Shown here in pieces: positions 1 through 64,000 of a DNA stretch of 64,000 nucleotides. The stretch is from Candidatus Rokuibacteriota bacterium (lineage in GTDB: Bacteria; Methylomirabilota; Methylomirabilia; Rokubacteriales; CSP1-6), in assembly GCA_003220495.1 (NCBI GenBank), contig QHSP01000036.1, positions 1-64,000 of the forward strand, in the 5' to 3' direction. The number at the start of each line of letters is the position of its first letter. The first letter of the stretch is position 1. The notes beneath the pieces are model-generated. The model was not told the origin of the DNA. It saw only the letters and a list, made by a program, of their open reading frames with translations, and searched no databases. Position numbers and translations under genes: made by a program.

Positions 1-2
1 AG

Positions 3-248
3 GCCTCGGGCCACGCGGCCCTCGGGGAGATGGTGGCGGGGGTCCAGGCCAAGTTCCCCGGCCACCGCTTCCGGAGACGGAGCGGCGTCGACGCGCATCA
101 CGACCAGCTTCGCTTCGCGTGGGACCTGGTGACGCCCGATGGCGCCGTGGTGGTGGCCGGCATCGACGTCGGCGCCCTCGCGGATGATGGCCGGCTGGAG
201 CGCATCACCGGCTTCTTCGGCGAAGCTCCGGCGCTGGCCGCCGTGTGA
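3..248 (+). CDS. SnoaL/NTF2-like fold protein, C-terminal part (5' end outside window)
   Basis: The reading frame is open from the window edge to a TGA at 246-248, giving about 81 residues. The pattern of an F-x-W near the middle, a G-x-D segment, then an 'ADDGRLERITGFF' tail is typical of the last two strands of SnoaL-like/NTF2-like alpha+beta barrel proteins. That fold is used by ketosteroid isomerase-like enzymes, polyketide cyclases and many proteins of unknown role. The substrate cannot be told from a C-terminal half. An internal ATG at position 30 exists, but coding-like sequence runs upstream of it, so the true start is probably outside the window. Confidence 0.6.
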   Translation, partial: ASGHAALGEMVAGVQAKFPGHRFRRRSGVDAHHDQLRFAWDLVTPDGAVVVAGIDVGALADDGRLERITGFFGEAPALAAV

Positions 249-320
249 CCGCTCCATCCATTTGACATCGTTCGAGAACCGTCGCCGCGAAGGACTCGCG
301 GCGACGGTCGAATATCGCCG

Positions 321-474
321 TCAGATCGCGCGGGCCACCGGCGTGGCGTCGAGGATCGCCTGGTGGACGCCGCGCGGAGCGACGCAGTCGCCCACCGCGT
401 AGAGCTCCGAGACCTGGCCCTTGAGCGCCAGGTAGAGGCCGTCGGTCGACGACGACGGCATCGGGGCGCTCCGC
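321..474 (-). pseudogene. Fragment of the 3' end of an OYE-type flavoprotein gene, duplicate of 25954-26508
   Basis: Bases 321-449 match the last codons of the intact flavoprotein gene at 25954-26082 with only about four differences, including the terminal 'VARAI' and stop. Bases 451-474 match 26485-26508. About 401 bases present in the intact gene are missing between the two blocks, so the reading frame is shifted. This is a degraded duplicate with an internal deletion and no start. It cannot make the enzyme. Confidence 0.85.
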
Positions 475-541
475 GAGGTGCTCCGTTCCCTCCCTGTCCC
501 GCTCGAATTGGCGACGTAGGTGGACGCGCTCGGCGAGATGA

Positions 542-685
542 GCCTGGAAGATCCTGCAGGACGACGGCCCGATCGTGCACCCGGTGTGGCGCGCGATCTT
601 CACGTTCCACGACAAGCGCGTGCAGGGCTTCAAGGTGCACCCCACGCTCCACAGCGTCGGGCACCAGCTCGCGCCGACGGCGTGA
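542..685 (+). pseudogene. C-terminal fragment of a family-5 (peptide/nickel type) ABC solute-binding protein
   Basis: The frame from 542 to the TGA at 683-685 encodes a 47-residue peptide with 'ILQDDGPIVHPVWRA', a short F-D-K-R-V-Q-G-F-K segment and a final H-P-T-L stretch. This is the standard end of bacterial extracellular solute-binding protein family 5. A stop lies directly upstream in this frame (539-541), while the preceding residues ('DALGEM') appear in another frame, so there is a frameshift and no intact gene. It is on the opposite strand to the neighbouring flavoprotein fragment. The catabolic block at 26-38 kb carries a complete set of dipeptide-type permeases and ATPases but no binding protein of its own. 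Confidence 0.7.
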
Positions 686-695
686 GAGCGCGGGG

Positions 696-851
696 CTAGC
701 GTGCTCGCCTGCGTCGCCTTCGCGCGGCCGTTCTTCCCGGCGATGCCGCAGTGCCGTGCCCGGGCTTCGTGCCGACGCCGCGACTGCACTCGTTGCAGAA
801 CTTCTGCGCTTCATCCTTGAGCTCTCTCTTGCACGTTAGGCACCTGATCAT
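696..851 (-). CDS. Small zinc-ribbon protein (51 aa)
   Basis: A 51-residue frame reads from ATG at 849-851 to TAG at 696-698. It has CxxC at residues 4-7 and CxxC at 19-22, an 11-residue spacing typical of minimal treble-clef or rubredoxin-type zinc ribbons. The tail is very basic, with six consecutive arginines near the end, which would suit nucleic-acid contact. A strong ribosome site (GGAGG) lies about six bases upstream of the ATG, which is the main argument that it is expressed. The partner and role are unknown. The C-terminal half has a low-complexity look and might be the out-of-frame remains of something longer. Confidence 0.55.
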   Translation of the reverse strand: MIRCLTCKRELKDEAQKFCNECSRGVGTKPGHGTAASPGRTAARRRRRRAR

Positions 852-1226
852 GACGTTCCTCCACTACGAAACTTGAAGGCCTCGCGCGCGAGCCCGCCGC
901 GCGGGCCGGGACGACTAGCCGCCAGTAATTCGCAGCGCCGATTTCCTGTGCCACCTCAGCCCACGCCGCCCCCGGTTGCCTGAATTCTGGCGCAGGACGC
1001 CTCGGACGGAGCTCGAGTGGTTGCGGCGAAGGCGACGATCAACCTACTCCGGCGCTGGACTCATTATATATATCTTATAAGTATTATATAGGTTAGGGTA
1101 GTAGACGGATTGCCGATCTTTTGGTCCCTGGCGGTCTCCCCGCAGGAGGGCGCGCCTGGGGGCTTGAGCGACACCCTCGGCCGGGCGTAACGACCGCGAG
1201 GCCGCGGCCGACGGGGAGGGTTCTCT
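852..1226. other. Gene-free stretch with an AT-rich island
   Basis: No convincing coding frame is seen here. Bases 1061-1100 are almost pure A/T with several TATA-like hexamers, a strong contrast to the GC-rich surroundings. The island probably carries promoter activity for the small plus-strand gene that begins at 1227 and/or the minus-strand gene at 696-851. A comparable island occurs at 21490-21540. Confidence 0.4.
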
Positions 1227-1484
1227 ATGGCTGAAGACTGCAGGGCTATCGTCGGGTCCGTAGCGCGCGAGATCGCGAACGCCGAAGACACCGGTGAAGC
1301 GACAAGCGTCGCCGCCGTGACGACCGGCGAGTGGGCCCCGGAGATGGCGGCGCAGCGACACACGGCGCGATCGCAACTGCTGTGGATGGTCGATCGGGCC
1401 AGGCACGCCGCCCAGAACGAGCGAGGCGATGATGCCCGATGGTGGCGCGAGAGGGCGATATGCGCCCTGTGGAACTTGAACTAG
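1227..1484 (+). CDS. Small hypothetical protein (85 aa)
   Basis: ATG at 1227 is preceded by a GGGGAGGG ribosome site about six bases away, and the codons are normal for the region. The product is hydrophilic and predicted mainly helical, with two 'WRERA'-like tryptophan/arginine patches near its C-terminus and no signal peptide or membrane segment. I do not recognise the family. It converges on the large glucan synthase gene, whose stop lies 73 bases further on. Confidence 0.5.
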   Translation: MAEDCRAIVGSVAREIANAEDTGEATSVAAVTTGEWAPEMAAQRHTARSQLLWMVDRARHAAQNERGDDARWWRERAICALWNLN

Positions 1485-1557
1485 CGCGACAGGCGGAAGC
1501 TCCGCCTTCCGGTAAGCGCGGAGCCGCTGAGCTTCACGAGACGACGGCGGCCGAAGC

Positions 1558-4500
1558 TCAGCCGAGGACGATCCGAACGCGATGTGTCTTCCCATCATCG
1601 ACGAGCCCGATGCTGAGATCGCCGGCCAGCGCGACGCCTTCGACCTCTACTGACGACACCCCCCGCGATACCCCCCGCGGGTTCTCGACGACGAGGTCGT
1701 AGCGCGCGGAGCGATAGCGAAACACCAGCTCGAAGCCGCGCCACGCGTGCGGAATACACGGCTCGATCACGAGCCTCGCGCCGCGGAGTCGGAACCCGAG
1801 GATCGACTCCAGCCCGGCCCGATACATCCACCCCGCCGATCCTGTGTACCACGTCCAGCCCCCACGGCCCACGTGCGGCGCCGCGGTGTAGACGTCTGCC
1901 GCGACGACGTACGGCTCCACCTTATAGCGCTGAACGCCTGCTGGGGTGCTGGCGTGGGTGATCGGATTCAACATCGCGAACAGCGCGGCGGCCTTATCCC
2001 CGTCGCCGAGCGCCGCGAAGGCAATCGCCGACCAGATGGCCGCATGCGTGTATTGCCCGCCATTCTCTCGGACGCCAGGCACATATCCCTTGATGTAGCC
2101 GGGCTCCAGCGACGTGCCGTCGAATGGCGGTGTCAGGAGCAGGACGACGCCATCGGCGCGGCGTACGAGATGTTCGTCGACGGCCGCCATGGCGCGCGCG
2201 CGGCGTGCCGGGTCGCCGGCCGCCGAGATGACGCTCCAGGACTGCGCGATCGAATCGATGCGGCATGCGTCGTTGATGGCGGCGCCGAGCGGCGTTCCGT
2301 CATCGAAGTACGCGCGGCGATACCAGCCTCCGTCCCAGGCCTCGCGTTCGAGCGACTCCTTGAGGGCGCTCACATGCCCACGCCACCGCTCGGCGCGCTT
2401 GCCCTCCTCGCGAGCGTCCGCCAGGTCAGCCCATTCGGAGAGAACGGCGTGGAGGAACCACCCGAGCCAGACGCTCTCACCCTTCCCGCCGGCGCCCACC
2501 TCGTTCATCCCGTCGTTCCAATCTCCCGTACCTATCAGCGGCAATCCATGAATTCCAACCGCCAAGCTGCGATCGAGCGCGCGCGCACAGTGCTCGAAGA
2601 GCGAGCTTCGCTCGTCGGAAGCGCGAGGCTCGAAGTACGACTCGCGCTGGCCGACCTCGAGCTTGGGTCCTTCGAGGAAGGAGACGACTTCGTCGAGGAC
2701 GGCGCCGTCGCCGACGATCTCGACATAACGGGCGACGGCGTACGGCAGCCAGAGCAGGTCATCGGAGATGCGAGTTCGAACGCCGCGGCCGCTGGGCGGA
2801 TGCCACCAGTGCTGGACGTCGCCATCGTCGAATTGTCGCGCCGCGGCGCGCAGTACATGCTGCCGGGCCAGCGCGGGCTCGGCCACCGCGAGCGCCATCA
2901 CGTCTTGAAGCTGATCGCGAAACCCGTACGCACCACCGGCCTGGTAGAACGCCGACCTCGCCCACACGCGACAGGACAGCGTCTGGTACAGCAGCCAGCC
3001 ATTGAGCAGTATGTCCACCGAGCGATCCGGCGTTCTGACCTGCACCGTGCCGAGCAGCGCACCCCAGCGCTCGTCGACCGCCCGCAGGACTGCCGCTACG
3101 TCGTGAGTCCGGTAGCGAACGATCAGCTCCCGCGCCTGCTCCAGACTCTCCGCCTCGCCGAGCAAGAACACGACCTCGGCTCGGCCGCGAGCGGGCAGTG
3201 CGAGCGTCGCCTGAAGGGCGCCGCACGGATCGAGGCCAGCACCGACCCGTCCCGAGAGGCGGTGTCGGGCCGCGAGCGCCGCCGGATGATCCGGCGACCC
3301 GTTGCGTCCGAGAAATTCCGTCCGGTCGGCGGTCCATGCCGTTTGGGTCCCTCCGAGGTCGGCAAACGCGACGCGAGCGCCGAACTCGCGCCTCCACGCG
3401 TTGCGCGCGAGCATCGCGCCGGTCTGCCTGTCGATCTCGGTGACCACGAACGGCGCCGCGGCAGGCCGCGACACGCCAAGGACCCACTCGACGTAGGCGG
3501 TCACGGACAGCCGCCGTGGTCGTCCGGACTCGTTTGTCAGCGTGAGCCGCGAGATCTTGATGGGGTCGTCGAGCGGCACCAGCTGTAGCAGCTCGAGCGA
3601 GATGCCGTGCGAGACGTGCTCGAACCGCGTGTAGCCTTGTCCATGCCGGATGACGTAGGGCGAGATCTCTTCGCGGATCGGGAGCGCCGTCGGCCCCCAC
3701 AGATCCCCGGTCTCCTCATCCCGGACGTAGATGGTCTCACCTGGCGGATCGCTGACCGGATCGTTCGACCAGGCCGTGAGCTGGTTCTCGCGGCTGTTGA
3801 CCGACCACGTGTACCCCGCACCCGACTCGGAAACCTGGAAGCCGAAGCCCGGATTCGCGATCACGTTGATCCACGGCGCCGGCGTCCACCGCCCCTCGTC
3901 GAGGACCGTCACGAACTCGCGCCCATCCTTCGCGAAGCCGCCCAGCCCGTTGTAGAGCTCGAGATTCGGGCGCGCAGGCGTCGCGGGCGCCGGCGGCCGC
4001 GCCGCCGCCCGTCGTGGCAGAGCAAGCGGAGCCGCAGCGTCGGGTCGCTGTGCTCGCGCCACTTGCTCGGCCAGTGTCCCGTGCCGGCTCGACAGCACCG
4101 CGCGCGCGACAGACCGGAGCACCTCACGCTGGGTCGCCGTGAGGCGGTCGGCCCGCACGATATGTACGTTCCCGTGCGGTTCATGGCCATCGTGGGGCCC
4201 TGCCGACTGGCTCGTGCGGACAAGTGTCTCCAACAGCGCCTGCAGATCCTGAGCATAGGACGGCGCATGCTCGTTCAAAATGACGAGATCTACCGCGAGC
4301 CGCTTCATCCGCCAGTACTCGTGCGCACGGAGCAGCTGCCGAACGATACCCACGTCCTCGGAATCGTCGATCCGAACGAGCACGATTGGGAGATCGCCTG
4401 ATATCCGGTGCGCCCACAACGCGGCGGGGCCCTCCGTCTGACGTGCGAGGATCTCCGCGGGAGATCTCAAGCTACGATCCGAGTAGAGAACGCGACTGGC

Positions 4501-7500
4501 GAGGCTTTGGAAGAGATGTGCCTCGTCGGGGCCAATGCCGAGGTGGTGCTGCTGAACCTGCGCCTGCGTCCAGGCCAGGGTCGCGACGCGGTCGAACGTC
4601 GCCGGATCGCGATATTTCTCGGCGAGGCCCAGGGCCTCCGTGCGCGACGGCGCGACGAGCGTCGAGAAGGTGACGCGGACGGTATCACCCGGCGGCAGTC
4701 GTACGCGGCGGCGCAAGCTCACGATCGGATCGAGCACCGCGCCGGTCGTGTTGGAGAGGGGCTGGCCGTCGATCACCGCCGCGGGCGTCCGGATCCCGCG
4801 CCCGCGGCCGAGAAACCGCGCACGGTCGGTCTCCCATTGCAACTCGCCGACCGGGTCGCTTTCCACGACGGCGACATGGGCCAGCCAGACCGGGGCCTCG
4901 CCGCGTGCTCGCGGCCGGCGTCTCGCCAGCAGAGTGTCGAGCTCGGGTACGCATTCGGTCTCCACGCTCAGGTTGGAAAACGCCGGGTGGGCCGCGTCGA
5001 CTGCCGGCGGCGCCAGGACGACCTCGGCGTACGACGTCAGCTCGATCTCCCGGCTCTTCGCCCCGAGGTTCGTGAGCGAGACGCGACGCACCTCGGCATC
5101 GTCTTCCGGTGACACGATCACCTGGAGCGTGGTCACGATGGCGCCGTCGCGCCGCACGATCTCCGCCCGATCCTCGGAGAACGTGACCTCGTAACTGCCC
5201 GGCGCGCCGCCGCGCGGCTGGTAGCCGGCCGACCAGCACTCCCCGCTGTCGACATCGCGAAGGAATACATACGTGCCGCATGCGTCGCGCGTGACGTCTT
5301 CCCGCCACCGCGTGACGGCGAGATCACGCCAGCAGCTGTATCCGGAGCCCGCCGTCGTCAGCATCACCGCATACCGTCCATTGGAGAGCAGCTGGGTGCG
5401 CGGCAACGAGCCGTGCGGCGAGTCGAAGTGCCTCACGACCGGCGGAACGAACTCGCGCACGTCGCCGACGGCCTGCACCTCGTCCGCGCGGGGCCGCGCG
5501 ACCGCCACGTCCCGCGGCGTCCGTTCTTGAAGCAGGAGCTCGGTGGCCAGGACCATGGGCTCGGAACGGAAGCGCGCGCGCATGGCGCCGTCGTGGACGA
5601 CGTTCGCGATCGCGACGACCACCATACCCTGGTGGTGGGCCATATACGCGCGAACCACGGCGACCGTGGCGCCATCCGGAAGCCTGGGCGCGGTGTAGTC
5701 GAGCGCCTCGTAGAAGCCGTAGGCGCCGCTGGCCCCGGCCGCCGCCAGGCGCCGGAAATTCTGTACCGCCGCGGTCGGATCGATCATCGCGGCCAGGCCC
5801 GTCGCATAGGGTGCGATGACGACGTCCTCGCTGAGTCCGCGTCGCAGGCCTATTCCCGGGATACCGAAGCTCGAATACTGGTAGGTCATTTCCAGATCGC
5901 GCGCGTTGTAGCCCGACTCCGACACACCCCACGGCACGCCGCGCTCGGCGCCATACCTGATCTGCCGTCCCACCACGAGCCGGGATGTCTGCTCGAGCAG
6001 GCTCCCCGCCGGCGCGGGCATGACCAGCGTCGGCATCAGGTATTCGAACATCGATCCCGACCAGGACACGAGCACCGAATCGAGCTCCACCGGTGTCAGG
6101 GACCGGCCGAGCCGGAACCAGTGTGAGACGGGAACGTCGCCCTTGGCGATCGCGACGAAGCTCGCGAGCCGGGCTTCGGACGCGAGGAGGTCGTACCGAC
6201 CCGGGTCGAGGCTTCCGTCGGTAACGCGGTACCCGATCGCGAACAGCTTCCGCATCGGATCGAAGAGAAAGTCGAAATCCATGGCGCCGACCATCGCCCG
6301 AGCGTTTCGAGCGAGGATCGTGAGGCGACGAACCAGCGTCTCGGGCATGTCGAGGTCACGCGTATGGCTTTCAACCGTGGCGCAAAGCGCCTCCGCCCAG
6401 ACGAGGACGTCCGCGAGCGCGCGCCCGGGATCCTCGTCGACCAGCGTTCGCGCGGTGTCCAGCACCGCCTGAGCGCGGGCCTTCAACGTCGCGAGCCGTG
6501 AGACCCACTCGCCGGAGCCGCGCGAGGGTTCCCGGACCGCGGCCGTGACGGCGTCGAGAACGTCCGCCAAGTGCCCGTGGCGGGCTGGGCCGGGGGAGGC
6601 ATCGCCGGCCGCCAGGGCGGCCGACAGGTGGACGAGCAGCACGGTGTCCTCGATCCCGACGAGCGCCGACCGATCGAGGCGCGGGCGCTCGATCATCTCC
6701 TCGCAGGCGTGCGCGAGCGCGATGAGATGGCCGGCGAGATTGCCGCTGTCGACCGACGAGATGTACTTCGGCTCGAGCGGGTAGCAGTGCTTCGTGTCAT
6801 ACCAGTTATAGAAGTGGCCGCGGAAGCGCTCGAGGCCGTTCAGCGTTTCGAACGTGGCCTCAAGACGCTCGACAGCGTCGAGCGTTCCGACCCAGCCGAA
6901 ATCGCGCGCAGCCACCGTCGACAGCAGATAGAGCCCGATGTTCGTCGGCGACGTGCGATGCGCAACCACCGGGCCCGGCGTTTCCTGGAAGTTGTCGGGC
7001 GGCAATGCGTGGTCTTCCGGACCCACGAACGTCGTGAAGAAGCGCCACGTCCGCCGCGCGATCAGGCGAAGGGCTCGCGCATCCGCCGCCGAGAGCGGCC
7101 GGGTGGGCTCCGTGCTCCGCGGCACGCTGATCCACCGCGCCACCGCCGGCGACACGGCCCACAGCAGCAGAAAGAGCAGCGCGGCGGGCCAAGCCTCGGG
7201 TCGTCCCCACGTGACGGCGACCGCCGCGACGGCGGCGAGCGCAACCCCGCCGCCCATTCGATTGCAGAAGCCACGGAGATCCAGACGGAGGCCGGCTTCC
7301 GCCTGCGCCGCGGTCACCCATTCCAGCAGCCCGCGATGCGTGACGTACACGCGGACGAGCGTCCGCACGATCGCATCACTCATCAGCCAGGTCTGATGTG
7401 TCAGCATCGTGATCGTGAGCCCGAACTGTGAGCCGGCCAGCAAGAGGTCCCGGCCTACCGCGCGGATGTAGCTGCGCTTCGAGATGCCGCGTCCGCGGGG

Positions 7501-10008
7501 GAGCAAGCCGCCCAGCACCGGCAAGAGCGTGGGCACAGCGACGGTCGCCAGGATGAAGGCGCTCCATATCGTGGGCGAGGTGCCCGGCATCAGCCACGCG
7601 ACCACGAGTGTCAGATACGTCGCCGGCGCCGACACGGTGCGACGGAGGTTGTCCAGCATCTTCCAGCGTCCGACCACCGGGACCCGGCTCCCGAGAATCC
7701 ACGGAAGCAGTTGCCAATCGCCACGTGCCCATCGATGCTGGCGGGCGGCTGCGACCCCGTAGTGGGATGGGGCGCTCTCGAACAGCTCGACGTCGGTGAC
7801 GAGGCCGGCGCGCGCGAACACTCCCTCGAAGAGATCGTGGCTCAGCAGCGCGTTGTCCGGCACCCGCCCCGCCAGCGCCGCCTCGAACGCGTCCACGTCG
7901 TAGATGCCTTTGCCGGTATACGACCCTTCTCCCCAAAGGTCCTGGTAGACGTCGGACACCGCCGCCGCATACGGGTCGATCCCGGCCGGGCCGGACGAGA
8001 GGCGCTGGAACAACGAGCCCTCGCGTCCGGGTAGCGGCGGTGTCACTCGGGGTTGAAGCACGGCATATCCTTCAACGACGCGCTGCCTTTCGATATCGAA
8101 CCGCGGTCGGTTGAGGGGATGCGCCATCGTACCGACCAGCCGATCGACCGCCCCTCTGGGTAGCCGCGTGTCGGCGTCGAGAGTGATGACGTAGCGGATG
8201 CCGGAAGGCGTGACGGCACCCGTAGCCACGAAGCTCGTGTCCGTCGCCCCGCGCAGGAGGCGATTCAGCTCGTGGAGCTTGCCCCGCTTGCGCTCCCACC
8301 CCATCCACGCCCGCTCGCTGTCGTTCCAGAGCCGGCGGCGATGGAAGAGGAGGAATCGCTCGCCGCCATCCGGTGCGGCACCGTGACGTCGGTTCAGGCG
8401 GGCGATCCCCTCGCGCGCGGCCCCCAGAGTTCCGTCATCACCCGGCATGCTCTCCGCGGGCGCATCCAACCAGTCGGAGAGGATGGCAAAGCGAAGATCG
8501 CCGCTCGGATTCGCCAGGAAATGCACTTCGAGCCGCTCGATTTGCTCGGTGACTTCTGCGCTATCCGTCAAGAGCATCGGCACGACGACCATGGTTCGCA
8601 AATGCGATGGCACCCCGTCGCGCAGCTCGAGGCGAGGCAGCACTGCCGGCGTGACCAGCGCGGTGACGCTTCGGTTCAGCAAAGCGATCGCCAGGTCCGA
8701 GGCCGGGACGATGGCCAGAAGTGCGAGAACGAGCAGGCCCGCTGGTCCGACGCCGGATAGCCATGCCGTGAGGAGGGGCAGGGCAAACATGAACCCACTG
8801 AGGACGGCGATCGTTCCAAGATATCCGGGCGTCGCCGCCCCGACATAGAGCCGAAGCAGCCGGCGCAAGGGCGGTGCTCGGTAGCCAAGCGTCCGTTCGA
8901 AGGCCAGGCGCCCGTTGCCGATGAGATAAAAGCCGGGATCGGTCTGCCGATCATCGTGGGCCCCGGCCTGCGCGCGAGCCACGGCCCGGCGCGCGACGTC
9001 CAGCTCCGGCCGGCGCGAGCCCCGGCCGAGCTCCTCCACGGCGTGTCGGTAGGCATCGCGGGTCGCGAAGTCCATCGCGGCGTAGTTCGGGCCCACATGC
9101 AGCACCTGGTCGACGAGGCTGACGCTCTCGAAGAACTCCGTCCAGTCGAGCGCAGACATCAAGCTCATGCTCATGATCACGTTGCGGACGGTCACGTTCA
9201 TCGCGGCCTGCCGCTGATGCTCGACGCGAACGATGTCGTCAGAGGTCGTCCCCTGCGCCTGCAGCCGTTGATCGAGCCAGCGCAGGGCCGGAGTGACTGC
9301 GCGATCCTGCTCCCGTAGCCGCTGAACGAGCTGCACCGCGAAGGCAGTGACGAGCGGACCACTCTCGAATCGCGCGAGGCCCCTCGCCGTCGGCGCGACA
9401 GCACCGTCGGCGCCGACACCGAGCAGCTCGTCAGCCAGGAGGTCGGCCTCCTGGCGCGCCGCGCGCCCGCGAACGATGCTCTCCGCCAGGCGCCGAAGAT
9501 TCTCGACGAGGACGACGCGCAGCGTGATCGCCACCGCCCAAAGCTCGCCGATCGTCAGCGGCTGCACACGTTGATAGGCACGCACGAACCGCCGGAGCGA
9601 TTCGGGATCGAGCCGGCTATCGGTATGCGCCACGAACGCCCAGGCGATGCCGTAGACGCGCGGATAGCCGGCGAGCGGCCCCGCGACCAGCTTGGGCAGC
9701 TCGCGATAGAACCCGGACGGCAGGTCGTCGCGGATCTCGCGCAGCTGTTCGTCCACGACGTGGAAGTTGTCGACGAGCCATTCCGCCGCCGGCGTGATCG
9801 CGCGCTCCTCACGGATGGCGTTGGCGATCACACGATACGACTCGCGAAGCACACGGCCGTTGTGCTCGACGCGCTGCAGCAAACGCCGCCCCCGGCGCGA
9901 CTGCCTCATGACGACCTGGGCAGCCGCCAGGCTCTCGGCGTGCTGCTCGAGACGCTCGATGCCGAAGAGGTCGGCACGGATCGGGTCTTCGGGAGATTGC
10001 CGGGCCAT
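1558..10008 (-). CDS. ndvB: Cyclic beta-1,2-glucan synthase (NdvB/ChvB-like, 2816 aa)
   Basis: This inner-membrane enzyme polymerises glucose from UDP-glucose into beta-1,2-glucan and cyclises and trims it; the product goes to the periplasm. The N-terminal half is a GT84-type glycosyltransferase with hydrophobic segments around residues 410-470, a 'TLDADT' metal/nucleotide motif near residue 610 and further membrane helices around residues 830-1000. A glycoamylase-like module follows ('WGVSESGYN' near residue 1360). Two GH94 sandwich/phosphorylase regions complete it, with 'GDWNDGMN' near residue 2490 carrying the usual catalytic aspartate. The length matches rhizobial NdvB (about 2,830). The frame stays open upstream into the desaturase gene, but the first ATG outside that gene is at 10008, so I use it although its ribosome site is weak. 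It lies 23 bases downstream of the desaturase and is probably co-transcribed. Confidence 0.93.
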
Positions 10009-10031
10009 GCGCTTGGGGTCTTTGTGCAGGG

Positions 10032-11180
10032 TTAGAAGGAGGATGCGGATTCCGGCTGGCGCCGCTGGCCATTCGTGTTCGGCATCCCCATGCGCCGCAA
10101 CCAACGAAAATGGGCAGTCACGCCTTCCCGGAACGACCGATGCTCGGAGTATGCGACGCCGAAGTCTCGACACGTCTGTTCTACCACCTTCGAGATCGCC
10201 GGGTAGTTGACGTGGCTGATCCTCGGGAACAGGTGGTGTTCGATCTGGAAGTTCAGACCGCCGAGGAGCCATGCCACGACCCGGCTATGGCGAGCGAAGT
10301 CCACGGTTGTCTCGGCCTGATGGATGGCCCAGGCCCGCTCGATACGCCCCGCACCCGCGGAGGGCAGCGGGAACGCCGCCTCTTCTACGCAGTGGGCCAC
10401 CTGGAACACCACGCTCAGCGAGGTCCCAAGCACCAGCGCGGCGACTCCGTAATGGACGAGGACAGCGCTCACTGGGTGGAACAGCAACGGGACCCCGAAT
10501 GCCCACGCGAAAAAGATCGATTTACCGGCCACCAGGGTGATCAGATCCGTCACCGCGGGGCGGCGGATTCGGTGGCTGCCGATTCGGCCCGCGATCAGCC
10601 TTCGGAAATCGTCGACGAGCTGCCACCTGATCGCCAGCAAGCCGTAGAGCGGCCAGAGGTAGAGGTGTTGCCAGCGGTGAAACGCGAGCCGGGGCTGATG
10701 GGGCGTGACCCGGCCGAAGATGCCGAGGTTGAGGTCGCTGTCGTGGCCCGTGACATTGACGAACGTGTGATGAATGACGACGTGCTTCCAGCGCCAGAGA
10801 TACGAGCTGCCCCCGATCAGGTCGAGCGTCATCGCCATCAGCTTGTTGATCGAGGGGTGGTTGGAGTACGCGTGATGTCCACCGTCGTGTTGAATGTTGA
10901 ATCCGATCCCGGCCGCGGCGAACCCGAGCAGGACGGCGAGCGGCACGCTCTGCCACCAAACATGGGCCGCGAACACGAGCAGCAGGTAGGAGACAGCCAG
11001 ACCGGCGATGAGGATCGCGGTCTTCAGGTACATCTGCCAGCAGTCGCGTTGCCGCCGGCCGGTGGCCCGGAAATACTCGTCGACTCGCCGCCGGACCTCG
11101 AGCTGGAAGGCGCTGTTCGTCCCGAATTTGAGCGCCCCTGCCGAGCTCACCGCGCCGCGGCCTCGTCCTGCCGGTGTCAT
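10032..11180 (-). CDS. Membrane fatty-acid (acyl-lipid) desaturase
   Basis: This 382-residue integral membrane di-iron desaturase has all three histidine boxes: H98-D-G-G-H102-H103, H133 with H137-H138, and Q-I-E-H315-H316. The glutamine-type third box points to the front-end or acyl-lipid delta-6-like branch rather than stearoyl-CoA type. Hydrophobic pairs near residues 52-97 and 215-260 would span the membrane. Its ATG overlaps the stop of the upstream penicillin-binding protein gene in an ATGA arrangement, so translation is probably coupled. Lying between peptidoglycan and periplasmic glucan synthesis genes, it likely adjusts membrane fluidity together with envelope remodelling. Double-bond position and lipid substrate cannot be read from sequence. 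Confidence 0.9.
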
Positions 11181-13354
11181 CGAGACTGCTGCCGCTGCAG
11201 GTACTGGTCGATCCCATCCTCGATGTCGCGAGGGAACGGCGGCGCAGACCCTACGAGCTCCTGCTGGTAGGTCAGGAGCATGATCTCACGGAAAATCGGC
11301 AAGGCTGCGCGGCCCCCGGTCTCCTTGTCGCCCAGCGTACGGTTGTCGTCGAAGCCGATCCGGACCGCCACCGTGACCCCCTTCGGTCCGTAGGTGGACC
11401 CCACGAAGAGCGCATCACGAAAGTCGCTCGTCGTTCCGGTCTTCCCCATCACCGGAATCGGAAAGTCGGGGCCGTACAGGGAATGGGCGGTGCCTTCCGG
11501 AATGCGGACCACCCCCCGCAATCCCTCCTGGATCAGGTTCACGTCGTTGGAGTCGAGCTCGAGGGCGATCCGGGCCGCCTCGTAGAGCACCTCGCCCGAG
11601 GCGTTGCTGACCTGATCGATGATGTACGGCTCCGCCAGGATTCCCGAAGCCATCGCGCGATAGGCGCCCGCCAGCTCGAGCAGCCGCACTTCCGACGCCC
11701 CGAGGGCCGTGGTGACATATGGCTGCAGCGGGGTGCGGATCCCCAGCTTTAGGGAAGTCCCGATCACTCTGTCCAGGCCGATCTCACGGGTGATCCACAC
11801 GGCGACGGCGTTGCGGGACTCGGCCAGCGCCTGGCGCAGCGGGATCGGCCCCTTGAACTCGTGGTCGTAGTTGGCGATCCACTTCACGGGTCGATCAGTC
11901 CCCATGGGCACCGCGATGGGTTCGTCGGGCACCGTCGTATCGAGCTTCAGCCCCTGGCGGAACGCGGCCAGGTACACCATCGGCTTCCACGCCGAGCCCG
12001 CCTGCCGCAGCGAGCCCGTCGCGCGGTTGAAGTCGGAGTAGCGCGCATAGCGATTCTGGTAGAAGTGCCGCCCGCCCGCCTCGGCCAGGATCGCCGCGTC
12101 CGCGTTGCGCAGCACGACCACCGAGCCCTGGATCAGTCCCTTCGCCTGAGGGTGCCGCCGCTCGTAGAGGGCGAGGCCGGTCTCGAGCGCCTCGTTCACG
12201 ATGGTCTGTACCCGCGGGTCTACGGTGACGTGGACTAAGATCCGCCCCTGGAAGAGATCCTCGACTCCGAAGCGGCCCGCACCGTGTTGCCTGAGCTCGT
12301 CGAAGACCGTGTCGATCACGGCAGGCGCCTGCGTCTTGACCGAGCTGTTCGCCACCTTCGCGACGAGCACCGGCTCGAGCTGCAAACGCTTCGCGAGGTT
12401 CTCGGGGATGTAGCCGTTGCGCGCCATCAGGGCCAGGATCTCGTTGCGGCGGCGCAAGGGCCGCGCGTCGCCGGGCACCGGAAGATAGTCCCGCGGCGCC
12501 TTCGTGATCCCCGCCAGCGATGCTGCCTTCGCGGCGTCCTCCATCGTGTAGCTCGACAACGGCTTGCCGAAGTAGTACTCGGAGCCGGCGGCGAAGCCGT
12601 ACCGGCCGTTGCCCAGATAGTTGAAGCTGGCGGAACGCGCGAAGATCTCGCGTTTCGCCTGCTCTCGTGATCCGAACCGCCGGGTCATCGCCTCCTCGAG
12701 CCAGAGCGCCAGCCGCACTTCCTCCAGCTTCCGGAAGAGTTTGTTCGTGGTCGGAACCCCCACGACCGCGGAGAAGAGCCGCCAGGTTAGGTTGTCGCGG
12801 AAGAGAGTCACGTCGTTCTCACGGCTCCACCGGTCCCGCAGGAAGTAACCGCGGACGAGCTGCTGGGTGAGCGTCGAGCCACCCTGGGGGAGACGCAGCC
12901 GGAATCCCTTGCCGTCCCACCACGCACCTGCGGAGCTCATCGCCGTCTTGTAGAGCACGCGGGGCAGCGCTCGATAGTCCACGCCGGAGTGGGTGAAGAA
13001 GTTCCTGTCCTCGGCCGCCAGGATCGCCTGGCGGAGGACAGGCGGTATCTCCTCGTAGGAAATGACCTGACGGTACTCCCGCGCCAGCTCGACCAGCACC
13101 GTGCCCCGTGCGTCGTAGACTTTGCCGGTCGTCGAGAGCTCGAAACGAATGAAGCGTTCGAGGTCCGGAACGCCACTCCGGTCGAAATAGATATGATGGG
13201 CGAGTCCCCACGTCGCGAGCACGAGCGGGAGCAGCATCACGAGGGGCACCGTGAGACACACGGCTCGGCGCGAGCACGCGAACCGTAAGCGCCGGGCAAA
13301 GCGGGCGACGGCGGCAGCATAGGAGCTCATCGGGCCCGCGTATCGAACCTTCAT
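11177..13354 (-). CDS. Class A penicillin-binding protein (bifunctional transglycosylase/transpeptidase)
   Basis: The 725-residue protein builds and cross-links peptidoglycan. There is a single membrane anchor near residues 31-52 after a basic cytoplasmic tail. The GT51 transglycosylase domain shows 'EDRNFF' (catalytic E115) and 'GGSTLTQQL' near residue 158. The C-terminal transpeptidase domain has the acylation motif S-A-W-K, an S-R-N motif and K-T-G-T-T in the usual order. The length fits PBP1a/PBP1c-type enzymes. The start at 13354 lacks a clear ribosome site, and the Met nine codons in is an alternative. It heads a three-gene minus-strand block with the desaturase and glucan synthase. Confidence 0.93.
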   Translation of the reverse strand: MKVRYAGPMSSYAAAVARFARRLRFACSRRAVCLTVPLVMLLPLVLATWGLAHHIYFDRSGVPDLERFIRFELSTTGKVYDARGTVLVELAREYRQVISYEEIPPVLRQAILAAEDRNFFTHSGVDYRALPRVLYKTAMSSAGAWWDGKGFRLRLPQGGSTLTQQLVRGYFLRDRWSRENDVTLFRDNLTWRLFSAVVGVPTTNKLFRKLEEVRLALWLEEAMTRRFGSREQAKREIFARSASFNYLGNGRYGFAAGSEYYFGKPLSSYTMEDAAKAASLAGITKAPRDYLPVPGDARPLRRRNEILALMARNGYIPENLAKRLQLEPVLVAKVANSSVKTQAPAVIDTVFDELRQHGAGRFGVEDLFQGRILVHVTVDPRVQTIVNEALETGLALYERRHPQAKGLIQGSVVVLRNADAAILAEAGGRHFYQNRYARYSDFNRATGSLRQAGSAWKPMVYLAAFRQGLKLDTTVPDEPIAVPMGTDRPVKWIANYDHEFKGPIPLRQALAESRNAVAVWITREIGLDRVIGTSLKLGIRTPLQPYVTTALGASEVRLLELAGAYRAMASGILAEPYIIDQVSNASGEVLYEAARIALELDSNDVNLIQEGLRGVVRIPEGTAHSLYGPDFPIPVMGKTGTTSDFRDALFVGSTYGPKGVTVAVRIGFDDNRTLGDKETGGRAALPIFREIMLLTYQQELVGSAPPFPRDIEDGIDQYLQRQQSR

Positions 13355-13520
13355 CCTGGGCGTTGCGCTTGCCGGGGCCGCTCCACGCTAGTCACTGGCT
13401 CGCGATCTCCGTCGCCACCGCCCGCTTCACCGGCGCTGAAATCCACGGCGGGGCGAAGAAGTCGCGCAATTCCGCGACACCCTCCCCGGCGGTTCGCCGA
13501 TTGCCGGCTACGCGACGGCG

Positions 13521-13898
13521 GCAGCCCGCAATCGACGATCCTGTCGAGCAGTGTCTTGTAGCTCACCTTGAGGATGCGGGACTCCGCGGCTCGATTCCAG
13601 CCCACCCGATGCAGCACGTCCTCGCATGGATGGCTCTGGCCACGAGATCCTTCCCGACGCCGTTTTCGCCGCGGATCAACACCGTTGCGTCCGTATCCGC
13701 GACGTTTTCGATGATCGTCCCGATGGCTCGCATCTGCGAGCTGCCGTCAGAGAGTGACGCGTGCCTTGTTGGATCGGACGTCTGCACAGACCGCACGAGC
13801 ACCCCCTGGCGCAGCGGTTGGTATCGCGTGTGCCGCAGTGAAGATCCGAAGGCCCCGCCGGCGACGGCGCGCGTTTCCGCGCGCCGCTGCCCGGTCAC
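13521..13898 (-). pseudogene. Collapsed sigma-54 (NtrC/Fis-type) transcriptional activator gene
   Basis: Two pieces of one gene are fused out of frame. The upstream piece (13898 to about 13620) encodes the start of a sigma-54 activator AAA+ domain, with 'TDATVLIRGENGVGKD' as Walker A and 'VARAIHA' after it. The downstream piece (13617 to about 13521) encodes a Fis-type helix-turn-helix, 'AAESRILKVSYKTLLDRI'. Roughly 200 residues that normally lie between them, including Walker B, the GAFTGA loop and the arginine finger, are absent, and the two pieces are in different frames. The product could neither hydrolyse ATP nor contact sigma-54. Confidence 0.8.
13865..13886 (-). terminator. Hairpin downstream of groEL
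   Basis: A perfect 9-bp GC stem with arms CGGCGCGCG and CGCGCGCCG and a four-base loop (GAAA on the minus strand) begins 24 bases past the groEL stop. No U-run follows, so it may act as an mRNA 3'-end stabiliser or a non-canonical terminator. Confidence 0.5.
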
Positions 13899-13909
13899 CG
13901 TGGTGAGGC

Positions 13910-15529
<1,620 letters not shown>

Positions 15530-15580
15530 GGCGACCTTTCTCTCGAGTGTGCGCGAATGGTTGACGGCGGAGCCGCCTGT

Positions 15581-15949
15581 TCACGAGCCGACGACGCCGA
15601 GGACGTCCTCCTCCTTCATGATCAGGTACTCGTGACCGTCCAGCTTGACCTCGCTGCCGGAGTACTTGCCGAAGAGGATCCGATCGCCCTCCTTCAGCGC
15701 GAGAGGGAGCTTCTTACCGTCCTCGGTCACCCTGCCGGTCCCGACCGCGATGACTTTGCCCTCCTGCGGCTTCTCCTTCGCGGTGTCGGGAATGATGATG
15801 CTGCCGTGCTTGTCGTCCTGCTCCTCGAGGCGCCTGACGAGCACGCGGTCGTGGAGCGGACGCAGTTTCATCGTGGGTGCCTGAGCCGTCGTGCGGGCGA
15901 CAACGCGGTCCGGGACCGGCCGCAGCTTCGTCGTGGTTGCTTGAGCCAT
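15581..15949 (-). CDS. groES: Co-chaperonin GroES with duplicated N-terminal strand (122 aa)
   Basis: GroES is the heptameric lid of GroEL. The core from '[14 protein letters not shown]' (residues 27-40) through the mobile loop '[13 protein letters not shown]' and the terminal 'EEDVLGVV' is standard. The start at 15949 is chosen because AGGAGG lies ten bases upstream. It adds about 20 residues that repeat the same first strand ('[14 protein letters not shown]'). The frame is open further upstream to 16009, but that part has no ribosome site. A canonical GroES is 95-104 residues, so this one is longer by one repeat unit. Initiation at the internal Met27 would give a normal GroES. Confidence 0.93.
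15830..15949 (-). repeat. Tandem 60-bp (20-codon) duplication inside groES
   Basis: Codons 1-20 and 21-40 are diverged copies with a period of exactly 20 residues (K8/K28, L9/L29, R10/R30, P11/P31, D14/D34, R15/R35, V16/V36). The repeat keeps the reading frame. The upstream copy has changed more, which suggests the downstream copy is the functional first strand. Confidence 0.7.
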
Positions 15950-16013
15950 GGTGCGGGTGCCTCCTCGTTTCGAGTGGGTGATGAGACGGCTGGTGGAATT
16001 GTCCAGCACCGAA

Positions 16014-16035
16014 GTGTACCACTACGGTAGTACAC
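16014..16035. promoter_or_regulatory. Operator-like 22-bp inverted repeat, groE copy A
   Basis: The left arm is GTGTACCAC and the right arm GTAGTACAC, an imperfect palindrome. It shares 14 invariant positions with copies at 16054, 18323 and 18369: left arm GTGTACYA, T at position 10, GT at 14-15, right arm RTACAS. It lies 64 bases upstream of the groES start, in the promoter zone. GntR-family dimers bind sites of this form, so the GntR-type regulator at 18392 is the likely ligand. Confidence 0.65.
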
Positions 16036-16053
16036 ATTGCCTAAATTGATCTA

Positions 16054-16075
16054 GTGTACTAATTTAGTGATACAG
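16054..16075. promoter_or_regulatory. Operator-like 22-bp inverted repeat, groE copy B
   Basis: The left arm is GTGTACTAA and the right arm AGTGATACAG. Its start lies exactly 40 bases from copy A, on the same face of the helix for about four turns. Together they occupy an AT-richer tract between the divergent groES and 16183 genes, so repression could act in both directions. Confidence 0.65.
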
Positions 16076-16182
16076 AACGCGCCCGCCAGCCAGGCCCGGA
16101 GCCGCGCCGGCGCGGGCAGCGACGGCAGGCGAGACGCGATTGTCGCGGACAACGGGACGACGATCGCGTGAGGAGGTCGGGG

Positions 16183-16446
16183 ATGAAGTGGCTCATGGAG
16201 TTCTACAACGAGAGACGGGGGATCCTGGCGCGGTACGGCATCGAGGCGCCGCTCCCGGTGGCGGCGGCCCTGTTGGGCCTGAAGGCGGTGCTCGCGGAAT
16301 ATCCATCACCGCCGAGAAAGGGCCGGCGGAGCTTGTTCGAGCGGGCCGAGCGCATCGGGGGTCAAGACGCGAGCGGGTGGGTCCTGTACCGAATCGTGAA
16401 GGAGAGCGTGCAAGCACCACCTGACGCCGTGTCAGCGCACGCATAG
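16183..16446 (+). CDS. Small hypothetical protein upstream of ftsH (87 aa)
   Basis: The start is ATG 16183 because AGGAGG ends six bases before it; a GTG at 16168 overlaps that site and is unlikely. The product is soluble-looking, with a helical N-terminus 'MKWLMEFYNERRGILARYG' and an alanine/leucine-rich hydrophobic patch near residues 29-42 that is too short to be a clear membrane span. The family is not recognised. It precedes ftsH by 11 bases and is presumably co-transcribed with it, divergently from groES across the paired operators. Confidence 0.65.
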   Translation: MKWLMEFYNERRGILARYGIEAPLPVAAALLGLKAVLAEYPSPPRKGRRSLFERAERIGGQDASGWVLYRIVKESVQAPPDAVSAHA

Positions 16447-16457
16447 AGGCCGCGACC

Positions 16458-18305
16458 ATGGAACTCAAACAGCCGAAGTTCGCGATCGGCTATCTCGCGA
16501 TCGCCCTCCTTACGATTGTCGTATTTCAGCTCCCGCTCTTTGGGCCTCGGGCCGCGAACGTCTCGTACAGCGAGTTCAAGGCACTCGCGAAGAAGGGCAA
16601 GGTCAGCAATCTCACCCTCGACAGAGAAACGGTCAGCGGCACGCTCTCGACCGACGAGCTCGAGACGCTGCTCCCCAAGGAGAAGGTCGAGGAGCTGAAG
16701 CGGCTGGGTGGTGGACCACACCGCTTCGTCGCGACGCGGGTCGAGGATCCCGGGCTGGTGGCCGAGCTCGAGCAGGCGAACGTCAAGTTCACAGGGCACG
16801 TGGAGAATACCTGGCTCTCGACGCTCCTCTCCTGGGTCCTCCCCGCCGTGGTGTTCGCCGGCGTGTGGATCTTCGTCATGCGCCGCTTCGGCCCGCAGCA
16901 AGGGCTGATGACGATCGGCAAGAGCAAGGCCCGGGTCTACGTCGAGCACAAGACCGGGGTGAGCTTCGACGACGTCGCCGGCATCGACGAGGCGCGGGGC
17001 GAACTGATGGAGGTCGTGGACTTCCTCAAGAACCCCGATCGCTACCGGCGCCTCGGGGGGAAGATCCCCAAAGGGGTGCTCATCGTCGGCGCGCCCGGCA
17101 CCGGGAAGACGCTGCTGGCCAAGGCCGTCGCGGGGGAGGCCGGCGTGCCGTTCTTCAGCTTGAGTGGCTCGGACTTCGTCGAGATGTTCGTCGGCGTGGG
17201 GGCCGCGCGCGTCCGCGACCTCTTCGCTCAGGCCCAGCAGAAGGCCCCGAGCATCATCTTCATCGACGAGCTGGATGCGCTGGGGAAGGCGCGCGGGGTG
17301 AGCCCGATCGTCGGTGGCCACGACGAGCGAGAGCAAACTCTGAATCAGCTCCTCGCGGAGCTCGACGGCTTCGACACCCAGATGGGCGTCATGATCCTGG
17401 CGGCCACGAACCGCCCGGAAATCCTGGACCCCGCGCTGCTCCGGCCCGGGCGCTTCGATCGGCAGGTGGTCCTCGACCGTCCCGACCTCAGAGGGCGAGA
17501 GAAAATTCTCAACGTGCACGTCCGTGACGTCAAGCTGGCCCCCGGCCTCGATCTCTCTCTGGTCGCGGCGAGGACGCCCGGCTTCGTCGGCGCGGATCTC
17601 GCCAATCTCGTCAACGAGGCCGCGCTCCACGCTGCCCGCACGGGCAAGGAGGCCGTGGATGCGACGGACTTCGACGAGGCCATCGACCGCGTGGTGGGTG
17701 GTCTCGAGCGCCGATCGCGCGTGATCAACCCGAAGGAAAAAGAGATCGTCGCCTACCACGAAGCCGGCCACGCGCTGGTGGCCGAGTCGCGCGAGCACGC
17801 GGACCGGGTCGCGAAGATCTCCGTGATCCCTCGCGGGGTCGCCGCGCTCGGGTACACGCAGCAGCAACCGACCGAGGACCGGTATCTCATGACGCGCACC
17901 GAGCTCCTCGATCGGCTCGACGTGTTGCTCGGCGGTCGCGTGGCGGAGGAGCTCGTCTTCGGCGACGTCTCGACCGGCGCACAGGACGACCTCCAGCGGG
18001 CCACCGACGTGGCACGCCACATGGTCGCCCGCTATGGGATGACTGAAGCCCTGGGGTTGGCGACCTTCGAGCCCCCCCGTCAGGCGCTCTTCCTCAACGT
18101 GCCGTCGATGGCGCAGCGAGAGTACAGCGAAGAGACCGCTCGTCGCATCGATGATGAGATCCGAAACCTTTTCGAGGCGGCTCACGCGCGAGTCCGCCAG
18201 ACGCTGACGGCGAAGCGAGACCTCCTCACGTCGCTGGCCAAGCTGTTGATCGAGAAGGAGGTCGTGAGCCGGGACGATCTCACCGCGCTCCTGGCGTCCG
18301 CGTGA
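16458..18305 (+). CDS. ftsH: ATP-dependent zinc metalloprotease FtsH
   Basis: This membrane-anchored AAA+ protease degrades misfolded membrane proteins and short-lived regulators. Two membrane spans lie at residues 10-28 and 119-141, flanking a periplasmic domain of about 90 residues. Walker A is GAPGTGKT at 211-218, Walker B IIFIDE at 266-271, and a second-region-of-homology arginine pair follows near 'RPGRFDRQ'. The zinc site is HEAGH at 434-438. At 615 residues it is near family length. The location beside groESL, away from the usual tilS/hpt or folP neighbours, suggests a stress-linked extra copy, but that needs the whole genome. Confidence 0.95.
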
Positions 18306-18322
18306 GGTTTCGTCGGGGCGTC

Positions 18323-18344
18323 GTGTACCACTCGAGTAGTACAG
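18323..18344. promoter_or_regulatory. Operator-like 22-bp inverted repeat, gntR copy A
   Basis: The left arm is GTGTACC, the perfectly palindromic core is ACTCGAGT and the right arm is AGTACAG. It matches the groE copies at all invariant positions. It sits just after the ftsH stop and upstream of a TTGACT hexamer (18352-18357). Confidence 0.65.
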
Positions 18345-18368
18345 GTTGGCGTTGACTATCGAGGTCTA

Positions 18369-18390
18369 GTGTACTAGTGTAGTCATACAG
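18369..18390. promoter_or_regulatory. Operator-like 22-bp repeat, gntR copy B, overlapping the likely -10 region
   Basis: The left arm is GTGTACTAG and the right arm AGTCATACAG. With a -35 candidate TTGACT at 18352-18357 and a 17-base spacer, the -10 would fall at 18375-18380 (TAGTGT), inside this site, so bound protein would block RNA polymerase. The site ends two bases before the regulator's first ATG, which suggests autoregulation of a leaderless or nearly leaderless mRNA. Confidence 0.6.
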
Positions 18391-18391
18391 T

Positions 18392-19420
18392 ATGGATGCG
18401 ATGAATCTGAAGGTCGACGGGCACAGTCCGATTCCGATCCGGCGTCAACTGATGGAGCAGCTCCGTCACGTCATCGAGGGCGGCGGCGTGCCGCGCGACC
18501 AAGCGCTCCCCAGCATCCGGGAGTTGGCTGGATTCCTCGGCGTCAATCCGAATACCGTCGCGCGTGTCATCGACGATTTGAAGCAAGGCGGATACGTGGA
18601 GGCGCGGCGGGGGAAGGGCGTCTTCGTGGCCGCGGCGCCGCCCGCCCGCCCCTCCCCTCACCTCCGCGCGACGTTTTTGCAGGATGCGGTGATCCGGGCC
18701 GCGGCCCTCGGGATGACGGCCGACGACTTGTCGGTGGGCGTTCTGAGCCTGGCCGGGATCCGGCCCGCCGCCATCCGCGGGGCCGTCGAGATCCTGCTGG
18801 TCGAGTGCAGCCCGCCGGAGCTCGATTTCTTCGCCCGGCAACTCGAGGCCCACCTGCCGGTCCGCGTCGACAAAATGCTCCTCGCCGAGCTGGCGGCGGT
18901 CACGCGGCGCCCCAAGCAATCCGGTCGCTGGCGGGCAGCGGTCACGAGCTTCTGTCATCTCCCGCAGGTGGAGCGCCTTCTGAAGGGCAAGGGGGTGCCC
19001 GTGATCGCGCTGCTCGCCGAGGCGCATCTCGAGACCCTCCACCGCCTGGCCCAGTTCCCGTCGGGGACACGGGTCGGCGTCGCCTCGACCACCGTCGAGA
19101 CGGCCCACAACCTCGAGCACTCGATCGCGAACGCCAACCTGCCCAATATCGCGCTCGTCGGGGTCTGCCCTGCCGAAGGGGCCGCCCTGGGCCGCCTGGT
19201 GCGGCGGGCGGACGTCATCGTCTGCTCCTCCGCGGCGGCCGAGCGGGTGCGCGGCCTCGCGGGTTCCACCGTACAGGTGATGATCGACGACCGGGCCCTC
19301 GACCAGCGGGCGATCGAAATGCTCGCGGCCCTTCTGGTGCGACAAAACGGCGACGGGCCGACACCAGCCGCGCCCCGGAGGCGGCTGCGTCCCCACCGAT
19401 CCATTGGGCGCAAATCGTGA
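18392..19420 (+). CDS. GntR-family transcriptional regulator with large, unassigned C-terminal domain
   Basis: The 342-residue protein has an N-terminal winged helix typical of GntR (residues about 8-75: 'PIRRQLMEQLRHVIEGG', 'LPSIRELAGFLGVNPNTVARV', then 'GYVEARRGKGVFV'). The long C-terminal part (about 90-310) has alternating beta/alpha segments such as 'VPVIALLAEAHLETL' and 'VGVASTTVETAHNLEHSI' that look like a Rossmann or periplasmic-binding-type sensor rather than FadR, HutC, MocR or short YtrA effector domains. Two operator-like repeats lie in its promoter and two more upstream of groES, so it likely represses itself and the chaperonin operon. No ribosome site precedes ATG 18392; ATG 18401 is the alternative start. 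Confidence 0.85.
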   Translation: MDAMNLKVDGHSPIPIRRQLMEQLRHVIEGGGVPRDQALPSIRELAGFLGVNPNTVARVIDDLKQGGYVEARRGKGVFVAAAPPARPSPHLRATFLQDAVIRAAALGMTADDLSVGVLSLAGIRPAAIRGAVEILLVECSPPELDFFARQLEAHLPVRVDKMLLAELAAVTRRPKQSGRWRAAVTSFCHLPQVERLLKGKGVPVIALLAEAHLETLHRLAQFPSGTRVGVASTTVETAHNLEHSIANANLPNIALVGVCPAEGAALGRLVRRADVIVCSSAAAERVRGLAGSTVQVMIDDRALDQRAIEMLAALLVRQNGDGPTPAAPRRRLRPHRSIGRKS

Positions 19421-19454
19421 GGGGGCTGACGCGTGCGACGGTGTCGGAGAGGTG

Positions 19455-19526
19455 ATGCGAGTGAGCTGTAACCAAGTGAGCTGTAACCAAGTGAGCTGTA
19501 ACCAGATGAAGGAGGACGAATCATGA
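19455..19526 (+). CDS. Possible 23-aa leader peptide with three VSCNQ repeats
   Basis: ATG 19455, preceded by GGAGAGG, opens a 23-codon frame that reads V-S-C-N-Q three times and stops with TGA at 19524-19526. That TGA overlaps the ATG of the membrane-protein gene at 19523 as ATGA, and the downstream gene's AAGGAGG ribosome site lies inside the leader. The geometry suits translational coupling or attenuation. It may equally be a chance frame through a tandem repeat. Confidence 0.35.
   Translation: MRVSCNQVSCNQVSCNQMKEDES
19461..19505 (+). repeat. Three tandem 15-bp repeats
   Basis: The unit GTGAGCTGTAACCAA occurs three times head to tail (19461, 19476, 19491), the last with one base changed. 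The unit length is a multiple of three, so any frame through it is kept. It lies between the GntR gene and the downstream membrane-protein gene. Confidence 0.9.
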
Positions 19527-20347
19527 CGTTCTTGACGTGGATTCTCGCGGGAGTGCTGGCCGGCTTGCTGGCCGGCTGGGCTGTGAAGCGCGGAGGCTTC
19601 GGGCTGAGGTGGGACATCACCCTCGGTCTGGTCGGGAGCATCGGGGGGAGCTGGATTCTTCGCTCCCTGGGGTTCTACCCGAGCGCAGGGATCGTCGCGA
19701 CGGCTGTCGTCGCGCTCATCCTCGCGATCATCCCGATCGGCGTTCAGCGCAAGTTCTGGGCCACTGAGCGCCCCCTCGACAAGAAGGACGCCTTCTGGCG
19801 GTGGGGGCTGGGCGTCGGGCTCGTGGCGCTCGTGGCCTGGATGATCTTCGGCCCGGTGTCGCAGCCGGCGGCGGTGGCCGCGGCAATCGAGGAAAGGACC
19901 TACGCGGTGACGCCGGCGTCGGTGAAGGTGCAGGCCGGGATCGTCACAGGCGAAGTCACCGAGATGAAGGTCGCGGAGCGGGTCGAGAAAGGATCCGACC
20001 GGATCGTCACTGCGGCGAAGCTCACCGGCATGCTCAGGCTGAAGAACACGTCGGCCAACCAGACGGTGCGGCTGCTCGAAGGCCGGCTGCGCTACATCGA
20101 TGCCCAAGGACAGCCCATGAAGCTCGAGGACGCGCGGACCGAACCGAGCTTCAAGTTCGCCGCCTACGGCAGCAGCGAGCGCCTCGATCCCGGGCAAGAG
20201 GCCATCCAGTCCCTCGACGTAGAGTTCCCCGCCGAGGCCCTGAAGCCGAAGAATCTGAAAGGGATCCGCCTCGAGTTCGCGTATATCCCTTCACCCTACC
20301 GTGAGGAGACCGTCAACTTCTCCGTCTCGATCGGCGCGGGTAAGTGA
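19523..20347 (+). CDS. Membrane protein: YeaQ/GlsB-like N-terminus plus extracytoplasmic C-terminal domain
   Basis: Of 274 residues, the first about 85 contain the three glycine-rich helices of the YeaQ/YmgE/GlsB 'transglycosylase-associated' family ('ILAGVLAGLLAGWAVKRGG', then 'LGLVGSIGGSWI'). A fourth helix follows at about residues 97-115, then a roughly 155-residue beta-rich soluble region with 'GMLRLKNTSANQTVRLLEGRL', a layout like DUF3426-type or FxLYD beta-sandwich domains. That domain should face the periplasm. The plain family is only 80-90 residues, so this is a fusion. AAGGAGG precedes the ATG. YeaQ-like proteins are usually stress-induced, consistent with its place behind the regulator gene. 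Confidence 0.75.
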   Translation: MTFLTWILAGVLAGLLAGWAVKRGGFGLRWDITLGLVGSIGGSWILRSLGFYPSAGIVATAVVALILAIIPIGVQRKFWATERPLDKKDAFWRWGLGVGLVALVAWMIFGPVSQPAAVAAAIEERTYAVTPASVKVQAGIVTGEVTEMKVAERVEKGSDRIVTAAKLTGMLRLKNTSANQTVRLLEGRLRYIDAQGQPMKLEDARTEPSFKFAAYGSSERLDPGQEAIQSLDVEFPAEALKPKNLKGIRLEFAYIPSPYREETVNFSVSIGAGK

Positions 20348-20424
20348 GCCGGCGAGGTGGCTCCTGAACACCGTGACAACGATTCACAACGGCTCGGAGC
20401 CATCAGCCGAACGTCCTGCGCCAA

Positions 20425-20454
20425 AAGGGGTTACGGATTTCTCCGTAACCCCTT
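20425..20454. terminator. Long perfect hairpin between convergent genes
   Basis: A 13-bp perfect stem (arm AAGGGGTTACGGA) with a four-base loop lies between the plus-strand gene ending at 20347 and the minus-strand gene ending at 20519. The position suits a bidirectional terminator. No clear U-run follows on either strand. Confidence 0.6.
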
Positions 20455-20518
20455 GGCGTCGGGCGATAACAGGGTAACTCGTGTCACAGTGAGCCGTTGA
20501 CCACTCGTTCCCTCCACT

Positions 20519-20794
20519 TCACGTTCCGAGCTTGGCAGAGCGCCACAGCCCCCGCTGAGCGGCGATCGTGAGCGCTGCGCCGCCGCATCCGATCAGCAAC
20601 ATCGCCAGCATCCCTATGTCGCTTGGAGTCAAAACCCAGACGATCGCGCCTCCGACCACGCTCCCAACGAAGCCGAGAACCATGTCGATGACGAACCCAT
20701 AGCCTCTCGCGTGTGAGGCGGCCTCAGCCACCCACCCGACTATGAGGCCGGCGACAACGAGCATTGGACCCATCTGCATGACGTGTTCGAACAT
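20519..20794 (-). CDS. YeaQ/YmgE/GlsB-family small membrane protein (91 aa)
   Basis: Three glycine-rich transmembrane segments span the protein ('MLVVAGLIVGWVAEAA', 'IDMVLGFVGSVVGGAIV', 'IGMLAMLLIGCGGAALTI'), the hallmark of the GlsB/YeaQ stress-associated family. The Met at 20794 is chosen because AGGCAGG lies upstream and it gives the family length; the open frame extends nine more codons without support. The cellular role of the family is poorly defined. It is the last gene of a minus-strand trio with 20914-21183 and 21204-21404. Confidence 0.85.
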   Translation of the reverse strand: MFEHVMQMGPMLVVAGLIVGWVAEAASHARGYGFVIDMVLGFVGSVVGGAIVWVLTPSDIGMLAMLLIGCGGAALTIAAQRGLWRSAKLGT

Positions 20795-20853
20795 GAAGCG
20801 TACCTGCCTTTCTGAAGGCAATCACCATTCGGCCGCGAGTAACTGGCCTTCCT

Positions 20854-20870
20854 CCGGTAGGGTCTACCGG
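20854..20870. terminator. Intergenic hairpin
   Basis: The arms CCGGTAG and CTACCGG enclose a three-base loop in the 119-base gap between two minus-strand genes. It could attenuate or process the mRNA upstream of the YeaQ-like gene. Confidence 0.4.
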
Positions 20871-20913
20871 AAGGGTGCCGGGCCCGCGCCGACAAGCCGC
20901 CCGGGGGTCTCCA

Positions 20914-21183
20914 CTAGCGACTTCGAGACGCCAGCTGTCGGCCTTCACCTGCGCGATGCGTTCTGCTCCGCTTCTGGCGAACGGCCTTGGCCTGGCTTTC
21001 GATGTTGGCAAAGAGCGCTGAGTGGCTTTCGCGCTTCAGCCCGACCCAGATGAGCGCACGAAGGACGATCTGGAGGCTCACTGGAAGCTTGAACGCTGTT
21101 GTCGCTCTGCCCGCGATGACGCGAGCCTGATCCAGCGAATCCTGCGAAAGAATGAGAAGGAGCCGTGTTTTGTTATCGAGCAT
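20914..21183 (-). CDS. Hypothetical protein (89 aa), possible helical DNA-binding-like fold
   Basis: GGAGAG six bases before the ATG at 21183 sets the start; two in-frame upstream Met codons fall in the neighbouring gene. The first half alternates a short strand with helices ('RLLLILSQDSLDQARVIAG', 'LPVSLQIVLRALIWVG'), and the last 25 residues are strongly basic. No family is recognised. It lies 20 bases downstream of the DUF1059 gene and is presumably co-transcribed with it. Confidence 0.6.
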   Translation of the reverse strand: MLDNKTRLLLILSQDSLDQARVIAGRATTAFKLPVSLQIVLRALIWVGLKRESHSALFANIESQAKAVRQKRSRTHRAGEGRQLASRSR

Positions 21184-21203
21184 TCTGCTCTCCTGCCAAA
21201 GAC

Positions 21204-21404
21204 TCACCTCCGGCTGTTCAGCGACGCCGCGACATCCCGGATTGCTGCTCGCGCCTTTTTCTCGACCTCCATCGAAATCGCGACCATCCTGTGGGCGCGC
21301 CTGGCGTGCTCGGCGGCCTTCTTCATCACGTCGCTGTCACTCGTGCCCTGAGCCACGAAGTCGCAGCCAGGTATCAGATCGGCGCACCTGAGTTCTCTCG
21401 TCAT
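21204..21404 (-). CDS. DUF1059-family small protein (66 aa)
   Basis: The sequence matches the DUF1059 pattern: an N-terminal 'LRCADLIPGCDFVAQG' with two conserved cysteines, then 'KKAAEHARRAH' and a C-terminal helix ending in 'AIRDV'. Such proteins are small, soluble and often described as predicted metal-binding; their function is unknown. AAGGAGGG eight bases upstream is an excellent ribosome site. It is the first gene of the trio ending at 20519, behind the AT-rich promoter island at 21483-21540. Confidence 0.85.
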   Translation of the reverse strand: MTRELRCADLIPGCDFVAQGTSDSDVMKKAAEHARRAHRMVAISMEVEKKARAAIRDVAASLNSRR

Positions 21405-21752
21405 GCGAAGAACCCTCCTTCAGACAGCTCGCGATCTTCTCGAGTGAATCGTCGGGCTACACAACATATCAGGCTCTCGTGATTGACTGCAGTCACATTA
21501 TACTATAAATTATATAAGAAATAGAAGAACTATAATCATTACGGGCAACGGCCATGAGTCGCCCGGAGCGGCAGGAGGTCGCGATGTCTCGACATGAAGC
21601 TCGCGTGCTTCTCGATCTCTCTCACGATGCTCGATGGCGACCTCAGGCCCGGGGCCTCGAGGGTCGTCAGCTGGCCATGCACTTCTCACTAATGCTTCCC
21701 GACCGTTCGAGGCTAAGGCTGTTGAACCCGCGGGCAACCAGGGAGCTGGAGA
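21405..21752. other. Divergent intergenic region with AT-rich island
   Basis: No firm gene is seen. A frame from ATG 21584 has a good AGGAGG site but runs out of frame through the TPR remnant, so I do not call it. Bases 21497-21540 are almost all A/T. Confidence 0.4.
21483..21511. promoter_or_regulatory. Candidate promoter with palindromic operator
   Basis: On the plus strand, TTGACT at 21483-21488 is followed after 17 bases by TAAATT; TATACT and TATAAA hexamers overlap nearby. A perfect 12-bp palindrome, TGACTGCAGTCA (21484-21495), overlaps the -35 element, as an operator would. The same island can serve the minus-strand DUF1059 operon. Confidence 0.45.
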
Positions 21753-22098
21753 ATGGAAGAACAGCCAACTCTGAGACGTGCGACGAAACTCTGGCGGGAG
21801 GCCTACCGCTATCAGATAAGGGGAAAGGTGGATCGAGCGATCGAGCCCTACCGCCACCCTATCGAGGTGTATCCGACGGCAGAGGCACATACCTTCTTGG
21901 GATGGGCCATGAGCTTCCCACGAGCGCCTGCGCGCGATCGAGATCGATGCTGAGTTCGGCAATCCGTACAACGACATCGGCGTCTACTTGACGCAACAAG
22001 ACAAGCTGGACGAGTCGATCTGGTGGCTTGAAAAGGCCAAGCAGGCCAAACGCTACGAACCGCGGCAGTTCCCCTTCCTGAACCTGGGGCGGATCTAA
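21753..22098 (+). pseudogene. Frameshifted tetratricopeptide-repeat protein gene
   Basis: ATG 21753 with a GGAG site begins a TPR-like protein ('YRYQIRGKVDRAIEPYR', '[17 protein letters not shown]'). Around 21915 the frame breaks. Coding continues in another frame as '[20 protein letters not shown]' and '[15 protein letters not shown]', ending at TAA 22096-22098. Part of one repeat is missing at the break. TPR proteins are protein-protein interaction scaffolds. If the break is a sequencing error, an approximately 115-residue TPR protein would result. Confidence 0.65.
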
Positions 22099-22115
22099 GA
22101 GAGGAGGCAACAGAG

Positions 22116-22430
22116 ATGGCCTTTGACCTCATCGCGCTGGGAACTGTTCCCGCTGGCGAAGCGCCGGCCGCCGGGAGCGAAATCGACTACGTCGGGCGCG
22201 CATTTTGGCAGTGCCGGCGCTTCATCGACCTCCTGCGCCACACGCTCGGCGCCGAGCCCGAGGGCGCCAAGCTCCAGGTCCGGCGCTCCGGACCCGACTT
22301 CAATCCCTACATCGAGGTCGTCGTCGAATTCGACGATGCGAACGATGCCGCGCGCGCCTACGCGAATCGCTGTGACCGTGAGGCACCGACGCGGTGGGAC
22401 CGGACGGCGGAGATAGCGCTCGAGCGATGA
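22116..22430 (+). CDS. Hypothetical protein (104 aa)
   Basis: GAGGAGG eight bases upstream supports ATG 22116. The protein is soluble and acidic, with a pattern of two helices and strands ('WQCRRFIDLLRHTLG', 'PYIEVVVEFDD'). No family is recognised. Its stop overlaps the sixA start as ATGA, so it is the first gene of the polyphosphate operon and probably translated in coupling with it. Confidence 0.7.
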   Translation: MAFDLIALGTVPAGEAPAAGSEIDYVGRAFWQCRRFIDLLRHTLGAEPEGAKLQVRRSGPDFNPYIEVVVEFDDANDAARAYANRCDREAPTRWDRTAEIALER

Positions 22431-22951
22431 AGCTCCTACTCATCCGCCACGCCGCGGCGGTGCCCAGAGGGACGCCCGGCGTCCCCGACGCCGAGCGTCC
22501 GCTCACTCCCCAGGGCAAGGCCGAGTTCCGCGTGGCCGCTCGCGGGCTCGCTCGGGTCACTCGTCGGCCCGACGTGTTGCTGACGAGCCCGCTCCCCCGC
22601 GCCCGGCTGACCGCCGAGATCGCCGCGCTCGCCTTCGAGCACGTCGCGCCCACGATCGAGCCAGCACTGGCGCACTCGAGCGTCGACGGAATCGTTGCCG
22701 CTCTGAAGACACATCCGCCCGGCGCCAGAATCGCGCTCGTGGGCCACGAGCCGCTCCTCGGGGCGCTTCTCGCGCGCCTGCTCGGCGCCGCCCAGGGCGA
22801 GCAGCTCGCCTTCGAGAAGGGCGGCGCGGCCCTGGTGGACCTTCCCAACGGTCCCGCAGCCGGCGGGCGGCTCCGCTGGTTCCTCAAGCCGCGCATCCTC
22901 AGGAGCCTCGCCGGGCCAGCCGAGCGCGCTGCACCGCAAGCTGGCCCCTGA
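22427..22951 (+). CDS. sixA: Phosphohistidine phosphatase SixA
   Basis: This histidine-phosphatase-superfamily protein of 174 residues removes phosphate from phosphohistidine. 'LLIRHAAA' near the N-terminus holds the catalytic RH pair, and 'LVGHEPLLGALLARLL' near residue 105 holds the second active-site histidine. The length is near the family's 160. The start is the ATG overlapping the preceding stop; the upstream in-frame Met lies inside the previous gene. It directly precedes ppx and ppk1 with one-base spacing, which is a common arrangement. Confidence 0.9.
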   Translation: MKLLLIRHAAAVPRGTPGVPDAERPLTPQGKAEFRVAARGLARVTRRPDVLLTSPLPRARLTAEIAALAFEHVAPTIEPALAHSSVDGIVAALKTHPPGARIALVGHEPLLGALLARLLGAAQGEQLAFEKGGAALVDLPNGPAAGGRLRWFLKPRILRSLAGPAERAAPQAGP

Positions 22952-22952
22952 G

Positions 22953-23870
22953 ATGGCCGAACTGGTCGCAGTCGTCGATCTGGGCTCGACGGCTGTTCGC
23001 CTGCTGATCGCCCGAGTCACACCCGACACGGGCTATCGTGTGCTCGCCGAGGAGCGAGTGCCTACGCGGTTGGGCGGCGGCGCGCCTGGCACTCTGCCGC
23101 GCGAGGCGATCGACGCGACTCTGCGGACCGTGCACCGCTTCCTCGCGCGGTACTCTCCCAATGGGAGAGGTCCGCGCATCGTCGCGGTCGCGACGTCGGC
23201 CGTGCGGGACGCCGAGAACCGCGAGCGGCTGCTCGACCCGCTCCGGCGCGACGAGGGCATCGACGTACAGATCCTGAGCGCGCGAGACGAGGCACGGCTC
23301 GGCGTCGACGCCGCCCTCGAGAGCCTGTCGTTCAACAACGGCCTCGTCGTAGATCTCGGCGGGGCCAGCCTCCAGCTCAGCCGGGTGCGGCGCCGCAAGG
23401 TCGTCTCTATGGCGAGCCTCTCGCTCGGCGCCGTACGGACCACGCGCCGTTTTGTTCGCCACGATCCGCCGACGCCGCGCGAGTTGAGAGCGCTCCGCCG
23501 CGAGATCCGCACGCAGCTCATGGTCGGCCTGCCCCCAGCCGCGCGCGGCGAGATCCTGGTGGGCCTCGGTGGCACCGTCCGCGCTCTGGCCGGCATCCAC
23601 CTCCGCGCCCATGGCGGCCGCACGCGCCGCCACGGGCTGCGGCTCCACCAGTCCGACGTCACGGCCGTCCGCGAGCGACTTGAAGGACTGTCCCAACGAA
23701 AGCGCCTGAGGATCCGCAGCCTCAAGGCTGAGCGCGTCGACATCATCCTGGCCGGGGCCATCGTCATCGAGGAGGTCATGGTCTTCGGCGGTTATCTGAC
23801 GCTCGCGGTGTGCACGTGGGGGATTCGGGACGCTATTCTGCAGCGCGAGACCTTTCGCGGGAGAGGCTGA
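22953..23870 (+). CDS. ppx: Exopolyphosphatase / GppA-type phosphatase
   Basis: This actin-like ATPase-fold enzyme hydrolyses terminal phosphate from polyphosphate and possibly pppGpp. Phosphate-binding loops are 'VVDLGSTAVRLLI' at the start, 'VVDLGGASLQLS' near residue 130 and 'LVGLGGTVRALAG' near residue 205. At 305 residues it is the short, single-module form without the C-terminal HD-like domain of E. coli Ppx. It sits one base after sixA, and its TGA abuts the GTG of ppk1. Confidence 0.9.
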   Translation: MAELVAVVDLGSTAVRLLIARVTPDTGYRVLAEERVPTRLGGGAPGTLPREAIDATLRTVHRFLARYSPNGRGPRIVAVATSAVRDAENRERLLDPLRRDEGIDVQILSARDEARLGVDAALESLSFNNGLVVDLGGASLQLSRVRRRKVVSMASLSLGAVRTTRRFVRHDPPTPRELRALRREIRTQLMVGLPPAARGEILVGLGGTVRALAGIHLRAHGGRTRRHGLRLHQSDVTAVRERLEGLSQRKRLRIRSLKAERVDIILAGAIVIEEVMVFGGYLTLAVCTWGIRDAILQRETFRGRG

Positions 23871-25931
23871 GTGAACTCGGACGCGTTCGTCAACCGCGAG
23901 CTGTCGTGGCTCGAGTTCAATCGGCGCGTGCTCGAGGAGGCGCAGGATCCGAGCGTGCCCCTGCTCGAACGGGTGAAATTCCTCGCCATCTTCAGCTCCA
24001 ATCTTGATGAGTTTTTCATGGTGCGTGTGGCGGCGCTGAAGCGCCGCATCCACTCGGGCGATCAGACGCCGGGGCCCGACGGGCTCACGCCCGCGGAGAC
24101 GACAAGGGCTGTGGCGGCGCGAGTCCGTGAGCTGGTGGAGGCTCAGCGCCGCTGCTTTCTCGGTGAGATCCAGCCGCTGCTCACCGCGGAGGGGATCCTT
24201 CTGCTCCGTCCCAAGGAGACCAGCGACGAGCAAGCGCGCTTCCTCGATGAGTACTTCCGCCGCACGCTGTTGCCCGTCCTGACGCCGCTGGCCGTCGACC
24301 CCGGCCATCCCTTCCCCTACCTCGGTAACCGCTCGCCGTGCCTGGTGGTCTCCATCCGGCCGTCGGCGCCTTCGGCGCTCCCGGCGAGCTCGCTCTCCGT
24401 GATCCACATTCCGAGCCAGGTCCTCCCGCGCTTCGTCGCGTTGCCCGATCCCACCGGCAAGCACGTCTTCATGCTGCTCGAGGACGTGATTCGCCAGCAC
24501 CTGCCGAGCATCTACAACGGCTACGACGTTCTGTCGGGGCATACCATCCGGGTCACGCGCGACGCAGATCTACACGCGCGGGGCGGGCCCGAGGATCTGC
24601 TCGCCAGCATCGAAGAGGGCGTGCGTGAGCGCCGTCTCGGCACGGCCGTGCGGCTACAGTACGACGCAGATCTGCCGTCCGACATCCTGGCCACGCTACT
24701 CGACGAGCTGGAGCTCTCTTCCGAGGACCCTTGCGAGGGCGAGGGCTTCACGGCCTTCTCGGATCTGTTCCAGCTCTACGCGGCCCTCGACCTCCCCAGG
24801 CTCAAGGACCGCCCGCTGCCGCCCCAGCCGGTCCCGGCGTTCGAGAGCGCGTTCGACATCTGGACCGCGATCCGCGCGGGGGACGTTCTCGTGCATCATC
24901 CCTACCACGCCTTCGACGCGGTCACTCGCTTCGTGCGCGAGGCCGCCGTCGATCCCAAGGTCCTCGCGATCAAGATGACGCTCTACCGCGTGAGCCCGGC
25001 CTCGCCGATCGCGCACGCGTTGCGCACGGCCGTCGAGAACGGCAAGGAGGTCACCGTCCTCGTCGAGCTGCAGGCGCGCTTCGATGAGGAGGCGAATATC
25101 CGCTGGGCCCGTACGCTCGAGGAGGTGGGCGCCCACGTCGTGTACGGCCGCGCCGGCCTCAAGATCCACTGCAAAGCGTGCCTCATCGCCCGGCAAGAGA
25201 CCGACGGCCTGCGGCGCTACTGTCATCTCGCCACCGGGAACTACAACGTACGGACGGGCGGCGTCTACGGCGATCTGGGGCTCTTCACTTGCCGCGACTC
25301 GTTCGGCGAGGACCTCACCGCGCTGTTCAATCTCCTCACCGGCTATACGCGCCCCCGTGGATTCCACCACCTTCTGCTCGCGCCCACCGACTTGCGCGAA
25401 GGGCTCGTCCAGCGCATCCGCCGCGAGGCGGCCCATGCCCGAGCGGGGCGACCCGCGCGGATCATCGCCAAGATGAACGGCCTCGTCGACCGCCGCTTGA
25501 TCGAGGAGCTGTACCGCGCCAGCGAGGCGGGCGTGCGGATCGACCTGATCGTGCGCGGCATGTGTTGCCTGCGCCCCGGAGTGCCCGGGCTCTCGTCGAG
25601 GATCCGCGTCATCTCCATCGTCGACCGCTACCTCGAGCACGCACGGATCTCATACTTCGAGAACGGTGAGGACGCGGAGTATCTGCTCGCCTCCGCGGAC
25701 TGGATGCCCCGCAATCTCGACCGTCGCGTCGAGATCGCATTCCCGGTGCTCGATCCCCACCTCCAGACCCAGATCCGCGAGATCCTCGAGATCCAGCTCG
25801 CCGACACCGTGAAGGCTCGGCGTATCCTCCCGGACGGAAGCTCCGTGCGTGTTCGTGGGCGAGCGGAGTCGCGCCTCCGCTCGCAGGAGCGTCTCTACGA
25901 GGCTACGGCGACGAAAGGGATCTTCAGGTAG
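23871..25931 (+). CDS. ppk1: Polyphosphate kinase 1
   Basis: Ppk1 reversibly builds inorganic polyphosphate from ATP through a phosphohistidine. The 686-residue protein has the helical N domain ('NRELSWLEFNRRVLEEA', 'LDEFFMVRVAALKRRI'), head domain and two phospholipase-D-like C domains. The catalytic segment 'GLKIHCKACLIARQE' and 'CHLATGNYNVRTGGVYGD' near residue 450 are diagnostic. GTG 23871 is used because it directly follows the ppx stop and begins the conserved N-terminal motif. Making and degrading enzymes in one transcript suggests tight polyphosphate turnover. Confidence 0.96.
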   Translation: MNSDAFVNRELSWLEFNRRVLEEAQDPSVPLLERVKFLAIFSSNLDEFFMVRVAALKRRIHSGDQTPGPDGLTPAETTRAVAARVRELVEAQRRCFLGEIQPLLTAEGILLLRPKETSDEQARFLDEYFRRTLLPVLTPLAVDPGHPFPYLGNRSPCLVVSIRPSAPSALPASSLSVIHIPSQVLPRFVALPDPTGKHVFMLLEDVIRQHLPSIYNGYDVLSGHTIRVTRDADLHARGGPEDLLASIEEGVRERRLGTAVRLQYDADLPSDILATLLDELELSSEDPCEGEGFTAFSDLFQLYAALDLPRLKDRPLPPQPVPAFESAFDIWTAIRAGDVLVHHPYHAFDAVTRFVREAAVDPKVLAIKMTLYRVSPASPIAHALRTAVENGKEVTVLVELQARFDEEANIRWARTLEEVGAHVVYGRAGLKIHCKACLIARQETDGLRRYCHLATGNYNVRTGGVYGDLGLFTCRDSFGEDLTALFNLLTGYTRPRGFHHLLLAPTDLREGLVQRIRREAAHARAGRPARIIAKMNGLVDRRLIEELYRASEAGVRIDLIVRGMCCLRPGVPGLSSRIRVISIVDRYLEHARISYFENGEDAEYLLASADWMPRNLDRRVEIAFPVLDPHLQTQIREILEIQLADTVKARRILPDGSSVRVRGRAESRLRSQERLYEATATKGIFR

Positions 25932-25953
25932 CGCCCGGAAGCACGAATCTTCC

Positions 25954-27921
25954 TCAGATCGCGCGCGCCACCCGCGTGGCGTCGAGGATCGCCTGGTGGA
26001 CGCCGCGCGGAGCGACGCAGTCGCCCACCGCGTAGAGCTCCGAAACCTGGCCCTTGAGCGCCCGGTAGAGGCCGTCGGTCGAGCGGCTCCCGGCCGCCAG
26101 CACGACCGTATCCACGCCCTCGATGCGCTGCTCGGCGCCTGAGTAGACGTTCGCGACGATCACGGTCGAGCCTTCGACGGCGCGAAGCTCCGTACCCGGC
26201 GTGAGGACGACGCCCCGGGTGAACAACCTCTTGTAGAGCGGCGCGATCGAGGTCACCCCGATATCCTGCCCCACGTAGAACAGCGGCGAGATCACTTCGA
26301 CGCGCTTGCCTTGCTCGAGGAGCAGCTCGGCGGTCGAGAGCGCCTCCTGGGTGTGGACGTCGTCGACGACCACAACGTTCGCTCCGACCTTGGCCTCGCC
26401 GGCGAGCACGTCACGATCGGTCACGACGTGTTTGCCGTCGCTACCGGGCACCGCCGGAATGAACGGATGCGACCCGGTCGCGATGATGACGGCATCGGGG
26501 CGCTCCGCTGCCACCGCTGACGGCGTGGCCTCGACGTCGAGCCGGACGTCCACCCCGTGCTTTCGGACCTGCGCGGCGAGAAAGCGCACGATGCCCGCGT
26601 ACTCGGCACGAGCGGGCGCGCGGGCCGCGAGCAATACTTGCCCACCCAGCTCCGCCGTCTTCTCGAACAGCACGACGCGATGGCCTCGGACCGCCGCCAT
26701 CCGCGCCGCCTCCAGTCCCGCGACGCCGCCGCCGATCACGACGACCTTCTTCGGCTTCGTCGCCGCGTGCACCTCCCCGAGCTCGGCCTCACGGCCGGTG
26801 GCGGGATTCTGAACGCACGTGACCGGCTTGCCCTGATAGATCCGATCGATGCACCCCTCGTTCGCCCCCACGCACGTGCGGATATCGTCGAGCCGTCCCT
26901 CCTGCGCCTTGCGCGGGAGATCGGGATCGGCGATCAGCGCGCGCGTCATGCCGACGACGTCGATCTGCCCGGCGGCGACGGTGCGGTCGGCGTGCACGGG
27001 ATCGACGATGCGGCTCGCGTGAAAGATCGGCATCCCCGGCGCGGCCTGCTTGATGGCGGCCGCCAGCGGCACGAAGACGCCGGTGGCATAGCTCATGTTC
27101 GGCACGGCCGCGGCCTGCAGCTCGTAGGTGTGAGCGCCGCCGCCGATGATCGACAGGAAGTCGACCAGGCCCGATGCCGCGAGGCGGCGCGCGATCTCCG
27201 CCATGTCGGCCGCGGTGAGTCCGCCCCGCGTGAACTCGTCGCCGGAGATGCGAGCGCCCACGACGAAATCGCGGCCGACGCGGCGCCGGATCCCCTGCAG
27301 CACGTCCACGGCGAAGCGCATGCGGTTCTCGAGGCTTCCGCCGTACTCGTCGAGCCGCTGGTTGAAGAGCGGAGACCAGAACTGATCGATCAGATGGTTG
27401 TGCGCCATCGAGAGCTCGATCCCGTCGAGCCCGCCCTCGCGGCAGCGGCGCGCCGCCTCGCCGAAGGCGTGGACGAGCTCGGCGATCTGTTCGCCTTCCA
27501 GCTCGTGCGGCACGTCGCGATGGACTCGTTCGGGAATCTGCGACGGCGCCAGCAGGACGTTCGCCTCCTCACCATCGGCCTGCGCCCGGCGCCCGAGGTG
27601 AGTGAGCTGGGTGAAGACGTGACAGCCGTGCGCATGCACGGCGTCGGCGAGCGCGCGGTACGCCGGGATGATCGAGTCGTCGTGATTGGCGATCTGCTTC
27701 CACGCGGCGGCCGGTGACGAAGGATGCACGCTCGAGGAGCCGCCGAAGATCGTCAGCGCGCAGCCGCCGCGCGCCTTCGCCGCGTGGTACCGCGTGAGCC
27801 GCCCGCCGGGCCGTCCGGCCTCGGCCATCGCCTCGGCGTGGCCCGATGAGTAGATCCGATTCTTGAGCGTGAGACGACCGACCTGGACCGGCGAGAACAG
27901 CGAGCGTAGCTCGGGAGCCAT
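25954..27921 (-). CDS. OYE-type NADH:flavin oxidoreductase with FAD/NAD domain (2,4-dienoyl-CoA reductase / N-methyl demethylase family)
   Basis: The 655-residue protein has an N-terminal FMN TIM barrel (residues 1-360, 'RYHAAKARGGCALTI', 'FNQRLDEYGGSLENRMRF'), a 4Fe-4S cysteine cluster ('CVGANEGCIDRIYQG', then a further cysteine about residue 370) and C-terminal Rossmann halves ('VVVIGGGVAGLEAARMAA' near residue 390). This architecture is shared by 2,4-dienoyl-CoA reductase, trimethylamine/dimethylamine dehydrogenases and the dimethylglycine or N-methylproline demethylases. With a homocysteine methyltransferase-like gene and DAO-type flavoproteins upstream, a demethylase role is attractive but inferred. 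A damaged duplicate of its 3' end lies at 321-474. Confidence 0.85.
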   Translation of the reverse strand: MAPELRSLFSPVQVGRLTLKNRIYSSGHAEAMAEAGRPGGRLTRYHAAKARGGCALTIFGGSSSVHPSSPAAAWKQIANHDDSIIPAYRALADAVHAHGCHVFTQLTHLGRRAQADGEEANVLLAPSQIPERVHRDVPHELEGEQIAELVHAFGEAARRCREGGLDGIELSMAHNHLIDQFWSPLFNQRLDEYGGSLENRMRFAVDVLQGIRRRVGRDFVVGARISGDEFTRGGLTAADMAEIARRLAASGLVDFLSIIGGGAHTYELQAAAVPNMSYATGVFVPLAAAIKQAAPGMPIFHASRIVDPVHADRTVAAGQIDVVGMTRALIADPDLPRKAQEGRLDDIRTCVGANEGCIDRIYQGKPVTCVQNPATGREAELGEVHAATKPKKVVVIGGGVAGLEAARMAAVRGHRVVLFEKTAELGGQVLLAARAPARAEYAGIVRFLAAQVRKHGVDVRLDVEATPSAVAAERPDAVIIATGSHPFIPAVPGSDGKHVVTDRDVLAGEAKVGANVVVVDDVHTQEALSTAELLLEQGKRVEVISPLFYVGQDIGVTSIAPLYKRLFTRGVVLTPGTELRAVEGSTVIVANVYSGAEQRIEGVDTVVLAAGSRSTDGLYRALKGQVSELYAVGDCVAPRGVHQAILDATRVARAI

Positions 27922-27950
27922 CGTCCCGCTACGCTACCACTGCTAGGCGA

Positions 27951-28391
27951 TCACGTCTTCACCTCGTCACGCCGCCCGTTTTTGTGTCGAGCTCGCGGTC
28001 GGCGTGGGATCCCTTCGGTTGTCTCCGTTCGCACGCGGAGACGCTCCCCGCGCTCCTGGCATTGCACGCATGTCGTGACGCCGGGTAGGGCGCGCCGCCT
28101 TGCCGCCGGGATGGTGCCGCCGCATTCGTCGCAGCTCCCGTAGCTGCCATCGCGCACGCGCTCCAGCGCGTTCGCCAGCTCTCTGGCACGTCGCGACAGG
28201 CGCTCGTAGGTCAACGCATCGAGGGTTCGCGACGCGACGAGCTGAGCGTCCGCGAACATGTCGCCGACCAGTCGAGCGCCCTCCGAGCGTGCCTCGGTCA
28301 TCGCCGCGCGGTCGTGGCGCTCGAGGCGGACGATAATCAGATCGAGCTCGCGGCGTACCTGTGCCTCGGCCTCGGTGTTCCGGTCCCCCAT
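27951..28391 (-). CDS. DksA/TraR-family zinc-finger protein
   Basis: The 146-residue protein has a C-terminal CX2CX17CX2C finger ('CDECGG' ... 'CVQC', residues about 86-110) after a coiled-coil-prone helical region, the layout of DksA/TraR proteins that enter the RNA polymerase secondary channel. The acidic tip expected of true DksA is not obvious, so it may be a DksA-like paralogue. AAGGAG five bases before the ATG sets the start. It is 29 bases upstream of the flavoprotein gene and possibly in the same transcript, an unusual partnership for a catabolic gene. Confidence 0.85.
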   Translation of the reverse strand: MGDRNTEAEAQVRRELDLIIVRLERHDRAAMTEARSEGARLVGDMFADAQLVASRTLDALTYERLSRRARELANALERVRDGSYGSCDECGGTIPAARRRALPGVTTCVQCQERGERLRVRTETTEGIPRRPRARHKNGRRDEVKT

Positions 28392-28662
28392 CGCGCACTC
28401 CTTCAGGCATATTTCGTGAATCGTGTCGACTGTGTGGGGCGGAGGACGGCGACGTCAACGACCCATTCGACCGCATCCTGAGCGCCTTTGCGGTGGCTGG
28501 GGGACCGGTCTGCCGCTGGTTCCGGACAGATCAGCGTGGCGCGCCCGCCGACGCCGCCAGAACGGCGAGCGCCGCGAGCCCGGTCGGCCGCAGACCGCAC
28601 CGGCCCGTCACATTTTCACGATGTGGATAGCCGTGAAGATGTGGATGACTGCCTCCCGACCT

Positions 28663-29859
28663 TCACAACCGATGCTTCGGATGCGGCTCCGCCGCCCAGC
28701 GCGCGCTCGGCACCGGGTCGTTCTCCCGGAACCGCGTCCACCGGAACGGCGTGACGTCGTAGTCCTTCGAGCGGCCGTGCAGGATCACGTCCGAGATGAT
28801 GTCGCCCATCAGCGGCGAATGCTTGAAGCCGTGCCCGCTCCAGCCGAAGTCGGCGAACAGGCCCTCGTACGGCGCGATCGCGCCCAGGACCGGGTGATGA
28901 TCGGGCGTCGCGTCGTACAGCCCCGAGTAGCCGCCCATCGCCAGGCCGTGCTCCATCACCGGGAAGCGATGCGCGATCAGCTCGGCGTTCTTCACGATCT
29001 GGTCCGGATCGGCGCCCTCGTTGTACGAGTCCGGATCGACGATCTCGTCGTAGACGAGCTTGCCGTGGATCGTGAGATCGCCGTGCTCGGGCCGCATGTA
29101 GGTCATCTGCACGCTGTCGGCGACCGCCGGGTGCACGCCGAAGCCCGCGGGCCGGCGAAAGAAGCACATCTGATGGCGCTCGGGCTTGATCGAGACCTCC
29201 ACGCCGAGCGGGCGCAGGAGCCGATCCGCCCAGAGCCCCGCGCAGTTGACGACGACGGGCGCGTCGATATCGACGCCCTCTGATCGGACGCCGACGACCT
29301 TCTCACCCGTCGTCCGGATCGCGTCGACGTGCCGGTACTGCACGAGCGTCGCGCCGAGCTCGCGCGCGCGATTGGCCAGCGCGTTCGCCGTCGAGGACGG
29401 ATCGGCGTAGCCCGATTCCGCTTCGTACGAAGCCAGCGCGATGTCGTCCACGTTGGCGGCCGGCACCAGCGCCTTCACGTCAGACGGCGAGATGAGCTGC
29501 ACTCGGGCGCCGACCTTCTGGGCCTGCATCGCGTTGTGGCGGAGGTTCGGCGCGTTGTCGGGGCCGGCGAGCGCGAGCATGCCGACCTGCTGGAAGCCGG
29601 GATCGCCGTCGCCGCCGACGAGGTCCTTCCAGTGGCAGAACATCTCGGCCGCGGCGCTGGCGGAGCGCGTGAAGAAGTCCATCGCGTAAAAGCGGCGCAC
29701 GAGCGCGGTCGAGCGTCCGGTCGGACCGGACGCGATGAACTTCTTCTCGAGCAGCAGAATGCGGCCGGCCTTCTTGCGCGCCAGATGAAACGCGAGGCTG
29801 ACGCCGTGCACGCCCCCACCGATGATCACGAAGTCCGCCGCTCTCGGCACGTCTACCAT
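28663..29859 (-). CDS. DAO-family FAD-dependent oxidoreductase (sarcosine oxidase beta / HcnC-like)
   Basis: The 398-residue protein starts with the FAD dinucleotide motif 'FVIIGGGVHGVSLAFHLA' and has the DAO-fold closing motif 'LFADFGWSGHGFKHSP' near residue 345, which positions the flavin. Members oxidise amino acids or N-methylated glycine derivatives such as sarcosine. GAGGAAGG seven bases upstream fixes the start at 29859. It lies 98 bases downstream of the HcnB-like gene, a pairing seen in heteromeric D-amino acid, opine and hydroxyproline dehydrogenases. The substrate cannot be read. Confidence 0.88.
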   Translation of the reverse strand: MVDVPRAADFVIIGGGVHGVSLAFHLARKKAGRILLLEKKFIASGPTGRSTALVRRFYAMDFFTRSASAAAEMFCHWKDLVGGDGDPGFQQVGMLALAGPDNAPNLRHNAMQAQKVGARVQLISPSDVKALVPAANVDDIALASYEAESGYADPSSTANALANRARELGATLVQYRHVDAIRTTGEKVVGVRSEGVDIDAPVVVNCAGLWADRLLRPLGVEVSIKPERHQMCFFRRPAGFGVHPAVADSVQMTYMRPEHGDLTIHGKLVYDEIVDPDSYNEGADPDQIVKNAELIAHRFPVMEHGLAMGGYSGLYDATPDHHPVLGAIAPYEGLFADFGWSGHGFKHSPLMGDIISDVILHGRSKDYDVTPFRWTRFRENDPVPSARWAAEPHPKHRL

Positions 29860-29957
29860 CGCGCCGCCTTCCTCGGCCCGACCGGGGAGCGCCACGGCTT
29901 TGCCGGGGCGCTTCCGAGCGCGGGGCGGTGGGGGGGGGCCATTTCGGGGCCTCCCAT

Positions 29958-31595
29958 TCATTCGTCGCTCATGATCAGCCGCGCGTGCGCAGTCGGCTCG
30001 TCGATCGCCATGCCGGCGGTCCAGTGCGGGCTGAACTGCGTGGGGATGCCGAACCAGCTCACCCACTCCTCGCGCATCGCGGCCGGCTCGTCGGCCGGCC
30101 ACAGCACGTTGAGCGGCAGTGGCCGGATCGGCGGACGGAAGGTCGGCAGCGGGATGCGATCGAGCGTGGTGCCCACCGCCTGCGCGAGCAGCAGCCCGAC
30201 CTGCTCGCGGCAGCGCCGGCTCTGGCATGGCCCCATTCCGGCGCGCGTGAGCCGCTTGATCTGATCCTGGTTGAGCGGCCCGTCGCGCAGGAGCGTGGTG
30301 ACGCTGCGCGCGCTCATCTGCGGAGAGGCCCACTTGAGATAGCGCGGCGGCTTCGTCTCGACCAGCTCGCGTCGCGTGACCTCCTCGCACTGGCAGACGT
30401 TCACCTCCCAGCCGCCCGCCGCGATCAGCGAGTCGAGCCAGGCGCGCCAGTGCGCGTCGACTTCGGCGGCCGCGGCTGGTGTTGCCGCGGCGTCTCGCCG
30501 CGTGTCGACCTCCGCCCGGGGGCGGACGCCGAGCGATTCGGCCGCCGCGGCGCCGGCCACTCGTCCCTGGGCGCGCGCGAGATCCGGCGCGGTCAGCATG
30601 CCTTCGTGGAATCCGGCGCAATCGCCGGCCGCGAAGACCGTCGGCACGCTGGTGCGCATCCGCGCGTCGATCTCGGGTGCCCATCCGCCCCGCTGGGAGA
30701 CGAACCGCAGCCGCGCGCCGACGAGATGGAGCAGCTCGACGCTCGGCACCAGGCCGATCGCCCAGCACACGGCGTCGCAGGCGATCTCGCGCTCGCTGCC
30801 CGGGACGGGTGTGCCGTCACGATTCACGCCGCCGAGCACCACGGACTCGACTTCACCCGTGCGCCCACGCGCCGACTGGATCGTGTGCGACACGAAGAAC
30901 GGCACGCCGCGGCCGGCCAGCGCCTTCGCGGTCGCCGCGTCACCCCGTACCTGTTCGCCGACCTCGACGACGCCCACCACCTCGACACCGTGCTGCGTCG
31001 CGAGCATCGCGGTGTGCAAGCCGAGCGCGCCCGATCCGAGCACGACGAGACGCCGCGCAGCGAGCGCGCGATACCGCGTGAGCAATGCCGCGGCTCCGCT
31101 GGCGCCGAGAGTTCCCGCGCGCTCCCAGCCCGGAAAGCCGAGCAGCACGTCGCGAGCGCCGGCGGCGACGATGAGCCGGTCGTAGCCGAGCAGCCAGGAG
31201 CGGCGGTCGTCCGCGAGGCCGAGCATCGGCACGGGCAGCTCCTGCACCGCGGGCCCGTTGACGAAGGCGCCCCAGACGTAGGTGCCGAGCTGCACGTCGA
31301 CCCCAGCCTCGTGGGCGGCCGCCAGATCGGGGTTCGTCTCCACCACCCGCTCGAGCATCAGCGCGCGGTTGCGAACCGAGCCGTCCATGCGCTGGCCGAA
31401 GCAGAGCGGCACGTCCATCGCCATCATGTCGTTGTCGACGGGATGCTCGTCGACCAGCACGACCTCGACTCCGGCGCGTGCCGCCTCGATCGCCGCCGCC
31501 ACGCCGGCGGCGCCCGCCCCCACGACGACCAGCGGCACGTGGCGATCGGGCGCGGGCAGCTTGCCGGCGATCGAGCGGGGATCCCTTTCGCGCAT
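29958..31595 (-). CDS. HcnB-like FAD/NAD(P) oxidoreductase with BFD-type [2Fe-2S] domain
   Basis: The 545-residue protein has an FAD-binding Rossmann 'LVVVGAGAAGVAAAIEAA' at residue about 22, a second Rossmann 'LVVLGSGALGLHTAML' near residue 185, and a C-terminal BFD-like cluster domain with C-x-C ('VCQCEEV') and C-x4-C ('PCQSRRC') ligands. This matches the alpha subunit of opine oxidase, D-hydroxyproline dehydrogenase and hydrogen cyanide synthase B. Those complexes normally also have a small [2Fe-2S] subunit (HcnA-like). None is present here, although two DAO-type subunits flank this gene. Its ATG overlaps the upstream stop by one base. Confidence 0.88.
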   Translation of the reverse strand: MRERDPRSIAGKLPAPDRHVPLVVVGAGAAGVAAAIEAARAGVEVVLVDEHPVDNDMMAMDVPLCFGQRMDGSVRNRALMLERVVETNPDLAAAHEAGVDVQLGTYVWGAFVNGPAVQELPVPMLGLADDRRSWLLGYDRLIVAAGARDVLLGFPGWERAGTLGASGAAALLTRYRALAARRLVVLGSGALGLHTAMLATQHGVEVVGVVEVGEQVRGDAATAKALAGRGVPFFVSHTIQSARGRTGEVESVVLGGVNRDGTPVPGSEREIACDAVCWAIGLVPSVELLHLVGARLRFVSQRGGWAPEIDARMRTSVPTVFAAGDCAGFHEGMLTAPDLARAQGRVAGAAAAESLGVRPRAEVDTRRDAAATPAAAAEVDAHWRAWLDSLIAAGGWEVNVCQCEEVTRRELVETKPPRYLKWASPQMSARSVTTLLRDGPLNQDQIKRLTRAGMGPCQSRRCREQVGLLLAQAVGTTLDRIPLPTFRPPIRPLPLNVLWPADEPAAMREEWVSWFGIPTQFSPHWTAGMAIDEPTAHARLIMSDE

Positions 31596-32773
31596 CAGTC
31601 GTCACCGCCGGCCGCCGCTTCGATCGCCGGCGGCGCCGCGGCCCACCCGGCGTGCTCGCGCCAGTCGCGCGGCGTCGCGGCGAAGCGGCCGAGCGCCAGC
31701 GCGCCGAGATCGGCGAACTGGCAACGGCCAAAGCGCACGAGCTCGCTGACGGCACGGCCGACCGCGGGCGAAAGCCCGAAGCCCACGCTCGACATCGTCG
31801 CGATGACGAGGTTGTCCGGATGGCGCAGCCGTTCGACGACCGGCAACCCGTCGGGCGTGTTCTCGACGAGCCCGCTCCACGAGCGGATCAGCCGCACGTG
31901 CGCGGCGCCCGGTAAAAGCTCGGCGAGCCGCCGCGCCAGGTTGCGGACGAGCGGCGTGTTCGCGTGGTCCGGCGTCGCCATGTCCGGCACGTTGATCCAT
32001 TCGTGCGGGCCGCCGCCGTACACGAGGTTGCCGCGGAGCGTCTGGCGACCATAGAGCCCGTTGCCCGCGACGCCGCCCACCCGCATCGCCGGGATCGGCT
32101 CGGTCGCGATCATCTCCACGCGCGCCGGCGCCAGCGGCAGCCAGATCCCGAGCATCTCGGCGAACACACCGGTCTGAAGGCCGGCGGCGATCACGACGGT
32201 GTCGGCGGCGAACGTGCCGCGTGTGGTCTCCACCGCGGTGACTCGCCCGCCGCGCTGGGTGAGCCCGCTCACGGTCGTGTGCTGGAGGATCCGGCCGCCG
32301 TGGTCTTGCAACGCCCACGCGTACGCCTGCACCGTGCGCTGCGGGTTGGCGTGGCCGCCGAAGTGCAAATAGGTGCCGCCGATCGCGTTGTCGCCCACGA
32401 TCGGTACCAGCTCCTTGAGCTGCCGTCGGTCCAGCCGCTCCCAGCGAAACCCGCGCGCCTCGCCGATCTCGGCCCAGCGCCGGGCCAGCGCCAGCTGCGT
32501 CTCGCTGAGCGCGACGCCGATGCGATACGGCTGATACTCGGTCGGATAGCCGAGCAGCTCGTCCATCTGCGGCCAGAGCCGCTGCTCCTCGAGACCGAAG
32601 GGGCTGTAGACGTGCGTGGCGCCGCCGCCGTTGCGGCCCGATGCCTCCCACCCGACGATCCCCTTCTCGAGCACGAGCACGTCGACGCCGGCGCGGGCCA
32701 GCCACCAGCCGGTGCTGAGCCCCGTGACGCCCCCGCCCACGATCACCACCGCCGCGCCGCTCATCGCCGCCAT
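31595..32773 (-). CDS. DAO-family FAD-dependent oxidoreductase (second copy)
   Basis: The 392-residue protein has the FAD motif 'VVIVGGGVTGLSTGWWLA' at its start and a DAO closing segment 'IATMSSVGFGLSPAVGRAV' near residue 345. It is clearly diverged from the DAO protein at 28663, so the two are not recent duplicates and may have different substrates. The start at 32773 is seven bases after the ABC ATPase stop; Met at 32764 is an alternative, and neither has a strong ribosome site. It is translated just before the HcnB-like subunit. Confidence 0.86.
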   Translation of the reverse strand: MAAMSGAAVVIVGGGVTGLSTGWWLARAGVDVLVLEKGIVGWEASGRNGGGATHVYSPFGLEEQRLWPQMDELLGYPTEYQPYRIGVALSETQLALARRWAEIGEARGFRWERLDRRQLKELVPIVGDNAIGGTYLHFGGHANPQRTVQAYAWALQDHGGRILQHTTVSGLTQRGGRVTAVETTRGTFAADTVVIAAGLQTGVFAEMLGIWLPLAPARVEMIATEPIPAMRVGGVAGNGLYGRQTLRGNLVYGGGPHEWINVPDMATPDHANTPLVRNLARRLAELLPGAAHVRLIRSWSGLVENTPDGLPVVERLRHPDNLVIATMSSVGFGLSPAVGRAVSELVRFGRCQFADLGALALGRFAATPRDWREHAGWAAAPPAIEAAAGGDD

Positions 32774-32780
32774 GTCGCCA

Positions 32781-34844
32781 TCATCGTTCAACCGCGCGCG
32801 GCTGGACAAGAGCCGTCTGCAACCGTAAGAGCTCGTCGCCAGGAATATGGCAGGCGATCCGGTGATCTCCGAATCGCTGCACCGGCGGCGGCGTCTCGTC
32901 GCAGACGGGGCCGACCCGGCGCGGACAGCGCGTCGCGAACGGACAGCCGCGCGGAATCTCGTCGGCGCGCGGCACGCGCCCTTCGAGGAGGATGCGCGCG
33001 ACGGCGTGGTCCGGATCGGGCACCGGCACGGCGGAGAGCAGCGCCTCCGTGTAGGGGTGGTACGGCGGCGCGAACACGCGCTCGACCGGCCCGAGCTCGG
33101 CAACGGTTCCGAGGTACATCACCGCGACCGTGTCCGCCAGATAGCGTACGACCGCGAGATCGTGCGAGATGAAGACGAGCGTGGCGCCGCGGGCCGCCTG
33201 GATCTCCGTCAGGAGATTCACGATCGCCGCCTGCACCGAGACGTCGAGGGCTGACACCGGCTCGTCGGCCACGATCACGTCGGGGTCGCCCGCCAGGGCC
33301 CGCGCGATCGCGGCGCGCTGCTTCTCGCCGCCGGACAGGTGGCGCGGCTTGCGCGCCGCGATCGCCGGCGGGAGCTTCACCACGTCCAGCAAGCGGGCGA
33401 TGCCGGCGGCGGCATCGGTCGCGGCGCCGCCCCGGAGACGTCGCAGCGCGCGCCCGATCGCGTAACCCACGGTGTGGCTCGGGTTCAAGGTGCTATCCGG
33501 GTTCTGGAACACCATCTGGAGCTTCCGCTTCAACGCGGCGGCGCGCGCGTCGATCGCCAGCGCGCCGACCTCGATGCCGTCGAGAATGACCTTGCCGCTG
33601 GTGGCGACCTCGAGGCCACTCAACACCTTCGCGACCGTCGACTTGCCGCAGCCCGACTCGCCGACGATCGCGAGCGTCCGCCCGCGCGCGGCCACGACGT
33701 CGACGTCGGAGACCGCGCGCACGGGGCGTCGCGGGCCACGGAACCGACGCCGTCTGGGCTCGTAGATCTTCGTCAGATGCTGGACCGCCACCATCGGCTC
33801 ACCGGGCCCACCGGCTTCCTGCGCGACGTCGGCGCCGCGCCGTCGCGTCCAGCGCGGCAGCTCGTCCGCGCGCACACACACGACCCGATGATCGGGCTCG
33901 CCACATACCGTCGCGGACGGGATCGGACGCGACGTGCAGCGGCCGGTCTCGACGTGTCCGCAGCGCCCGGCGAAGCCGCAGCCCTGCGGGCGGGCCAGCG
34001 CCGATTCGACTTGCCCCGCGATGGGGACGAGCGGCGCCTGCCGCTTGTCGCTTCCCAGGGTCGGCAGACAGTCGAGCAATCCGCGCGTGTAGGGGTGCCG
34101 CGGGTTCGTGAAGATCCGGCGCACCGGGCCTTCCTCGACGAGCTCGCCTCGATACATGACGGCGACGCGGTCGCAGACCCGCACGATGCTGCCGAGGTTG
34201 TGGCTGATGAACAGGATCGCCGAGTGATGCCGGCTCCGAAGCTCGCGGACCAGATCGAGCACCGCGGCCTCCACCGTCACGTCCAGCCCCGTCGTCGGCT
34301 CGTCCATGATGAGCAGCGCCGGACCCGTGATCAGCGCCATCGCGATGACGATCCGTTGCTGCTGGCCGCCGGAGAGCTGGTGCGGATAGCGATCCATCAC
34401 CGCCTCGGGATCGGCCAGCTTGACCTCGGCGAGCATCGTCAGGGCGCGCGCGCGCGCCGCCGACGTGGACACGCCCTCGTGGGTCATCGGCGCTTCCATG
34501 AGCTGGCGGCCGACCGTCATGACCGGATTCAGGCTCGCCATGGGATCCTGGTAGACCATCGCGATGCGCCGCCCGCGGATCGCGCGCAGCCCCGCCTCGC
34601 CCAGGGTCGTCAGCTCACGCCCCTCGAAGCGAACGCTGCCGCCGGTGATCCGGCCGGCGCGCCCCAGATAGCGCACGATCGACAGCGCGACCGTCGACTT
34701 GCCGCAGCCGGACTCGCCGACGAGCCCGAGCGCTTCGCCGGCCTTCAGCTGGAAGCTGACGCCGGGGATCACGACCGCCTCGCCGGCGCGTGTCGTGTAC
34801 GCGATGCGGAGGTCGCGGACGTCGAGCAGCGGGCCGTCAGTCAC
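32781..34844 (-). CDS. Fused dipeptide/oligopeptide ABC transporter ATPase (DppD-DppF fusion)
   Basis: The 687-residue protein holds two complete ABC ATPase modules. The first has Walker A 'GESGCGKST' near residue 44, signature 'LSGGQQQR' and Walker B 'LLIMDEPT'. The second has 'GESGCGKST' near residue 391, 'LSGGEKQR' and '[12 protein letters not shown]'. Each is followed by the oligopeptide-transport C-terminal extension with a cysteine-containing segment ('[15 protein letters not shown]', '[11 protein letters not shown]'). These proteins energise import through the DppB/DppC-like permeases encoded just upstream. In most genomes the two ATPases are separate genes. Its start overlaps the upstream permease gene by eight bases. 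Confidence 0.94.
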
Positions 34845-35733
34845 GCAGGCCCAGCTCTCTCAGCCCCACCGCGAGCAGGTTGAACCCGACGACCAGGGAC
34901 GAGATGGCCGCGCACGGCACGAGCGCCATGTGCGGCCACACCATCATCATCCCGTACGTGTCCTTGACCATGCCGCCCCAGTCGGGATCGGGCGGCGGCA
35001 GGCCGATGCCGAGGAAGCCGAGCGCGCCGATGATGATGACGTTGTAGCCGCTGCGCAGGCACATGTCGACCACGAGCGGGCCGCGCGCGTTCGGCAGGAT
35101 CTCGACCAGCATGATGTAGAGCGCCGACTCGCCGCGCATCTTCGCGGCCGCGACGTACTCGCGCTCGCGCAGGTCGAGGGTCATGCCCCGCACGATGCGG
35201 GCGATGATCGGCGCCTTCGTCAGGGTGAGCACGCCGATGATGTTCCACGCCGACGAGCCGAAGTGGGCCAGGATGATCATGTAGAGGATGATGACCGGGA
35301 ACGACAGCACGATGTCGCACGCGCGCGTGATCGTGAGATCGATCCAGCGGCCGTAGTAGCCGGCGGCCAGTCCGAGCAGCGAGCCGAGCGCCGCCGCGCC
35401 CAGCACGGCGAGCGGCGCGATGACGAGCACCGGACGCGCGCCCCACAGGATGCGCGAGAGCAGATCGCGTCCGAGATGATCGGTCCCCAGCCAGTGCGCC
35501 TTCGAGGGCTGGGTGTGGGCGAGCGCCGCCATGTCGTTGGCATTCGGCGGGTACGGCGCGATCAGCGGGGCGAGCAGCGCCAGGACGACCCAGGCCAGGA
35601 CGATCGCGATGCCGATGGTGGCGGGAGTCGATTCGGCCAGCGCGGCGACCCGCCGCCTCCACCGGCGCGCCCACACGCGCGAAGCCGCCGGCGACGACGC
35701 GGAGAGTGTCCCGGCGGCGACCGGCGTGCTCAT
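34837..35733 (-). CDS. ABC transporter permease, DppC type
   Basis: The 298-residue inner-membrane protein has one N-terminal span ('GIAIVLAWVVLALLAPLIAP') and five core spans. The OppC/DppC marker 'HWLGTDHLGRDLLSRILWG' lies near residue 80, and the EAA-loop region contains 'REREYVAAAKMRGES'. It pairs with the DppB-type permease three bases upstream. The importer class takes up peptides, nickel, opines or other small solutes; no binding protein is encoded in this window to narrow that down. Confidence 0.94.
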   Translation of the reverse strand: MSTPVAAGTLSASSPAASRVWARRWRRRVAALAESTPATIGIAIVLAWVVLALLAPLIAPYPPNANDMAALAHTQPSKAHWLGTDHLGRDLLSRILWGARPVLVIAPLAVLGAAALGSLLGLAAGYYGRWIDLTITRACDIVLSFPVIILYMIILAHFGSSAWNIIGVLTLTKAPIIARIVRGMTLDLREREYVAAAKMRGESALYIMLVEILPNARGPLVVDMCLRSGYNVIIIGALGFLGIGLPPPDPDWGGMVKDTYGMMMVWPHMALVPCAAISSLVVGFNLLAVGLRELGLRD

Positions 35734-35736
35734 GGC

Positions 35737-36675
35737 TCAGGCCCGGATACGCGGGTCGAGCAGCCTGTAGGCCAGATCGCCCAGGATGTTGGTGACGACG
35801 GCCAGGAAGACTGCGACCAGCGCCCCCGCCTCGATCAGCGCGATGTCCTTGAACAGCGCCGCCTCGAGGATCATGCGGCCGAAGCCCGGGTAGGCGAACA
35901 CCGTCTCGACGACCACGACCCCGGCGATGAGGTAATTGATCTGCAGCATGATGATCGTGACCGGCGTGAGCATCGCGTTGCGCAGCGCGTGGCGCAGGAT
36001 CACGGCGCGGAACGGCAGCCCCTTGAGGACCGCGGTCCGGATGTACGGCCGCTGCATCACCTCGACCATCGACGCGCGGATCATGCTCACGACGTAGCCG
36101 GAGTCGAACAGCACGATCACGGCGACCGGCAGCACGAGTTGCGCCGCCACCGACCAGCCGCCTCCGGCCACCAGGGTGGCCGTGCCGGGCAGCCAGCCCA
36201 GCCAGACCACGAACACGCTCGCCAGGAACACGCCGAGCGCGAACTCGGGGATCGACGCGATCACCGTGCTGAACATCAAGATGCCGCGGTCGAGCCGCGA
36301 CGCTTCGCGCATGCCGGCCACCACGCCGAGCACCGTCGACAGCGGCACGATGCACGCGAACGCGACGGCGGCGAGGAGCGCGGTGTTCGCGAGGTGCTTG
36401 AAGATCACGTCCCGCACCGGAAGCTTGAAGCGCGTGGAGTACCCGAGGTCGCCGGAGGCGAGTGTTTTCACGTATTCGACGTAGCGCACGAGCACCGGCC
36501 GGTCGAGCCCCATCTGCTTGGTCAGCAGATCCACCTGCTCCTGGGTCGCGTACGCGCCGAGGATCTTGCGCGCCACCGCCCCGGGAGAAAACTCGTTCAA
36601 GGTGAAGACGAGGAAGGAGACGGCGGACAAGGTCAGCAGCAGGAACGCCACGTGCTTGACGACGAAGCGCTTCAT
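35737..36675 (-). CDS. ABC transporter permease, DppB type
   Basis: The 312-residue membrane protein starts with a typical DppB first helix ('VAFLLLTLSAVSFLVFTLNEFSPG') and carries five further hydrophobic spans. The interface loop 'LPFRAVILRHALRNAMLTPVTI' contacts the ATPase. The overall order is HSMT-like, DppB, DppC, fused ATPase. A separate solute-binding protein gene, usually first in such operons, is missing. Confidence 0.94.
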   Translation of the reverse strand: MKRFVVKHVAFLLLTLSAVSFLVFTLNEFSPGAVARKILGAYATQEQVDLLTKQMGLDRPVLVRYVEYVKTLASGDLGYSTRFKLPVRDVIFKHLANTALLAAVAFACIVPLSTVLGVVAGMREASRLDRGILMFSTVIASIPEFALGVFLASVFVVWLGWLPGTATLVAGGGWSVAAQLVLPVAVIVLFDSGYVVSMIRASMVEVMQRPYIRTAVLKGLPFRAVILRHALRNAMLTPVTIIMLQINYLIAGVVVVETVFAYPGFGRMILEAALFKDIALIEAGALVAVFLAVVTNILGDLAYRLLDPRIRA

Positions 36676-36690
36676 CGCGCCGCCGGCGAC

Positions 36691-37788
36691 TTAGCCGGAC
36701 GCGGCGGGCGCGCGATAGTTGCGGCGGGCGTACTCCAGATAGTCTTGACGCAGGCGCTGGTCGGAGCCGAAGAGGATGTGCTTGGACATGTCCGGCGAGT
36801 ACTGGCTGGCCGCCGGGCGCCGGCCGAGCGCCTCGGCCAGGCTGCGCACGTGATGCGGCCCGGCGCCGCAGCACACGCCGAGGTATCGCGCTCCGAGGGC
36901 GAACGCTTCCTTGCCGAACTCGCCGATCTCGTAGCGATTGCACAGGAACGGGTCGAGCGCGGTCGGGAAGGGCCGCCCGTCGGGGCCGGACGTGCCGTGC
37001 GGATCCGTCAGGCTCTGGAACGTCGGCTCCGCCGGCGTCGTGCGATAGGGCACCGGCAAGGCGGCGACGTGGCAGGTGACCGCCGCGCGGATCTCGCGCA
37101 GCAGCGGCAGGGTCGTGGCCGGGCCGCGCGCGCAGTTCATCCCCACCACATCGGCGCCGCGGTCTTGAAGTCGACGGCACGTCTCGGCCGCCGTCCAGCC
37201 TTCGCGCATGCGGCCTTCGCGCGGGACCGACAGGGTGATCACCGCCGGCTTGCCCGCGCGCTTGATCGCCTCCAGCGCCAGCAGCGCTTCGGCGCCGAAC
37301 GAATACGTCTCGCCGACGATGAAATCGACGCCCGCGTCGACCGCCCAGCCGATCTGCTCGTCGAAGATCCGTCGCGCCTGCTTGTGGGACTGCGCGTCAT
37401 CGGTTGCATAGATGCTGGTGTTGCAGAGGTCGCCGGCCAGCAAGGTGCCGGTCGCCCGCGCGACCTTCTTCGCGATCGCGAGCGCGGCCCGGTTGATCTT
37501 CGCCAGGTCCTTCTCGCGCCCGACGATCTTGAGCTTGGCCCGGTGGGCGTAGTAGGTGAAGGCCTCGACCACGTCGGAGCCCGCACGTACGAAATCGCGG
37601 TGGAGGCCTTCGACGAGCTGGGGGTGCTCCAGGACGACCTCGGGGACGTAGGCGCCGGCCTGCAAGTAGCCGCGGCGCTCGAACTCGAACAGATAGCCCT
37701 CGGCGCAGATGACCGGGCCGGCGGCAAGCCGCTCGAGCAGTCCGAGGGGCTTTCGTGGCGTCTTCCTGGTCGCGCTCTTGACGGGCAT
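36691..37788 (-). CDS. Homocysteine S-methyltransferase-like protein (betaine/S-methylmethionine methyltransferase family)
   Basis: The 365-residue zinc TIM barrel transfers a methyl group to homocysteine or a related thiol. Zinc ligands are visible as 'GMNCARG' near residue 215 and the double cysteine 'GVCCGAG' near residue 310, and 'CAEGYLFEFERRGYL' opens the barrel. Family donors include glycine betaine, S-methylmethionine and, in some bacteria, dimethylsulfoniopropionate. Its place between a DMSP-lyase-like cupin and an importer supports an onium-compound donor, but this is inference. Met 37788 is chosen because earlier in-frame Met codons fall in the cupin gene. A TATAGT hexamer ends eight bases before this ATG, hinting at an internal, nearly leaderless promoter. 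Confidence 0.85.
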   Translation of the reverse strand: MPVKSATRKTPRKPLGLLERLAAGPVICAEGYLFEFERRGYLQAGAYVPEVVLEHPQLVEGLHRDFVRAGSDVVEAFTYYAHRAKLKIVGREKDLAKINRAALAIAKKVARATGTLLAGDLCNTSIYATDDAQSHKQARRIFDEQIGWAVDAGVDFIVGETYSFGAEALLALEAIKRAGKPAVITLSVPREGRMREGWTAAETCRRLQDRGADVVGMNCARGPATTLPLLREIRAAVTCHVAALPVPYRTTPAEPTFQSLTDPHGTSGPDGRPFPTALDPFLCNRYEIGEFGKEAFALGARYLGVCCGAGPHHVRSLAEALGRRPAASQYSPDMSKHILFGSDQRLRQDYLEYARRNYRAPAASG

Positions 37789-37831
37789 GACCGGGACTAT
37801 ACACGAGTGATTCGGCCCGACGCGCTCGCCT

Positions 37832-38536
37832 TCAGGCCGGGGCGGCTGGGCCGCCGCCGGTGAGCCGCGCATGGGTAACGAGGTCGCCGCGCCAGAGGTA
37901 CATCGCCAGCAGCGGCGTGACTCCGGCGCGGGTGGCGTGGCGCACGCGCGGCGCGTGATGAATCACGGCGCCGGCCGGCTCCTGCCGCCACGGCCCACCA
38001 CCGCGCCACCACTCGGCGCCGGCGGTCAGCGTGTAGTAGATCTCGACGGCGGGATGCGCGTGCAGAGGATAGTGCGCGTGTGGCCCGAGCAGCAGCACGC
38101 CCAGCGCGAGCCGTGGGTCGATCCCGAGCGCCGGCGGGCCGTCCGCAGGGCCGGCGATGACCGCGTAGCCGTAGTTGTCGAGGAACGACGGATCGGGCGG
38201 CTGGCGCCGGTAGTTCGGGTTCTGGACCCACGAGAAGCACGGGCCGAGCGTCTCGAGCGCCGCCACGAGCGCATTCGGGATGCCGCTCGCTGTTCGGAGA
38301 CCGACGTCCCAGAAACGGCAGACCGTCAACCGCTCACTCGGCCCGACGGGCTCGCGCGCGGCAAGATTGGGGCCGATCGAGCTCAGGAGTCGCGTGAACT
38401 CGCGCAGGCTCTTCGCCGTGCTCGCATCGGTCGACTTCGCCGCGGCGCCGCGCAGCTCAGCGTCCAGCGCGGCGAAGACGCTGGCGAGCGCCGTGCGTCG
38501 CGTGGCGGGATCAGGATACGGTATGCTCGCGTCCAT
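37832..38536 (-). CDS. Cupin resembling dimethylsulfoniopropionate (DMSP) lyases of the DddL/Q/K/W group
   Basis: The 234-residue protein has a helical N-terminal half and a C-terminal cupin barrel. The metal motif reads H159-x-H161-x3-E165-x-Y167 inside 'YPLHAHPAVEIYYTL', with the second-motif histidine H200 in 'HHAPRVRHA'. H-x-H-x3-E-x-Y plus a later histidine is the arrangement of cupin DMSP lyases, where the tyrosine takes part in beta-elimination to dimethyl sulfide and acrylate. The length and N-terminal extension match DddL/DddQ better than short DddK/DddW. Other cupin activities remain possible. The start at 38536 (GAGG nearby) overlaps the 5' end of the divergent M24 gene. Confidence 0.75.
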   Translation of the reverse strand: MDASIPYPDPATRRTALASVFAALDAELRGAAAKSTDASTAKSLREFTRLLSSIGPNLAAREPVGPSERLTVCRFWDVGLRTASGIPNALVAALETLGPCFSWVQNPNYRRQPPDPSFLDNYGYAVIAGPADGPPALGIDPRLALGVLLLGPHAHYPLHAHPAVEIYYTLTAGAEWWRGGGPWRQEPAGAVIHHAPRVRHATRAGVTPLLAMYLWRGDLVTHARLTGGGPAAPA

Positions 38537-39755
38537 GCCACCTCGGCCTCGCGTCCACCAGCTCTGCGTGCCCAACCTGAGCGAGATCGACTTCGGCAAG
38601 CTCCGCGCCGGCCGGCTGGCCCGTCTGCAGGCGATGCTCAAGCGCCACGATTTTCCGGTCGCGCTCCTCTATAACACGGCCAACATTCGCTACGCGACCG
38701 GCGTGGACGTCATGGGCGTGTGGACGGCGGGCACCTTCGCGCGCTACTGTCTCGTCCCGGCCGAGGGCGCGCCGATCCTGTTCGAGTACAAGGGCTCGAT
38801 CCACGTCTCCCAGAAGGTCGTCCGCGACGTGCGTCCGGCCTACACCTGGCAGTACGGCGGCGTCGCGGCCCGCGACAAGGCGCGCGAGTGGGCGCGCTCG
38901 ATCAGATCGGCCCTGCGTGAGCTCGGGCTCGAGCGCGAGCGCCTCGCGGTCGACAAGGTCGACGCGGCCGGATTCCTGGCGCTGCAGGACGAAGCGATCG
39001 CGATCACCGACGTCGGACCCGCGACGGTCGACGCGCGCGAGGTGAAGACGCCGGAAGAGGTCGCGCTCTTCGCGATCAACGGCGGGATCGGCGACGCCAT
39101 GCTCGCCGAGTTCGAGGCGGCGATTCGCCCGGGGATCCGCGAGTACGAGCTGTGGGCGGTATTGAGCGACGCGCTCCTGCGGCGCCACGGCGAGGGATTG
39201 TTCACCCGGCTGGTGGCGTCGGGCACGAACACCAACCCCTGGCTGACCGAAGCGCACGACAAGGTCGTCATGCCGGGCGACCTGGTGGGCGTCGACACCG
39301 ACGCGAACGGCTACGAGGGATACGTGATCGACGTCTCGCGAACGTTCCTGTGCGGTGAGACGCCGTCACCCGAGCAGAAGGAGGCGTATCGCGTCGCCTA
39401 CGACTGCGTCAACGGCATGCTCGACCTCGTGCGCCCCGGCATGACGTTCGAGGAGTTCGCGGCGAAGGCGCCGCGGCTGCCCGCGGCGTACGCGGCCCAG
39501 CGCTATCCGACGATGGTCCATCAGGCGGGGCTCGAGGACGAGGGGCCCGGCATCCCCTACCCCGACGACGATCGCGGCCCGCGCCGCATCATGCCGCAAC
39601 GCGAGCTCAAGGAGAGCATGGTGCTGTGCCTCGAGTGCTATGCAGGGAAGCCCGGCGCGCCGTTCGGCGTGAAGCTCGAGGATCAGGTGCTGGTCACCGC
39701 CGACGGAGCGAGGCTCATCTGCACATATCCCTACGACGCCAAGCTGCTCGACTGA
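38523..39755 (+). CDS. M24-fold metalloprotein resembling DMSP lyase DddP
   Basis: The 410-residue creatinase/aminopeptidase-P-type protein has an N-terminal domain ('ALLYNTANIRYATGVDVMGVW') and a pita-bread C-terminal domain. Metal ligands are D258 and D260 ('VDTD'), D270 ('IDVSR'), H333 ('MVHQAG'), E371 ('CLECYAG') and E386 ('KLEDQVLVT'). D339, six residues after H333 in 'GLEDEGP', stands where DddP has its catalytic aspartate, unlike ordinary X-Pro peptidases. Ligand spacings equal those of DddP, and 'ASGTNTNPWLTEA' and the C-terminal 'TYPYDAKLLD' also fit. ATG 38523 has an AGGA site; ATG 38535 is an alternative with TATGCT seven bases upstream. A proline dipeptidase-like role is the competing reading. 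Confidence 0.78.
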   Translation: MLASMPPRPRVHQLCVPNLSEIDFGKLRAGRLARLQAMLKRHDFPVALLYNTANIRYATGVDVMGVWTAGTFARYCLVPAEGAPILFEYKGSIHVSQKVVRDVRPAYTWQYGGVAARDKAREWARSIRSALRELGLERERLAVDKVDAAGFLALQDEAIAITDVGPATVDAREVKTPEEVALFAINGGIGDAMLAEFEAAIRPGIREYELWAVLSDALLRRHGEGLFTRLVASGTNTNPWLTEAHDKVVMPGDLVGVDTDANGYEGYVIDVSRTFLCGETPSPEQKEAYRVAYDCVNGMLDLVRPGMTFEEFAAKAPRLPAAYAAQRYPTMVHQAGLEDEGPGIPYPDDDRGPRRIMPQRELKESMVLCLECYAGKPGAPFGVKLEDQVLVTADGARLICTYPYDAKLLD

Positions 39756-39781
39756 TCCGCGCTGGCAGGCTCGCGGCCCTG

Positions 39782-40861
39782 ATGCTCGTCGGCGGCGTCG
39801 TGGTGCTCGCCGTCCCGAACCCGCTCGCCGCGCAGGATTCTGCCGCGTCCTCGTCGAGCCATGGAGCGGCGGCCGCGTACGACGCTCTGCGCGCCGACGA
39901 TCCCTCTTGCCAGCCGTTTTCTCTCCTGAATCGGGACGCACCCGGCGCCTGCTCCGAGTTCCATCTGGACGGCGCGGGCGATGACGCCGGCCATCCATCC
40001 GAGCCCGAGCCAAGCGGACGCGCCGCGGCGATCGAGGCGAAGAAGCTTCAGCTCCTGCTCGCCTCTTTCGTCTCGGCCGGTGCGGTCGCCGGCGGCGCGC
40101 TCAACGCATTCACCGATACGCCCCGCGAGAGCTTCCACTTCGCAAGCGAGGGGTTCTTCGGTCGACGAACGTATGCAGGCGGAGCGGACAAGGCTTCGCA
40201 CTTCGTCGACTACTCGATCCTCTCCAAGGAGCTCGCCAACCTCTACGACAGAATGGGGTTCTCGCGGGACGATTCGATCCTGCTCGGGCTCGGCGTGTCG
40301 GTGGCCGCCGGGCTCATGAACGAGGTGGGCGACGGCACCAACAGTTACGGATTCTCCTGGGAAGACCTCACGATGGACGTGCTCGGCGCGGGCACCTCCG
40401 CGGTGATCGCGGCGGCGAGGCTCGAGGATCTCATCGGGTTTCGTCACGGTGTTCTGCTTCCCGCCGCCGGCACCAGGTACTGCTGCGCGGAGCCGAGACA
40501 GGGTCGCGACTACTCCAACGAGATCTACACGGCGGATCTGCAGCTCGAAGGGCTCGCGCGGCGCCTCGACCTGAACGTCGGTCCGCTTCGCTACCTGCTC
40601 TTCTCGGCCACGTACGGCACCAAGGGCTATCCGGGCGGCGCGCCGGATGCGCGCGAACGCCAGGTCGGATTCGAGATCGGGCTGAACTTCAGGGTCATCT
40701 TGAACGACCTGGGGGCGCGGCGGAACACGTGGTGGGGCTACACCCTGCACATCGTCTTCGACAACTTTCGGGTTCCCTTCACATCGGTCGGCTACCGCTA
40801 CGACCTGAACCACAACAAGTGGATCGGACCCGACAACGGCAACGGGTTCGCCACGCGCTGA
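39782..40861 (+). CDS. DUF2279/YfiM-like exported protein
   Basis: The product of about 360 residues has an N-terminal hydrophobic stretch ending 'NPLAAQDS', a signal peptidase I-type site, so it is exported. 'DKASHFVDYS' near residue 140 followed by a helix pair and 'GFSWEDLTMDVLGAG' is the DUF2279 pattern. The C-terminal part has alternating aromatic strands and ends 'YRYDLNHNKWIG', suggesting a beta-barrel or outer-membrane association. The annotated ATG leaves the signal peptide without basic residues. A CTG at 39752, overlapping the M24 stop, would add I-R-A-G-R-L and give a textbook signal peptide. Confidence 0.7.
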   Translation: MLVGGVVVLAVPNPLAAQDSAASSSSHGAAAAYDALRADDPSCQPFSLLNRDAPGACSEFHLDGAGDDAGHPSEPEPSGRAAAIEAKKLQLLLASFVSAGAVAGGALNAFTDTPRESFHFASEGFFGRRTYAGGADKASHFVDYSILSKELANLYDRMGFSRDDSILLGLGVSVAAGLMNEVGDGTNSYGFSWEDLTMDVLGAGTSAVIAAARLEDLIGFRHGVLLPAAGTRYCCAEPRQGRDYSNEIYTADLQLEGLARRLDLNVGPLRYLLFSATYGTKGYPGGAPDARERQVGFEIGLNFRVILNDLGARRNTWWGYTLHIVFDNFRVPFTSVGYRYDLNHNKWIGPDNGNGFATR

Positions 40862-40864
40862 GGA

Positions 40865-41077
40865 TCACGCGGCCGTCATGGTCGAGGGCGTCAACGCCAA
40901 GCCCTCTCGCCACGAGTTGACGATTGTGTGCCAGCGCGGATCGTGCAGAACGATCCCGGCGATCACCCCAACGCCGACGAGAACGACGCCAATCGCCGCG
41001 GCGATTTCGCCGAGCTTCGCGGGAGGGTGCCGGCGGGGAACGCGAGGGGTCGCGTGTGGGCCCTGAGCACCATCCAT
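40865..41077 (-). CDS. Small single-span membrane protein (70 aa)
   Basis: GGAGG six bases upstream of ATG 41077 supports it. Residues 25-44 ('IAAAIGVVLVGVGVIAGIVL') form one clear transmembrane helix, with basic residues mainly on the N-terminal side, so the C-terminus is probably outside. The family is not recognised. Its stop is four bases from the converging DUF2279 gene. Confidence 0.65.
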   Translation of the reverse strand: MDGAQGPHATPRVPRRHPPAKLGEIAAAIGVVLVGVGVIAGIVLHDPRWHTIVNSWREGLALTPSTMTAA

Positions 41078-41156
41078 GCGGCGCCTCCCCGCGTCGACAG
41101 GTCCCCGGGAACGAAGAGCGCGCCAACTTTAGCCTCCCCGCGAGGAGGCTGGTCAA

Positions 41157-41543
41157 TCAGTGCTTCTGGGCTTGGGGATGCGCCGACCAGGCCGCGCGGA
41201 TCTGCTCCCGGGCGAGCGAGATCTCCCGTCCCGGAACCATGAGCCGACACTCGGCGGCCTTGAGCATTCCCTCGGAGATCTTCGGCGGCACGATGTACGT
41301 CGCGACGGTTCTGTCGCCGACATTGCTGGAACGAGTCAAGGTGATCGTCCGTCGATTGCCGTCACAGGTGACCTCCGCGGTCGGATAGACGGGCCCTCGA
41401 TCGGTCAGCTGCACGTAACGCTGGCTACTCTTCGCATCGACGCCCAGGACGACGCGTGAGGTCTGAGGTGCGCCGGCTCCGAACGCGTCATGCGCCGCGA
41501 TCTGCGCAAGGATCAGGACGAGAGCGACGAGGATACCTCTCAT
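41157..41543 (-). CDS. Secreted hypothetical protein (128 aa)
   Basis: A signal peptide is visible ('MRGILVALVLILAQIAAHDAFG'), and AGGAG seven bases before the ATG sets the start. The mature part is about 105 residues, beta-rich ('RYVQLTDRGPVYPTAEVTC', 'VATYIVPPKI'), with two cysteines that could form a disulfide in the periplasm. No family is recognised. Confidence 0.7.
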   Translation of the reverse strand: MRGILVALVLILAQIAAHDAFGAGAPQTSRVVLGVDAKSSQRYVQLTDRGPVYPTAEVTCDGNRRTITLTRSSNVGDRTVATYIVPPKISEGMLKAAECRLMVPGREISLAREQIRAAWSAHPQAQKH

Positions 41544-42015
41544 GGCGGGACTCCTAGAGGCATGCCGATAGACACACTATCGTTCTAATGAATGTAGCCG
41601 AAAATGCGGCGACTACGCTCCAGAATCCTTCGTCTCGGCCTCGGTCTGCTCCTGCCAGGCAGGCATATCCATTTCGCTTACATCGAGGTCGCGCTCGTGA
41701 GGGCTCCTGTTCCCGGCGACTTTTCGCCCGAATCGCCGGGCAAACCACGACCGCTGACCAGGTTGATCACCGGTTTGACCAGCGGTCTGGTCGAGCGAAA
41801 TCGGCGGAATCACGCGCGTTCGGATGTGGCACGCGACCTGCTTTCGGTATCGAGCTTCACGCTCTGAGACGACGATTGGGACGCTGGGGAGCCGAGGACC
41901 TCGCGGGCGACGCAAGGGGGGAACGCATATCGAGGTGGGCCTCTTGACATCGCTGCCGCGGGCCAACATCCTGGCTCGCGTGCCAGAGCCCCGGACCGGC
42001 CCCGACGTCACCGCG
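41544..42015. other. Divergent intergenic region without a convincing gene
   Basis: Frames here have poor start sites and no recognisable product. Bases 41747-41798 hold overlapping inverted repeats (GACCGCTG ... CAGCGGTC and GACCAG ... CTGGTC), which may bind a regulator of the divergent genes. Confidence 0.35.
41944..41972 (+). promoter_or_regulatory. Sigma-70-like promoter for the DUF35-thiolase pair
   Basis: A perfect TTGACA at 41944-41949 is followed, after a 17-base spacer, by CATCCT at 41967-41972. The predicted start of transcription would be near 41979, about 37 bases before ATG 42016. Confidence 0.4.
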
Positions 42016-42450
42016 ATGAGCGACTGGAGCCGTGTCACCAGGCCGATTCCGGTCCCGAACGAGTGGACGAAACCCTTCTGGGAGGCGGCGAAGCGTGGCG
42101 TGCTGGCGCTGCAGCGCTGCCAGGCGTGCAAGCACTTCCAGCATCCGCCGTATGCGACCTGCGTGCGCTGCATGGCCACCGACCTCGCGTTCGAGCCGGT
42201 CAGCGGCGCGGGCACCATTTACGCCTACACGATCATGTACCACGCCGGCGACAAGCGGTTCGCCGCGGCAATTCCGTACGCGAGCATCATCGTGGAGCCC
42301 GACGACGCGCCGGGCGCCTTGCTGGCCGCCAATCTGCTGGAGGCTCCCTACACCGAAGCGAAGGTGGGGCGTCGGGTCGAGGTGGTCTTCCAGCCGCTCA
42401 ACGACGACTTCACCCTGCCGCAGTTCCGGCTCGCGCGCGACACGCGGTAA
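42016..42450 (+). CDS. DUF35 (Zn-ribbon/OB-fold) acyl-CoA-associated protein
   Basis: The 144-residue protein has an N-terminal helix ('TKPFWEAAKRGVLALQRC'), a CxxC...CxxC rubredoxin-like zinc ribbon ('CQACKHFQHPP', 'CVRC') and an OB-fold beta domain ('GTIYAYTIMYHAG'). DUF35 proteins form complexes with thiolase-like partners and channel acyl-CoA substrates; in archaea they are needed for the HMG-CoA/thiolase complex. The thiolase-like gene begins 19 bases downstream, as expected for such a pair. Confidence 0.92.
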   Translation: MSDWSRVTRPIPVPNEWTKPFWEAAKRGVLALQRCQACKHFQHPPYATCVRCMATDLAFEPVSGAGTIYAYTIMYHAGDKRFAAAIPYASIIVEPDDAPGALLAANLLEAPYTEAKVGRRVEVVFQPLNDDFTLPQFRLARDTR

Positions 42451-42469
42451 TCCCCAGGAGATCCGGCGC

Positions 42470-43654
42470 ATGTGGGAGCACCGGTGCAAGGTGGCGGTGA
42501 GCGGCGTCGGCTTCTCGCGCGTGACGCGCTCCGCCGAGGTCCCCCTGGCCGCGCACGCGCTCGAGGCGGTGCAGGGCGCCGTGGCCGATTCCGGCCTCGC
42601 CGTGTCGGACATCGATGGGCTGGCGACGTATCCGGAGCTGCCGGCGACGGGCCACGCGGTCGTGGACGGCATCACCATCGTGTCGGTGAATTGCATGATG
42701 GCGATGCTGAAGCTCTCGAATCTCTCCTGGCACGTCCAGGTGGAGACCGTGAACATCGGCGGCGCCGTCCAGCAGGCCGTCAACGCGCTGCTCGCCGGGG
42801 TCTGCAGGTACGCGGTGGTCTGGCGAGCGATGCACAACCCCAAGGGCACCTACCAGAACCTGCCCGGCACGTATGCCCAGGGCCCGTCGCAGTTCACGGC
42901 TCCGTACGGGTTCGGTGGGCCGGGCCAGGGCATGGCCGTCGCGTACACGCGCTGGCTGGAGCGGCACGGGCAGGACCGGGAGAAGATGGCGACGCTCGCC
43001 GTGACCCAGCGCCGCCACTCGCACAAGAACCCTCATGCCTACTTCTGCGGGCAGCCGCTCACGCGAGAGGACTACCTCAACTCGCGAATGGTCGCGTACC
43101 CGTTCTGTCTCTACGACTGCGACATCCCGGTGCAAGGCGCGGTCGCCATCGTCCTCACCACCGCCGACCGCGCGCGCGATCTGCGACCGCGCCCGGCGTA
43201 CATCGCGGGCTACGGTCAACGCCTGGCATTCGAGGTGGCCGGACGCATCGGGAGCCTGAGCAGCTATATGGAAGGCGGCCGCAGCTCATCGCGCCTCACC
43301 TGGGAGCGCTCCGGCCTCTCGCCGAAGGACGTCGACGTGGCGCAGATCTACGACGGCTTCTCCGCTTCGGTCATCTACGGCCTCGAGTCCTACGGCTTTT
43401 GCAAAGAAGGCGAGGCTCTCGATTTCATCCAGGAGGGACGCATGGAGCTCGACGGCGAGCTGCCGCTGAACACCTTCGGCGGGAGCTTGAGCACCGGGCG
43501 CATTCATGGGCTCTGGCACATCATCGAGGGAGCGCTGCAGGCATCGGGGCGCGCCGGCGAGCGCCAGGTCGAGGACGTCAACGTGTCGTTCGTCGGCGCG
43601 AGCGCGCCCATTGTGCAGGGCACCACGTTCATCTTCGTCAAGGAACCCTACTAG
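42470..43654 (+). CDS. Thiolase-superfamily protein (acetyl-CoA acetyltransferase/SCP-x-like)
   Basis: The 394-residue thiolase-fold protein works with the DUF35 partner. It has the N-terminal 'VAVSGVGFSRV' strand, an early 'LAVSDIDGLATYP' segment and C-terminal motifs 'VDVAQIYDGFSASVIYGLESYGFC' and 'NTFGGSLSTGRIHG', matching the DUF35-associated subgroup. The nucleophilic cysteine of classical thiolases is not evident at the usual place ('VETVNIGGAVQQAV' stands there), so it probably has a lyase or non-condensing role. AGGAG nine bases upstream supports the start. Confidence 0.87.
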   Translation: MWEHRCKVAVSGVGFSRVTRSAEVPLAAHALEAVQGAVADSGLAVSDIDGLATYPELPATGHAVVDGITIVSVNCMMAMLKLSNLSWHVQVETVNIGGAVQQAVNALLAGVCRYAVVWRAMHNPKGTYQNLPGTYAQGPSQFTAPYGFGGPGQGMAVAYTRWLERHGQDREKMATLAVTQRRHSHKNPHAYFCGQPLTREDYLNSRMVAYPFCLYDCDIPVQGAVAIVLTTADRARDLRPRPAYIAGYGQRLAFEVAGRIGSLSSYMEGGRSSSRLTWERSGLSPKDVDVAQIYDGFSASVIYGLESYGFCKEGEALDFIQEGRMELDGELPLNTFGGSLSTGRIHGLWHIIEGALQASGRAGERQVEDVNVSFVGASAPIVQGTTFIFVKEPY

Positions 43655-46233
43655 ATCACGCCTTCCTCGGCCAGCGCCTTGATCTCCTCCCCCGACATCC
43701 CGAGGAGCTCTCCGTACACGTAGCCGTTGTCCTCGCCGTAGCACGGCGCGCCGCGATCGATGCGCCCCCCGATGTAGGCCGGGCTCTCGCTCAGCTTGAC
43801 CGGCACCTCGGCGATCGGCCAGCGACCGATCTTCGTGCCCGTCACCTCGGTCAGCCACGACAGCGCCGCCAGCTGCGGGTCGTTGTCGCAACGGTCCGCC
43901 GCCGTCTGGCACACGCCCGCCGGCACGCCCGCGCGCTGCAGGGCGAGCATCGTCGCGTACGCATCGCGATCTTTCGTCCAGCTGCCGACCAGCGCATCGA
44001 GGCTGTCCTGGTGCGCCATCCGCGCGGCGAGGTCCTTGAAGCGACGGTCGCTCGCCCACTCCGGATGGCCCGCGACGTCGGTGAGCGCTCGCCATTCAGC
44101 GTCCGTGAAGCACGCGATCGTCAGCCACCGATCGGCGCCGGCGCAGGGATAGACTTTATGAGGTGCGGCCGGCTTGTACGGTGAGCGATTGCCGTAGCGT
44201 GACCAGACACGGCCGTTGGCCGACCAGTCCAGGATCGTGGTGCCGCTGATGAACAGCCCCACCTCGGACTGCGAGGCGTCGACCCACTGGCCTTCACCGG
44301 TCCGCGCTCGATGGAAGAGCGCGCTGAGAATCGCGAGCGCGAAGCTGTAGGCGCCCATCCAGTCCAGATACGAGTAGCCCCACCCCGCCGGCATCGCCGG
44401 CTCGGGAAGCCCCGACATCTCCGACAGGCCAGAAAACGAGTTCGCGATCGGACCCACGGTGCGGAAGCGACCGTAGGTGCCCTTCGCGCCCATGCCCGAC
44501 TGCTGGACGTAGATGATGTCCGGCTTGATCGCGCGCAGCGCGTCGTAGCCCAGCCCCCAGCTGTCGAGAACGCCGGGCGAGAATCCCTCCGCGACGACGT
44601 CCGACATCGCGACCAGACGTCGCGCGATCTCCAGGCCCTTCGGATGTCGCACGTTCAGCGAGATCCCGCGCTTGCCCGGGTTCTTGTTGTTGAACTGCCC
44701 GCCCATGTCCGGATCGGTCACGCCCTTGAGCGGCGCCGTTGCCCGATCGCGCGCGGCGCGACCGCCGACCGGCGCCATCGCCGCCATGCGTGTGTCCGGA
44801 TGGCTCTTCAGCTCGACCTTGATCGACTCGGCGCCGAACGCGCTCAGGAACCTCGTGCCGCCCGCCGAGGCCAGGAACCACGTGAAGTCGAGGATGCGGA
44901 TCTTGTTCAGCGCAAACGGCTTGCCGCGAGGCGACAGCCCTTCGCCCACGGGCGCGCTCGCCGCGGCATCGATCACCGGCAGGTCGCCCTCACGCGGAAG
45001 CATCACGGTCGTCGCATCCTCGTTCAGGAGCGGCGCGCGCCGGCCCACGGTCCAGGACGTGCCCGTCGCGAGCCATTTGCTCGTGGCGTAGCGGAACGAG
45101 CGACCGAGCTCGGGGTGCTCGACGTCGGTGCAGCTCCGGCGCGCGAGCCAGTGTGGATCCATCGCGTTCTCGTGCGGCTTGCGCAGGGGCGCCCACAGCA
45201 TGCCGGCCTCCTGGGCTTCGCGCCACGGCACGTTGTCGTAGGTGAACGCCCGCACGAAGCGCTGGACGGCCTCCATGGCGTGGTCGCGCTTCTCCGTGCT
45301 CGGTCCCGTGCCCGGCACGAACCGTCCGCTCGTCGGCAAGGCGGCCTTCTCGGCGTCGAGCCCGGCGTCCATGCCGTACTTCTCGAGCAAGGCGACGAGC
45401 TGCGCGGTTTCACCCGGGCGCGTTCCCAGGTTCGCCATCACCCAGCGGCCGTCCTTCGTGTGCACGATGGACGGATGCGGCGTGATGCTCTCGCGCGCGT
45501 GGCGGCAGGTCTGGCGCAGCACGAGCGCACGGCGCATCACCCAGGTCATCAGGTCGACCTCGGTGGATTTCGCCACCGCCTCGTGAATGGCGCACGACAC
45601 CCGCTGCCCCTTCCCCGTACGCCAGCGGAACAGCAGGGCGGCGATGATCGACAGCGCGAGCTGCTCGCCGGCGATGTGGTAGGCGTGCCACATCTGAGGG
45701 GCGATCGGCGGCAGATCGTACGTGCCGCCGGGCGCCGGATCGTAGCCGCAGTTCATCATCACGCCGCCGAGCGCCAGGTGGATCAGGTCCGAGCCCTTGA
45801 AGTCGGCCCACGGGCCGTCATCGCCGAAGGCAGACATCCTCGCGACGATCAAGGTGGGGGTCTGCTGCAGCAGCGTGCTCGCGCCGAGGCCGCCCGCCTC
45901 GAGTTCGCCTCTTGGGGTCGACTCCAGCAGGATGTCCGCGGTGGCGATCAGCGCGCGGATCCGATCGCGGTCGTCCGGCCGGTGCAGGTCGAGCACGATC
46001 GAGCGCTTCCCCCGGTTGTACTGCCAGAAGAACAGCGAGCGCTCGCGATCTTCCCGATCTTCGTAGAAGGGCCCGATACGGCGCGTGGGGCTACCGCCCG
46101 GCGACTCGATCTTGATCACGTCGGCGCCGAGCCCCGCCAGGGTCAGCCCGCAGTACTCCGCCTGCTCGTCGGCCAGCTCGATGACGCGGATGCCTGTGAG
46201 AGGACCTCTGGAACCCTCGTGCTGGGCGTCCAT
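43651..46233 (-). CDS. Double-domain CaiB/BaiF (class III) CoA-transferase, 860 aa
   Basis: Two family III CoA-transferase units are joined in one chain. The first begins 'GIRVIELADEQAEYCGLTLAGLGADVIKIE' split over residues 14-43, the second near residue 420 ('IRILDFTWFLASAGGTRFL'). Single-domain members are about 400 residues and form interlocked dimers, so the fusion may fold as a pseudo-dimer. The second unit keeps an aspartate before its 'ALAILSAL' helix, while the first shows 'WHAYHIAGEQLALSIIAAL' without one, so possibly only one active site works. Start 46233 has GGAG. Its stop overlaps that of the thiolase-like gene tail to tail. Confidence 0.9.
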   Translation of the reverse strand: MDAQHEGSRGPLTGIRVIELADEQAEYCGLTLAGLGADVIKIESPGGSPTRRIGPFYEDREDRERSLFFWQYNRGKRSIVLDLHRPDDRDRIRALIATADILLESTPRGELEAGGLGASTLLQQTPTLIVARMSAFGDDGPWADFKGSDLIHLALGGVMMNCGYDPAPGGTYDLPPIAPQMWHAYHIAGEQLALSIIAALLFRWRTGKGQRVSCAIHEAVAKSTEVDLMTWVMRRALVLRQTCRHARESITPHPSIVHTKDGRWVMANLGTRPGETAQLVALLEKYGMDAGLDAEKAALPTSGRFVPGTGPSTEKRDHAMEAVQRFVRAFTYDNVPWREAQEAGMLWAPLRKPHENAMDPHWLARRSCTDVEHPELGRSFRYATSKWLATGTSWTVGRRAPLLNEDATTVMLPREGDLPVIDAAASAPVGEGLSPRGKPFALNKIRILDFTWFLASAGGTRFLSAFGAESIKVELKSHPDTRMAAMAPVGGRAARDRATAPLKGVTDPDMGGQFNNKNPGKRGISLNVRHPKGLEIARRLVAMSDVVAEGFSPGVLDSWGLGYDALRAIKPDIIYVQQSGMGAKGTYGRFRTVGPIANSFSGLSEMSGLPEPAMPAGWGYSYLDWMGAYSFALAILSALFHRARTGEGQWVDASQSEVGLFISGTTILDWSANGRVWSRYGNRSPYKPAAPHKVYPCAGADRWLTIACFTDAEWRALTDVAGHPEWASDRRFKDLAARMAHQDSLDALVGSWTKDRDAYATMLALQRAGVPAGVCQTAADRCDNDPQLAALSWLTEVTGTKIGRWPIAEVPVKLSESPAYIGGRIDRGAPCYGEDNGYVYGELLGMSGEEIKALAEEGVI

Positions 46234-46474
46234 GGTGACTTTCTCCAATCCGGCCGGGCGCATCCGACCGCGTGCGTTCAATGGCTCGCGCCGGCGAATA
46301 TATCGCGTTCGCACACAGAAAGTTCGGCTGTCGAGCAGAGGGGTGATGATGCGCAGAGGCTCCGTCACGCGCGATTCCCGTCATGGAAGACCCGGAGGTG
46401 GCGGGGGCGCACGTGTCGCGCGTGCACGCGAGGTCAACCGCGTGTTGCGGGACGGGCGTCGCCGCTGGAGCTGG

Positions 46475-46921
46475 CTACTTCTTCAGCTTGATGCTGACCC
46501 CTGCTCCAGCCAGGGCAAACTTCACCCCCTGTGTCGTCGCGGTCAAGCCCATCTCGACGCCGTTTTGGTTCTTGAGCGTAGCGACCGCTGCACCCCCGCC
46601 AACGGTCCCGCCGGCGCCGGCTGCGGTGTACGTGCCTTCAAAATCCTGGACCTTCGCGAGGTTGTGCACGTCGCCCCGCGCACTGACCTTGGAGACGCCG
46701 AGATCGACGACGCTCAGGCCCTCGACCGTGAACGGATACTTCTTACCCTTGTACTCGAGAATGCCGTCTCCCCAGCTCACGCCTATCCCGATCGCGACGG
46801 ACTTACTTTCGAGCGTGACCTTCCCGTTCGCAGCCTCCTGCGCCGATATCGTGGACATCCCCACGACGAGGGACACCAGGCAGAGGCCGATCACCTTCAG
46901 GATCGCGGTTGATCTTTGCAT
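46475..46921 (-). CDS. Exported glycine/valine-rich protein (148 aa)
   Basis: AAGGAGG eight bases upstream fixes the start. A signal peptide ends at about residue 27 ('STISAQEAA'). The mature protein is almost entirely predicted beta-strand ('SKSVAIGIGVSWGDGILEY', 'VSKVSARGDVHNLAKVQDF', 'GVKFALAGAGVSIKLKK') with Gly/Ala turns, like small periplasmic or surface proteins of unknown role found in several phyla. I cannot name the family with confidence. Confidence 0.75.
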   Translation of the reverse strand: MQRSTAILKVIGLCLVSLVVGMSTISAQEAANGKVTLESKSVAIGIGVSWGDGILEYKGKKYPFTVEGLSVVDLGVSKVSARGDVHNLAKVQDFEGTYTAAGAGGTVGGGAAVATLKNQNGVEMGLTATTQGVKFALAGAGVSIKLKK

Positions 46922-46984
46922 CGAACGCTCCTCCTTTGTGCACCGTCAGGGGCACATTTTTGAGATGCTCAGCCTCGGAGAGTA

Positions 46985-47452
46985 GTGGATCTGACCCCGC
47001 CGGAACATGGGACGAACGTCCAGGGAATCGAGGAGGGTCGCATCCGATGGCGAGTTTTGATCACTACGGCGGCCGGCGGCACCGGCATGCGCAGCACGCC
47101 GGCGCAGTGGGACCGCGTCTACTGGGAGGGCAAGCATCTGCTGATGATCAGCGCCATCAACGGCCTGGCCTGGTGGCACTCCGAGGTCCCGCTCCTGTGC
47201 GACATCGTGCTCGCCGCCGACGACGTCCAGTTCCAGGATTCCGCGCATTTCGCGAACGGGACGGTGCCCGGTCTGCTCCCGCGCGCCTGGGCGCTGGTTG
47301 AGCAGCTCGCGCAGCGGCCCTCCCTTCTTCTCCGCTACACGCGGGTGCTGTTCACCGAGCCGCTCAAGCGACAGCTGATCGATCATCTCGGTTACGGCCT
47401 CGCGCTCGAGGGCATGAGCGTGGTCGATCGAACCGTCACGCCGGGGACGTGA
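46985..47452 (+). pseudogene. Internally deleted enoyl-CoA hydratase/isomerase gene
   Basis: The frame encodes crotonase-like segments: 'SAINGLAWWHSEVPLLCDIVLAADDVQFQD' broken over two strands, then 'ANGTVPG' joined directly to 'LLPRAWALVEQLAQRPSLLLRYTR'. About 40-45 residues that normally lie between them, including the second oxyanion/catalytic helix and the trimer contact, are missing in frame, and the first about 50 residues of the fold are also gone. The remaining 155 residues cannot form a crotonase active site. The frame is still open, so a peptide may be made. Confidence 0.7.
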
Positions 47453-47458
47453 TCGAGC

Positions 47459-48466
47459 ATGGCGGCCGATTCAGCCGAACGCGTCCATCTGAGTGTCGCC
47501 GAGGCCCGTGAGCTGTCCGAGCGCGCCATGCGCGGGATCGGGTACGAGCCTGAGGAGGCTCGCATCCTCGCCGACCACGTGATCGACGCGGCCGTGTGCG
47601 GCTACGAGTACTCCGGCCTGCCCAAGCTGCTCAACGTCGCCGACCATCCGCTGTTCCAGGCGCGGCGCAGCCCGATGCGCGCGGTGAAGGAGACCAGCGT
47701 GTCGGTGCTGTTCGACGGGGGCAACCAGAGCGGCATGCTCGGGATGTACTACGCGACGCGCGCCGTGATCGCGCGGGCGCAGGCGCACGGCTTCGCGCTA
47801 GTCGCCGTCAACAACATCTGGATGAGCGGCCGCAGCGCATACTACGTCGAGATGGTGGCGCGGGCCGGCCTGATCGGGATCCACACCGTGGCCGCGCCTC
47901 CGATGGTCGCGCCGCTGGGCGGCGCCAAGGCTGCCCTCGGCACCAATCCAATCGCCTTCGGGTTCCCGATGGAGGGCGATCCGCTCGTGATCGATCTGGG
48001 CACCTCCGCGTTCATGGGGACCGATCTGCAGTTCCGGCAGCGTCTCGGCATCCCGCTGCCCGAGGACGTGGCGATCGACGAGCGCGGGCGTCCCACCACC
48101 GACGCAGCGGCGGCGCGCCGCGGCGCGCTCCTCCCGTTCGGCGGCCACAAGGGCTACGCGCTGGCGCTCGCGATGCACGCGCTCGGCGTGCTCTGTCGCG
48201 GGGTCGCGACCGAGGAGAGCACCGGATACCTCTTCATCGCGTTCAAGCCCGACCTGTTCGTTCCACTGCAGGACTATCGGCGCGCGCTGGCAGCGGAGAT
48301 CGCCGCGATCAAGGCGATCCCGCGGCAGGAAGGCGTCGCCGAGATCCGCATCCCCGGCGAGCGCGCGTATCGCGAGCGCGCGCGACTCGCGCGCGAGGGG
48401 ATCGTGGTCGACCGGCGCATTCACGACGCGCTGATCGCGCTCGCGGCGCGCAAGCGCCAAGACTGA
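47459..48466 (+). CDS. Ldh2/MalDH-family NAD(P)-dependent 2-hydroxyacid dehydrogenase
   Basis: The 335-residue protein belongs to the malate/L-lactate/ureidoglycolate/sulfolactate dehydrogenase family that is unrelated to Rossmann LDH. Markers are 'GYEYSGLPKLLNVAD' near residue 42, 'GNQSGMLGMYYATRAVIARA', 'ALGTNPIAFGFP' (cofactor loop) and 'GGHKGYALALAMHALGVL' near residue 222. It oxidises a 2-hydroxy acid to a 2-oxo acid, which the aldolase encoded next could cleave. It starts seven bases after the collapsed crotonase frame and opens the eight-gene operon. Confidence 0.9.
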   Translation: MAADSAERVHLSVAEARELSERAMRGIGYEPEEARILADHVIDAAVCGYEYSGLPKLLNVADHPLFQARRSPMRAVKETSVSVLFDGGNQSGMLGMYYATRAVIARAQAHGFALVAVNNIWMSGRSAYYVEMVARAGLIGIHTVAAPPMVAPLGGAKAALGTNPIAFGFPMEGDPLVIDLGTSAFMGTDLQFRQRLGIPLPEDVAIDERGRPTTDAAAARRGALLPFGGHKGYALALAMHALGVLCRGVATEESTGYLFIAFKPDLFVPLQDYRRALAAEIAAIKAIPRQEGVAEIRIPGERAYRERARLAREGIVVDRRIHDALIALAARKRQD

Positions 48467-48482
48467 GACGCCGCTCGCGGCG

Positions 48483-48488
48483 TATACT
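48483..48488 (+). promoter_or_regulatory. Possible -10 element giving a leaderless aldolase mRNA
   Basis: TATACT stands six bases before ATG 48495, so transcription would begin at or next to the start codon. No ribosome site is seen there. The -35 region is weak (AGACTG). Confidence 0.35.
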
Positions 48489-48494
48489 CCCGCC

Positions 48495-49277
48495 ATGCGA
48501 GAGAACACGCTCAAGCAAAGGCTCTACGCCGGCAAGGCCGCCTTCGGCGTCATGTGCACCTTTCCCTCGCCTCCCGCGGTCGAGATGCTGGGGCACCTCG
48601 GCTTCGACTGGATCCTGCTCGACAACGAGCACGGTTCCATCACCGTCGACACCGCGGAGGCCTGTATCGCCGCCGCGGAGCTCTCCGGCATGGCGCCGAT
48701 CGTGCGTCCGGTCGGGAACAAGCCCGAGATCATCGCGCCGTTCCTGGATCGCGGCGCCTGGGGCGTGCAGGTTCCTCACGTCAACACGGCGGGCGAGGCG
48801 CGGGCCGCCGTCGACGCGGTGAAGTACGGCCCCGAGGGTCACCGGGGCATCTTCAGCGGCGGGCGGCCGGCCGCCTACGGGTTCAAGGGCACCACCGCGG
48901 ACTACGCGAGGGAAGCCAACCGCCAGACCCTGGTGTGCCTGATGCTCGAAGAGGTGGAAGCCATCGAGAACTTGCCGGAGCTGGTGACGGTGCCCGGGGT
49001 GGACGTCTACTTCATCGGGTCGGGCGACCTGTCGCAGTCGATGGGCTACACCGGCCAGCCGACGCATCCGGACGTGCAGAACATGATGGAGCGAGGCGTC
49101 AAGACGATCACCGGCGCCGGGCGGATCGCCGGATGCAGCTGCCCCGACAATCTCATCCCGAAGTTCCTGGGGCTCGGCGTGCAGTACTTCCACAGCACCG
49201 TCGGCCGGCTGCTCCAGCAGAGCAGCGAGGCCTATCTACAGAAGATGCGCCAGGCCGCGGCGAACGCCGGGAAGTAA
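48495..49277 (+). CDS. HpcH/HpaI-family class II aldolase
   Basis: The 260-residue TIM barrel cleaves 4-hydroxy-2-oxo acids or 2-keto-3-deoxy sugar acids to pyruvate plus an aldehyde. Family motifs are 'LGHLGFDWILLDNEHG' near residue 30 (metal/acid region), 'GAWGVQVPHVNTAGEARAAV' near residue 93 and 'GSGDLSQSMGY' near residue 176. The metal-binding glutamate and aspartate regions are intact. The likely partner is the upstream 2-hydroxyacid dehydrogenase. Confidence 0.92.
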   Translation: MRENTLKQRLYAGKAAFGVMCTFPSPPAVEMLGHLGFDWILLDNEHGSITVDTAEACIAAAELSGMAPIVRPVGNKPEIIAPFLDRGAWGVQVPHVNTAGEARAAVDAVKYGPEGHRGIFSGGRPAAYGFKGTTADYAREANRQTLVCLMLEEVEAIENLPELVTVPGVDVYFIGSGDLSQSMGYTGQPTHPDVQNMMERGVKTITGAGRIAGCSCPDNLIPKFLGLGVQYFHSTVGRLLQQSSEAYLQKMRQAAANAGK

Positions 49278-49292
49278 CCTCGAGGAGATTCC

Positions 49293-49850
49293 ATGGCCCG
49301 CATAGCGCTCGTCACCCGAGAACAGATCGCCGAAAAAGACAAGCCCGCGTACGACGCCTTCATGACGAGCCGGGCGGGCCGACCCAACATCGGCCCCTAC
49401 TCGCTTCTGCTGCACATGCCCGAGATGGCGCAGCGGCTCGAAGCCCTGCGGATCTGTCTCCGTGACGAAGCGAGCCTCACGCAGAAGCTGCAGGAGCTGG
49501 TCATGATCTCCGTGGCGAGAGAGATGGGCTGCGCCTTCATCTGGTACGCGCACGCCGCGGCGGCGCGGCAGGCCGGAGTGCGAGGCGACATCGTCGACAA
49601 CATTCGCGAGCGGCGCCCGCTCGCCGATCTCGACGCCGAGGAGCGCACCGTCGTCGACTTCACGCGTGAGCTTCTCCAGAACCGCAAGGTCAGCCGGGCC
49701 ACATTCGACGCGGCCACGGCTCGCTTCGGTCAGCGTGGAACCATGACGTTGACGAATCTGATCGCCTGCTACGCGGTGCTGGCCTACAACATGAACGCCT
49801 ACGAGCTGGACGCTCCAGCGCACGCCACCGAAAAGCCCTTGACGGCGTAG
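49293..49850 (+). CDS. Carboxymuconolactone decarboxylase-like protein (copy 1)
   Basis: The 185-residue alpha-helical CMD-family protein has the central motif 'AREMGCAFIWYAHAAAARQAGV'. The AhpD-type CxxC redox pair is not present (only the first cysteine remains), so peroxidase activity is unlikely and a decarboxylase or isomerase role, or a structural one, is more likely. A GAGGAG site precedes the ATG. A paralogue of identical length closes the same operon at 54931-55488. Confidence 0.88.
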   Translation: MARIALVTREQIAEKDKPAYDAFMTSRAGRPNIGPYSLLLHMPEMAQRLEALRICLRDEASLTQKLQELVMISVAREMGCAFIWYAHAAAARQAGVRGDIVDNIRERRPLADLDAEERTVVDFTRELLQNRKVSRATFDAATARFGQRGTMTLTNLIACYAVLAYNMNAYELDAPAHATEKPLTA

Positions 49851-49859
49851 AGGCTGACC

Positions 49860-51302
49860 ATGACGAACGACGCGCTGCGAACGATCTTGCCGGTCGCCGG
49901 CTGGCGCGACGAGCGCGCCCGCGAGGTCGAGATCACCGGCGATGCCGATCCGATCTTGCCGACATCGTTCCGTATCGGCGAGACCAGCGCCGCCGCGCTC
50001 GCCGCCGTCGGCCTCGCCGTCTCCGATCTCTGGGCGTTACGCACGGGACGGCGCCAGCAGATCGCGGTGGATACGCGCCAGGCGACGGCGTCGCTCCGGA
50101 GCGGGCACTACATGCAGATGGACGGGGCGCACGTCTCGACCGAGCGCAACGCGGTGATGGGCGTCTACCCCGCCAAGCATGGACGCTGGAGCTATCTGCA
50201 CTGCAATTTCCCGAACCATCGCGCCGCGGCCCTGAGCGTGCTCGGCGTGCCGGAAGATCGCGACGCGGTCCGGAAAGCGGTCGCGCAGTGGGACGCGCTC
50301 GAGCTCGAGGAAGCGATCATCACGGCGAAGGGCGCCGGTGGCATGGTGCGCACCATGGACGAATGGGCCAAGCATCCGCAGGCCGCCGCGATCGCCTCGC
50401 TGCCGCTGATGGAGATCGTCAAGATCGGCGAGAGCGCGCCGGAGAAGCTTCCCGACGGCGATCGGCCGCTGTCGGGCATCCGCGTGCTCGACCTGACGCG
50501 AGTTCTCGCGGGGCCGACCTGCGCCCGCACGCTCGCCGAGCACGGCGCCGACGTCTTGAAGATCACCGGGGCGCATCTGCCGAACCTCGGCTACCAGGAG
50601 TACGACACCGGTCACGGCAAGCTCTCCGCGCATCTCGATTTGCGCGAGTCGAAGGACGCCGACACCCTGCGCGGGCTCGTCCGCGAGACCGACGTGTTCT
50701 CGCAAGGGTATCGGCCGGGCACGCTCGGCACCCGTGGATTCTCGCCCGAGGCGCTCGCGAAAGTGCGGCCCGGCATCGTCTTCGTCTCGCTGTGCGCCTT
50801 CGGCCACGTCGGTCCGTGGGCGTCACGCCGCGGCTTCGACACGGTCGTTCAGACGGTGAGCGGCATCACGAGCCGGCAGGGCGAGCTGTTTCCCGGTACC
50901 TCGCCGGGCCCGCAGTTCTATCCGGTGTCGGCCATCGACTATCTGACCGGCTACCTGATGGCGTTCGGCGCGATGGTCGCTCTCGCGCGACGTACGCGCG
51001 AGGGTGGCAGCTGGCTCGTGCGGATTTCGCTGGCGCAGACCGGCCGCTGGCTCGTCGAGCGCGGGCAGGTCCCGGAGGCCGCGCTCAAGGACGTGCCGAA
51101 GGAGTTCACGGCCGCGGAGCTGGAGCGCTGGGCGACGACGAGCGACACGCCGGTCGGTCGGCTGCGTCATCTCGGGCCGGTGCTGCGCCTCTCCGAAACG
51201 CCTCCGCGCTGGGCGCGCCCCTCGGTGCCGCTCGGGTACAACGAGCCGGTGTGGCCGGCGCGCGACGTGTCGCCGGAGCATTTCTCTGGGAGGACTGCAT
51301 GA
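49860..51302 (+). CDS. CaiB/BaiF (class III) CoA-transferase-like protein, atypical order
   Basis: Of 480 residues, the usual N-terminal motif 'GIRVLDLTRVLAGPTCARTL' starts only near residue 205. The first 200 residues instead resemble the C-terminal part of the family ('MQMDGAHVSTERNAVMGVYPAKHG'). The order of segments is therefore circularly permuted or the result of a partial duplication. An aspartate before 'YLTGYLMAFGAMVAL' near residue 360 stands at the nucleophile position. Its stop overlaps the next ATG as ATGA. Confidence 0.82.
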   Translation: MTNDALRTILPVAGWRDERAREVEITGDADPILPTSFRIGETSAAALAAVGLAVSDLWALRTGRRQQIAVDTRQATASLRSGHYMQMDGAHVSTERNAVMGVYPAKHGRWSYLHCNFPNHRAAALSVLGVPEDRDAVRKAVAQWDALELEEAIITAKGAGGMVRTMDEWAKHPQAAAIASLPLMEIVKIGESAPEKLPDGDRPLSGIRVLDLTRVLAGPTCARTLAEHGADVLKITGAHLPNLGYQEYDTGHGKLSAHLDLRESKDADTLRGLVRETDVFSQGYRPGTLGTRGFSPEALAKVRPGIVFVSLCAFGHVGPWASRRGFDTVVQTVSGITSRQGELFPGTSPGPQFYPVSAIDYLTGYLMAFGAMVALARRTREGGSWLVRISLAQTGRWLVERGQVPEAALKDVPKEFTAAELERWATTSDTPVGRLRHLGPVLRLSETPPRWARPSVPLGYNEPVWPARDVSPEHFSGRTA

Positions 51303-52693
51303 ACAAGATCGTTGGATCGCCCGAGCAAGCCGTCGCGGACATCCCCGACGGCGCGACGGTGGCCATCGCCGGTTTCGGCGTCGCGCATCGCTTCGCGACG
51401 GCCCTGATCTGCGCCCTGCGCGATCAGAAGACGAAAGACCTCACGCTCGTCTGCAACTCGCTCGGTGACGCCGGAGCGACCCGCGGCCAGATCCTCGCCG
51501 AGAACAACCAGGTGAAGAAGCTGATCGCGGCGTTCTCCGTGCGACCCGGCACGCCGACCGCCAGCGAGGAGCAGATCGCCGCCGGCAAGATGGAGGTCGA
51601 GCTGGTCCCCCAGGGCATCCTGGTCGAACGCTGCCGCGCGGGCGGCGCCGGGATTCCGGCGTTCTACTCGCCCACCGGCGTCGACACCGACCTCGCGACG
51701 GGACGGGAGATCCGCGAGTTCGACGGCAAGCGCCACGTCCTCGAGCACGCGATACGCGTCGACTACGCCTTGCTGCGAGGCTATCGCGCGGACCGCCTCG
51801 GCAACGTCCAGTTCCGCGGCGGCAGCCAGAATTTCAATCCGAGCTTCGCCAAGGCCGCGCGCACCGCGATCGTCGAGGTGGACGAGATCGTGGAGCCCGG
51901 CGAGATCGCCCCCGAGCTGATCGATCTGCCTGGAATCTTCGTGTCGCGCGTCGTCAAGACGACCCACGTCGTGGACGGCAAGGCCTGGCGCCGGCCCGCG
52001 CGGCGGCCCGCCGACCAGCCGCGCCTCTACGATGGCAAACCGGCGCTGACGCGTGAGGGCATCGCGAGGAACGCGGCCAGGCTCGTCAAGGACGGCACCT
52101 ACGTGAACCTCGGCGTCGGCATCCCCACCATGGTGTCGAACTATCTCGAGGGCCGCGACGTGATCCTCCACGCCGAGAACGGCGTGCTCGGCTACGGCCG
52201 GATGGTGTCGGAGGAGAGCGAGATCGATCCGGACATCTACAACGCGGCCGGCCAATTCGTGGCGTTGAATGCCGGCGCGTCGTTCTTCGACAGCGTCGCG
52301 TCCTTCGAGATGGCGCGCGGCGGCCGGATCGACACGGTGATCCTCGGCGCCTACGAGGTCGATCAACAGGGCAGCGTCGCCAACTGGAGCACGGCGGACG
52401 CCAAGCGCGGCGGCATCGGCGGCGCGATGGACCTCCTATCTGGACAGGGCGACCTGATCATCGTGATGGAGCACGTGGACAGCAAGGGTCGCCCGAAGCT
52501 GCGGCGCACGTGCACGTATCCGCTGACCGGCAAAGCGTGCGTCAGCTACGTCGTGACCGATCTGGCGCTGCTGCGCTGGGACAAGGGCCGCTTCGTCATC
52601 GATGCCGTGGCGCCGGGATTCACGCCCAAGGCAGTGATCGCGCTGACCGAGATGGAAGTCGCGGTCGCGCCGAACGTTCTCACGATGGAATAG
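51299..52693 (+). CDS. 3-oxoacid CoA-transferase, subunits A and B fused
   Basis: The 464-residue class I CoA-transferase has the A half at residues 1-225 ('DGATVAIAGFGVAHRF') and the B half from about 250 ('VNLGVGIPTMVSN'). The catalytic glutamate lies in 'LHAENGVLGYG' near residue 300. It moves CoA between an acyl-CoA donor such as succinyl-CoA and a 3-oxo acid. Bacterial SCOT is usually two genes (scoA/scoB); the fused form is like the animal enzyme or acetate CoA-transferase YdiF. It is translationally coupled to the preceding CaiB-like gene. Confidence 0.92.
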   Translation: MNKIVGSPEQAVADIPDGATVAIAGFGVAHRFATALICALRDQKTKDLTLVCNSLGDAGATRGQILAENNQVKKLIAAFSVRPGTPTASEEQIAAGKMEVELVPQGILVERCRAGGAGIPAFYSPTGVDTDLATGREIREFDGKRHVLEHAIRVDYALLRGYRADRLGNVQFRGGSQNFNPSFAKAARTAIVEVDEIVEPGEIAPELIDLPGIFVSRVVKTTHVVDGKAWRRPARRPADQPRLYDGKPALTREGIARNAARLVKDGTYVNLGVGIPTMVSNYLEGRDVILHAENGVLGYGRMVSEESEIDPDIYNAAGQFVALNAGASFFDSVASFEMARGGRIDTVILGAYEVDQQGSVANWSTADAKRGGIGGAMDLLSGQGDLIIVMEHVDSKGRPKLRRTCTYPLTGKACVSYVVTDLALLRWDKGRFVIDAVAPGFTPKAVIALTEMEVAVAPNVLTME

Positions 52694-52704
52694 CGAGGCG
52701 CTCC

Positions 52705-53652
52705 ATGCGAGCCGTGACTTTTTCCCGACTGGGTGGCCCCGAGGTGCTGGAAGTGTCGGAACTCCCCGAGCCGCGGCCTGGCCCTGGCGAGGTGCGCATT
52801 CGCGTCGCGGCGGCGACGGTCAACCCGACCGACATCAGCTTCCGCTCCGGACGGCAGCTGACCACCGCCCAGCTGGCGGAGATGGGTGTGCTGCCACCCT
52901 ACATCCCCGGCATGGAGCTGGCGGGAGTGGTGGACGCCGTCGGCGAAGGCGCGAGCTGGCGCACCGGTGATCGCGTGATGGCGATCGTCAATCCGCGCCG
53001 TCCGGGCGGCGGCGCGCAGGCGGAGCTGGTGGTCGTTCCGGCCGCGTCCGTCGCCCGCGTGCCCGAGGGAGCCAGTCTGGAAGCTGCCGCGACCCTGCCG
53101 ATGAACGGGCTGACGGTACGCCTCGCACTGGACCGTCTTGCGCTCAAGCCGGGGCAGACCCTGGGGGTCACGGGCGCGGCCGGCGCAGTCGGCGGCTACG
53201 CGGTCGAGCTCGGCGTCAGCGACGGCCTGCGCGTGATCGCCGTGGCGCGGCCCAAGGACGAAGCGTTGGTCAAGCGCTTCGGCGCGAAGACGTTCATACC
53301 CAGCGGCGACTCGGCAATCCGGAGTCTTTACGACGCGGCGCCCGGAGGCGTGGATGGGCTGGTCGACGCGGCAGTGCTCGACGGCGCCGTCCTGCCCGCG
53401 ATCCGGGATGGCGGCAAGCTGGCCACCGTGCGCGGCTTCGCGGGCCCATCCGAACGAGGCATCACGATCGAGCCGGTGAGAGTGCTCTCGTACGTGCACA
53501 ACCAGGAAGCCCTCGACCGCCTGGGCCATCTCGTCGGCGAAGGGCGGCTCACCCTGCGCGTGGCGGAGACGTTTACGCCCGAGCGGGCGGCGGACGCTCA
53601 GCGCACGATGAGCGCCGGCGGGACTCGAGGACGGCTGGTGATCGTTTTCTAG
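52705..53652 (+). CDS. MDR-family NADPH:quinone oxidoreductase-like protein
   Basis: The 315-residue medium-chain reductase has no catalytic zinc cysteines. It has the GroES-like N domain ('VRIRVAAATVNPTDISFRSG') and a nucleotide loop 'GVTGAAGAVGGYAVELG' near residue 150. Substrates may be quinones, enones or enoyl-CoA esters; in this operon an enoyl-CoA or acrylyl-CoA-type reduction is plausible but unproven. The start at 52705 is eleven bases after the CoA-transferase stop. Confidence 0.88.
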   Translation: MRAVTFSRLGGPEVLEVSELPEPRPGPGEVRIRVAAATVNPTDISFRSGRQLTTAQLAEMGVLPPYIPGMELAGVVDAVGEGASWRTGDRVMAIVNPRRPGGGAQAELVVVPAASVARVPEGASLEAAATLPMNGLTVRLALDRLALKPGQTLGVTGAAGAVGGYAVELGVSDGLRVIAVARPKDEALVKRFGAKTFIPSGDSAIRSLYDAAPGGVDGLVDAAVLDGAVLPAIRDGGKLATVRGFAGPSERGITIEPVRVLSYVHNQEALDRLGHLVGEGRLTLRVAETFTPERAADAQRTMSAGGTRGRLVIVF

Positions 53653-53680
53653 TCGGCAATCGTAGACAAGGAGCGACCCG

Positions 53681-54895
53681 ATGACAGACGCCAAGGGACC
53701 TCTGAATGGGATCCGCGTGATCGACCTGGGGCGCCATCAGGCGGGACCCCGTTGCGCTCAGGTGCTCGCCCGTCTGGGGGCCGAGGTCATCAAGATCGAG
53801 CGCCTTGGCGGCGAGGAAACCCGGTACCACGCGCCGTGGGTCCGCAAGCAGAGCGCGTACTGGGCCCAGTACAACAGCGGCAAGAAGAGCGTGAGCATGG
53901 ACTTGCGCAGGGAGGACGCAAAGACGGCCCTGCGCAAGCTGATCAAGGTGTCCGACGTGCTCGTGCAGAACTTCCGGCCGGGCACCATCGAGGAGATGGG
54001 CTTCGGGTACGACACGCTGAAGGCGCTGAACCCCCGCATCATCATGGTGAACGTCTCCGCGTACGGCCAGTTCGGTCCCTATCGCGATCAGATCGGCTAC
54101 GACCCCATCGGCCAGACCATGTCCGGCATCGCCATGGTCACCGGCGAAGAAAGCATGCCGCCGATTCGCGCCGGGGTCCCCGTCATCGACCGCACCACCG
54201 CGCTGCACTCGGCCATCGGGACCCTGGCGGCCCTTCACGAGCGAAGCATTTCTGGAGAGGGGCAGAGCATCGACGTCTGTCTGGCGGACTCCGGCTATAG
54301 CCTGACCGAGATTCCCATCACGGCCTACCACGGGGCTGGGACCGAGCCTCAGCGAGGCAAGTCCGACGCGCCTCCCAGCGGCATGTATCCCTGCAAGGAT
54401 GGCTGGGTCCTGATTGCCGCGGGAGATCAGCACCACTGGCATCGAGTGTGCGCGGCGCTGAGCAAGCCCGAGTGGCAGGCAGACCCACGCTTCACGACCC
54501 GCCGCGAGCGCAGCAAGCATGCGGAGGTCGTGAACGAGGCGATGCGTGAGCTGATGGGCACCATGACGATGAAGGACGCCATCGCGCACTTCACGCGTCA
54601 CGACGTGGTCGCCGCGCCGGTGAACACGATCCCGCAGGCCGCCCAGGATCCCCACCCGTGGGAGCGCCGGGCGATGGTCGAGGTGCCCGATTTCCTGGCC
54701 GGCAAGATCGCCGTGTCGGGCGACTTCTGGCATTTCAGCCGCACGCCAGCGGTTGTCGGATCCACCCCGAAAGTGGGCGAGCACAACGAAGAGATTCTGG
54801 GCGGCCTCCTGGGCTATTCCCAGGACGAGATCGCCGCGCTGTATGCGAATGGCGTGATCTCGAACTCGCATCACTACGACGCGCTGTCCGGCTAA
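53681..54895 (+). CDS. CaiB/BaiF (class III) CoA-transferase
   Basis: The 404-residue, full-length family III transferase has the expected order: 'GIRVIDLGRHQAGPRCAQVLA' start broken at residue 10-30, 'DVLVQNFRPGTIEEMGFGYD' near residue 92, and nucleophilic Asp170 in 'PVIDRTTALHSAIGTLAAL', at the same position as the aspartate of formyl-CoA transferase. It moves CoA between carboxylic acids without free intermediates. The acid substrates are unknown. Confidence 0.93.
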   Translation: MTDAKGPLNGIRVIDLGRHQAGPRCAQVLARLGAEVIKIERLGGEETRYHAPWVRKQSAYWAQYNSGKKSVSMDLRREDAKTALRKLIKVSDVLVQNFRPGTIEEMGFGYDTLKALNPRIIMVNVSAYGQFGPYRDQIGYDPIGQTMSGIAMVTGEESMPPIRAGVPVIDRTTALHSAIGTLAALHERSISGEGQSIDVCLADSGYSLTEIPITAYHGAGTEPQRGKSDAPPSGMYPCKDGWVLIAAGDQHHWHRVCAALSKPEWQADPRFTTRRERSKHAEVVNEAMRELMGTMTMKDAIAHFTRHDVVAAPVNTIPQAAQDPHPWERRAMVEVPDFLAGKIAVSGDFWHFSRTPAVVGSTPKVGEHNEEILGGLLGYSQDEIAALYANGVISNSHHYDALSG

Positions 54896-54930
54896 ATGAG
54901 AGGTCCGATTCCGCGGACTGGGAGATGACC

Positions 54931-55488
54931 GTGGCGAGACTACCGTTGGCGACCAGAGAGAGTGTTCCGGACACGCAGCGGACCACCTTCGACGAGATGG
55001 TGAAAGGCCTCGGGGCCGTCCCCCGCTATGGCCCAGGCTCCGTCCTGATCCACGTGCCGAAGGCGCACCAGTGGGCCACCCTGCTGAACCACTACCTGCG
55101 CGAAGAATCCTCGCTGACCAAGAAGATCCAGGAGCTCGCCATGCTGGTGACCGCGCGAGAGCTGGATTGCCAGCACATCTGGAACGCGCATGCGGCCTCC
55201 GCGCGCAAAGCCGGGGTGCGAAGCGAGCTCGTCGACGCCCTGCGCGACCGCAAGGAGCTTCCGGCCCTCGCTGCCGACGAGGCGGCGGTGGTGCACTACG
55301 GCCGCGAATTCTTCAGGACCCACCGTGTCAGCCGGGGCGCGTTCCAGGCGGCGCTCGAGCAGTTCGGCCGGCAGGGCGTGGTCGAGCTGGGCCTGGTCAT
55401 GGGGAACTACAGTCTCCTGGCGCTGCTCATCAACTCGTTCGACACCGACTTGCCGCCGGATCGGACCGAGCCGCTCCTCCCCGTCTAG
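54931..55488 (+). CDS. Carboxymuconolactone decarboxylase-like protein (copy 2)
   Basis: The protein has 185 residues when started at GTG 54931, which has GGGAG six bases upstream and makes the N-terminus ('MARLPLATRESV') align with the paralogue at 49293 ('MARIALVTREQI'). The central motif is 'ARELDCQHIWNAHAASARKAGV', again without the second cysteine of CxxC. Two diverged copies in one operon suggest a hetero-oligomer or two steps on related substrates. An ATG two codons earlier is possible. Confidence 0.87.
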   Translation: MARLPLATRESVPDTQRTTFDEMVKGLGAVPRYGPGSVLIHVPKAHQWATLLNHYLREESSLTKKIQELAMLVTARELDCQHIWNAHAASARKAGVRSELVDALRDRKELPALAADEAAVVHYGREFFRTHRVSRGAFQAALEQFGRQGVVELGLVMGNYSLLALLINSFDTDLPPDRTEPLLPV

Positions 55489-55591
55489 AACGCCCGTACC
55501 GAGTTTCACGCGCACGTCGCGCGATCGTCGCCCGAAATCAGTCGGGCGCGATCGCGTCGACCTCGTCTCAAGAAATGGCGAGTCTCCATCC

Positions 55592-58219
55592 TCACTGGCG
55601 GCCAACGGCGCCTGTGAACACCCGCTGGAGGTAAACGCTTTCGGCGAAAGCGGCGCGGGCCACGGCGGGATCGAGGGCGACGCGGAACACGCGCGTCGCC
55701 TGCGACGACGGCGCGGCGTAGTGGACGAAGGCGGGGTCGCGATAGATCCCGGCGAGCAGAGCGAGATGACGCGGGAGCCCCTCGAGCCCGGGGCGCGGCC
55801 GGCCATCTACGAAACACGCCGGACACCACGAAGGCGCGCGGCTCGGGTCGAACAGGCGGGTGAGCAGAAGGTGATCGAGGGGTTGCGCGGCGCCCGCGTA
55901 CTCCTGGATCGGGTAGTCGTCGGTGGCCGGCGGGTACGGCTCGGTGGCTGCCGACAACGTGTCGGCGGTGGCGACGAACGTGCCCACGAGCTCCGTGAGA
56001 GTGCCGAGCTGGATGCGAGCGAGATCTTCGCGCAACCGGGGCGCGGCCGCGAGCCTGGCCTCGACGCGCGCCGGATCGATCGCCGGCGGTCCGCCGTTCC
56101 TTCCCATGAGGATGAGCTCGTCCATCCACCCCGAGAGCAGGACCGCCTGTGGGAAAATGTCGATGAAGGCGCGGACCATCGACAGCGCCGTCGCGGGCGG
56201 CACCTGCGACACCGGCAGCCACTGCGTGAGGTAGCCGCCCGGCCGGAGGCGGCTTCGCGCGAGCTCGTAGAACTCCCGCGAGTAGAGCGACCCGACGCCG
56301 GCGAACGCGATCGGCGGCGGCTCCAGCGTGATGAGGTCGAAGGTCGCTGGAGGTCGCATCTTCAGGTGCTGGCGCCCGTCGTTCACGAAGACGGTGACGT
56401 TGGCGTTCCGGTGCACCCGGCCGTTGGTGGCCGCGAAGTAGTCGGCGTGCGCAAGGACGGTGCGTGATGTGTCGACCACCTCGAGCCGGCGTAACGAGGG
56501 ATGCAGGCTCGCGGCGTGAGCCGTGTTCCCGACGCCGAAGCAGATGACCAGCACCGATTCGGGCGTGTCCAGCGACAGCAGTGGGATGTGCACGAAGGCC
56601 CGCATGTAACGCTGGGCTGGCACGCTCGTGCTCGACATCGCATGGCCATTGGTGAACAGCATGCGTCCCTCGCCTGGCATCTCTGTCACGGTCACCACGT
56701 CGGTGATGCCCTCGCTCACCACCAACCGCTGCTCGCTCGGCCGCAGGGGCCAGAGCGTGCGATTGACGAGGAAGTCGGCGGGCAGACGCGCCCACACGAT
56801 CACCGCAACTCCGAGCGCGAGCACGGAGCCCGCCGCCACCGCAGCCACCCGGCGCTTCCGCGGCGCGCGTGCCGAGCTTGCGGCTACGCAGAGCGGGACG
56901 ATGCCGAGCAGGACCGCCAGGGCCAGGACGGTCACGGTCCGCTGCACGCCGAGCGCGGGGAGGAGCCAGAAGCCGACGGCCAGAGAGCCCACCACGGCGC
57001 CGACGGTGTTGGCGACATAGAGCAGCCCCGCGCGGCGACCGACCACTTGCTCGGCGTCCTGGGCGATTGCGTTCGCCAGTGGATAGGCGAACCCCATCAT
57101 CAGCGCCGGAACCCCCAGCTCGCGCAGGATGGGAAGGAAGCTCCCCCACAGTCCTTGCGCCGCTGCCGTCCACCCCGACGCCAGCGTGAGCGCCGTCGTC
57201 TGGTGTCCGGCCAGGACGCCACGAGTCTCGGCGGCCATGAGCGCGCCGAGGGCCGAGATGACGAAGACGGCCTGGGCGACGACGTAGAGGACGACCGGAC
57301 GCCCAACGAGCCGGTGGAGGTACCCGCCGGCCAGCGAGCCCAGCCAGATGCCGACGAGGATGACGGTCAGGATGAGGGAGAGCACCGAGCGGAAGCTTCC
57401 GAGCAGCGAGCTGAGATGGCGGAACCACACGATCTCCATTCCCATCGCGGCGAATCCCGAGAGTAGGATGGCGACAGCCGTCAGCGAGAACGGTACCTTC
57501 ACCACGCTGACGTCCATCGTGTCGGCCGCGGTGATCGCGTCGGGCAATTCAGCGGCCGCAGATCTGGATGCGGCAGATGTCCTCACGGCCAGGCGGAGCG
57601 CGCCGATGGCCGCCACGAGATTCAGGCCCACGGCGCTCAGCTGCGTCACCCACAGGCCGGCGCTCGGGATGAACGCCCAATCGGTGAGGAAGCACCCGAC
57701 GGCGGCGCCCGCGGTGTTGACGCCGTAGAGGATGCCGATCCTCCAGCCCGCGGCTTGGACGTCGCGGCGGACGAGGTGGCGGATGAGCAGCGTGAGTGTG
57801 CCGCCCATGAGCCCGGTGATCGGCGCCAGCAGCGCCACCGCGATCGCGTAGCGGGCGACCAGGGACATCGGAGTCGGCGCGTACCAGCCGCCGGGACCCG
57901 GCGCGTACGCCGAGATCGTCGCGGAGAGATCGCCGAGCCGGGGCAGCAGCGCCGAGATCCCGAGCCCGAGAACGGCGATGGCCGCCTCGGCGTATCCATA
58001 CGCACGGAGCAGTACGCCAGGCTCGTCGAGGTAGTGGCGATCGGCCCAGCGTCCGGCCACGTAGCTGCCGGCTCCGAGCCCGCACATGAACACGGCGAGG
58101 ACGAGCGACGTGGAGTAGACGGTGTTGCCGAAGACGTTGCCGAACTCGCGCACCCAGACGATCTGATACATGAGGCCGGCCGCCCCGGAACAGAAGAAGA
58201 GGACATAGAGACGAGCCAT
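55592..58219 (-). CDS. Membrane-fused spermidine-synthase-like protein (875 aa)
   Basis: The N-terminal about 480 residues carry a dozen or more hydrophobic spans in an MFS-like arrangement ('FFCSGAAGLMYQIVWVREFG', 'LAVFMCGLGAGSYVAGRWAD'). The C-terminal part is a spermidine-synthase/SAM-type Rossmann domain with 'SEGITDVVTVTE', 'VLVICFGVGNTAHAASLHP' and 'EVVDTSRTVL' followed by 'FDLITLEPPPIAFAG'. The polyamine-synthase gatekeeper sequence is altered ('LEPPP'). A short cysteine-containing tail segment ('WCPACFVDG') follows. Such fusions are widespread but uncharacterised; they may transfer an aminopropyl or other group to an exported molecule. Confidence 0.85.
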   Translation of the reverse strand: MARLYVLFFCSGAAGLMYQIVWVREFGNVFGNTVYSTSLVLAVFMCGLGAGSYVAGRWADRHYLDEPGVLLRAYGYAEAAIAVLGLGISALLPRLGDLSATISAYAPGPGGWYAPTPMSLVARYAIAVALLAPITGLMGGTLTLLIRHLVRRDVQAAGWRIGILYGVNTAGAAVGCFLTDWAFIPSAGLWVTQLSAVGLNLVAAIGALRLAVRTSAASRSAAAELPDAITAADTMDVSVVKVPFSLTAVAILLSGFAAMGMEIVWFRHLSSLLGSFRSVLSLILTVILVGIWLGSLAGGYLHRLVGRPVVLYVVAQAVFVISALGALMAAETRGVLAGHQTTALTLASGWTAAAQGLWGSFLPILRELGVPALMMGFAYPLANAIAQDAEQVVGRRAGLLYVANTVGAVVGSLAVGFWLLPALGVQRTVTVLALAVLLGIVPLCVAASSARAPRKRRVAAVAAGSVLALGVAVIVWARLPADFLVNRTLWPLRPSEQRLVVSEGITDVVTVTEMPGEGRMLFTNGHAMSSTSVPAQRYMRAFVHIPLLSLDTPESVLVICFGVGNTAHAASLHPSLRRLEVVDTSRTVLAHADYFAATNGRVHRNANVTVFVNDGRQHLKMRPPATFDLITLEPPPIAFAGVGSLYSREFYELARSRLRPGGYLTQWLPVSQVPPATALSMVRAFIDIFPQAVLLSGWMDELILMGRNGGPPAIDPARVEARLAAAPRLREDLARIQLGTLTELVGTFVATADTLSAATEPYPPATDDYPIQEYAGAAQPLDHLLLTRLFDPSRAPSWCPACFVDGRPRPGLEGLPRHLALLAGIYRDPAFVHYAAPSSQATRVFRVALDPAVARAAFAESVYLQRVFTGAVGRQ

Positions 58220-58331
58220 ACTTGTATTCTCTGGTACGCCGCCCGGCGCACCTTCGTAAAGAATGTCTCGCCGTTCTGGCGCGGCGGGCGCGACCGGATC
58301 GATACTGCTGCCGGTGGCGGCGTCTCTTTCT

Positions 58332-58350
58332 CAACGCCTATTTGGCGTTG
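58332..58350. terminator. Hairpin between the VOC gene and the spermidine-synthase-like gene
   Basis: Seven-base arms CAACGCC and GGCGTTG enclose a five-base loop, 57 bases past the VOC stop on the minus strand. No U-run follows, so terminator function is tentative. Confidence 0.45.
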
Positions 58351-58406
58351 TGGAAGAAGCCGCGAGCGGATGGAGCCGACGGCTCGGAAAAGAGGCGCCC
58401 GTCCGT

Positions 58407-59030
58407 CTAGCGCGCCCCGCGCGGAGTCTCGGCGCGCATGTCCATGGGCGTCTTACCGGGCGGGAGCTGCGGGCGCCGCACCAGGTCGTCGAACGCGCGG
58501 CCGGCCTCGTAGTCGCGGATCATCTGCTCCGGGTCGAAGATGACGCCGATGGGGTTCTCGGCGAACTCCGGGCCCTTCAGGTACGCGTGGGCCTCGTCCA
58601 TGGTGGCGAAGATGTCGATCTGCAGCTCGACGCGCAGGCCGTCGGGGTCGCGATAGTACATGGAGATCGTCGGCCCGTGGTTGATGCAGCGCGCGGGCTC
58701 GATCCCGCTGGCCTTGAGCCGCCGGTAGGTCGACAGGAGCTCGCCCAGACCGGAATAGGTGTAGGCGATGTGGTGCACGCCCGCGGCCGCCGGATCCGGC
58801 TCCGGACTGCCGGGGTTGTTGATGACAGCGACGCGATGGTGCTCGTCGTCGTAGGTCAGGAACGCGATGAAATCGTTGCGGAAGGCCACGCGCGCCTGGA
58901 GCACGGTGGCGTACCAGGCGATCACGGCGTCGAACTTGGCGGTCTTGAGAACGACGTGGGCGAACTTCTCCGGGGAGATCCGCTGCGAGGACGCCGGGAG
59001 AACCCGGGTCCCGGTAGTCACTGTGCTCAT
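58407..59030 (-). CDS. VOC-family metalloprotein (extradiol dioxygenase/glyoxalase-like)
   Basis: The 207-residue vicinal-oxygen-chelate fold keeps a 2-His-1-Glu metal set: H25 in 'FAHVVLKT', H87 in 'GVHHIAYTY' and E135 in 'RVELQID'. 'YYRDPDGLRVEL' is the standard closing strand. It resembles one-module biphenyl-2,3-diol-type dioxygenases, usually iron-dependent, but the substrate is unknown. AAGGAG six bases before ATG 59030 sets the start. The tail beyond residue 165 is specific to this subgroup. Confidence 0.88.
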   Translation of the reverse strand: MSTVTTGTRVLPASSQRISPEKFAHVVLKTAKFDAVIAWYATVLQARVAFRNDFIAFLTYDDEHHRVAVINNPGSPEPDPAAAGVHHIAYTYSGLGELLSTYRRLKASGIEPARCINHGPTISMYYRDPDGLRVELQIDIFATMDEAHAYLKGPEFAENPIGVIFDPEQMIRDYEAGRAFDDLVRRPQLPPGKTPMDMRAETPRGAR

Positions 59031-59164
59031 CGCACGCTCCTTGCTGTCGGGAAGCTCCCGACGGGTCCGGCCGCGACGCGCCCCAGCCGGGCGCTTCACC
59101 AGAGTATTCTAGCCAGCACGGCGGCGATCGGCACGCCCAAATTGCCCTCGGGGCGAGGTGAGCC

Positions 59165-60205
59165 ATGAAACGAGTGTTGATGCTGACCGGCGACGTCAAC
59201 CTCATGAACGTCACCGACGCGCAGGTGCCGTTCGCGCGCATCAAGGACACGCTCCGCCGGGCCGACGTGCTGTTCGGCAATCTGGAGTGCTGCTTCTACG
59301 AGCCCGTCGACGGCCATTCGCTGGAGCACGAGGGCTTTCACGCGCCGCTGGCCTCGGCCGGGGCGCTCGTCGGCGGCGGCTTTCGCGCGGTCGGCACGGC
59401 CAACAACGTGAACTACGGCGAGGAGGCGATCCGCTCGTCGCTCCGGCGGCTCGCGAGCGTCGGCATTCCCGGCACCGGCGCGGGCGTGGATCGCCGGTCC
59501 GCGCGCGCTCCGGCGATCGTCACTCACGAGGGCCTGCGTTTCGGGTTCCTGCAGCGGACATCGGTCTACTGGGCCACCGGCCACGAGGCCACCGACGAGT
59601 CCCCGGGCGTCGCCGTGCTCACGGGACGCACCGCGTACGAGCCGCTGCTCCAGACGCGGCGCGCCGGCCTGCCGCCCGCGAATCGTCCCGGGCTGCCCCC
59701 GGCGATCATCACCTGGGCGGACGCCAGGTCGCTCGCCGAGTTCACGAGCGAAGTTCGCGCGCTGCGGGCCCAGGCCGACATCGTGGTCGCCTCCCATCAC
59801 TGGGGACTGTTCGAGGATGTCCTCGACTATCAGGTCGAGATCGCCCACGCCGCGATCGACGCCGGCGCCGACGTGGTCATGGGCCACGGGCCGCACTACG
59901 CGTGCTCGGTCGAGATGTATCGCGGCAAGCCCGTCTTCTACGGGCTCGGCAGCTTCTCGTTCCACACCGGGCACGGTGGCCGGGCACATGGAGACTGGGT
60001 CGGCATGCTGGCCCGTCTCACCTTCGACGACTCCGAGCTCCTCGAGGTCGCGTTCTCGCTGGTGCGCCACAACGAGCGCAACGAGACCTACGTCTGCGAC
60101 CTCGGACAGGACAAGGAGGCGGTGGAGCAAATCACGCGACGGTGCGACAAGCTCGGCACCGCGCTCGCGATCCGCGATAGCGAGATGATCGTATGGAAGG
60201 CGTGA
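59165..60205 (+). CDS. CapA/PgsA-like metallophosphoesterase-fold protein
   Basis: The 346-residue protein starts with 'LMLTGDVNLM', the first metal motif of the CapA family, and continues with 'LFGNLECCFYEP' near residue 36, 'VASHHWGLFEDVLDYQVEIAHAAIDAGAD' in pieces near residue 205, and 'GHGPHYACSVEMYRGKPVFYGLGSFSFH' in pieces after it. CapA/PgsA proteins take part in poly-gamma-glutamate capsule assembly, but this one has no signal peptide or membrane anchor and no cap/pgs partner genes, so a cytosolic phosphoesterase-like role is as likely. A GAGG site precedes the ATG. Confidence 0.87.
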   Translation: MKRVLMLTGDVNLMNVTDAQVPFARIKDTLRRADVLFGNLECCFYEPVDGHSLEHEGFHAPLASAGALVGGGFRAVGTANNVNYGEEAIRSSLRRLASVGIPGTGAGVDRRSARAPAIVTHEGLRFGFLQRTSVYWATGHEATDESPGVAVLTGRTAYEPLLQTRRAGLPPANRPGLPPAIITWADARSLAEFTSEVRALRAQADIVVASHHWGLFEDVLDYQVEIAHAAIDAGADVVMGHGPHYACSVEMYRGKPVFYGLGSFSFHTGHGGRAHGDWVGMLARLTFDDSELLEVAFSLVRHNERNETYVCDLGQDKEAVEQITRRCDKLGTALAIRDSEMIVWKA

Positions 60206-60221
60206 GCGGGTCAGCGCGGGC

Positions 60222-61427
60222 TTATCCGCACTCGGCGATCTTGAACTCGACCCTCCGATCGAGCGCGTCACGCGCATCGTCGGTTCCGGTGCCCACGAGG
60301 TTCTCGCGGAAGCCCATCCCTGACGCTTTCGTGCGGGAGGCGAGCTCCGGCGCTTCCGTGTCGAGGCGCTTCTTGATGTAAGCGGCGCGCTGCAAGGAGA
60401 GACGGTCGTTGTACGCCTGCGATCCGGTCAGGCTCGTGTGGCCCACCACGTTCATGCACACCTTGGCCACCGCCGCCTGCCGCGCGATCTGGCGCAGCCA
60501 GAAGCTGTACGGCCCGCTCACTTGAGAATCGGACCAGAAGTTGGTCGTCCCAGGATTGAACAGGAACTTCACGCCGAGGTTGTTGCTGCTCAGCCCCAGC
60601 GCGACCACCTTGCCGAAAGCGTCTTCTGCGTCGTTCGCGCGCCCGAGCTTCCACGAGGCGAGGTAGATTCCGTTGAGCACGCGCAGCTGCTCGCCCCCGG
60701 GCTTGGCCGCCGCGTTCTGGTAGAGCGCGAGCGCGTCCTGGTAGCTGTCGTTGTTGTAGGCGACGGTCGCCTCGCTGACGGTGGTCGCCGTGGCCACGCG
60801 CTCGAAGTAGACCGGGTCCGCCGGCCGACCGGGCGGCGTCTGGGAGGTGACGATGTAGCCGTCGACCACCTTGTCCTTCACCACGATTGGGCTGTCGCGG
60901 TAGTAGGGCGTGGGATTCGTATCCAGCCCCTCGTCGCGCGCCCGCGACGACGCCTGCGCCACGACCGTCCCGTCCTTCAGATCCGTCAGCGCCAGGTTGA
61001 TCTGGAACACCTGCGGGGCCCGCGCTTGGCTGCTGGCGATGCGCGTCATCGTCCCGGTCAACAGATACTGCGCCTTGCTGAGGTTGGCGACCTGGAAGGG
61101 CATGACGTCGAACTGCGAAGAGCTGCTCCCGAGCCGGTCCGCCACCCGTTGCTCGAGCAGGCGTGTCGCGCCGGTCTGCTGGCCGGAGGTCGCATCGACC
61201 ATGGGGTCGATGACCACGCCTCGCCGGGCTTCCGTCTGGGTCCCAGGTGCCGGCGGTTTCTGCAGCTGAGCCACCAGACCGTCGGTGGCCACGGTCGCCG
61301 CTTCGTCGAAGCTCCGCTCGGTCGTGTCGCTGGTCGGCGCCGGGATCGGCGGCGGAGGAGTCGGCTTGGCGCACCCGGCGACGATCAGGAGCAAGCTGGC
61401 GCAAGCCGATAGCCTGCGAATCATCAT
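60222..61427 (-). CDS. OmpA-family lipoprotein
   Basis: The 401-residue lipoprotein has lipobox 'LLLIVAGC' (Cys19). It has a proline-rich linker, a central domain of about 250 residues that resembles curli-assembly/CsgG-type or FlgO-like folds ('QYLLTGTMTRIASSQAR', 'LALTDLKDGTVVAQASS'), a TPR-like stretch ('YQDALALYQNAAAKPGG'), and a C-terminal OmpA peptidoglycan-binding domain ('NVVGHTSLTG', 'SLQRAAYIKKRL', 'RRVEFKI'). It likely anchors an outer-membrane assembly to the wall. Its ATG overlaps the stop of the DUF4384-like gene as ATGA, so the two are translated together. Confidence 0.88.
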   Translation of the reverse strand: MMIRRLSACASLLLIVAGCAKPTPPPPIPAPTSDTTERSFDEAATVATDGLVAQLQKPPAPGTQTEARRGVVIDPMVDATSGQQTGATRLLEQRVADRLGSSSSQFDVMPFQVANLSKAQYLLTGTMTRIASSQARAPQVFQINLALTDLKDGTVVAQASSRARDEGLDTNPTPYYRDSPIVVKDKVVDGYIVTSQTPPGRPADPVYFERVATATTVSEATVAYNNDSYQDALALYQNAAAKPGGEQLRVLNGIYLASWKLGRANDAEDAFGKVVALGLSSNNLGVKFLFNPGTTNFWSDSQVSGPYSFWLRQIARQAAVAKVCMNVVGHTSLTGSQAYNDRLSLQRAAYIKKRLDTEAPELASRTKASGMGFRENLVGTGTDDARDALDRRVEFKIAECG

Positions 61428-62308
61428 CGGCAATCCCTTCTGAGGAACGACTGCTCCTCGTCCGTCAATGGCTCACCCAGCGACGCGCGCTCCAAAATAT
61501 CACTGCAGCGGCGCGAGCCCGCATACGTCGGTCGAGCGGCCGGGGCATTCGGGGCCGCGGGGCTGCGGACGGTGTCGCGCGCCCCGGGACTCGACGTCCC
61601 CGCGCTCGAGAAGAAGGCGGCCCCGTAAGACTCCGAACATCTCGCCGCAGGGCCGCAGACGACCTTCCCGGCCAGCGGTCCGAGCACGTCGATGTCGCGC
61701 CGCTCATCGGACACGATCGCGAGGAACTCCGCGTTCGCCGGCCACTGCACGTCGGGCAGCCTCAGCGTCTGCCCCGCCCGGATGCGATTGTTCGTGTCCG
61801 CCGCCCGGGGGAACAGCACCGCCACGAACAGCGCGGCACCGTCGGATTGGTTGGCCGAGGCGGCCAGCACATACACGTAGCCCGGTCTGGAAGCGCCGAT
61901 GCGGACAGCCCCTCGGTCGACCGAAGCCGTCACCGAAAGCCCGCGATCGCGGCCTTCGAAGATCTCGTTCAACATCTGTCTCGGGCCGACGGGCTTGTCG
62001 GGTGCTCGAGGAGACGGCGGGGGCGCGGGCAGGCTGGCCGGCTGCATCACCTCGGGACGGGCCACTTCCCGGGATGTTGGGCCAGAAGCGTTCAGGCGCC
62101 TCTCAGTCCGCGCGAAGAAAAGCCAGCCCGAGCCCATCCCTGCGATGAGCACGGTCCCGACCGCGGCATAAAGCGCCACCCGGCGCCTCCTCGCGCGTTT
62201 CGAGGCCTCGCGCCATCCGGTGATCTCGGACAGCGAGGCGTTCCCGACCGCCTGAGCCGGCATCACAACCGTCGGTTCGCCGTCGTTGGGGTTTGGCGTC
62301 ACGCTCAT
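61424..62308 (-). CDS. Single-span membrane protein with DUF4384-like extracytoplasmic domain
   Basis: The 294-residue protein has a cytoplasmic N-terminus of about 43 residues ending in a run of basic residues, one membrane helix at about 45-63 ('LYAAVGTVLIAGMGSGWLFF'), a proline-rich linker, and a domain ('VRIGASRPGYVYVLAASANQS', 'NNRIRAGQTLRLPD', 'FLAIVSDERRDI') like DUF4384, often found at the end of Ser/Thr kinases and in protein-secretion operons. No kinase is fused here. It works presumably with the OmpA lipoprotein that follows. No clear ribosome site precedes the ATG at 62308. Confidence 0.75.
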   Translation of the reverse strand: MSVTPNPNDGEPTVVMPAQAVGNASLSEITGWREASKRARRRRVALYAAVGTVLIAGMGSGWLFFARTERRLNASGPTSREVARPEVMQPASLPAPPPSPRAPDKPVGPRQMLNEIFEGRDRGLSVTASVDRGAVRIGASRPGYVYVLAASANQSDGAALFVAVLFPRAADTNNRIRAGQTLRLPDVQWPANAEFLAIVSDERRDIDVLGPLAGKVVCGPAARCSESYGAAFFSSAGTSSPGARDTVRSPAAPNAPAARPTYAGSRRCSDILERASLGEPLTDEEQSFLRRDCR

Positions 62309-62341
62309 CGGTAGAGGACCCGGCCCTCAGGTCTTACGCGA

Positions 62342-63073
62342 CTATAGCCCAATACGAGCCTGGGAGGCGTCGGCCGGGACTTCTGCGAGCAGGCGTCCGA
62401 AGGCCGGCAGGCGCTCGGGGCTGTTGAACGCGCGAAGCATCGCCCAGATCGACGCCTGGTTCGTGGTCACGACCGGCTTCTTGAACTCGCGCTCCCAGGC
62501 CGCGATCGACGGCATCGTCGGGAAATTGCCCCCGGGCACCACGAAGAGCTCGATCTCCGGGCGGTCGATCCGGGCGAAGGCATCGCGCGCGTTCTCCGGG
62601 CCGAGCTGGCCGATCGCATACGAGTCGGTCGCGCGAAAGCCCTCGAGCGCGATCGTGTCGAGCCCGTGCTTGGTCTTGAAATACCGCGCGGCTCGCTCGT
62701 TGACCGCGTCCGAGTACGGGGAGACGATCGCGACGCGGCGCGCGCCGAGGGCCTTGACGGCGCGGCCGACTGCCTGCGCCGACGTGATCGCCGGAACGCC
62801 GGCCCCCGCGCTCATCCGCTTGGTGACGACGTCGTCGTAGTCGTCGGCCACGAGGCTCGCAGACGTCTGGGCCAGGATCACCATCTCGACCCTGGCCGTC
62901 CCCAGCAGGTGCGACTGGTAGTCGATGTCCTCGTCCCGGCTGGGCGAGAAGCTTCCGGCGCCGCTCGACTTGAGGCGTCCGACGTGCGCCTGGTAGGCCG
63001 CCGGCAAGAGCCGGCACTCTAGCTCGACCGTCGTGTTCGTGGACGGGATCAGCACGCCGAAATGTCGGGTCAT
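62342..63073 (-). CDS. Asp/Glu racemase-superfamily protein (maleate isomerase/arylmalonate decarboxylase-like) without the catalytic cysteines
   Basis: The 243-residue two-domain fold starts 'FGVLIPSTNTTVE', typical of maleate cis-trans isomerases. The first catalytic cysteine, normally within A-C-T-S, is replaced (A68-Q69-T70-S71). The second, normally C-T-N, is G182-G183-N184. 'VVTTNQASIWAMLRAF' near residue 205 confirms the family. A GGAAAGG site supports the start. The enzyme either uses other residues or has a non-racemase function. Confidence 0.8.
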   Translation of the reverse strand: MTRHFGVLIPSTNTTVELECRLLPAAYQAHVGRLKSSGAGSFSPSRDEDIDYQSHLLGTARVEMVILAQTSASLVADDYDDVVTKRMSAGAGVPAITSAQAVGRAVKALGARRVAIVSPYSDAVNERAARYFKTKHGLDTIALEGFRATDSYAIGQLGPENARDAFARIDRPEIELFVVPGGNFPTMPSIAAWEREFKKPVVTTNQASIWAMLRAFNSPERLPAFGRLLAEVPADASQARIGL

Positions 63074-63182
63074 GTCCAGACGCCTTTCCGGTCACGCCGA
63101 AGAGGCTTGACCATTGCGGGCATCACCTAGAGAGCGGCGGCTCCTTGCGGCACGACGCGAGCTGGGTCGCCGACGGCTCGCC

Positions 63183-64000
63183 TCACGCGAGAGCGTCCGC
63201 GAGCAGGCGGCCCTCCACGTCACCGAGTTTCGTCCGCAGCAGGTGCGCGACCGTCGGGGCGACGTCGCGGCTCATGATGGTCCCGATCTGCGCGCCACGC
63301 CGGACGCCGGCACCCGCCGCCAGGAAAAACGCGCCAATGTCCGGATGGCCAGGTCGATGGCCGTGGTTGCCGCGGTATCGAGGCGGACCGATGGGGTCGT
63401 CGCCACGAGCCTCGTCTCCGAAAGCGTACCCGCCCCCGGCCTCGAGAACGAGCTCGCCGATCATTGGATTCGCGTCCGGGACCGGGAGTCCGAGCCCAGC
63501 ATAATCCGCCACGCCCCAGACACCCGTCACGCCCTCGAGGCCGGCAAGCTCGGACTTCAGATCACGCGCGAGCAATGCGCGATCGGCCGGATCGAGGACG
63601 TAGACGTAGCCGGCGCCGTGGTTGGTGACGAAGCGCGCCCGGCTCTCGATGATCCGCCCGTCGGCGTCGATCTTCATGAGCCCGAGCTGGCGCAACCGCA
63701 CGTTGACGCGGATCTCCCGATCGGACGGCAGAAAGCCATGATCGGAGACCACGAGCACGGCAGTATCACGCTCGAGAGCCCCGGCCGGGAGGGCGGCCAG
63801 GACGCGGCCCACGCAATGGTCTACGTACTCGAGAGCCCAGTACGCCTCCGGTGACCGAGGGCCGTGCAGGTGCTGGAAGCTATCGGCGCAGAGAAAGTGC
63901 ACGAGGAGCAGGTCGGGGGCATGCCGGTGCAGCACGTGAGCCGCGACGTCGGCCACCACGTCGTCGCGGAGAAAGCGTTTCGGGAGCTGCGACCACTCGC
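63183..64000 (-). CDS. Alkaline-phosphatase-superfamily (type I phosphodiesterase/pyrophosphatase) protein, C-terminal part
   Basis: The frame is open across the window's right edge ('EWSQLPKRFLRDD' precedes the first in-frame GTG), so the 5' end is outside. Visible are 'PDLLLVHFLCADSFQHLHGP' (metal Asp and His region), 'VLVVSDHGFLPSDREI' (the D-H metal pair) and the late 'GNHGHRPGHPDIGAFFLAAG' histidines. These are the phosphodiesterase/sulfatase-like two-metal ligands. The substrate may be a nucleotide, a phospholipid or a phosphonate ester; family members are usually exported, which cannot be checked here. Confidence 0.85.
   Translation of the reverse strand, partial: EWSQLPKRFLRDDVVADVAAHVLHRHAPDLLLVHFLCADSFQHLHGPRSPEAYWALEYVDHCVGRVLAALPAGALERDTAVLVVSDHGFLPSDREIRVNVRLRQLGLMKIDADGRIIESRARFVTNHGAGYVYVLDPADRALLARDLKSELAGLEGVTGVWGVADYAGLGLPVPDANPMIGELVLEAGGGYAFGDEARGDDPIGPPRYRGNHGHRPGHPDIGAFFLAAGAGVRRGAQIGTIMSRDVAPTVAHLLRTKLGDVEGRLLADALA

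Follow-up and report, generated by a model that had tools for sequence, protein, structure and literature searches.

A DMSP-lyase-family cupin and a DddP-like M24 metalloenzyme encoded head to head in Candidatus Rokuibacteriota, in a locus possibly devoted to onium-compound catabolism

Introduction

In the DMSP lyase DddP, the histidines of the related peptidases are replaced by Asp and Phe (PMC5395565), and linkage of dddP or dddQ to acuI is unusual (PMC3338564). Within the DMSP_lyase family of cupins (PF16867), DMSP-lyase-like (DLL) cupins are mentioned as a group of unknown function (Lei et al. 2018, as cited in PMC8163506). No paper linking Rokubacteria with DMSP lyases was found in a literature search. 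The locus described here lies in a 64,000-nucleotide stretch of a Candidatus Rokuibacteriota genome (the window, meaning the whole stretch analysed), for which an initial annotation had proposed that two different DMSP-lyase folds are encoded side by side.

Organization of the Locus

The locus contains the following features:

37832..38536, minus strand: DMSP_lyase-family (PF16867) cupin, 234 aa; start codon 38536-38534; Pfam 101.9 bits
38535..39755, plus strand: DddP-like M24 metalloenzyme, 406 aa; ATG 38535, alternative ATG 38523; NF043017 238 bits
38522..38527, plus strand: TATGCT box, 8 bp 5' of the M24 ATG, within the first codons of the cupin
36691..37788, minus strand: homocysteine S-methyltransferase-like protein; PF02574 139 bits; ORF opens at 37872
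35737..36675, minus strand: Opp/Dpp-type ABC permease B
34837..35733, minus strand: Opp/Dpp-type ABC permease C
32781..34844, minus strand: fused Opp DF ATPase
31595..32773, minus strand: DAO-family FAD oxidoreductase 1; start at MAAMSG; PF01266 210.9 bits; glycine/sarcosine oxidase models
29958..31595, minus strand: sarcosine-oxidase-alpha-like FAD/NAD oxidoreductase with BFD-type domain
28663..29859, minus strand: DAO-family FAD oxidoreductase 2; 81-92% orthologues in the same place in L043, L045, and L046
25954..27921, minus strand: Oxidored_FMN flavoprotein (old-yellow-enzyme/N-demethylase type); PF00724 226.5 bits; probable further member

The cupin and M24 genes are divergent, and one CATG (38534-38537) supplies both start codons, an overlap that is retained in relatives having both genes. 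The cupin ORF spans 37832-38641 on the minus strand, with its natural ATG at 38536. Past the cupin, the same-strand order is the methyltransferase-like gene, OppB, OppC, OppDF, DAO, the sarcosine-oxidase-alpha-like gene, and the second DAO, beyond which lie a dksA-like gene and then the Oxidored_FMN flavoprotein gene. The methyltransferase-like protein carries the NC and CC zinc-Cys motifs in its sequence; the Oxidored_FMN flavoprotein has an 84% orthologue near the M24 gene in L046 and is 38% identical to one adjoining a cupin in Rhizobium (L060); and a gene 65% identical to the first DAO lies near another DddP-like M24 gene (L110). No MttB-family or Rieske demethylase was seen in the window's locus. 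The gene at 29958-31595 was considered as a binding-protein gene and rejected, its product being the sarcosine-oxidase-alpha-like flavoprotein.

The binding-protein gene of the importer is present in the window as a mere scrap, with an intact 89% copy on contig C141 of the genome. A 129-bp, 97% copy of the Oxidored_FMN gene 3' end (25954-26082), followed by a binding-protein scrap, occupies window positions 321-673, so that two copies of this 3' end lie ∼25.6 kb apart in direct orientation, with GH94, PBP, Cpn60, FtsH, and polyphosphate kinase genes between them. This stress-gene block looks to have been inserted or rearranged, separating the binding protein from the importer. A 905-aa tandem CaiB/BaiF CoA-transferase is encoded at 43651-46368 (minus strand), accompanied by genes of thiolase-like and ChsH2-like type (41824-43654); it was considered as DddD and set aside, as there was no DddD evidence and its best PDB match is a benzylsuccinate CoA-transferase.

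Identity of the M24 Protein

The best NCBIfam model of the M24 protein is that of DddP (NF043017; 238 bits, E 1.6e-70), with the next model at 61 bits, although the DddP score is 40% of the 600-bit cutoff, which an Oceanisphaera DddP passes with 626 bits. Against PDB sequences, DddP scores 190 bits and the best prolidase 76 bits. Similarly, Foldseek searches with the AF2 model (pLDDT 88) match RlDddP and RdDddP with TM 0.85-0.87 and E ∼1e-40, and X-Pro peptidases with 1e-24, so that an Xaa-Pro dipeptidase is not the best M24-family match by NCBIfam, PDB sequence, or Foldseek. Alignment with RlDddP bears out the earlier observation of six metal ligands at DddP-like spacing plus a catalytic Asp: D254, D256, D266, H329, E367, and E382 correspond to the ligands D295, D297, D307, H371, E406, and E421, Y324 corresponds to Y366, and D335 to D377. 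The Asp had been numbered D339, counting from the ATG four codons upstream (38523). In addition to Asp335, the likely region of the DddP Phe reads NPWL in the M24 protein vs NPWF in DddP, with the exact Phe position uncertain. M24 paralogues of this lineage are without two of the ligands and without the Asp.

These comparisons make it unlikely that the M24 protein acts as a peptidase-like hydrolase on Xaa-Pro or N-methylated dipeptides supplied by a dipeptide-type importer, with the cupin as a sensor, an isomerase, or an unrelated passenger. The importer is indeed of Opp/Dpp type, the protein has the M24 fold with a Creatinase_N domain, and most relatives are annotated as Xaa-Pro peptidases; however, prolidases are much the weaker matches in both sequence and fold, and the protein has a DddP-type six-ligand site with D335 and Y324, which distinguishes it from M24 paralogues in the genome and the family. 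A passenger cupin would agree with the fast evolution and frequent loss of this gene, but not with its linkage to M24 in all nine cases described below.

In maximum-likelihood (ML) trees, the M24 protein falls in a clade of Rokubacteria, one gammaproteobacterial MAG, and one actinobacterial MAG (support 99), and RlDddP, RdDddP, and Oceanimonas DddP form a separate clade (support 97-100). Forcing the M24 clade together with the verified DddPs costs 11 log units (AU p 0.19), and their union is therefore not rejected. Identification of the M24 protein as a DddP lyase was not sustained, given its score below the equivalog cutoff and its place outside the verified-DddP clade in trees that carry this AU value. 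The over-cutoff Oceanisphaera DddP is encoded on a plasmid region (L054, 657-9188) with a DAO/2Fe-2S/FAD oxidoreductase set, RidA, and a TRAP transporter, which indicates that accepted DddPs, too, can have amine-oxidation genes as neighbours.

Identity of the Cupin

The cupin matches the Pfam DMSP_lyase model with E 4e-29, above the gathering score of 27, and its best PDB sequence matches are all DMSP lyases (5cu1, 6e-12; DddQ, 1e-5). The motif H159-x-H161-x3-E165-x-Y167 and H200 were found exactly at the positions first reported (234-aa numbering), and H159, H161, E165, Y167, H200, Y156, and W215 match the DddQ site in the alignment. The metal ligands and both motif-1 tyrosines (Y156 and Y167) form a set that is also present in rhizobial cupins of betaine/transporter operons. 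Judged from the sequences, the family matches and residue agreement of the two proteins are far beyond chance. The cupin is 26-29% identical to the solved lyases compared, and in a small, unrooted tree including three solved lyases the cupins separate from them with support of 100/99, on the terrestrial side with the rhizobial "lyase-like" cupins, which speaks against its assignment as a DMSP lyase. The AF2 model of the cupin (pLDDT 44.5, three sequences) was too poor for use.

Both proteins might nevertheless be true lyases of DMSP (or DMSOP), with which soil bacteria would convert plant DMSP into DMS (or DMSO) and acrylate. Every tested DddP and cupin-lyase active-site residue is present, lyases are the nearest named families in Pfam, NCBIfam, PDB, and Foldseek, the union with the DddP clade is compatible with the AU test, and DMSP is cited as reported in land plants (in PMC13352529). 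This explanation is considered improbable in view of the distance from the DddP equivalog cutoff, the separate M24 clade, the low identity and split of the cupin from the solved lyases, and the demethylation-type neighbours. The six ligands, Tyr, and Asp are not diagnostic of a DMSP substrate, since M24 relatives within betaine operons share identical residues. No AcuI-type gene over cutoff was found anywhere in the genome, but the lack of a linked acuI does not tell against DMSP, as such linkage is not the rule for dddP or dddQ. Of the original proposal, the two DMSP-lyase fold families, their residues, and their adjacency therefore stand, and the activity of both as DMSP lyases does not; the M24 protein is not placed among the X-Pro dipeptidases, and the cupin does fall outside the solved lyases.

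Conservation and Loss Within Candidatus Rokuibacteriota

Among 95 genomes from the phylum, nine have a full-type cupin (one truncated at the edge of its contig), in every case arranged head to head with the M24 orthologue (84-96% identity, four genera), which confirms the adjacency first described; the cupin-M24 pair is real biology. The orthologous loci are from soil MAGs of Ca. Rokuibacteriota, in agreement with the non-marine character attributed to the genome. Sister genomes share the stretch running from the methyltransferase gene through the second DAO gene at 73-96%, with different outer genes. The M24 gene is retained without a full cupin in G006 (two cupin ends only), AR15 (a 5' scrap), and G025 (cupin absent), and OppB lies directly behind the cupin, without an adjacent methyltransferase, in G077 and G080; the cupin and the methyltransferase have thus been lost independently of each other. 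Scanning genome-wide with the cupin as sole query gave no hits. G023 (L049) has a second cupin gene next to Opp genes, which fails PF16867 and was set aside. In G037 (L048, ∼571-651), a C-terminal cupin scrap lies directly behind a hydantoinase-B-like gene.

Ten of the 12 aligned loci have the TATGCT box, among them loci lacking the cupin; G076 reads TATTCT, and G037 has no box. The box is a probable -10 element of the M24 gene. The cupin 5' scrap may survive because this box, kept with or without the cupin, lies there. The dN/dS values are 0.06-0.18 for M24, which is under strong purifying selection, and 0.32-0.55 for the cupin. The latter values, and the deletion of the cupin in several genomes with a 5' scrap and TATGCT left behind, would fit a decaying or non-catalytic cupin kept mainly since its 5' end holds the M24 promoter. 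Such decay is very unlikely, as the ligands, catalytic Tyr, Trp, and core NPNYRR...YGY...DGPPA are kept in the eight intact Rokubacterial cupins, from four genera; the residues retained in intact cupins comprise the HxHxxxExY motif, H200, Y156, and W215.

Relatives in Other Genomes

Of the 80 named M24 relatives, those with an adjacent cupin are all from Rokubacteria. DddP-like M24 genes in L110 and L132 lie beside Opp transporters 53-57% like that of the window and an OYE-type, demethylase-type flavoprotein, the similar L091 locus being cut short by the end of its contig; a relative in L068 occurs with a 67% methyltransferase relative; and relatives in L057, L059, L104, and others lie beside MttB-family, sarcosine oxidase, DMGDH, or bmt genes. 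Such a neighbour gene is present in 22 of 75 M24-relative loci, with 0.36 hits per 10 kb near vs 0.23 far, a modest excess. Outside the phylum, the two closest M24 orthologues are surrounded by other genes: TRAP transporter, aminotransferase, and DDAH-like (L066) and urocanase, aromatic lyase, and MR/MLE (L067). In the latter (5648-13561), the actinobacterial orthologue (58%) is flanked by the urocanase and aromatic amino acid lyase genes.

The nearest named relatives of the cupin are in binding-protein-cupin-OppBCDF operons of Sinorhizobium/Ensifer (L052 and L053); a hutH gene is near the Sinorhizobium operon in L052. In Rhizobium (L060 and L174), two related cupins occur in a cluster of glycine-betaine transporter, NADH:flavin oxidoreductase, ETF, and formaldehyde-detoxification genes. 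The flavoprotein of this cluster is ∼60% identical to the one beside M24 in L110 and L132, and both protein families are therefore independently linked to the same kind of flavoprotein. Its family and neighbours, together with the example of stachydrine demethylases, suggest that this flavoprotein is an N-demethylase.

Proposed Function and Significance

Families, active-site residues, operon structure, and patterns of conservation and loss were read directly, and from them a substrate, a reaction, and an order of steps can be proposed. The explanation given most weight, with about even chances of being correct, sees the locus as a catabolic island whose substrate is an N-methylated betaine or another onium compound related to it, M24 being the core enzyme and the cupin an accessory. 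The alternative raised initially, a related onium-compound enzyme pair, gains support from the window operon and the operons of relatives, which point to N-methyl/betaine chemistry, and the pair more likely handles a methylated compound related to DMSP than DMSP itself. The imported substrate would be a small methylated onium zwitterion, most likely an N-methylated amino-acid betaine. The urocanase and aromatic amino acid lyase genes in L067 and the hutH gene in L052 make a link to a histidine betaine (hercynine/ergothioneine) conceivable.

In this catabolic island, the Opp-type ABC importer would take up the compound, and the DddP-like M24 enzyme, the most constant part, would bind its carboxylate at the two-metal centre and cleave or hydrolyse the molecule beside the onium centre through the DddP-type Asp335 and Tyr324. 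The methyltransferase-like protein and the sarcosine-oxidase-like flavoproteins would strip methyl groups, and the cupin, a dispensable accessory metal-dependent enzyme with a DMSP-lyase active site, may act on that compound or on something formed from it. Because promiscuity is common among enzymes of onium compounds, DMSP may be a side or true substrate. It is also possible, if rather doubtful, that two unrelated metal folds have been joined in a soil locus for an elimination (C-N or C-S lyase) on an unrecognised terrestrial onium compound, which would give the first defined pathway for orphan DMSP-lyase-like cupins and DddP-like M24 enzymes.

Surveys take dddP and DMSP_lyase gene counts as evidence of DMS production. 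Here, members of both gene families are found side by side in a phylum of soil bacteria, and their surroundings favour betaine-type chemistry; if this chemistry is correct, gene counts of this kind overestimate terrestrial DMSP cleavage, and if the pair does cleave DMSP, the trait is extended to soil Ca. Rokuibacteriota. The conserved pair also provides a concrete locus for finding the role of the orphan lyase-like cupins and DddP-like M24 enzymes.

Comparison With Known Systems

The M24 protein shares with DddP (RlDddP 4rzy, RdDddP 4b28, and Oceanimonas) the fold, the six ligands, and the equivalents of Tyr366, Asp377, and Trp95, but it is ∼30-37% identical, forms its own clade, and has other operon partners. 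The cupin shares with DddL, DddQ, DddW, DddK, and DddY (PF16867) the HxHxxxExY plus His site, two motif-1 tyrosines, and the Trp in LWRG, and differs in its 26-29% identity to the solved lyases compared and its position on the opposite side of a supported split. With the DLL cupins, as far as they are described in the citing source, it has family membership and non-marine hosts in common; their Sinorhizobium/Ensifer members are in Opp-transporter operons, whereas the window cupin is head to head with a DddP-like M24 gene, its closest named member being ∼37-47% identical. Similarly, the locus has methyltransferase-like, sarcosine-oxidase-like, and OYE-type genes in common with the glycine/proline betaine demethylation operons (mtgB/bmt/sarcosine oxidase; OYE and ETF), from which it differs in an importer of the Opp type rather than the betaine type.
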